Virus record (IMG/VR): IMGVR_UViG_3300031972_000193 | Span: 1-22,015 of that record | From: a virus | Direction: 5' to 3' (one strand) | Length of the DNA stretch: 22,015 bases | In this document: piece by piece, positions 1-22,015 of the stretch | How positions within the stretch are numbered: the first letter of the stretch is position 1 | Layout: each line of letters opens with the position of its first letter | The notes under the pieces: generated by a model | Database searches by the model: none | What the model was told of the DNA's origin: nothing | What the model saw: only the letters and a program-made list of their open reading frames with translations | Translations under genes and position numbers: made by a program

Positions 1-24
1 TAATAAATCTTTTAACTTGCTCAT
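1..24 (-). CDS. 5' end of an unknown gene (partial)
   Basis: Only the first eight codons (MSKLKDLL) lie in the window; the gene runs off the left edge. Its ATG is fused to the TAA stop of the upstream gene as TAATG, a junction used several times in this window, and this is the main reason to believe it. An AAGG-like stretch lies a short way upstream. No function can be given. Confidence 0.5.
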
Positions 25-296
25 TATGATGCCTTCCTTGATTTGTTGATCTTATACTCAGCATCATCTATAGCATCTTTTAAAATAGCCAAAACTTCCT
101 TGTCGTAACTACCAGCTTCAAGCAAAATTCCAATAGCTAAGTTATTTACCAACAAGTAAGCACCCAGTATTGGGTTCATTTCCTTAGATTTTTTATCAAC
201 AACACAATCTTGGGCGTAAGTTTGTAAAGTCTCAGCCGCTAATTTAGATGCCAGGTCGTTGTTATGATCTATATCTTTCTCTGTACTCTTGTCCAT
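24..296 (-). CDS. Small hypothetical protein (90 aa)
   Basis: Not recognised. I start it at the second in-frame ATG (MDKSTEKD), because GGAG lies about six bases upstream of that codon; the ATG four codons earlier (position 308) would itself contain the Shine-Dalgarno. The protein is predicted helical, with a charged N-terminus, a mildly hydrophobic central segment (ILGAYLLVNNLAIGILLEAG) that looks like a buried helix rather than a clear membrane span, and a lysine-rich C-terminus. A strong sigma70-like promoter lies just upstream (326-353). It is followed by a TAATG fusion to the next minus-strand gene, so the two are probably co-transcribed. It faces away from the 396-2342 block and shares its control region. 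Confidence 0.7.
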   Translation of the reverse strand: MDKSTEKDIDHNNDLASKLAAETLQTYAQDCVVDKKSKEMNPILGAYLLVNNLAIGILLEAGSYDKEVLAILKDAIDDAEYKINKSRKAS

Positions 297-325
297 ATTT
301 CTCTCCATAAAATAAATATACCTTT

Positions 326-353
326 AGTATAATGATATATGTTTACATGTCAA
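326..353 (-). promoter_or_regulatory. Sigma70-like promoter for the leftward genes
   Basis: Read on the minus strand, a perfect TTGACA (348-353) is followed after 16 bp by TATACT (326-331, five of six consensus bases). Expected transcription start is around 318-320, giving a short leader before the ATG at 296. The -35 abuts the -35 of the rightward promoter candidate, so the two promoters overlap and polymerase may not bind both at once. Confidence 0.65.
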
Positions 354-370
354 ACGATATAATGTAATAT
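342..370 (+). promoter_or_regulatory. Candidate promoter for the rightward block
   Basis: TTTACA (342-347) is followed after 17 bp by TAATAT (365-370, four of six consensus bases), with a predicted start near 377 and then GGAG before the ATG at 396. A perfect TATAAT at 358-363 is an alternative -10 but has no -35 at proper spacing. The region also holds the palindrome ACATGT (345-350). Weaker than the opposing promoter. Confidence 0.4.
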
Positions 371-395
371 CTAATATTAACTTTTGGAGAAGTAA

Positions 396-635
396 ATGAA
401 AAATAAGAATGAAGTAATAGATGCGGCTATGTCAATGATAGGCACCATGAATGAAAATTACATAAACTCGCTTGTAAATACCAAGCCTGAGCCAAAGTAT
501 TCGTATGAATTTAATAATGATCTTATGGCATTTAAAAGATTGCAGGCTTTTGTAAATTTTGTTAGGGAACATAATCCAGCCTTATTTGAGAGTGCCTACA
601 GGTATGTAAATGAGGTTGTTGTAGACAATGAGTAA
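396..635 (+). CDS. Small hypothetical protein (79 aa)
   Basis: Not recognised. The ATG follows TTTTGGAGAAGTAA, a good Shine-Dalgarno at normal spacing, and it is the first gene of the rightward block. The protein is mainly helical and soluble, with aromatic residues in its second half (RLQAFVNFVREHNPALFESAYRYV) suggesting one amphipathic helix pair, and an acidic C-terminal tail (VVVDNE). Its last codons overlap the start of the next gene by 8 bp, so translation of the two is likely coupled. From its place upstream of an exonuclease I infer an early or accessory role, without evidence for a specific activity. Confidence 0.7.
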   Translation: MKNKNEVIDAAMSMIGTMNENYINSLVNTKPEPKYSYEFNNDLMAFKRLQAFVNFVREHNPALFESAYRYVNEVVVDNE

Positions 636-981
636 TGCTATAAGGTTCTACGTTTTTAAGGCTGTAACACCAGGTGGTGTCTACAGTCTTAAGTTCTTAC
701 CTTATGATGCAACCAAGTTTGATCTGATGGGACCAATACAAAAGATGCCACAATTTCAAGATGAAATACTCAGAGCTATGCAAAAGAATACAGACGGCTA
801 TACACCTATGTATAATAAAAACAAATCAGTCCAGGAAAACCTCCAAGACCTACACGATCATCTTGGCTACTGGCCAATACCTTTAACACATAAGTATGTG
901 TACGAAGATATAAAAATTAAATACGAAGACGATGGACCTGACTCTATTCACCATCGTTGGGATGATGAAATACCATTTTAA
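628..981 (+). CDS. Hypothetical protein with SSB-like C-terminal tip (117 aa)
   Basis: No family recognised for the body. The striking part is the end: after an acidic linker (KYEDDGPDS) the last seven residues are WDDEIPF (111-117). This closely matches the acidic-hydrophobic C-terminal tip of bacterial single-stranded DNA-binding proteins (E. coli SSB ends DDDIPF), which docks repair and replication proteins such as PriA, RecQ and exonuclease I. The N-terminal part has beta-like segments (IRFYVFKAV, GGVYSLKFLPYD) but I cannot identify an OB fold. It sits ten bases before an exonuclease gene. It may be a divergent ssDNA-binding protein or an adaptor that borrows the SSB docking peptide. The start overlaps the previous gene by 8 bp. 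Confidence 0.75.
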   Translation: MSNAIRFYVFKAVTPGGVYSLKFLPYDATKFDLMGPIQKMPQFQDEILRAMQKNTDGYTPMYNKNKSVQENLQDLHDHLGYWPIPLTHKYVYEDIKIKYEDDGPDSIHHRWDDEIPF

Positions 982-990
982 GGAGCAATT

Positions 991-1827
991 ATGAATATAC
1001 CAGAATTAGAAGAATACAAATCAGAAACAAGAGGGGAAGCTCTTGTCTACGCTGATATCCCCAACGAGATATATCACTCTGAGGTGGGTATCAGCAGTAG
1101 CACTTTACGTAAGTTTGGTCATTCGCAACTCCATGCAGTTAATGAAGTGCAAAAGACTACAGATGCTATGAACTTTGGGACTGCTGCTCACTATATGTTA
1201 GTAGAAGGCGAAGAAGTATATATGAATGAGGTAGCTGTATTGATGGGATCGCCTTACACCAAAGCCTATAAAGAGAACAAAGCTGACATGCTAGAGCGTT
1301 ATGATTGCGTGATTAAAGATGCAGAAGACAATCATATCAGAGGTATGAAGGCCAACATCATTGATGAAGCTGACATGTATCTACAAGCAGACGGCAAACT
1401 CCCAGAAGCCAGTTTCTTTTGGTATGAAGATAAAGTCTTATGTAAATGTAGGCCAGACCTTATATGTCCGCCATTCAAAGGCTTATCAACACCTGGAGAA
1501 ATCTATGTTGTTGACTACAAGACCACCAAGTCATGCGATCCTAAACAGTTTGCAGACTCTGTGAAGCATTGGGGCTATGACATGCAAGCAGCTTGGTATC
1601 GTCGAGGTATGCAGAAAGCTGGCTATGTTGTCAAAGAATTTGCCTTTGTTGCGCAAGAAAAGTTACCACCTTATGCCAGTAAGATATTTGTTATTACAGA
1701 TGAACAGATGGATAAGGCTTGGGATCGTATGCAAGTATTCTTAGATGCTTATAATAAGTATTTAGATGATGGGCAGACCAGTATCTATAACTCAGGTAGC
1801 ATTGTTACCTTAGACCTGGAAGATTAA
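991..1827 (+). CDS. PD-(D/E)XK exonuclease, RecB/Cas4-like (DUF3799 type)
   Basis: A 278-residue nuclease that probably resects double-stranded DNA ends to start recombination, like the exonuclease partners of phage annealing systems. The N-terminus has the typical YHSEVGISSSTLRKFG element (28-43). The active-site series is complete: GTAAH with His67, RPD with Asp156, DYK with Asp175 and Lys177, and a QxxxY motif (Gln199-Tyr203) as in RecB-family nucleases. There is no Cas4-type four-cysteine iron-sulfur cluster. AAGGAG precedes the ATG. It is followed by a TAATG fusion to a micro-ORF. The ssDNA-binding-like and Sak4-like genes at 2753-3960 on the other strand are its likely functional partners. 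Family assignment is strong; end-resecting polarity is inferred. Confidence 0.85.
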   Translation: MNIPELEEYKSETRGEALVYADIPNEIYHSEVGISSSTLRKFGHSQLHAVNEVQKTTDAMNFGTAAHYMLVEGEEVYMNEVAVLMGSPYTKAYKENKADMLERYDCVIKDAEDNHIRGMKANIIDEADMYLQADGKLPEASFFWYEDKVLCKCRPDLICPPFKGLSTPGEIYVVDYKTTKSCDPKQFADSVKHWGYDMQAAWYRRGMQKAGYVVKEFAFVAQEKLPPYASKIFVITDEQMDKAWDRMQVFLDAYNKYLDDGQTSIYNSGSIVTLDLED

Positions 1828-1916
1828 TGCTAGAGCGTATAAGTAAACTAATAGACAGATTGTTAGAGTGGTCTTTGCAAAGAACCGCAAATAAATTATC
1901 AAGGAGAAACAAATGA
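1827..1916 (+). CDS. 29-residue overlapping micro-ORF
   Basis: A short frame whose ATG shares a base with the exonuclease stop (TAATG) and whose TGA overlaps the ATG of the next gene (ATGA). It exactly bridges two genes that would otherwise be separated by 85 bases. The peptide starts MLERISKLIDRLLEWSLQR and ends in a basic tail (KLSRRNK). It would form an amphipathic helix with Leu/Ile on one face and Arg/Lys on the other. GGAAG lies just upstream. It also contains the AAGGAG of the next gene, so translating it could regulate that gene. It may be a real small protein or a coupling leader; sequence alone cannot decide. Confidence 0.45.
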   Translation: MLERISKLIDRLLEWSLQRTANKLSRRNK

Positions 1917-2101
1917 AACTACAATTTAATAAAGAAAAACAAAATACCCAAGGTGTGCAGTTTAGAATAGACCCAATTACAAGCCAAAACCTAACTGCAT
2001 TAAGAAATTATTATTCTGAGCAGGCAGGCAGAAGAGTTACAACGGGTGAAATTTGTAAGCAGTTAATTAATTTACATGCAGAGGAACTAAACAATGAATG
2101 A
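1913..2101 (+). CDS. Small protein, possible ribbon-helix-helix DNA-binding fold (62 aa)
   Basis: No family recognised with certainty. The order is a short basic N-terminus, a beta-like strand (GVQFRID, about 14-20), a helix (ITSQNLTALRNYYSEQAG), a turn containing RRVTTGE, and a second helix (ICKQLINLHAEEL). This is the layout of ribbon-helix-helix (Arc/CopG/MetJ) proteins, which bind operators as dimers. AAGGAG precedes the ATG at good spacing. It overlaps the next gene by 8 bp. If it binds DNA, nearby candidate sites are the palindrome at 2726-2739 and the inverted repeat at 3987-4017, but nothing in the sequence links them. Confidence 0.65.
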   Translation: MKLQFNKEKQNTQGVQFRIDPITSQNLTALRNYYSEQAGRRVTTGEICKQLINLHAEELNNE

Positions 2102-2342
2102 TCCAGTAAATCCAAATCATTATAAAGATGGCGCTGTAGAGTGCATTGATGCAATAGAGTCCAGTATGACACCTGAAGCTTTTGCTGGTTATTGTAAGGG
2201 TAATATACTCAAATACATCTGGCGCTATGAAAAGAAGGATAAGCTAATCGGACTTAAAAAAGCTCAGTGGTATTTGAATATGCTAATTGAGATAGAAGAT
2301 AAAGACACACCAATGCCTGATGATGAATGGAAAAGGGTTTAG
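2094..2342 (+). CDS. DUF3310 phage protein (82 aa)
   Basis: Matches the DUF3310 pattern: NPNHYKDGAVECIDAIES near the N-terminus, then FAGYCKGNILKYIWRYEKKD, then a KKAQWYLNMLIE helix. The family is common in phages infecting many hosts. It is often labelled a nucleotide kinase, but no P-loop or kinase motif is visible here, so I leave the function open. It is the last gene of the rightward block. Its TAG (2340-2342) overlaps the TAA of the convergent nuclease gene by four bases, so no terminator separates the two opposing transcripts. Confidence 0.85.
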   Translation: MNDPVNPNHYKDGAVECIDAIESSMTPEAFAGYCKGNILKYIWRYEKKDKLIGLKKAQWYLNMLIEIEDKDTPMPDDEWKRV

Positions 2343-2671
2343 TCTTTGTGCAGATTAATAAAGTATTCAGCTTCTACTACAGCTAAAGTTTTAGATCTAT
2401 TTCGTTTAATAATAACTAATGGCTCATGCTCGCCGCAGTTAGCAGATGCCTGGTCATAAGCCTTCCAGATATTTAAAGCTTCCTGGCATTTACATTCTAT
2501 AGAATAAGGAAAAGCATCTCTTGCCTCTTTACTCATAATCACATCTTCGCCACCAGCTCCCATTGAGGTTGATCTTACATTCTCTGGATGTATGTCCAAG
2601 AGTTCTATAAGTTTATCTCTAACCCATTGCTGAAGTTTGCGACCTTTTTGTTTTGCTGATTGTGGTTTCAT
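2339..2671 (-). CDS. Resolvase-like PD-(D/E)XK nuclease (110 aa)
   Basis: A small nuclease-fold protein of the type often annotated as phage Holliday-junction resolvase or VRR-like endonuclease. Visible motifs: an N-terminal basic helix (QKGRKLQQWVRD), the loop STSMGAGGEDVIMS with Asp43, and the catalytic strand IECK with Glu59 and Lys61 followed by a polar helix (QEALNIWKAYDQ). Asp-(15)-Glu-x-Lys is the PD-(D/E)XK signature. It would cut branched DNA made by the recombination genes upstream on the same strand. No convincing Shine-Dalgarno precedes its ATG; a TATAAT hexamer lies about 30 bases upstream (2702-2707). The fold assignment is good; the junction substrate is inferred. Confidence 0.75.
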   Translation of the reverse strand: MKPQSAKQKGRKLQQWVRDKLIELLDIHPENVRSTSMGAGGEDVIMSKEARDAFPYSIECKCQEALNIWKAYDQASANCGEHEPLVIIKRNRSKTLAVVEAEYFINLHKD

Positions 2672-2701
2672 AAGTAGATGCTAGGTGGGGTTATGGATTG
2701 T

Positions 2702-2739
2702 ATTATACGGAGTTATACATTTACCCTAGAGGCCCCTAG
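2702..2739 (-). promoter_or_regulatory. Candidate promoter with palindromic site over the -35
   Basis: On the minus strand a perfect TATAAT (2702-2707) lies upstream of the resolvase-like gene. The -35 position (about 2725-2730) has no TTGACA-like hexamer but falls inside CTAGAGGCCCCTAG (2726-2739), a 14-bp palindrome with a single mismatched pair. This GC-rich block stands out in AT-rich surroundings. A protein bound there could replace or block the -35. It could also be chance. Confidence 0.35.
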
Positions 2740-2752
2740 CAAGCCTATTGTT

Positions 2753-3253
2753 TTATATCGAAGGTTTGCCTGTCTCCGCAGCAGCCATACTTGGTGGTAC
2801 ATCAGCCTGTGTAGGCGGAGTAAAACCATCATCCTTCGGCGTTCTAAATGCAACTATCTCATTAGAAGTTTCACGATAATCTTCGTTAGGATTATCGCTA
2901 TTATCTTTCTCTGAAACAGTAACCAGTAAAGTTTTACCTTGTAGGTCCGTTGCATCATCTGGTGCATTAGTCATACCAAGAGCAGTAAGAAGTCGTTTAA
3001 AGTCAGACTGTGCATAGCCTCTAACTTCTTCTTTAGGGTGCCACAAAGAAAAATACTTTCTTAGGACCCAGCCATTGTACTTAGGCTCATTGTGAACTTT
3101 ACATTCAAGCTTAATGCTTTCATTGCCAGCAGCAGATGTGTATTTCTCACATGTATAAATAATACAATTATAATCACCTTTCGGTATATAAGGCTGTGAA
3201 GCCTCCATTTCTGATTCCATATTAGCGAAATCCATTCCATCAAAGTCAGACAT
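2753..3253 (-). CDS. DUF669 ssDNA-binding-like recombination protein (166 aa)
   Basis: Belongs, by pattern, to DUF669, phage proteins regularly encoded beside Sak4/Erf-type recombination genes and thought to bind single-stranded DNA. The PKGDYNCIIYTCE element (24-36), the AGNESIKLECKV strand (42-53), the KYNGWVLRKYF segment (58-68), and the SDFKRLLTALG helix (83-93) are the recognisable blocks. The C-terminal 50 residues are low-complexity and proline/alanine-rich, ending GKPSI. It therefore lacks the acidic SSB tip that the unrelated 117-aa protein at 628-981 has. Its ATG is fused to the Sak4-like stop (TAATG) and preceded by AAAGGAG inside that gene, indicating coupled production. It probably coats ssDNA made by the exonuclease. 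Confidence 0.75.
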   Translation of the reverse strand: MSDFDGMDFANMESEMEASQPYIPKGDYNCIIYTCEKYTSAAGNESIKLECKVHNEPKYNGWVLRKYFSLWHPKEEVRGYAQSDFKRLLTALGMTNAPDDATDLQGKTLLVTVSEKDNSDNPNEDYRETSNEIVAFRTPKDDGFTPPTQADVPPSMAAAETGKPSI

Positions 3254-3960
3254 TATGCTTCTCCTTTAAATCCTAACTTGTTAATAATTAATGATAAGTC
3301 TGGCTTCTCAAGAGGCTCCAACTTACCACTCCTATCCTTAGCTATATAATTAGAGCCAAGAGTTGTTTGCAACCAACGTTCCGTTGTCTTCTTACCTTTA
3401 TCATCTTCAACATCAAATGTTCTAAGACATAAGACTTCATCAAAGAAGTAAGGTATTTGAGTTGGTAGTTTTGCTCCAACCATCATTGGTTGATAGTGCA
3501 ACATACCAGTTGCTTCATCTCGTACTTCTTGCTGTTTAGCAATAAATACTACATGAATAGGTAGGTCCCTAAATCTACGCATGGTCTTGGTCATTATCTG
3601 AATAACCTCGCCATAAGCTTTTCTTGGGTCCTTATTCTTTTTGAACTCATTTGCTAAAACAATCTCTGACATTTCTGTCACGCTGTCTAAACAAACAGTA
3701 TCATAGTCTAACTTGCCACTTTCTAATAGCTGAGCTATCTCTTCTATTTCAGCTGCCTCTTTGACTTCAATAGCAGTCACGTTCTTAGCATCTTTAATAG
3801 ATAGAAGACCAGCTTCCATACTTATAACAAGAGTCTTGCCTGGCACAGTTTGACACAGAGTTGTTTTACCACCACCTGAGATTCCGTAAACCAATAGCTT
3901 GGCCCCTTGTGATTCGACTAGCTCACTCGGGCTTTTTATACGACTTATAATATCGCTCAT
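3253..3960 (-). CDS. Sak4-like RecA-fold recombination ATPase (AAA_24)
   Basis: A 235-residue P-loop ATPase of the AAA_24/Sak4 type, single-domain relatives of RecA/Rad51 that promote strand annealing in phages, usually with an SSB partner. Walker A is GISGGGKTT (26-34, Lys32), and Walker B is the strand TVCLDS with Asp92. A sensor-like strand HVVFIAKQQE follows. The translated context agrees: the DUF669 gene directly follows with a TAATG junction. GGAGG precedes the ATG, and the two-way promoter at 3987-4017 would drive it with a leader of about 20 bases. A general phage nucleotide-binding protein label is the fallback; the Sak4 role is inferred from fold plus neighbours. Confidence 0.8.
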   Translation of the reverse strand: MSDIISRIKSPSELVESQGAKLLVYGISGGGKTTLCQTVPGKTLVISMEAGLLSIKDAKNVTAIEVKEAAEIEEIAQLLESGKLDYDTVCLDSVTEMSEIVLANEFKKNKDPRKAYGEVIQIMTKTMRRFRDLPIHVVFIAKQQEVRDEATGMLHYQPMMVGAKLPTQIPYFFDEVLCLRTFDVEDDKGKKTTERWLQTTLGSNYIAKDRSGKLEPLEKPDLSLIINKLGFKGEA

Positions 3961-3986
3961 ACATATCCTCCAAAAGATAAAATATT

Positions 3987-4017
3987 AGTATACAGAGTAA
4001 AAATCTATCTGTATACT
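3987..4017. promoter_or_regulatory. Symmetric bidirectional promoter built on a perfect inverted repeat
   Basis: AGTATACAGA (3987-3996) and its exact reverse complement TCTGTATACT (4008-4017) are separated by 11 bp. On the plus strand this gives TATACA (3989-3994), 17 bp, TATACT (4012-4017). On the minus strand it gives the same TATACA, 17 bp, TATACT using the same bases. Each arm is thus the -35 for one direction and the -10 for the other. Predicted starts are near 4024 (plus) and 3980 (minus), serving the helix-turn-helix/primase and Sak4-like/DUF669 operons. The repeat is also a natural operator for a dimeric repressor, possibly the adjacent helix-turn-helix protein. Confidence 0.7.
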
Positions 4018-4052
4018 CATTGTTTAAAATAAATTTATTACAAAAAGCAACC

Positions 4053-4388
4053 ATGAGCAAAGTAGATAAAAACCAATGGAAAGTGAATTATTTATACAGG
4101 CTTCAACAGTTATGTAACAAAGATTTAGACGTCTTATATGCTAACAAACTAGAGCCAGAATACAAGGAGAGAGAAGTGAATCGTATATCTTTAAGAGATT
4201 ATATTGCCTATATAGGCAACGCTGGAGCAGCAAAGTTATTTGAATGTTCTGAAGCAACGGCAAAGTCCTGGAGGTATGGCCAAAGGCAACCATCCATCAA
4301 ACAGGCGAAGAAGATAATCAAGGCAGCAGACGGCAAGCTAGACTTTGAATCTATCTATGGATCACTTGAAACTACATTTGAAGAATAG
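4053..4388 (+). CDS. Helix-turn-helix protein, Cro/YdaS-like (111 aa)
   Basis: Residues 47-103 resemble the Cro/YdaS type of DNA-binding domain: LRDYIAYIGNAGAAKLF, then CSEATAKSWRYGQRQPS (turn and recognition helix), then IKQAKKIIKAADG. The N-terminal 45 residues are helical and unassigned. I start it at the ATG at 4053. The in-frame TTG at 4020 would lie upstream of the expected transcript start (about 4024). There is no clear Shine-Dalgarno; the leader is A-rich. It is divergent from the Sak4-like gene across the perfect inverted repeat at 3987-4017, so I infer that it may regulate both operons, or act as a replication-initiation DNA binder for the primase-helicase five bases downstream. 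Confidence 0.65.
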   Translation: MSKVDKNQWKVNYLYRLQQLCNKDLDVLYANKLEPEYKEREVNRISLRDYIAYIGNAGAAKLFECSEATAKSWRYGQRQPSIKQAKKIIKAADGKLDFESIYGSLETTFEE

Positions 4389-4393
4389 TAGAA

Positions 4394-6514
4394 GTGTTCA
4401 ACGTCAAAGCAACAGCAGAAGATTCTGCGTTGGACTTAGCGCTTGCTTATGCGGAGTCAGGATTTAGTGTAGTTCCGTTACAACGCCATAATAAGGTCCC
4501 ACCAAAAGGACTAGGCAGTTGGGAAAAGTATAAGAGCGAACAGCCAACAACAGAAGATATAACAAGATGGTTCAAAGGCCGTGATGATTTAGTCGTAGCC
4601 TTAGTAACTGGAAAGTTCTTAGTTATAGATGCAGATACACCAGAGGCAGTTATATGGGCTGCCAATAATTTACCAGTCACCCCATTAAAGGTAGCTACTG
4701 GTAAGGGTATGCACTACTACTACAATAACCCAGAAAATTTCACGACTTATGTTGCAAGGAGAACTGCGGATTTTGATCCTGCGAAGCTCATTGATATAAG
4801 AGGCGTCGGTGGTCTGATTATTGCCCCCTATAATATTCATGCTACTGGCGCTATTTATGAACCACAGGTCATACCAGGTTGGGAGTTGTATGACACAGGA
4901 GATTTACCAGACTTTAGCCGTGAGGATTGGGTCAAGGTAACAGGTGCAGACAAGATCAATGGCAAACCCATTGCTACACCATTATCTTTAGAGGCAGCAG
5001 CAGAAGGTAGTCGTAATGATACAGCAGCAAGATTAGCAGGATATCTGATAGCCAAAGGCTTGAATGTAGACTTTGCACAATTCTTTTTACAGTCATGGAA
5101 CAGAACAAACAAACCACCTTTATCTGATACGGAGATAGCGACTACTGTAAATTCTATAATGAAAACCCATGAGCGTAAGAACCAAGCGGCTCCTACCTAC
5201 ATGTCCAAGAACAGAGTTATCAAAGAGCCAGAGAACCTCTACTCACCACCAGGCATACTTAAAGACATCTACGAATACTCTGAAAGCATAGCGCAGATTT
5301 CACAGCCAGCACTTAGCTTGCAATCAGCTTTAGGTCTGGCCTCAGTTGCAGCAGGTCGTATGTATAAATCAGATATGAACAACTACTCGTCTTTGTATTT
5401 TATGTGTATCGCCAAGTCAGGTCAGGGCAAAGAGAATACCAAGACTGTTATTGAATCTATCTTAGATGCTTCTGGTCATGTGGACCTTATGGCTGGAGAT
5501 GGTTATACATCAAGTGGCGCTGTTTATAGTCTGCTACGCCATAGACCAACTCATATTACTGTAATGGACGAGTTTGGTAAAAGATTAGAGAGTATAGCCA
5601 AGTCATCCAACTCTAACAAAGAAGACGCCCTACAGGTTCTCATGGAGTCTTGGGGTCGTTGTCATGGCACTATTAGACCTGATAACTATTCGCTTATGAA
5701 TATGTCTAGCAAACAACAAGAAGAGGCTATGGATAGATCTACCATCAAGCCAGCTATAACACTTATGGGTATGAGTGTGCCTAAGAATTTTTACGGCGCT
5801 TTATCTACAGGTAGAATTGTAGACGGCTTTTTAAATAGGTTTATTGTGGTTGAGTCTAAGCTACCTAGAGTTGTAGGCAGAATGGTGCCGTTTATAGAAC
5901 CATCTTATGAGATATGTGAATGGGTTAGGAAGATGCGAGAAACTAAGAATGAAATGGAAGAGCTTGCCAAGAACAACTCAGAGATGGACTTCAAGCAACG
6001 TATCTTGGTCTTTGATGATGAGAGTAAAGAGTTACTAACCAAGCTTGCATACAAACTTATAGAAGAACAAGACGCTTTAGAGAAAGATGGCTTAGAAGTA
6101 TTGCTATCAAGAACTAGAGAAAAGGCCATGCGTTTAGCTTTGATATGTGCATTGGCTGACAATCCAAAGACAAGAGTTATCAGAAGCGACATGACCAAGT
6201 GGGCTATTGATTATGTTTACTACTATGACCAACTGCTTGTAGATAATTGTGAAGACAAGGTAGCTGGCTCAGAAACAGAAGGTAAGATTAAACAGGTGCT
6301 TAGCTTTATTAGATCGCAAGGTGAGATAGGTATAAGTAAGCGTGATATAGATAGACGTGAAATCTTTAGAAGTATGAAGTCATACGAAGTCAAAGAGATT
6401 ATAGAAAGACTTAAAAACTCTGGAGAAATCCAAGAGAAAGATGTTAAGACTAAAACTACAGGCAGACCAACTAAACGTATTGTGGCGATTGATCCTGAGT
6501 TTTTTGATGACTAA
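4394..6514 (+). CDS. Primase-helicase: PrimPol domain fused to DUF3987 ATPase (706 aa)
   Basis: A replication initiator-type fusion. The N-terminal archaeo-eukaryotic primase/polymerase domain (about 12-180) has VIDAD with metal-binding Asp79 and Asp81, TGKGMHYYY with His107, and DIRGVGGLIIAP (134-145). A PriCT-like helical linker follows (about 204-262). The DUF3987 ATPase core (about 285-620) has a P-loop-like AKSGQGKENT (340-349), a Walker B VMDEFG (Asp392, Glu393), and helical regions beyond. The C-terminal 90 residues look like a winged-helix domain (GEIGISKRDIDRREIFR). It starts at GTG because the conserved ALAYAESGFSVVPLQ block begins soon after and no better start exists. The P-loop has Glu after GK where Ser/Thr is usual. 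It should prime and unwind phage DNA. Confidence 0.85.
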   Translation: MFNVKATAEDSALDLALAYAESGFSVVPLQRHNKVPPKGLGSWEKYKSEQPTTEDITRWFKGRDDLVVALVTGKFLVIDADTPEAVIWAANNLPVTPLKVATGKGMHYYYNNPENFTTYVARRTADFDPAKLIDIRGVGGLIIAPYNIHATGAIYEPQVIPGWELYDTGDLPDFSREDWVKVTGADKINGKPIATPLSLEAAAEGSRNDTAARLAGYLIAKGLNVDFAQFFLQSWNRTNKPPLSDTEIATTVNSIMKTHERKNQAAPTYMSKNRVIKEPENLYSPPGILKDIYEYSESIAQISQPALSLQSALGLASVAAGRMYKSDMNNYSSLYFMCIAKSGQGKENTKTVIESILDASGHVDLMAGDGYTSSGAVYSLLRHRPTHITVMDEFGKRLESIAKSSNSNKEDALQVLMESWGRCHGTIRPDNYSLMNMSSKQQEEAMDRSTIKPAITLMGMSVPKNFYGALSTGRIVDGFLNRFIVVESKLPRVVGRMVPFIEPSYEICEWVRKMRETKNEMEELAKNNSEMDFKQRILVFDDESKELLTKLAYKLIEEQDALEKDGLEVLLSRTREKAMRLALICALADNPKTRVIRSDMTKWAIDYVYYYDQLLVDNCEDKVAGSETEGKIKQVLSFIRSQGEIGISKRDIDRREIFRSMKSYEVKEIIERLKNSGEIQEKDVKTKTTGRPTKRIVAIDPEFFDD

Positions 6515-9500
6515 GCTAGTCTGCCTAAGCTTTCAGCTATATCCTCGTTAAGAGAAGATCCACCTAACAAACTTCTGCTTATAGGAGCCTGAGTATTTTG
6601 ACCAAGTGGATTTGTAGGCATAATGTCTGGTAAATCTGGTATAGCATTTGAAAGAGGTTTTGTTACCTGCTCTACCTGTCCTCTTAATTCTTCTGCTGTC
6701 GCTTGATTTTCTGGTGATTCTATTTGTTTTCTTAATTCTTGATCTAAAGAAGTTTTTGCAACGTTCCCACTTTCCTGAAGACTTTGAGCTGCTGTTAGCC
6801 TAAGCGCTTTTTCAAAAGCATCTATGACCATCATAGTTGAGCTTGTATCAGTATTTGCCATCATTTTAACAATTCTAGGATTTGCAAATACATTACTAAA
6901 TACTTTTAATCCTAAAATAGTTGGCATCAAAGAAATGTTAAGAGCTTGCGCTCCAATAGCACCAGCAACAATTCCACCAGCTGTTAATCCTTGCGCTGCT
7001 CCAACTTGTAAATCTAATGATTGTTGTAAAGCTTTAAATGCAAGTAACTGTTCTTTGCCAAACATAGCTTCAAGAGTTTCATCTCCATAAGATTTTAAAG
7101 CAGTTTTAAGATTATTAGGCTTAAATATATCTGAAAGTTTAGATGTAGATTTTAAAGAACCAACACTTACGGCTTCTGTTAGAAGTTGGCCCATAGCGTT
7201 CTCTTGTATCTGCGCAAATGTTTCTGGTGCTAATTTTTTATTTTTTACCATTTGTTTTATTAAATTAATATCAGCAGCAGAGTTTGGTCTAAAAATAGTA
7301 GCTACAACTTTTTCTGGAGTTTGGTTGTTTATGTTTTTTATAAATTGTTTTTTACTAAAATCTTCTGCAACTTGTAAAAGAGTTGCTTTTTGTTTTAGAG
7401 TTTTTAAAATTTCATTTGCAACATTAATTTCTGGAATAAAATCTTTTCCATCTCCAGGTCTTGCACCCATAATGTATTTTTCTGGTTTTTGTTCTAATCG
7501 TAAAAGAAATTCATCTAAATCTTTTTTGCTAATCTTTGGTTTAAGTGCGTTTATATCATCAAGCAATGCAATATTTTGATCGTACTTATTTCCAAATAAC
7601 TCTCTTAATGTAGAATTACCATCTTTGCTGTCATATTTTTTTATATTTTTACTAAGGGCTACAGGGTTTATTAATTTAGTTGCTGGATCTGTGCTATTTG
7701 CAATAGCATTTTTAAATAACAAGCCTGTTAACTGACCTCTATACATTTCTTTTTTTGTTGGATCTACAGCATTTAAAATTTCTTTTACTTGTTTGCCGCT
7801 TACAGGATTATCAATAAAGCCAAATATTTCTTCTGCATCTAACTTACCATTTCCTCCATTAGCAGCTTTAACTCTATTTACTATATCTTTATAAACAGTA
7901 CCTTGAAATTTACCTATATTTGTAGCAAAGTCTTGATCGGCAGCTTTTAAAGCACCTATTGCGCCTTGTGCACTTTTTAAAGATTCAGCACTTAAATCTT
8001 GCCCAACAAATGCTTTTTTATTAATTATATCTTTAAATAAATTGTCAATTTCTTCGTCAGCTTTTCCAACAGCTCTGTAGATAGAGCCGCTTACTTGTCC
8101 TCTAGCATAAAGATCATTCTTTACTGCTTTAAATTCTTTTCTGGCGTTTACAAGTTTTTGTAAATTATCTACCTTACCTTCTGCTAAATCTTTTATTTTT
8201 TTGTAAGCAGATCCTGCGTATTTAAAATACTCATCTTCTACATTAAAAGTATCAAAAATTTCTTTAAATCTACTTTTCTCTGCTTGTAAAGCTTTGGTTA
8301 TTGTTTCATCTCCAATACTATTTTTTAAAGCATTAATAGATTCATCGTATAATTTTTTATTACTAACACTCCATGTAGAATAACTTTCATACATTATGTC
8401 TTGAAGTTCTTGTTTTAATTCTGCTCCTTCTTTTCTTAAACCTTTATAGTTTAAACCTCTAACAGTATTCATTTCATCAAGCATCATTTTTAATAGATCA
8501 TCTAATCCTTCATCTGATGTCATTAATGCTTTATCTAAATCAGATTTGAATATTTTTAATTCTTGGTTTGCTGTTTTTCCTATAGCTCCAGATGAAACAA
8601 ATTTATCTATTGTTGCATTTTTGTTTCCTATAGATTCAAAAAATCTATTCATGTTTTGTATTAAATTTGTCCTAACTCTTTTCTCTCTTGGTGATGCGCC
8701 TGTAACGGCCTCAGCAATAGATTGTCCCCTGGCTGGTATGCTTCTTCCCAAAGCTGCTTGAGTAACAATTCCTCTTGAAAACTTGGGTTTAATTTTTTGT
8801 TTCTTAAGTTCTTTTAATACTTCATTTCTAGTAGCTTTAAAACTTGTATCTATTACTCCATCTTTACTGGTAATATTTTTTTTAGTTGCTATTTGAGAGT
8901 CTACTCTAAATATATCTTTTAAATCATATCCTTCCATTACAAATTTAGAATCTCTTATTGCTCCAACATCAGCAGTTTTTCCAAAATAAGTAGCAAATAT
9001 ACCGCCCAAAATTTCTCCAGCTCCTTGAGCTACAAAACCTAATACCGCCTCATCTTTAACCATTTCTGCAATTTCTTCTTCGTTTTGTAATTGCACTCCT
9101 CTAGCAACTTCGTTTGCTTCTTCTGCTGCTTTACCAGCTCCAGATCCAGCTGCAACTAAAGCAGCTCTTCCTATTCTAGAGCCTACAAGACCTCTTAAAA
9201 ACTTTATGCCTCTCATGTAAGGATTGACTGAAGCTATAGCTCCACCCACAGGGCCAACATAGCCAGCCATATCTGCAAAATCTCCAGAAGTAAAAGATTT
9301 ATTTTCATCTATAACAATATTTTTATTAGAAACTTCTAATCCTAAACTTGCTTGACCTTTAGGAGTTAAAGCCAAACTTCCTTTTGAGTCTCTAACAAAA
9401 CCACCTGATCCAACATAATCTTTTAATACATTTTCCTTTTCAGATATAAAATTATTGTTATCGTCATAATAATCTTCAGCTACAGACAATTGCGCTCTTA

Positions 9501-9669
9501 AAGCATTATCTTGTATGCCTGTTTCATAATCAAAATAAACTTTGTCGTATGCTTTAGAGCCTTCCTTTTTAGCAACTACAGCTTTAGCTTTAGCCTTAGC
9601 GTCTTCTGGATTATCGGCTTTAACTCTAACTACGACTCCTTCAGCTAACTTGACATCATATATTTCCAT
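6511..9669 (-). CDS. Large virion-associated protein, possible ejection protein (1052 aa)
   Basis: No domain family recognised. The N-terminus (YDVKLAEGVVVRVKADNPED) resembles short N-terminal modules I recall on large internal proteins of marine phages. Two glycine/alanine-rich hydrophobic stretches stand out: about 135-230 (GYVGPVGGAIASV, AALVAAGSGAGKAA, GFVAQGAGEILGGIFATYF) and about 895-930 (LTAGGIVAGAIGAQALNISL and following residues). Between them lies a long lysine/glutamate-rich helical body. Large size, helical body and membrane-seeking segments fit a protein packaged in the capsid and injected with DNA, as with T7-group internal proteins; that is inference. It is the last gene of the late run, has no clear Shine-Dalgarno, and starts at a TAATG junction. 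Its stop overlaps the primase-helicase stop by four bases. Confidence 0.7.
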   Translation of the reverse strand: MEIYDVKLAEGVVVRVKADNPEDAKAKAKAVVAKKEGSKAYDKVYFDYETGIQDNALRAQLSVAEDYYDDNNNFISEKENVLKDYVGSGGFVRDSKGSLALTPKGQASLGLEVSNKNIVIDENKSFTSGDFADMAGYVGPVGGAIASVNPYMRGIKFLRGLVGSRIGRAALVAAGSGAGKAAEEANEVARGVQLQNEEEIAEMVKDEAVLGFVAQGAGEILGGIFATYFGKTADVGAIRDSKFVMEGYDLKDIFRVDSQIATKKNITSKDGVIDTSFKATRNEVLKELKKQKIKPKFSRGIVTQAALGRSIPARGQSIAEAVTGASPREKRVRTNLIQNMNRFFESIGNKNATIDKFVSSGAIGKTANQELKIFKSDLDKALMTSDEGLDDLLKMMLDEMNTVRGLNYKGLRKEGAELKQELQDIMYESYSTWSVSNKKLYDESINALKNSIGDETITKALQAEKSRFKEIFDTFNVEDEYFKYAGSAYKKIKDLAEGKVDNLQKLVNARKEFKAVKNDLYARGQVSGSIYRAVGKADEEIDNLFKDIINKKAFVGQDLSAESLKSAQGAIGALKAADQDFATNIGKFQGTVYKDIVNRVKAANGGNGKLDAEEIFGFIDNPVSGKQVKEILNAVDPTKKEMYRGQLTGLLFKNAIANSTDPATKLINPVALSKNIKKYDSKDGNSTLRELFGNKYDQNIALLDDINALKPKISKKDLDEFLLRLEQKPEKYIMGARPGDGKDFIPEINVANEILKTLKQKATLLQVAEDFSKKQFIKNINNQTPEKVVATIFRPNSAADINLIKQMVKNKKLAPETFAQIQENAMGQLLTEAVSVGSLKSTSKLSDIFKPNNLKTALKSYGDETLEAMFGKEQLLAFKALQQSLDLQVGAAQGLTAGGIVAGAIGAQALNISLMPTILGLKVFSNVFANPRIVKMMANTDTSSTMMVIDAFEKALRLTAAQSLQESGNVAKTSLDQELRKQIESPENQATAEELRGQVEQVTKPLSNAIPDLPDIMPTNPLGQNTQAPISRSLLGGSSLNEDIAESLGRLA

Positions 9670-11831
9670 TATGTTGCATCTATAAATATGCCAGCAGAGG
9701 ATCTACCTAAATCTGTATTGCCAAGAATTATTGGACTACTAAAACTGTAATCTTTAGTATTTATAATTTTTTCTAATAAATCTTTATAGCTGCTAATAGC
9801 ATCTGTTCCTACATTTCCATAAGCTGGATTTTGCATTAGTTTATATGTAGTTGAAATTGTATCTCTTTTGTCAATATTACTGGTTACTAAACTTTGTCTA
9901 GCATTTTTAAGTTTTTTTAAGATTTCTCCAGGAGGGCTAGTTAAATCTAAATCACCAAATACTCTATTAACAATATCTCTATCTGTGTCAGATATAGTTC
10001 TTCCAGATTCTTGTAATATTGCTCTAATGCTTCTTTGTTTTACTTGTTCTATCATGTTTTGAATCTTTGTTGCTGCTGATGCTTCTTTGTCATAACCTGC
10101 AAAAGCAGCTGCTTCATCTTTAAATCTTTCAAACCTGCCTGGTAATCCTGTTATTGGAACACCTTTTTGCACAGCTTCCTCAAAAAGACTAATAGTATCA
10201 TTCATAATAGCGATAGACGCTTCTCCGCCTTCAAAAAATCCAACATTTGTGTTTAATTCTTTAGCCATAAGATCTAGGCCTTTTATATCAGATGGTTTTA
10301 ACAAAGGCTTGACTCCAGCTATTGCTTCTTCTGATTTTCTTTGAGCTGCTAATTGTTCTTCTAACACTCTTTCTTCTGCTGCTGCGGCCGATCCTTTGCC
10401 AATGCCTTCTGCAAAGTTTCCATATTGAGTTAAACCTTTACCAATATTTCTCATTAGCCTTTGAGTATCTTTATTATTAAATATAGAATTTGAAATTTCA
10501 GCTGCTGCATCATTACTATCATCAAGTATATTTATATTTGGTAATTTGTCTTCTCCTGAACCTTTTCCAGGCTCGTCTCCAGTACCTTCTGGATTAGTAG
10601 ATGTTCCTGTTATAGTCTCATCATCTGCTGCAGTTTCACCTGCTATAGCATCGCTTTCTATAGGAGTTCCTATTGCATCGTCATTTGTAGTAGGAGTTTC
10701 TTCTTTTGTTTCAACTGTAACATTATCTTCTGCTATTTTTGATAAATCTTTGCTTGCATCGTAAACTTCTGGAGCTTGATATTGAACTCCAGGAATTTGA
10801 AGTAATCTTGCTAAACCAATGTCTTCTTTTGATATATCAACATCTGGAATAAAATCTTTAACAGCTTGCCTACCTGCAGCACCACCTCCAAGTTCTCCAA
10901 AAAATCCTGCTATACCTTCAGCTATTGGGCTTGCTATATTGCCAAATTGTCTACCTACTTCCTGAGCACCATAACCAAAATCTCCAGGACTAGCAAATGT
11001 ACCTCTTCTTTCTTCAAAAGATCCTCCTAGTCTTTGACTTATTCTGAAAGGTTCATCCATGTCTGCAAAATTTTCTAATATTGCAGCAACGTCTGGACTA
11101 AATTCAAAATTTCTATTATTTATTATTGAGTATAAAGTCATGCCTCCAAGCATTCCTCCTTCAACTTGCTGTTGAAAATCTCTTGGCAAATTATATATAG
11201 AATTAGTTGTTTTATCTCTTATCTGCAAATTACTTAAATCAGATGAAGTTCCAATATCTGTAATTTCTGGTAGATTGTCCTCTTCAACCACAGGTAAGTC
11301 TGAAGGCATTTGAGGAGGAATCATGTCTATATCTATACTTGGCATGTTTAAAATTTGCCTAGCTTCTTCTTCGCTTAAATTAAAAGAATAATTTGGAGAG
11401 GTTAACATTATCAATTGCTGGTCTTTTCCAAATTGAGCAGTTGCTGCTAAAAATTCTTGTAGTTCAGGCGGGACTATACTTATGTCATCTAAGTTTGGGA
11501 GCTCTGGCGGAGTTGCACCTTCTGGGAAACTTGGATTCATTGTTGTCATGCCATCTTGATTTGCAGTAACTGTAGTTTCAGGTATTTGCGGAAAAACATT
11601 AAAATTACCTTCAAACTCATTAGCTCCAGGACTTGCTACTGCTGAATTAATACTTCCGCCTAATTGAGAAACTGCTGCTTCTATATCACCCATAGCTAAA
11701 TCTGGGAGCATTTCTTTTATTTCAAGAGCGTTGTAGCCTTGAGATACATAGTAACCAATTAACTCAGGGATGCTTGGCTCTGCTTGAGCAGCTCCACCAT
11801 TTGCAAACATCTTTCTATTTAATACATTCAT
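9669..11831 (-). CDS. Virion-associated protein, acidic (720 aa)
   Basis: Not assigned to a family. It opens with NRKMFANGGAAQAEPSIPEL; a short [M/Y]F-x-[N/K]-GG element of this kind also occurs in the 442-aa protein (YFNKGGIA), suggesting a shared assembly or processing signal. Residues about 60-430 are low-complexity, rich in Pro, Asp, Glu, Thr and Ser, and probably disordered. The last 250 residues are helical (EERVLEEQLAAQRKSEEAI; RSIRAILQESGRTISDTD). The latter segment resembles C-terminal parts of phage structural proteins I have seen but cannot name. It starts two bases after the 428-aa gene's stop with no clear Shine-Dalgarno, so translation probably depends on coupling. It is likely an internal or tail-associated virion component. 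Confidence 0.65.
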   Translation of the reverse strand: MNVLNRKMFANGGAAQAEPSIPELIGYYVSQGYNALEIKEMLPDLAMGDIEAAVSQLGGSINSAVASPGANEFEGNFNVFPQIPETTVTANQDGMTTMNPSFPEGATPPELPNLDDISIVPPELQEFLAATAQFGKDQQLIMLTSPNYSFNLSEEEARQILNMPSIDIDMIPPQMPSDLPVVEEDNLPEITDIGTSSDLSNLQIRDKTTNSIYNLPRDFQQQVEGGMLGGMTLYSIINNRNFEFSPDVAAILENFADMDEPFRISQRLGGSFEERRGTFASPGDFGYGAQEVGRQFGNIASPIAEGIAGFFGELGGGAAGRQAVKDFIPDVDISKEDIGLARLLQIPGVQYQAPEVYDASKDLSKIAEDNVTVETKEETPTTNDDAIGTPIESDAIAGETAADDETITGTSTNPEGTGDEPGKGSGEDKLPNINILDDSNDAAAEISNSIFNNKDTQRLMRNIGKGLTQYGNFAEGIGKGSAAAAEERVLEEQLAAQRKSEEAIAGVKPLLKPSDIKGLDLMAKELNTNVGFFEGGEASIAIMNDTISLFEEAVQKGVPITGLPGRFERFKDEAAAFAGYDKEASAATKIQNMIEQVKQRSIRAILQESGRTISDTDRDIVNRVFGDLDLTSPPGEILKKLKNARQSLVTSNIDKRDTISTTYKLMQNPAYGNVGTDAISSYKDLLEKIINTKDYSFSSPIILGNTDLGRSSAGIFIDAT

Positions 11832-11833
11832 AA

Positions 11834-13120
11834 TTAACCAGTTTGAGTGTTTCCTGTATTTTGGTTTTGATTGCCATACTGTCCGCCATAATTAGAGTAA
11901 GCATTAAAGAATGCTCCTAATCCTAATGCGCTTGGATCTTGAGGCATTCCGTATGTAGTATTAATGCTAGTTCCACCAGGTGTGTACTGAGGCATAAATC
12001 CTCGCATATAATCTACAGCCTTCATTCCTCTAAATCTATTTCTTTCATCAGCATCATACGCAGCATCTATACCACGTTGCTTCATTCCTCTGGCTGCTTC
12101 GTCAAAGCCCATTAATTCGCTTCTTTCATCTCTGCCCATTTGTTGATACATGCCACCAAGTCCGCCCATTTCTCTGCCGTAGTCGGTGTAATCTCTTGTA
12201 AGGCCGCCAATATCTCCAGATATACTTCTCATATCTCCAGCACCAGTTCTTGCTATGTCGCCTCTTCTGGCGCCTAAGCCCATCATGTCACCAGCAAATC
12301 CTCTTCTAGCACCTAACATATCTCTGCCTAATCCAGATTCAAATCCAGCAGCTCTTTCTAATGCGCCTCTGCCAAATCTTGATTCATCTATAGCTCTGCC
12401 TTGAGCTGTATCAAAACCTCTAGAACGTATACTAGATAAAGCTTCACCTAAACCTCTACCTAAAGCAGCTCTTCTTTCTTCAGCTCCAAGCTTAGCTCTA
12501 GAACCAAAAGCAGATTGACCGCCTGATTGAATGTCTCTTGCTCTTTGGCCTATGTCGGCTATCTCGCCTTGTTTGAATACGTCATCTATTGTTTGTTGTA
12601 CAACTTGATTTTCAAATGGATTGTTGTAAGCAGCTGTAGAACGTGGATCAAAGCCTTGCAAAGAAGCTCTTTGAAAGTCTCTAGCTGATGGTCCTTGTCT
12701 ACCAAAGCTGGACATTAAATCTCCCATACCCATTCCATACTGTTGCTCTGCTTGGGATAAATATGGTTGTTGCATTTGACCAGCTCTTCTATAACCTTCT
12801 GTAGCTTCATCAAGCAATCCTCTTCTTTCTCCTATAGTTCCCATCCCTTGTAGCAAAGTATTTTTTTGAAAGTCTAAATAAGGTTTATATCCACCAATTC
12901 CAGCATAAGCAGATTCCATTGCTCTGTTGGCAAATGGAGAAAACCCTGCTACACCTCTAGGATCAAATCTTCTGCCATAAGCTGCTTCTGCAGCTCTTCT
13001 GCCTTCACTTAATATACCTTCGTAATCTGGACTGCCGAAATAAAATTCTCTTAAACGAGGATCGCTTATTTGTTGGTTTTTTTTAATCCCTGTTACTATC
13101 GGGTTTACTGTATCTGCCAT
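11834..13120 (-). CDS. Virion-associated Gly/Arg-rich protein (428 aa)
   Basis: Resembles a phage structural type with a conserved central block, here NPFENQVVQQTIDDVFKQGE (about 166-185) followed by QSGGQSAFGSRAKLGAEE. This NPxxxxVVxxTxxD...GAFGSR pattern recurs in virion proteins of marine and freshwater phages, as I recall it. From about residue 225 the sequence becomes a quasi-repetitive run of short Gly/Arg/Asp/Met units (FGRGALERAAGFESGLGR, GARRGDIARTGAGDMR). It ends in an Asn/Gln/Gly tail (YGNQNQNTGNTQTG). Its biochemical role is unknown; a tail, internal or DNA-transfer part is plausible. GAGG precedes the ATG, which is fused to the preceding stop (TAATG). Confidence 0.65.
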   Translation of the reverse strand: MADTVNPIVTGIKKNQQISDPRLREFYFGSPDYEGILSEGRRAAEAAYGRRFDPRGVAGFSPFANRAMESAYAGIGGYKPYLDFQKNTLLQGMGTIGERRGLLDEATEGYRRAGQMQQPYLSQAEQQYGMGMGDLMSSFGRQGPSARDFQRASLQGFDPRSTAAYNNPFENQVVQQTIDDVFKQGEIADIGQRARDIQSGGQSAFGSRAKLGAEERRAALGRGLGEALSSIRSRGFDTAQGRAIDESRFGRGALERAAGFESGLGRDMLGARRGFAGDMMGLGARRGDIARTGAGDMRSISGDIGGLTRDYTDYGREMGGLGGMYQQMGRDERSELMGFDEAARGMKQRGIDAAYDADERNRFRGMKAVDYMRGFMPQYTPGGTSINTTYGMPQDPSALGLGAFFNAYSNYGGQYGNQNQNTGNTQTG

Positions 13121-14448
13121 TAGATTGCCTCAAATATGTCCATCAGTTCACGCATATTTTCTACACCTTTCTTACGAGATGATTTGCCGCCTGATATTAA
13201 TTCTATTCCTGATTTTGTTTTGTTTAAGTTAAAAGCGCCTGCACCTTTAGTTGCAGCAGCAGTCATTACAAACTCACCATCGCTTAACATTGCTGGTATG
13301 TCATCCGAAGTGCCAGTTCCAGGGCCTGCTGATTCTCCACCATCACGCATATCTAATTCTCTTACTGCTGCTATACCGCCTTTATTAAAGTATTGCCTGT
13401 CAATTGGGCCACCCATAGCAGCAAAGACTTCAGGTGAGAAAGACTTAGGAGCTGCTGAAAGACCAAACTCTTCTCTAGTTCCGCCTGTGCCTAAAGTATT
13501 GGCCATTGAATATCTGCCAAGCGCATCCATTGTTACTTCTGGAGTCTGTGATAATCCACCTGCTCTTTCTTCGGCTGATTTTTTCGTAGCTTTACCTAAA
13601 GCTAAGGCTAGAGCAAACATTTTAGGATCCATGCCTCCACCTTGATTATTGCCTCCAAGAAGACTTCCTAAACCTCCACCACCAAATATTTTTTCAAGAA
13701 AGCTGCCGCCTCCTCCTTTACTTAAATTTGATAATGCACTTCCTACAATATTTCCAGAATTATCCATTATTCCTGCTTCTTTTAATTCCCCAGCTGTAAA
13801 AGTTTCACCAGTAACAGAATCTACATATAAGCCTGTAGGATTTCCTGCTTCATCATATTGCATTTCAACACCAGGCTGTTGACCACCCATACCACTAAAC
13901 AAGCTACCTATACCTGATCTTATTGATGGACCTATAGTTCCTCCAAAAATACCTTTTTTTCCAACAGCAGGGTTAAAGAAATTTTTTAAACGAGAAAATC
14001 TGCCAGTTGCTGCTCCACCAGCTGCGCCTGCACCACCAGCTGCGCCTGCTCCAGTCATAAAATTAAATCCTGTAGATAAAGCTCCACCAACTCCAGGTAT
14101 TGCTTTTAACATTCCGCTAACAGCTGGTCCTAATCCTGGTATAAACATACTTGCTACACCCAATACAGGTGCTGCTTTCTTAGCTACTTTTTTAACTGAC
14201 TTAAATGTTTTCTTAAGCCAACCAAATTCAGGTTGACCTGTGATTGGATTAATGGACATGCCATTACCAACAGTATATTCATTCGGAGAAAGGCCTGCTG
14301 CCTTCATCTCTTGCTCTATGCGTTGTCTTGTTTCTTGGGATATAACAGGTGGTACTACCATTTCGCCTTGAGCGACGTGAGCCATATACTGATCTTCGTC
14401 TCTACCTAAGCTTGCTATTCCTTGTCCTGAGTTGTCTATTCTATTCAT
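13120..14448 (-). CDS. Virion-associated Gly-rich protein with DGEFV motif (442 aa)
   Basis: Recognisable phage structural motifs at both ends: MAHVAQGEMVVPPVIS near the N-terminus (22-37) and SDDIPAMLSDGEFVMTAAAT near the C-terminus (about 382-401). Both are seen in many uncultured phage virion proteins, whose exact role I do not know. The middle is Gly/Ala-rich, with a basic helix (KKTFKSVKKVAKKAA), a hydrophobic glycine-rich segment (PVLGVASMFIPGLGPAVSG) and loops of pure Gly/Ala. The hydrophobic part could insert into a membrane during DNA entry, but it may simply be flexible packing. It lies 15 bases downstream of the oxygenase gene and is fused by TAATG to the next gene. Confidence 0.65.
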   Translation of the reverse strand: MNRIDNSGQGIASLGRDEDQYMAHVAQGEMVVPPVISQETRQRIEQEMKAAGLSPNEYTVGNGMSINPITGQPEFGWLKKTFKSVKKVAKKAAPVLGVASMFIPGLGPAVSGMLKAIPGVGGALSTGFNFMTGAGAAGGAGAAGGAATGRFSRLKNFFNPAVGKKGIFGGTIGPSIRSGIGSLFSGMGGQQPGVEMQYDEAGNPTGLYVDSVTGETFTAGELKEAGIMDNSGNIVGSALSNLSKGGGGSFLEKIFGGGGLGSLLGGNNQGGGMDPKMFALALALGKATKKSAEERAGGLSQTPEVTMDALGRYSMANTLGTGGTREEFGLSAAPKSFSPEVFAAMGGPIDRQYFNKGGIAAVRELDMRDGGESAGPGTGTSDDIPAMLSDGEFVMTAAATKGAGAFNLNKTKSGIELISGGKSSRKKGVENMRELMDIFEAI

Positions 14449-14463
14449 ATTACAATTTTACCC

Positions 14464-15198
14464 TTAATTCGCTTCGCTGTTAATATCTTCTTCTATAGAT
14501 GTTAACCAAAAAACCAACAAATATCTATCTCCTTCCTCTACTGCTAGTCCTCTGTGCATGTGTGTGTAACTAGGAAATATTAGTCCGCTACCTGTAGGTA
14601 ATGGCTCTATAACTCCTTTATTTAAAAATTCTGTGCCTCCGCCCTTGTAATCTCCTGTGTTTAAAGGGACTACAATACTAACATCTGAGCTGGCGTCATG
14701 GTGCCAAGCTCCTTGTTTTTTATTCTTTAAGTTGTAGTTAGCTATCTGTATATTGCCGCCTGTAACATGACGATTCCATATACTTAGTAAGATTGGATTA
14801 ATAAGTGAATTAACTACGTGCATCAATGAATCGTAGAGTTCTGGGCATTTTTCACTAAGAACTATCTCTGGTATCTGTCTTAGTTCATCTTCTTCTGGAT
14901 TAGGTACAAATGAAAAAGATTTTGTCATATTATCTATTTCATCTAAAAGTATTGTACAAAACTTTTTTGAAAACAAAGGAACTGTATAAACATCTTGTAA
15001 AGGTTGCTTGACAATATCTTGTAGTGGTAATTCTTCTGGATCGCCTAGACCTTGGCTTTTGTAAAATTTAATTATATTTGGAAGTGATGCTTTTGCTTTT
15101 TCTAAAGTATCTTGGTCAACAAACCAATCAGCAGGAAATCCAAGCAACAAGTTTTTTAACTTGTATTCTTCTTGTTCTATTACTTGTTTTGCCAACAT
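14464..15198 (-). CDS. 2-oxoglutarate/Fe(II)-dependent oxygenase (244 aa)
   Basis: A dioxygenase with the prolyl-4-hydroxylase-type fold in its C-terminal half. The facial triad is visible: WHHD gives His166 and Asp168, and THMHRG gives the distal His215. Arg225 (EEGDRYLLVFWL) is the expected 2-oxoglutarate-binding residue. The core double-stranded helix strands SIVVPLN, GGGTEFL, GSGLIFPS and YLLVFWL are in the usual order. The N-terminal 110 residues are helical and unassigned. Such enzymes hydroxylate protein side chains, nucleobases or small molecules; the substrate here is unknown. It is embedded between structural genes in the late run, so a virion protein or lysate component is a possible target. 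AGGA lies nine bases before the ATG. Confidence 0.85.
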   Translation of the reverse strand: MLAKQVIEQEEYKLKNLLLGFPADWFVDQDTLEKAKASLPNIIKFYKSQGLGDPEELPLQDIVKQPLQDVYTVPLFSKKFCTILLDEIDNMTKSFSFVPNPEEDELRQIPEIVLSEKCPELYDSLMHVVNSLINPILLSIWNRHVTGGNIQIANYNLKNKKQGAWHHDASSDVSIVVPLNTGDYKGGGTEFLNKGVIEPLPTGSGLIFPSYTHMHRGLAVEEGDRYLLVFWLTSIEEDINSEAN

Positions 15199-15216
15199 AT
15201 AAAAATATCCTAAAAT

Positions 15217-15555
15217 CTAGGTTACTGTTACATTTACTGCTATATTGCCCTTTGTTATAACAGAAACAGCACCTAAAGAAGCTGTAGCTTTAAAACCATT
15301 ATTGGGTGTATTAGGAGTATGTAACTGAGTCCAGCTGTTTCCTATGTAAACTTGCAACACGCCTTGAGAAGTATTCCAAATTACATCACCTTCTAAAAAG
15401 TTTAATTGCGCAATCTCTGTTTCGTTGAACTGCGGCGTTCGATTTGGGTCGAACTGTCCTAAGTTTAACTCAAGAATCCTAACTAATCTATTAAAAATTT
15501 CAGCAGACATCTCTCCCTGAGCAAGCGGGAGGCTGGTTGGTAGTAATTTTGCCAT
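15217..15555 (-). CDS. Small virion-module protein (112 aa)
   Basis: Not recognised as a named family. The first half is helical (GEMSAEIFNRLVRILELNLG), and the middle has GDVIWNTSQGVLQVYIGNSW, a beta-rich pattern I associate with small proteins next to tail genes in phage genomes. The C-terminus is beta-like and small-residue rich (FKATASLGAVSVITKGNIAV). It is fused by TAATG to the 618-aa gene, so the two are made together; this supports a tail or neck role without proving it. Its stop is 18 bases from the oxygenase start. Confidence 0.6.
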   Translation of the reverse strand: MAKLLPTSLPLAQGEMSAEIFNRLVRILELNLGQFDPNRTPQFNETEIAQLNFLEGDVIWNTSQGVLQVYIGNSWTQLHTPNTPNNGFKATASLGAVSVITKGNIAVNVTVT

Positions 15556-17411
15556 TATCTTCTGCCGTCTGGTTTAATATCTAACCTAGTAGCTCCTAGT
15601 CTCCATCCTACGTTATCGTTACCATCTGAATCGTCATCTGACTCTACTCTAAATACAGCTTGACGACTTCTTGCTCTAAGACTTATTTGTCCAGTTGATG
15701 ATCCTACAGAGGATGTAGAGCTGGTTGACAAAGATTCTCCAGGATTGTTTCTAGTTTTTATAACAAGATTTACCTTACCTGAATCTGAATTAGCTAAGAA
15801 TTTTAAATCTGGGAACATTCTTTGTATGTAAGCAAATTGTTCGCCTTCACCAACTTCAAAATCTGAACTTTCTATAAATACGTTAGTCATAGGGTTGCCA
15901 TCATCGTTAAACCCGTCTTCTTGTTCAAACAAGTAACCGTTGTAAGTAGCTCTAGGATAGTCTTCAATACCACTATCTAACCAAGCATGTCTTTCTAATT
16001 GTCCGTAATACCAAACATTATCTTCGTAGTTATAGATAACGTATCTATCTATTTCTGTTGCGCTTGAAGAGCAATAAAACCATCCTACCTCAGATTTTTC
16101 AGTAATCGTGAAAGCATGTACTTTAAAGGATTGTTCGTAATTTATATCTCCAAATACATAATTATGAACGTTGCAAGGTAATTTTTGTACGCTACCTGTG
16201 TAAGAATAAAAATTAGTTGAAGACATCCAATAAATAGCTTGTGCTGAAGTAACAACAGCTTTAGGCCCTATAAGACCAGTACCTTCATTAATTAGGTTAA
16301 CCGCAAATGTAAAAGGTGGCCCAACAAATTGCATACTATACAAAGCAGTATCAGTCCAAATAAGTATTTCTTGTCTAGATTTAGTAGCACCAATAATAGA
16401 AGAACCAGAAGATAACCTTAAATCTCCAGCAGTATTAGTAATCAATGGTTGAAACTCTAAATCATTTTCTTGGTCACTAAAAGATATAAGCATAGGATCT
16501 ATAGTTCCTGTCCTTGCTCCACCTGATACTGGATCTGAACCTAATACAATTAAATGCCTATCTTTTTCAGAGGTAATAACTTGTAAGCCTACTGTTGGTA
16601 CTAAATTAGCTCCAGAAATAGCTGAAAGATTTAAAGCTCTTGTTTCTAAACCATTATTTTCTACCCATCTATAAACACCTCCAGCCCTAGGATTTATTAT
16701 AAGATTTTCTCCAAAATGGTCATGTGTCCAAAGTCTTAGCTGGTTAGTAGCAGATAGTGCTGTAGTAGAGCCAAAAGTACCTTCTCCCCAAGTTCCAGAA
16801 CTCCATCCAGTACCAGTTATATATACATCCAAGCCTACATTTATTTGATAAACTCCATCTACTGCGGAGCCTCCGTTACCAGAATCAGAGCTGTTGGCCG
16901 TAACAATACTACCGCTAGTATCTTTTGCAACAAATGTATAGGTGTTGGTTGTAATAGAAGTAATCTGATACTCTTGGTTTAAAACATTTGCTGTTATTAA
17001 ACCTCCTAAACTTACAGCGTCTGAGAAAGTAACAAAATCATTTAATACTGCACCATGAGCATTATCAGTAGCTGTTATAGTAGAGCTGCCATTAGTAGCA
17101 GAAAAAGTAACGCCATTAGTCGTAGTCTTTCGTATGGGGGTAACATCTGAGTAACTATCTCCTTCTCTTATATAATATTTAAAAGTAGTGCCTAAACCCA
17201 AATATTTTGTACCTCCTAAAGAAGTCCAAGCGTGTAAAGCCCTACCAGTTCCTAAATAAGAATTTGATCCATCTTTAGACCAACCTCCAAACTTTTCTGG
17301 CCTGCCTTTTCTAAAACGTACAAGATTTACATCAAACCAACCGCCTGTATTATCGTATTCAGTTCCTTCTCTGTTTATACCTGGATTAAATAAAATCTTG
17401 CTAAGAGGCAT
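15555..17411 (-). CDS. Putative tail/stabilisation protein (618 aa)
   Basis: The N-terminus (INREGTEYDNTGGWFDVNLV, then RFRKGRPEKFGGW) is characteristic of a phage structural family annotated as tail or stabilisation protein; I think of it as resembling the P22 gp10-type head-closure plug, but this cannot be verified here. The rest is beta-rich with many Gly/Thr/Ser/Asn turns, short repeats of the kind NGVTFSATNGSSTITATDN, and no membrane segments or signal peptide. It follows the lysozyme stop by three bases. The C-terminal segment DNVGWRLGATRLDIKPDGRR is compact and charged. It likely forms part of the portal-tail connection or tail tip. Confidence 0.6.
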   Translation of the reverse strand: MPLSKILFNPGINREGTEYDNTGGWFDVNLVRFRKGRPEKFGGWSKDGSNSYLGTGRALHAWTSLGGTKYLGLGTTFKYYIREGDSYSDVTPIRKTTTNGVTFSATNGSSTITATDNAHGAVLNDFVTFSDAVSLGGLITANVLNQEYQITSITTNTYTFVAKDTSGSIVTANSSDSGNGGSAVDGVYQINVGLDVYITGTGWSSGTWGEGTFGSTTALSATNQLRLWTHDHFGENLIINPRAGGVYRWVENNGLETRALNLSAISGANLVPTVGLQVITSEKDRHLIVLGSDPVSGGARTGTIDPMLISFSDQENDLEFQPLITNTAGDLRLSSGSSIIGATKSRQEILIWTDTALYSMQFVGPPFTFAVNLINEGTGLIGPKAVVTSAQAIYWMSSTNFYSYTGSVQKLPCNVHNYVFGDINYEQSFKVHAFTITEKSEVGWFYCSSSATEIDRYVIYNYEDNVWYYGQLERHAWLDSGIEDYPRATYNGYLFEQEDGFNDDGNPMTNVFIESSDFEVGEGEQFAYIQRMFPDLKFLANSDSGKVNLVIKTRNNPGESLSTSSTSSVGSSTGQISLRARSRQAVFRVESDDDSDGNDNVGWRLGATRLDIKPDGRR

Positions 17412-17414
17412 TTT

Positions 17415-17885
17415 TTATACATGCTCCCAGTCTTTACCTTCAAATAGCAAAGCTTCAGCCTCTCTACGTCTTATAAGGCCTTGTAAAACTTTTCCGCCAG
17501 CTTTGTTCCAGCGCTTAATTTGGTTTGGGACATCTTCCCAATCTTTATTGTTAATTTTCTGTAATAAAGTTGATGAATTAAAGTTTGATGGCCCAAGATT
17601 AAATACCCAAGCAACTAACGCATCAAATTCATTTTGTTTAAGATCTGTTTTAACCATATCATTTATATAGCCTTCATACTCTTCCATTTCGTGAATTAAT
17701 AAATCTTCTGCTTCTTGTGTAGTTATGCACATTCCACCATGTACAGGCTTTCCTTCATATTTTGTAGAGCCATATCCAATTGTCCAAACTCCTGCTGCGC
17801 ATTTATAACTTACTGCATGTCCATTTTCTACTGGACAACCTTCAAACTTTTTTATAAGTGATAAACCTTCTTGTGAAATTTTCAT
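17415..17885 (-). CDS. Phage lysozyme, GH24 endolysin (156 aa)
   Basis: A muramidase that cleaves peptidoglycan at lysis. The start is the ATG at 17885 (MKISQEGLSLIKKFEG), preceded by GGGGAG; the longer open frame would overlap the nuclease gene. Catalytic Glu15 (KKFEG) and the AGVWTIGYGST block with Thr35 are clear. The position of T4 Asp20 is occupied by Cys29 (SYKCAAG), a replacement known in several GH24 enzymes. The Glu-to-Cys spacing is 13 residues rather than the T4 spacing of 8 to its Asp, owing to a short insert (PVENGHA). No signal or SAR segment is present, so it needs a holin, and a candidate lies two genes upstream. The C-terminal NQIKRWNKAGGKVLQGLIRRR is typical of the family. 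Confidence 0.92.
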   Translation of the reverse strand: MKISQEGLSLIKKFEGCPVENGHAVSYKCAAGVWTIGYGSTKYEGKPVHGGMCITTQEAEDLLIHEMEEYEGYINDMVKTDLKQNEFDALVAWVFNLGPSNFNSSTLLQKINNKDWEDVPNQIKRWNKAGGKVLQGLIRRREAEALLFEGKDWEHV

Positions 17886-17886
17886 G

Positions 17887-18267
17887 TTAGTAATCTCCCC
17901 ATACTTTAACTTTTTTACCACCTTCGTAGGCAACTGCGTGCCCTTCATCAATAAGCATTTGACAAATATCTTCGCCATCTTTTGTATAAGGGATGCCCAA
18001 TATTCTGCCATACTTACCTTTTCCAAGTGATTTTATTTTCAATTTGCCAACACAAAGTTCTTTTAGTCTTTCTTTTGCAGCAAGCCCTAGTTTTTTTTCT
18101 GCTAGATCTCTTGTGCGTGACTCTGGTGTGTCAATGCCTGCTAATCTAACTCTTTGTTTATGTAGCTTAACGTCAAATCCTAAATCTAGAATACAATCAA
18201 AGGTATCGCCATCAACAATTCTATCTAATGTCGCGTTGTAAACAAAAGCATCTGGTGCGTTTGCCAT
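17887..18267 (-). CDS. Staphylococcal-type nuclease (SNase/thermonuclease, 126 aa)
   Basis: A calcium-dependent OB-fold nuclease cutting DNA and RNA. Residues matching the S. aureus active site are present: Asp21 (IVDGDTF), Arg41 with RLAGIDTPESR giving Asp46 and Glu49, and Arg88 (GKYGRILG). The C-terminal MLIDEGHAVAYEGGKK is also typical. There is no signal peptide, so it acts in the cytoplasm or at lysis rather than being exported. It is one base from the lysozyme gene and has AAAGGAG inside the preceding small gene, so it belongs to the lysis cassette. Likely jobs are degrading host DNA for nucleotides or thinning the lysate; neither is proven. Confidence 0.92.
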   Translation of the reverse strand: MANAPDAFVYNATLDRIVDGDTFDCILDLGFDVKLHKQRVRLAGIDTPESRTRDLAEKKLGLAAKERLKELCVGKLKIKSLGKGKYGRILGIPYTKDGEDICQMLIDEGHAVAYEGGKKVKVWGDY

Positions 18268-18432
18268 TTATTTCTCCTTTGCTTTACCTATATTTAAAGC
18301 CAACATATCAATAAATTTGTATAGTTTGCCAACCCAAACGTCGTCTTTAGGTGTAGAAGTAGATGCTGCAATTAAGCTTGAAACAGTTACTATTGTTGTA
18401 ATCCAAACTACTATATTAGTTAAAAAATCCAT
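18268..18432 (-). CDS. Candidate holin, 54-residue single-span membrane protein
   Basis: The frame encodes MDFLTNIVVWITTIVTVSSL, then a short linker (IAASTSTPKDD) and a soluble tail (VWVGKLYKFIDMLALNIGK) ending AKEK. One N-terminal membrane span of about 20 residues with a charged C-terminal tail is a small-holin architecture. Similar tails (KLYK-IDLLALNIGKAK) occur in my memory in small proteins of marine phages. AAAGGAG precedes the ATG at good spacing. It lies between the spanin pair and the nuclease/lysozyme genes, and the lysozyme lacks an export signal, so a holin is needed and this is the only candidate in the window. The stop abuts the nuclease start directly. Confidence 0.75.
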   Translation of the reverse strand: MDFLTNIVVWITTIVTVSSLIAASTSTPKDDVWVGKLYKFIDMLALNIGKAKEK

Positions 18433-18477
18433 ATTTTTCTCCTTTGTGAAAATTAATGGTCTATTGATTTTAGCAGA

Positions 18478-18849
18478 TTATTCGTCTGGTTTGTCAATTG
18501 TTACCTTTCTATAGTAAACAACTACTTCTTTAAGTTCATTTATGTAACGTTTTAACTCTTGCATGTTATAAGCCATAAGCTCGTAATCTGGAATAGACAT
18601 GGCTACAAATACTAATTGGCCTTGATCTTTTTCTACTCTTTCTAAAAACTCTTCAATGTTTTTATCAGATACTACATACCAATAGGGTTCTTTAAGATCT
18701 ATCTCCCTAGGCATTATAGGTTGAACTATAGTTCTTTCTACAGGCTTGGTTAAAACTTCTATTTGTTTAGTCGGAATCAGGCTGCAACTGCAAGCCATCA
18801 TCAAGATCATCAATGTTGCGACTGTCTTCTTCAATGCTATCAAATACAT
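18478..18849 (-). CDS. Putative o-spanin-like lipoprotein (123 aa)
   Basis: An N-terminal basic-hydrophobic signal (LKKTVATLMILMMACSC) with a lipobox-like MMA-Cys20 points to a lipoprotein anchored in the outer membrane. The mature part is a short Pro-containing stretch (LTKPVERTIVQPIMPREIDL) followed by mixed alpha/beta sequence ending in a helix (MQELKRYINELKEVVVYYRK). It is larger than classic Rz1 proteins, so it may be a spanin-type partner or a separate late lipoprotein. Its start lies 83 bp inside the end of the i-spanin-like gene in another frame, the arrangement typical of Rz/Rz1 pairs. AGGAA precedes the ATG. Membrane fusion at lysis is the inferred role. Confidence 0.65.
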   Translation of the reverse strand: MYLIALKKTVATLMILMMACSCSLIPTKQIEVLTKPVERTIVQPIMPREIDLKEPYWYVVSDKNIEEFLERVEKDQGQLVFVAMSIPDYELMAYNMQELKRYINELKEVVVYYRKVTIDKPDE

Positions 18850-19162
18850 TTTTCGTTCCTTTGTTTACCCTGGGTTCAATAAGTCCAGGCTTAGCTGCTG
18901 CTAATTTAGTTAAATCATGCCTTTTAAATATGTCAAGGTACCTTGTCATTTCTTGTTGTATCTCTTGATTACGGCCTTGAAGCTCTAACAAACTGGTAGC
19001 TTGCAAAGCAAAATCTTTTTTTATGGTAGCAATAGTTTCTTTTTGTGTTTCTACAGCGCCTTCTAAAACTTGATTATTAGTTTTAAGAGTAATATTTTCA
19101 TTGTAAAGCCAATAAGAACTAAGTCCTAAAACCAATATAATACCTATTAATACTTGTTGCAT
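18767..19162 (-). CDS. Putative i-spanin (Rz-like, 131 aa)
   Basis: An uncleaved N-terminal membrane anchor (VLIGIILVLGLSSYWLY) is followed by a coiled-coil-like periplasmic region (about 25-85, with LKTNNQVLEGAVETQKETIA). The conserved-looking end HDLTKLAAAKPGLIEPRVNK is one I associate with Rz-like proteins of cyanophages and other marine phages. The very C-terminus is acidic (DDLDDGLQLQPDSD) and is encoded over the start of the lipoprotein gene. GAGGAA precedes the ATG, which is fused to the previous stop (TAATG). With the overlapping lipoprotein it would span the periplasm and fuse inner and outer membranes after peptidoglycan is cut. Confidence 0.75.
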   Translation of the reverse strand: MQQVLIGIILVLGLSSYWLYNENITLKTNNQVLEGAVETQKETIATIKKDFALQATSLLELQGRNQEIQQEMTRYLDIFKRHDLTKLAAAKPGLIEPRVNKGTKNVFDSIEEDSRNIDDLDDGLQLQPDSD

Positions 19163-19401
19163 TATAATTCCTCAATAATGTAATTAAGTCCACCAGAGCT
19201 GCGATACTCTATTTCCCTGCCTTCTTCATTGCGAAATTTTAAGTGGTTTTCTTTTTGGACTATAATTTTTTTTGTAATGTGAATGGTGTCATCTGAATCA
19301 CCGTACTCTTTATTAAAAGATACAGTAATTTGATATCTAATTTTAAATTTATTCCATATCCATTTAAAGATTAATAACAGAACATTTTTAAATTTACTCA
19401 T
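19162..19401 (-). CDS. Small conserved-looking phage protein (79 aa)
   Basis: Function unknown. The N-terminus is basic and partly hydrophobic (FKNVLLLIFKWIWNKFKIRY), which could lie on a membrane surface. The remainder is beta-rich: ITVSFNKEYGDSDDTIHITK, then KENHLKFRNEEGREIEYRSS and GLNYIIEEL. I recall similar small proteins near lysis genes in marine phages but cannot name a family. It starts one base after the cyclase stop and is fused by TAATG to the i-spanin-like gene, so it bridges the signalling pair and the lysis cassette in one transcript. Confidence 0.65.
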   Translation of the reverse strand: MSKFKNVLLLIFKWIWNKFKIRYQITVSFNKEYGDSDDTIHITKKIIVQKENHLKFRNEEGREIEYRSSGGLNYIIEEL

Positions 19402-19402
19402 T

Positions 19403-21142
19403 TTAATTCCAAGTATAGACTTTAAGAGCTTTTGCCTTTCCTTTAACTTTTAAGTCTTCTAAAGATTTTAACTTAAAACTACAACTTTTGGCAGTCTCAT
19501 GTCCTATAAGAAAATCAACACCTGCTTCTTTAGTTCCAGACTCAAGACGTGCTGCTACATTTACGCAGTCACCAATCGCCGTATAATCAAATCTATTATC
19601 TGAACCCATATTGCCTATAACTGCAAAGCCTGTGTTTACACCAACGCCTATTTCTATACCTAAACCAGATAGCTTTACTTCATCTTGTATTTCTTTAGCG
19701 CAAAGAATTGCAGCGTCTTCGTGATTATCTAAGTCTATAGGAGCATTAAATATGGCCATCATTGCGTCACCAATATATTTATCTACCATTCCCTCATATT
19801 TTTTTACAGCGTTAGCTTGAATGGTTAGAGCTTTGTTCATAATCTCTGTTACTTCTTCTGGTTCTAATTGTTCTGACAAAGAAGTAAAGCCTCTAACATC
19901 TGTAAATAAAAATGTGCATCTTCTTCTTTCGCCACCAAGTTTTAAAAGCTCGGGGTTGTCTTGCAATTGTTTAACTTGCCTCGGATCAAGATAATGCTCA
20001 AATTGTTTTTTGATTAATTGGCGTAATTTAAACTGTTTTCTAAAGTTTAGATAAAAAGCAATAGCCCCAGTTATGAACTGTGAGATAAAAGTCCATGAAA
20101 AATCTATTAAATAACCTTTTTGGATGCTAAAAAAGCCTGAGAGCGCCGTAGTCACAAGCAAAATTACAGCAACACTTACACCCTTGGTTATACCAAAAGA
20201 GTTTATTGAGAGCCATGTGAGAGTAACAAATATCCCAAAAATTAAAATTTCTAAAGCTATTGAAAAATCTGGTATATGTGGAGAGTTTTCTATAAGAATT
20301 GACTCAGATAATGCTGCTTGAATCTTATGTGGCTCTAATAATCCAGATGGAGTTGCAATCTGTGGCATAATTCCATTTGCAGTAACACCAATAAATACAA
20401 ATTTACCTGCTACATCCATTTCTTCTAAAGTTGTTTGCGGTGTATCTACCCAACTTATCCACTTGCGGCCATAATTATCTACAGGTATTGGAGCTAAACC
20501 TTTTATCACTATTTCTTCTAATCCATTATTATTAGTTTTTATAATGTATGTATTAGATCCTGCAAGTATTTTTAACACCTGCGTTCCAAATGCAGGAGAC
20601 CAACCTTCAGGCGTCTTCATTAGTAATGGTATTCTTCTAACCAAGTTGTCTATATCAACTGGTGCAGATGCAATTCCTTGCGTAGCTTCTGCTTTTAATA
20701 CATCTATATTCTCAACAATACCAGGTGACATATATCCACCTACGTCATCTCCAAGTATGACAGTTCCTGTAGTTGGCGGATAAGAACCGCTAGGACTTTC
20801 AAACATAGCTAGAACACTTGGTCTAAGCTCAAGAGCTGTTGCAAAGAACTTATCTCCGCCAAACCTATCTGGCTCACTAAAAGATACTACCCAGCCAACA
20901 CCTATAGCACCTTCAGCTAAAATATCTAATTGTATCTGCGCTAAATCTTTTCTAGGAAATGGCCATCCTCCTCTTTTGCGAACATCATCTTCTGTGATAT
21001 TAAGAGTGGTAAAGTAGCCAGATGGTTCTTGCTCTGCAACGTAAGCATCAAATATTTTTAGTTTAAGTATTTCTGTAGGCGTGCTTTGAAACACCAAAGG
21101 CAAGCTTAGTATTATAAGTATGGGTAATAATAGCTTATTCAC
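19403..21142 (-). CDS. CHASE2-domain class III adenylate/guanylate cyclase (579 aa)
   Basis: A membrane sensor that should make cAMP (or cGMP). Residues 1-18 are a signal-anchor. About 25-285 is a CHASE2 domain, placed in the periplasm (GGWPFPRKDLAQIQLDIL, SEPDRFGGDKFFATALE, DIDNLVRRIPLL). Three membrane spans follow (about 295-312, 320-338, 348-367), the standard CHASE2 arrangement. The cytoplasmic cyclase domain (about 400-579) has every canonical residue: metal-binding Asp415 (FTDVRGFT) and Asp459 (DKYIGDAMM), substrate-binding Lys455 and Thr521, and transition-state Asn528 and Arg532 (GDCVNVAARLE). Thr521 replaces the usual Asp, a class IIIb trait. It starts at GTG and overlaps the FecR gene by 8 bp. 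Its presence in a phage late operon is unusual. Confidence 0.93.
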   Translation of the reverse strand: MNKLLLPILIILSLPLVFQSTPTEILKLKIFDAYVAEQEPSGYFTTLNITEDDVRKRGGWPFPRKDLAQIQLDILAEGAIGVGWVVSFSEPDRFGGDKFFATALELRPSVLAMFESPSGSYPPTTGTVILGDDVGGYMSPGIVENIDVLKAEATQGIASAPVDIDNLVRRIPLLMKTPEGWSPAFGTQVLKILAGSNTYIIKTNNNGLEEIVIKGLAPIPVDNYGRKWISWVDTPQTTLEEMDVAGKFVFIGVTANGIMPQIATPSGLLEPHKIQAALSESILIENSPHIPDFSIALEILIFGIFVTLTWLSINSFGITKGVSVAVILLVTTALSGFFSIQKGYLIDFSWTFISQFITGAIAFYLNFRKQFKLRQLIKKQFEHYLDPRQVKQLQDNPELLKLGGERRRCTFLFTDVRGFTSLSEQLEPEEVTEIMNKALTIQANAVKKYEGMVDKYIGDAMMAIFNAPIDLDNHEDAAILCAKEIQDEVKLSGLGIEIGVGVNTGFAVIGNMGSDNRFDYTAIGDCVNVAARLESGTKEAGVDFLIGHETAKSCSFKLKSLEDLKVKGKAKALKVYTWN

Positions 21143-22015
21143 TTTGCGTTATGGTTATATTAGAATCACCACCACCGTTAATCTTAACTACATTAGATAC
21201 TCCATCCTGGATAATAATAAGTGTATAAGAGCCATTGCCGTTTAAATCTAATCTAACCGAATCATTTACTTTTCTTCTTAGACTTATTATATCACCTTGA
21301 ACTAGGGTAGTTATTTGGGTATCTGGATCTTGTCCTATTCTAGTACCTGTTAAATTAATACCGCCTGCATCTGCTAATACATCTTCCTCTTCACCAATAG
21401 CCAAAGAATCTAATACATTAAGCAAGTCTTCTAAAAAGTTAGTATCAAGGTAGTTAATATCAAGCTCTGTAAACTCTAGCTCATCTTCTCCCAAGAAGTC
21501 TTCATCAAGATAGTCTATATCAAGATCATTAAAATCTAGTATGTTTGCTTTAGCGTTTTGTGATACTTCTTCAGTAAGAGTAGTTTGTCGTTTAGGCGAC
21601 GTAACAATAAGCATGTTATCTATAATGTCTAATGTTAAATCTAGTATGACTGGTTTACTTGGCTTAGATTCAAAGACGCTTACAGTAGTAGCTTCAAATG
21701 GCTTATTAAGTATGACACTTCCCATAGCTGTAACTACTTCTATTTCACCACTAGATAAACCTAAAGCATCTGGTAGCAGTATAATAAGTGACCTGCCTAA
21801 TTCGTCTACTGTGGCTGTAAAATCTGTGCCTCTTATAGCTATATTAGCTGTAGGAGTTTTAAGTGATATATTTTGTTTATCTATTTTGCCTAAGTTACCT
21901 GTAATGAACCTAGCTGTACCAAGCCCAAAGGTAAGGGCCATCTTTGCTTTGCTTGGGTCTGGATCATAGATGTATTCATCTATAGTTAGTTGTGAGTGTT
22001 CAGTTAGTTTTACTG
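21135..22015 (-). CDS. FecR-domain protein with acidic repeats (5' end missing)
   Basis: The frame stays open to the window edge, so the first in-frame Met inside the window (21941) is not the start. The upstream residues (HSQLTIDEYIYDPDPSKAKM) continue into GLGTARFITGNLGK, then ISLKTPTANIAIRGTDFTAT, the core FecR fold with its RGTDF signature. FecR domains are typically periplasmic. Numbered from that Met, residues about 134-190 are strongly acidic and hold two copies of a 14-residue unit. The last 75 residues form a separate beta-rich region (QITTLVQGDIISLRRKV, SVRLDLNGNGSYTLIII). It overlaps the cyclase start by 8 bp, so the two are co-produced and probably work together at the envelope. 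A signal peptide, if any, lies outside the window. Confidence 0.85.
   Translation of the reverse strand, partial: VKLTEHSQLTIDEYIYDPDPSKAKMALTFGLGTARFITGNLGKIDKQNISLKTPTANIAIRGTDFTATVDELGRSLIILLPDALGLSSGEIEVVTAMGSVILNKPFEATTVSVFESKPSKPVILDLTLDIIDNMLIVTSPKRQTTLTEEVSQNAKANILDFNDLDIDYLDEDFLGEDELEFTELDINYLDTNFLEDLLNVLDSLAIGEEEDVLADAGGINLTGTRIGQDPDTQITTLVQGDIISLRRKVNDSVRLDLNGNGSYTLIIIQDGVSNVVKINGGGDSNITITQSE
21432..21533 (-). repeat. Acidic 14-residue direct repeat in the FecR-domain protein
   Basis: FNDLDIDYLDEDFL (137-150 from the in-window Met) and FTELDINYLDTNFL (157-170) are spaced 20 residues apart and match at most positions. The DNA copies differ at several sites, so the duplication is not recent or the unit is under protein-level selection. 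Asp/Glu density suggests metal binding or a charged docking surface. Confidence 0.7.

Follow-up and report, generated by a model that had tools for sequence, protein, structure and literature searches.

The operator bioO is one imperfect palindrome whose widely spaced half-sites lie over facing promoters, and BirA represses these promoters jointly. For Tn10, tetO is described at the overlapping divergent promoters of tetA and tetR (Bertrand et al., 1983, as cited in PMC11686294), and the Pr/Pc switch of pLS20 with RcoLS20 is an elaborate version of divergent promoters that share an operator (PMC4207663). The bioA/bioB promoter pair of E. coli was also among the bidirectional promoters tested by Warman, Grainger and colleagues, at which one side, when strongly activated, can repress the other (PMC12825309).

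Here, a virus record of 22,015 bases (the window) was analyzed with respect to an inverted repeat in the 92-nt gap between a Sak4-like gene and the gene of a 111-aa helix-turn-helix (HTH) protein, which are transcribed away from each other (Table 1). The repeat is probably a single operator for the Cro-like protein encoded next to it, superimposed on two overlapping divergent promoters, from which the protein would repress both sides as well as its own gene; the promoters and the binding are predicted.

The inverted repeat, its predicted promoters and the flanking genes

Positions 3987-4017 (AGTATACAGAGTAAAAATCTATCTGTATACT) form a perfect 10-bp inverted repeat, in which the arms AGTATACAGA (3987-3996) and TCTGTATACT (4008-4017) are separated by 11 nt. 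An earlier note on this DNA had given the sequence and position of the repeat correctly, and its reading of TATACA and TATACT, separated by 17 bp, on each strand was confirmed in the window sequence. Within the 22-kb window the repeat, taken alone, is unremarkable: 0.7 perfect 10-bp inverted repeats with an interior no longer than 20 are expected per shuffled window. Inside the 92-nt intergenic stretch the probability of the same repeat arising by chance is p ~0.004, and no other copy was found in the window. It is the conservation in relatives, not the window sequence alone, for which the repeat is taken as selected.

Table 1. Positions of the genes, predicted promoters and putative operator parts in the window.
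Feature	Positions	Strand	Basis
RusA-like / PDDEXK nuclease, leftward gene 3	2339..2671	-	phrog_244 5.2e-19
DUF669 / phage ssDNA-binding protein	2753..3253	-	PF05037 3.2e-11; phrog_378 1.1e-11
Sak4-like ATPase (AAA_24), leftward operon gene 1	3253..3960	-	PF13479 6e-29; phrog_124 5.8e-50
Predicted Sak4-operon promoter, TATACA-17-TATACT	3987..4015	-	promoter scan and relatives
Predicted HTH/Prim-Pol operon promoter, TATACA-17-TATACT	3989..4017	+	promoter scan and relatives
Putative left operator half-site, AGTATACA (conserved octamer), holding the minus-strand -10 (3987-3992) and the plus-strand -35 (3989-3994)	3987..3994		invariant in 18 relatives' versions except a coupled A/T change
Repeat interior, 15 bp	3995..4009		sequence varies (13 distinct versions), length constant
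Putative right operator half-site, TGTATACT, holding the minus-strand -35 (4010-4015) and the plus-strand -10 (4012-4017)	4010..4017		conserved octamer in relatives
Cro/CI-type HTH protein, 111 aa, proposed repeat ligand	4053..4388	+	phrog_35 8e-4; AlphaFold2
Prim-Pol / PriCT_1 / DUF3987 primase-helicase	4394..6514	+	profile matches

The inverted repeat overlaps core elements of both predicted divergent promoters. The plus promoter is placed ~35 nt upstream of the HTH ATG, near the plus-promoter position in related clades. The -35 TATACA is a weak consensus match (4/6), and promoter-like matches are not enriched across the window (61 found, 62.9 expected in shuffles). In 16 of the 18 relatives' versions described below, the arm promoters score highest within the intergenic stretch on each strand. 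The -10 hexamers of the two strands are 19 bp apart, and the predicted starts, ~45 bp apart, fall outside the repeat, which would then not be transcribed. This argues against an RNA hairpin (leader or terminator) in place of a DNA site. The window repeat folds at ~-11 kcal/mol (z -3.8 with flanks); however, in some relatives the stems are reduced to as little as 8 bp (-4.6 to -6.3 kcal/mol) while the 15 nt between the octamers stay constant, and neither a T tract nor an Rfam match was found, so that a hairpin appears extremely improbable.

The earlier note had further proposed a symmetric either/or switch, in which a polymerase bound at one promoter would mask the other, so that one operon is selected. 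The predicted promoters overlap almost fully, and their simultaneous occupancy on one DNA molecule would be impossible. However, both operons are parts of one DNA replication/recombination module, since every listed gene except the HTH gene is a replication or recombination gene. The HTH protein is the only regulator at the locus, so that neither state could be maintained by mutual feedback. An integrase (PF00589) was not found in the window or in 17 related records of up to 53 kb, which may be fragments, and the locus has one regulator in place of the two opposing repressors of a lambda-type lysis/lysogeny switch; a genome scan for a prophage form found none. The cultured roseophages CRP-901 and CRP-902, compared below, are described as strictly lytic (PMC10149686), and at five E. 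coli bidirectional promoters basal transcription was too low for polymerase competition (PMC12825309). Because the operons serve one process under one regulator, and in view of these further observations, a choice between operons is very unlikely, and this part of the proposal was not upheld.

The HTH gene comprises 111 codons from the ATG at 4053. Sequence matches of its product are marginal (a phrog_35 repressor; Pfam Cro/HTH_3 below cut-off), no match was obtained in a phage database search, and a sequence search of solved structures returned nothing meaningful. In the AlphaFold2 model (pLDDT 84), a Cro/CI-type HTH spans approximately residues 45-105. Residues 43-109 best match the N-terminal domain of YdaS (Z 8.2, rmsd 3.6 A, 67 aligned), and further matches were CylR2 (Z 7.5, rmsd 2.0, 60 aligned) as well as Xfaso 1 Cro and P22 c2 (Z 7.3-7.0). 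A lambda-repressor-like helical HTH fold is predicted for the protein, at modest Z values.

At the other end of the window (19403-22013, minus strand), a CHASE2-adenylate/guanylate cyclase (PF05226 8e-26, PF00211 2e-18) and a FecR-domain protein adjoin phage lysis genes. The sensor cyclase appears to be phage-borne, because three further contigs of the group (L614, L615 and L616) carry diverged homologues (64-73% for the cyclase) close to the phage lysozyme gene; in L614 and L616, SNase and Rz-like genes are also near the homologue.

Conservation of the repeat in related phages

Fetching loci with the HTH gene gave 506 loci, of which many overlap because they come from one contig, and 61 distinct intergenic versions. 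The window layout, AGT(A/T)TACA-15-TGTA(A/T)ACT, is present in 18 distinct versions (group I), at a distance of 24, 26 or 27 from the Sak4 ATG and of 34 or 35 from the HTH ATG. The interior is 15 bp long in 18/18 versions with 13 different sequences; the defining pattern fixes this length, and all retrieved close relatives, read directly, had no other length. Compared to the window, 6-11 of the 15 interior bases differ, or 6-9 in the relatives in which no arm base does, whereas the 16 arm bases are all the same except in the L046 clade; at fourfold-degenerate sites of the Sak4 gene most group I relatives have 41-67% identity to the window. The conserved unit is the 8-bp cores AGTATACA/TGTATACT, and the inner arm bases (GA/TC) are mostly variable. 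In L046, L059 and L063, which are close relatives and were counted as one event, both arms carry a substitution at mirror positions, from AGTATACA/TGTATACT to AGTTTACA-15-TGTAAACT, as would be expected of a dimer-bound site. The 35-nt leader of the HTH gene (4018-4052) is well conserved in group I and, unlike the Sak4 side, has no evident Shine-Dalgarno sequence.

A second divergent region of the window, at 309-395, has abutting -35s (minus TTGACA-16-TATACT, plus TTTACA-17-TGTAAT), and TATACT is thus the minus-strand -10 here too. Relatives share the region, including a TTTACATGTCAAAC core, and its plus -10 drifts among them. That the region is another operator of the HTH protein was rejected, since its GTTTACATGTCAAAC does not change along with the arms in the genome of L046 (GTAGACAAGTCAAAC, L522); it looks like two back-to-back -35s.

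The arms of the inverted repeat might be kept only as the -35 and -10 of two promoters, with the palindrome as a by-product that no regulator reads. The geometry and the 17-bp spacers fit this, as do the top rank of the arm promoters and a sister clade (group II; 28 versions, HTH ~58-68% identical among the members aligned) that has the interlock without a perfect palindrome. There, the minus -10 is ATTTTA or ATTCTA and the plus -10 TACAAT. The facing -10s are 18 bp apart around nine different interiors, with flanking distances of 26 to 30 and 31 to 41; the group II pattern fixes the 18-bp distance, but in an open count of -10 pairs 18 was found in 28/28 and no other distance in more than 10. 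The predicted layout keeps each -10 overlapping the -35 of the opposite strand. The L046 change would likewise give a better -35 (TTTACA) and a worse -10 (TAAACT) on both strands. However, the group I arm hexamers are fixed at non-consensus bases in all versions, while other promoters of these phages drift: in the second divergent region, the plus -10 is TATAAT, TATACT, TATATT, TATAGT or TGTAAT among relatives. In addition, both arms changed together in the L046 clade, and CRP-901/902 keep core and spacing although the -10s at their arms match the consensus at only ~3/6. That promoters alone maintain the repeat is therefore unlikely.

Apart from the coupled change, arms and 15-bp spacing are kept in the 18 distinct versions; conservation in relatives was one of the checks that the earlier note had suggested. 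The interlocked promoters are supported, as far as promoter prediction goes, by their top rank in 16/18 versions and by the same geometry with another sequence in the sister clade. The note had also held that unrelated sequence at this spot in relatives would speak against them; this applies weakly to distant relatives, while group II still has predicted overlapping divergent promoters.

In groups III and IV, the plus promoter is predicted 31-33 nt before the HTH ATG, with inverted repeats over the promoter: TTGTTTTC-14-GAAAACAA, AAGTTTTC-14-GAAAACTT, AATTGAG-17-CTCAATT and AATTCGT-15-ACGAATT. Most of these are singly non-significant (p ~0.03-0.2), and the arms are imperfect in some group III members. 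A second coupled arm change was found here, TTG..CAA to AAG..CTT (TTGTTTTC/GAAAACAA compared to AAGTTTTC/GAAAACTT), so that compensating changes in both arms have kept the repeat as a repeat in two clades, in few independent events. Across the clades compared, where the arms differ the recognition helix differs too. This covariation of protein and DNA is suggestive only, because identical group I arms are combined with a variety of recognition helices (SEATAK, SEATVK, SEATVS and TENTAK).

The occurrence of the same arms with several helices would also fit a real operator that is recognized by a protein of the host or by a different protein of the phage. An autoregulator encoded adjacent to its operator is, however, the usual arrangement. 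Phage clades with different arm sequences also have different HTH proteins, and a Cro/C1 HTH is encoded at this place in the CRP phages. A reader other than the adjacent HTH protein is accordingly given little weight. Only tentatively, and with more doubt than belief, can it be proposed that this HTH family of lytic phages re-codes its own operator (AGTATACA, AGTTTACA, TTGTTTTC, AAGTTTTC and others) at a fixed place and with near-fixed half-site spacing, in step with the recognition helix, and that in group I the operator and both promoters have been fused into one perfect palindrome. If true, the family would offer a natural series for the evolution of repressor specificity under functional overlapping promoters.

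The repeat pattern alone is not diagnostic of the family, because many matches lie outside it: in a pattern scan of the viral collection, 58 of the 102 matches examined, among the matches listed, were outside this HTH family. By a crude test, 31 of these 58 were not inside an ORF of at least 100 aa, and many are copies of a few sequences. A LexA box, CTG-N10-CAG, was rejected as an identity of the repeat, in which the CTG/CAG order is the opposite, outward one.

The palindrome in the cultured roseophages CRP-901 and CRP-902

CRP-901 and CRP-902 (OQ401623, OQ401624; PMC10149686), phages of Roseobacter FZCC0083 that are described as having no RNA polymerase of their own, resemble the window in a divergent gap with a palindrome. 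Leftward of it lie DUF669, an ATP-binding protein and one extra gene, and rightward a Cro/C1 HTH and Prim-Pol. The gap contains TTTACAG-13-CTGTAAA in CRP-902 and ATCTTTACAG-13-CTGTAAAGAT in CRP-901, upstream of HTH and Prim-Pol, and this is the sole such site per genome when up to two mismatches are allowed. TTTACA-15-TGTAAA, in both phages, equals L046 in core and spacing. In contrast to the window, the HTH protein has 59 aa, the leftward side has the extra gene and the would-be -10s at the arms (TAAAGA, TAAACC) are poor, so that the palindrome is kept without good predicted promoters inside the arms. Both are HTH proteins, but at an hhalign probability of 4% the CRP protein is not a shown orthologue of the window protein. 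The palindrome is not mentioned in the available text of PMC10149686, and it has no annotated feature in the records of CRP-902 (L507 4686-4795) and CRP-901 (L611 3677-3798). Having a similar locus in culture, CRP-901 and CRP-902 are experimentally tractable.

The predicted shared operator and known systems

Two constraints are visible in these sequences. Promoter geometry is conserved in group II, which lacks the palindrome, and dyad symmetry in the CRP phages, which lack good -10s; in group I, one set of bases carries both. The simplest account would be a repressor that controls its own gene and shuts both promoters. The 31-bp palindrome would act as a single operator superimposed on two interlocked divergent sigma-70-type promoters, and the 111-aa Cro/CI-like protein would bind the two inverted half-sites as a dimer or higher oligomer. 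The half-site centres are 23 bp apart, ~two helical turns, which is wider than in a classical lambda-type operator. Once made, the protein would keep polymerase off both promoters and would thereby turn down the Sak4/DUF669/RusA operon and the primase operon along with its own gene. As long as there is no repression, the promoters would be mutually exclusive only per DNA molecule and moment, an exclusion that may balance the two halves of one replication/recombination module and would not choose between them. We infer the use of these promoters, the binding by the HTH protein, its oligomeric state and repression upon binding. The idea of the earlier note that a dimeric repressor silences both sides thus gains support from the fixed arms, the fixed spacing, the coupled change and the core and spacing in CRP-901/902. 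For uncultivated marine phages of a widespread group, the repeat is predicted to be a specific and testable control point for early replication genes. It would also be a compact case of the same bases serving two promoters and one repressor.

As proposed here, the locus resembles Tn10 tetA/tetR in the flanking autoregulated repressor and in palindromic operator sequence at overlapping promoters that are both shut; Tn10, however, has a TetR-family protein, a small-molecule inducer and two operators, whereas the phage has one palindrome and a Cro/CI-like protein without a known inducer. With bioA/bioB it would share the palindrome with wide half-sites, jointly repressed facing promoters and functionally linked genes on both sides. 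BirA is encoded elsewhere and is a biotin sensor, while the repeat in the phage has no mismatches and its half-sites fall exactly on the predicted -10/-35 hexamers. The pLS20 switch is similar in its overlapping divergent promoters, the regulator beside them and an operator overlapping both (predicted in the phage), but its unequal promoters, tetramer, DNA looping between two operators and low-dose self-activation (PMC4207663) were not seen in the phage. The E. coli bidirectional promoters have in common with the phage repeat the sequence symmetry and two mutually exclusive polymerase orientations (PMC12825309). Those of Warman et al. share a -10, with starts mostly 10-23 bp apart, whereas in the phage each -10 overlaps the other's -35 and the starts are predicted ~45 bp apart, which places the repeat outside that definition. 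Overlapping divergent promoters with a shared operator, as predicted here, are of the classical kind known from tetA/tetR and bioA/bioB, and what this locus would contribute is economy of sequence.

Follow-up and report, generated by a model that had tools for sequence, protein, structure and literature searches.

Why does a phage place a gene for a FecR-domain protein and a gene for a CHASE2-containing class III nucleotide cyclase before its lysis genes? The window analysed here – an entire viral-contig record of 22,015 bases – has such a pair at its right edge, and an initial annotation read it as an envelope sensor that raises a cyclic-nucleotide signal late in infection and might tune lysis timing, an arrangement for which it knew of no characterised tailed phage. 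We find that the pair almost certainly closes a curli (type VIII secretion) cassette carried by the phage, at its downstream side, which reassigns an apparently unique lysis sensor to a known, widespread module of marine phages. The new content is modest, and consists of a curlin-like tail on the FecR-domain protein and a chromosomal operon of the same kind in one Caulobacteraceae assembly.

Curli modules have been described in phage HTVC008M, in methylophage Melnitz and in uncultured pelagipodophages (Zaragoza-Solas 2020, PMC7029224; Buchholz 2022, PMC9004378; Wittmers 2022, PMC9599517). FecR and an adenylate cyclase are named explicitly in phage curli operons by Wittmers 2022 (PMC9599517), who also report expression of the cassette in metatranscripts, its wide distribution, the absence of the CsgE gate and a histidine kinase before csgF, and who propose roles in aggregation, superinfection defence or uptake (PMC9599517). 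The supposed absence of the pair from characterised tailed phages is thus contradicted by this description and by two cultured phages, HTVC008M (grown on Pelagibacter) and Melnitz (grown on OM43), both of which have the order csgF-csgG-curlin-FecR-curlin-cyclase. Our literature search found no paper testing the cyclase of a phage curli cassette.

The late genes of the window lie on the minus strand (Table 1) and, reading from the right edge, the virion structural genes are beyond the lysozyme gene. The pair had been described as running without a break into spanin, holin, nuclease and lysozyme genes. The spanin, nuclease and lysozyme genes do share its strand, but 210 bp separate the outer spanin gene from the nuclease gene, and the holin has to be withdrawn: the 79-aa product that had been given this role has no Pfam match above cut-off, no PHROG match and no TM-like stretch, any hydrophobic run being too short for a membrane helix, and the assignment is therefore unsupported. 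Holin-like genes are located upstream of csgF instead, in the region described below. The lysozyme reading frame is listed from 18026, with Met48 as the likelier start. The window has no promoter or terminator signals above those of shuffled sequence, including no above-chance terminator-like site between the late genes, and no RNA families or tRNAs were found in it. The contig is viral, as the initial annotation had proposed to confirm, and a chimeric assembly is very unlikely because two independent contigs, L208 (99.96% identical) and L209 (99.98% identical), extend across the junctions.

Table 1. Features of the pair and of the adjoining late genes, in window coordinates
Feature	Coordinates	Strand	Basis or remark
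FecR-domain protein, C-terminal 292 codons	21135..22013	-	start beyond contig end; PF04773 E=3.8e-5, phrog_37870 E=2.7e-60
Curlin-like C-terminal end of FecR (YTLIIIQDGVSNVVKINGGGDSNITITQSE)	21138..21245	-	12.7 bits against curlin repeats
FecR 3' end overlapping cyclase 5' end, 8 bp	21135..21142	-	exact
CHASE2-class III adenylate cyclase, 579 aa	19403..21142	-	Pfam CHASE2 E=8e-26, Guanylate_cyc E=2e-18; phrog_35576 2e-115
CHASE2 domain, predicted periplasmic, residues 12-304	20231..21109	-	Pfam
Three C-terminal membrane helices and signalling helix, residues 294-381	20000..20263	-	AlphaFold model, hydropathy
Cyclase catalytic domain, residues 405-577	19412..19930	-	alignment with CyaB 3r5g and CyaC 1wc0/1wc1; fold match
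79-aa protein, no assigned function	19162..19401	-	present in close relatives only
Rz-like inner spanin	18767..19162	-	phrog_739 E=4e-17
Rz1-like outer spanin, out-of-frame overlap with inner spanin	18478..18849	-	phrog_812 E=5e-12
SNase-type nuclease	17887..18267	-	PF00565 E=8e-14
T4-type lysozyme (endolysin)	17415..17885	-	PF00959 E=6e-44 from residue 60
Virion structural (P22 stabilisation-like) protein	15555..17411	-	phrog_3287 E=3e-61

The cyclase was correctly recognised at the outset as a CHASE2 and class III cyclase protein with all catalytic residues, and the Pfam domains and alignments bear this out. Its residue set is that of a complete class III adenylate cyclase (two Asp, Lys/Thr, Asn/Arg): the metal-binding residues D415 (codon 19898-19900) and D459, the substrate residues K455 and T521, and the transition-state residues N528 and R532 all align with those of the solved adenylyl cyclases CyaB of Pseudomonas (3r5g) and CyaC of Spirulina (1wc0/1wc1), and cAMP is the expected product. 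The layout is that of a CHASE2 receptor, with CHASE2 between an N-terminal TM (residues 2-18) and three further TMs (294-316, 318-341 and 349-381 in the model), as seen with Pfam, the structure model and hydropathy; the AlphaFold model (mean pLDDT 88) has the N-terminal helix, CHASE2, the three helices and the cyclase domain in this order. The gene is under strong purifying selection, with dN/dS of 0.06-0.10 against its nearest homologues and about 0.2 against more distant ones. The window, six long relatives and the complete HTVC008M and Melnitz genomes were searched for a cNMP-binding domain and none was found, and a phage-encoded cNMP receptor was rejected on these grounds. A CHASE2 cyclase homologue on a Pseudoalteromonas contig (L107, 9500-11449) is present as two adjacent same-frame ORFs, possibly a broken gene or one with an in-frame stop.

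Because the contig ends inside the FecR gene, the neighbours on the other side of the pair were invisible to the initial annotation. They are supplied by the separate contig L208, which is 99.96% identical to positions 11989-22015 of the window over 10,027 bp, contains the complete FecR gene (4147-5274), and past the window edge continues into a curlin-like gene, csgG and csgF; beyond these it encodes small membrane proteins and the terminal part of a tail fibre. A sister contig (L003, 88-96% identity) has the same gene order, with CsgG (PF03783, E=7e-48) encoded upstream of FecR and CsgF (PF10614, E=1.5e-14) upstream of csgG. The window thus holds the tail end of a curli cassette, and the near-identity of L208 places that cassette within the phage population of the window. 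The phage curlin-like proteins are homologous to HTVC008M and Melnitz proteins annotated as curlin; since they miss the Pfam curlin model, fibre formation by the phage cassette is putative. Preceding csgF are proteins of 90 and 93 aa with a TM and a coiled coil (L003 3166-3716, L208 1735-2285, L007 6611-6958), which match phrog_18771 and, weakly, phrog_4898, 'holin' (E=2e-4). Pfam identifies no kinase domain in them, and the 'histidine kinase' label of Wittmers 2022 at this position may be wrong.

The cassette has the same csgF-csgG-curlin-FecR-(curlin)-adenylate cyclase order as those of pelagipodophages and pelagimyophages, which are also marine tailed phages (PMC9599517, PMC7029224), but this phage lacks the second curlin between FecR and the cyclase, has the two ~90-aa membrane/coiled-coil proteins in place of the reported histidine kinase, and has spanin/endolysin genes after the cassette. 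HTVC008M (KC465899) carries an orthologous pair in its curli block (cyclase 36.5%, FecR 36.8% identity) but differs in being a myovirus, in having the second curlin, and in the location of the cassette, which adjoins tail-tape and baseplate genes. Melnitz (MZ577097), where the cassette likewise adjoins tail-tape and baseplate genes, has a corresponding curli block (cyclase 32%, FecR 37% identity) and differs in a C-terminal extension of the cyclase, shared with the Caulobacteraceae copy discussed below.

Viral relatives of the cyclase were found in at least 600 stretches, and synteny was scored in the best 80. FecR directly precedes the cyclase in 73 of these 80; the contig begins at or just before the cyclase in six of the remaining seven, and in the last (L066) a DNA methyltransferase ORF, cytosine-methyltransferase-like (3-1625), stands just before it. 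Thirty loci among the best 80 have room upstream, defined as at least 2.4 kb before FecR, and the order csgF-csgG-curlin-FecR-cyclase is present in every one (30/30); a cyclase without curli genes was seen at no locus with room. The lysis genes, whose conserved synteny with the pair the initial annotation had proposed to test, are common but not constant: spanin, lysozyme or nuclease genes lie within 3 kb downstream of the cyclase in 39 of 51 loci with room, whereas in the other 12 neither a spanin nor a lysozyme gene was recognised within that distance. With the structural protein at 15555-17411 used as a marker of the phage lineage, 16 of 22 relatives with at least 4.5 kb upstream have the cassette, and six keep the lysozyme and have no cassette. 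From these counts the pair tracks curli and not lysis, the lysis neighbourhood being a feature of this lineage, and a pair specific to lysis genes is rejected. The 8-bp overlap of the two reading frames is present as first reported, but is not a conserved coupling, with FecR and the cyclase 246-1554 bp apart in 16 of the 73 relatives. A 159-aa membrane-like protein is encoded between them in L003 (6708-7187). At L277 (2666-4784), curli genes and FecR are present with no cyclase before the lysozyme gene.

The assignment of the FecR-domain gene stands, with a Pfam score above the cut-off (24.5 bits against 24; 38.5 for the full-length L003 copy), but the ORF is incomplete, with 292 of about 372 codons before truncation at the contig end. 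Full-length copies in L003 and L004 (~372 aa) begin with a hydrophobic signal-like stretch (1-19) and have no second Pfam domain besides FecR, which argues for an exported FecR-domain protein and not a classical anti-sigma regulator. A role as an iron-citrate/sigma regulator was rejected, the cytoplasmic N-terminal anti-sigma part being absent. In its predicted fold the FecR domain resembles the periplasmic portion of PupR, an anti-sigma regulator (6ovk, E=2e-4), and dN/dS for the gene is 0.04-0.06 against its nearest homologues and 0.11 against a more distant one.

The FecR tail has a motif resembling a curlin repeat, common to all 57 complete viral copies. Profile comparison with curlin is weak (hhalign E=0.02, probability 2%); formal curlin homology was rejected on that basis, and the tail was tested by motif score and permutations instead. 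Against curlin repeats the viral tails score 8.4 bits on average (12.7 for the window copy) and shuffled tails -2.8; when the columns were jointly permuted 5,000 times, a single permutation was as good. The curlin-like tail distinguishes the phage protein from those of bacterial FecR and CHASE2 pairs outside curli operons, being absent in 12 of 12 FecR proteins checked near non-curli CHASE2 cyclases, and no earlier mention of it was found in the literature searched. Given the weak profile comparison and the low confidence of the structure model over the tail, we treat the resemblance as a strong lead. The linker between the FecR domain and the tail (21240-21500) contains acidic repeats with the pattern LDIDYLDEDFL...LDINYLDTNFL, which are conserved and also present in HTVC008M; they too are low-confidence in the model.

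Among bacterial proteins, the one that best matches the cyclase (E=1e-100) is encoded in a Caulobacteraceae assembly, where a chromosomal locus with ordinary metabolic genes on its flanks (L097, 5948-12043) has the order csgF-csgG-curlin-curlin-FecR-CHASE2 cyclase; its FecR tail scores 7.1 bits against curlin repeats. In the cyclase tree, this copy groups with HTVC008M and Melnitz inside a curli-linked clade (100/99) that is apart from other alphaproteobacterial CHASE2 cyclases, and all podoviral copies fall together in one clade (100/100). Cellular genomes seldom have the operon: a full-length FecR match was found in one of 299 Caulobacterales and one of 385 Alphaproteobacteria genomes sampled, the same genome in both. 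A periplasmic FecR-domain protein is also encoded beside a CHASE2 signalling enzyme in the Sinorhizobium meliloti CyaD1 region (PMC5498481) and the Burkholderia BiofilmReg operon (PMC5192318), but unlike the phage neither has curli genes, and the Burkholderia operon has a histidine kinase where the phage has the cyclase (PMC5192318). Without CHASE2, S. meliloti CyaD1 makes cAMP constitutively, and the FecR-domain protein encoded next to it is dispensable for plant-signal perception (PMC5498481).

The explanation that we favour, with modest confidence, is a curli cassette with a FecR-CHASE2-cAMP readout, which would be an insertion into the late region, next to the genes for lysis. The infected cell would build CsgG/CsgF outer-membrane pores and export phage curlin, and the curlin-like tail of periplasmic FecR might bind or mimic the curlin subunit or the pore. 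FecR, free or fibre-engaged, would alter the state of CHASE2 and so switch the cytoplasmic cyclase, and cAMP in the infected cell would report curlin secretion or assembly. Since the phages encode no cNMP-binding domain, the signal would have to be read by a host cAMP receptor, and fibre production or envelope state may be adjusted during infection as the outcome. By analogy, the constitutive activity of CHASE2-deleted CyaD1 supports CHASE2 as a brake on the cyclase. The wiring from FecR to CHASE2 to cAMP is plausible but short of probable, and the dispensable S. meliloti FecR, the weak hhalign result, the low model confidence of the tail, the phage curlins that miss the Pfam model, the lack of clumping with Melnitz and the cyclase-free L277 locus all count against the favoured explanation. 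A more specific circuit, in which the curlin-like unit of FecR either competes with secreted curlin or becomes captured by it, and acts through CHASE2 on cAMP, would let the cell sense phage-made amyloid and would be the same in the source bacterial operon; we put it forward tentatively, as rather unlikely in this full form. If the wiring were true, a second-messenger signal linked to fibres on the cell surface would be part of phage infection in abundant marine bacteria. Envelope sensing with a cyclic-nucleotide signal in the late region is a fair reading of the anatomy, but the novelty and the lysis link first attached to it fall away.

Two other accounts are each improbable, to a similar degree. 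In one, cAMP drives host CRP-type regulators of carbon use and envelope, and the tie to curli is joint inheritance only; the intact, selected catalytic residues fit this, as does any reader being the host's in view of the missing phage cNMP-binding protein, but no cyclase stands apart from curli genes at loci with room, the curli-linked cyclases branch together in a clade apart, and the FecR tail points to curlin. In the other, CsgG/CsgF is a channel for uptake or leakage, no fibres are made, and FecR-CHASE2-cyclase keeps watch on the periplasm so permeabilised. The failure of the curlin proteins to match the Pfam model, the lack of clumping in Melnitz-infected cells (PMC9004378) and the missing CsgE gate (Wittmers 2022, PMC9599517) favour such a pore, but curlin-like proteins are present in every cassette with room.

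Lysis timing is slightly less credible still, whether it is the cyclase, as in the initial annotation, or the CsgG pore, as for Melnitz (Buchholz 2022), that is taken to time or trigger the spanin/endolysin genes downstream. The location of the cassette in this lineage, between holin-like small membrane proteins and spanin/endolysin genes, suits it, and curli pores have been proposed as lysis regulators in a paper that discusses the pore only (Buchholz 2022, PMC9004378); the 12 of 51 loci without a nearby spanin or lysozyme, the tail-tape/baseplate setting in HTVC008M and Melnitz, and the six relatives with lysozyme and no cassette are against it. A passenger cassette without present function, a reading to which the relatives altogether free of it lend something, is very improbable because of selection (dN/dS 0.04-0.10 against nearest homologues, with catalytic residues intact), and at least 600 viral matches and the metatranscript evidence (Wittmers 2022, PMC9599517) also oppose it.

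Relatives of the structural protein at 15555-17411 are found in HTVC023P, CRP-901/902 and DSL-LC04, and judged by this one protein (34% identity) the phage would be only a distant relative of HTVC023P; the window primase is closest to those of roseophages. Three large proteins encoded at 6511-13120 (1052, 720 and 428 aa) match no PHROG, and a comparison of the 1052-aa protein with 50,697 phage records gave no match either. A 2OG-Fe(II) oxygenase-like gene is located at 14464-15198, and several consecutive ORFs of L007 (2767-5043) are oxygenase-like as judged by eye.
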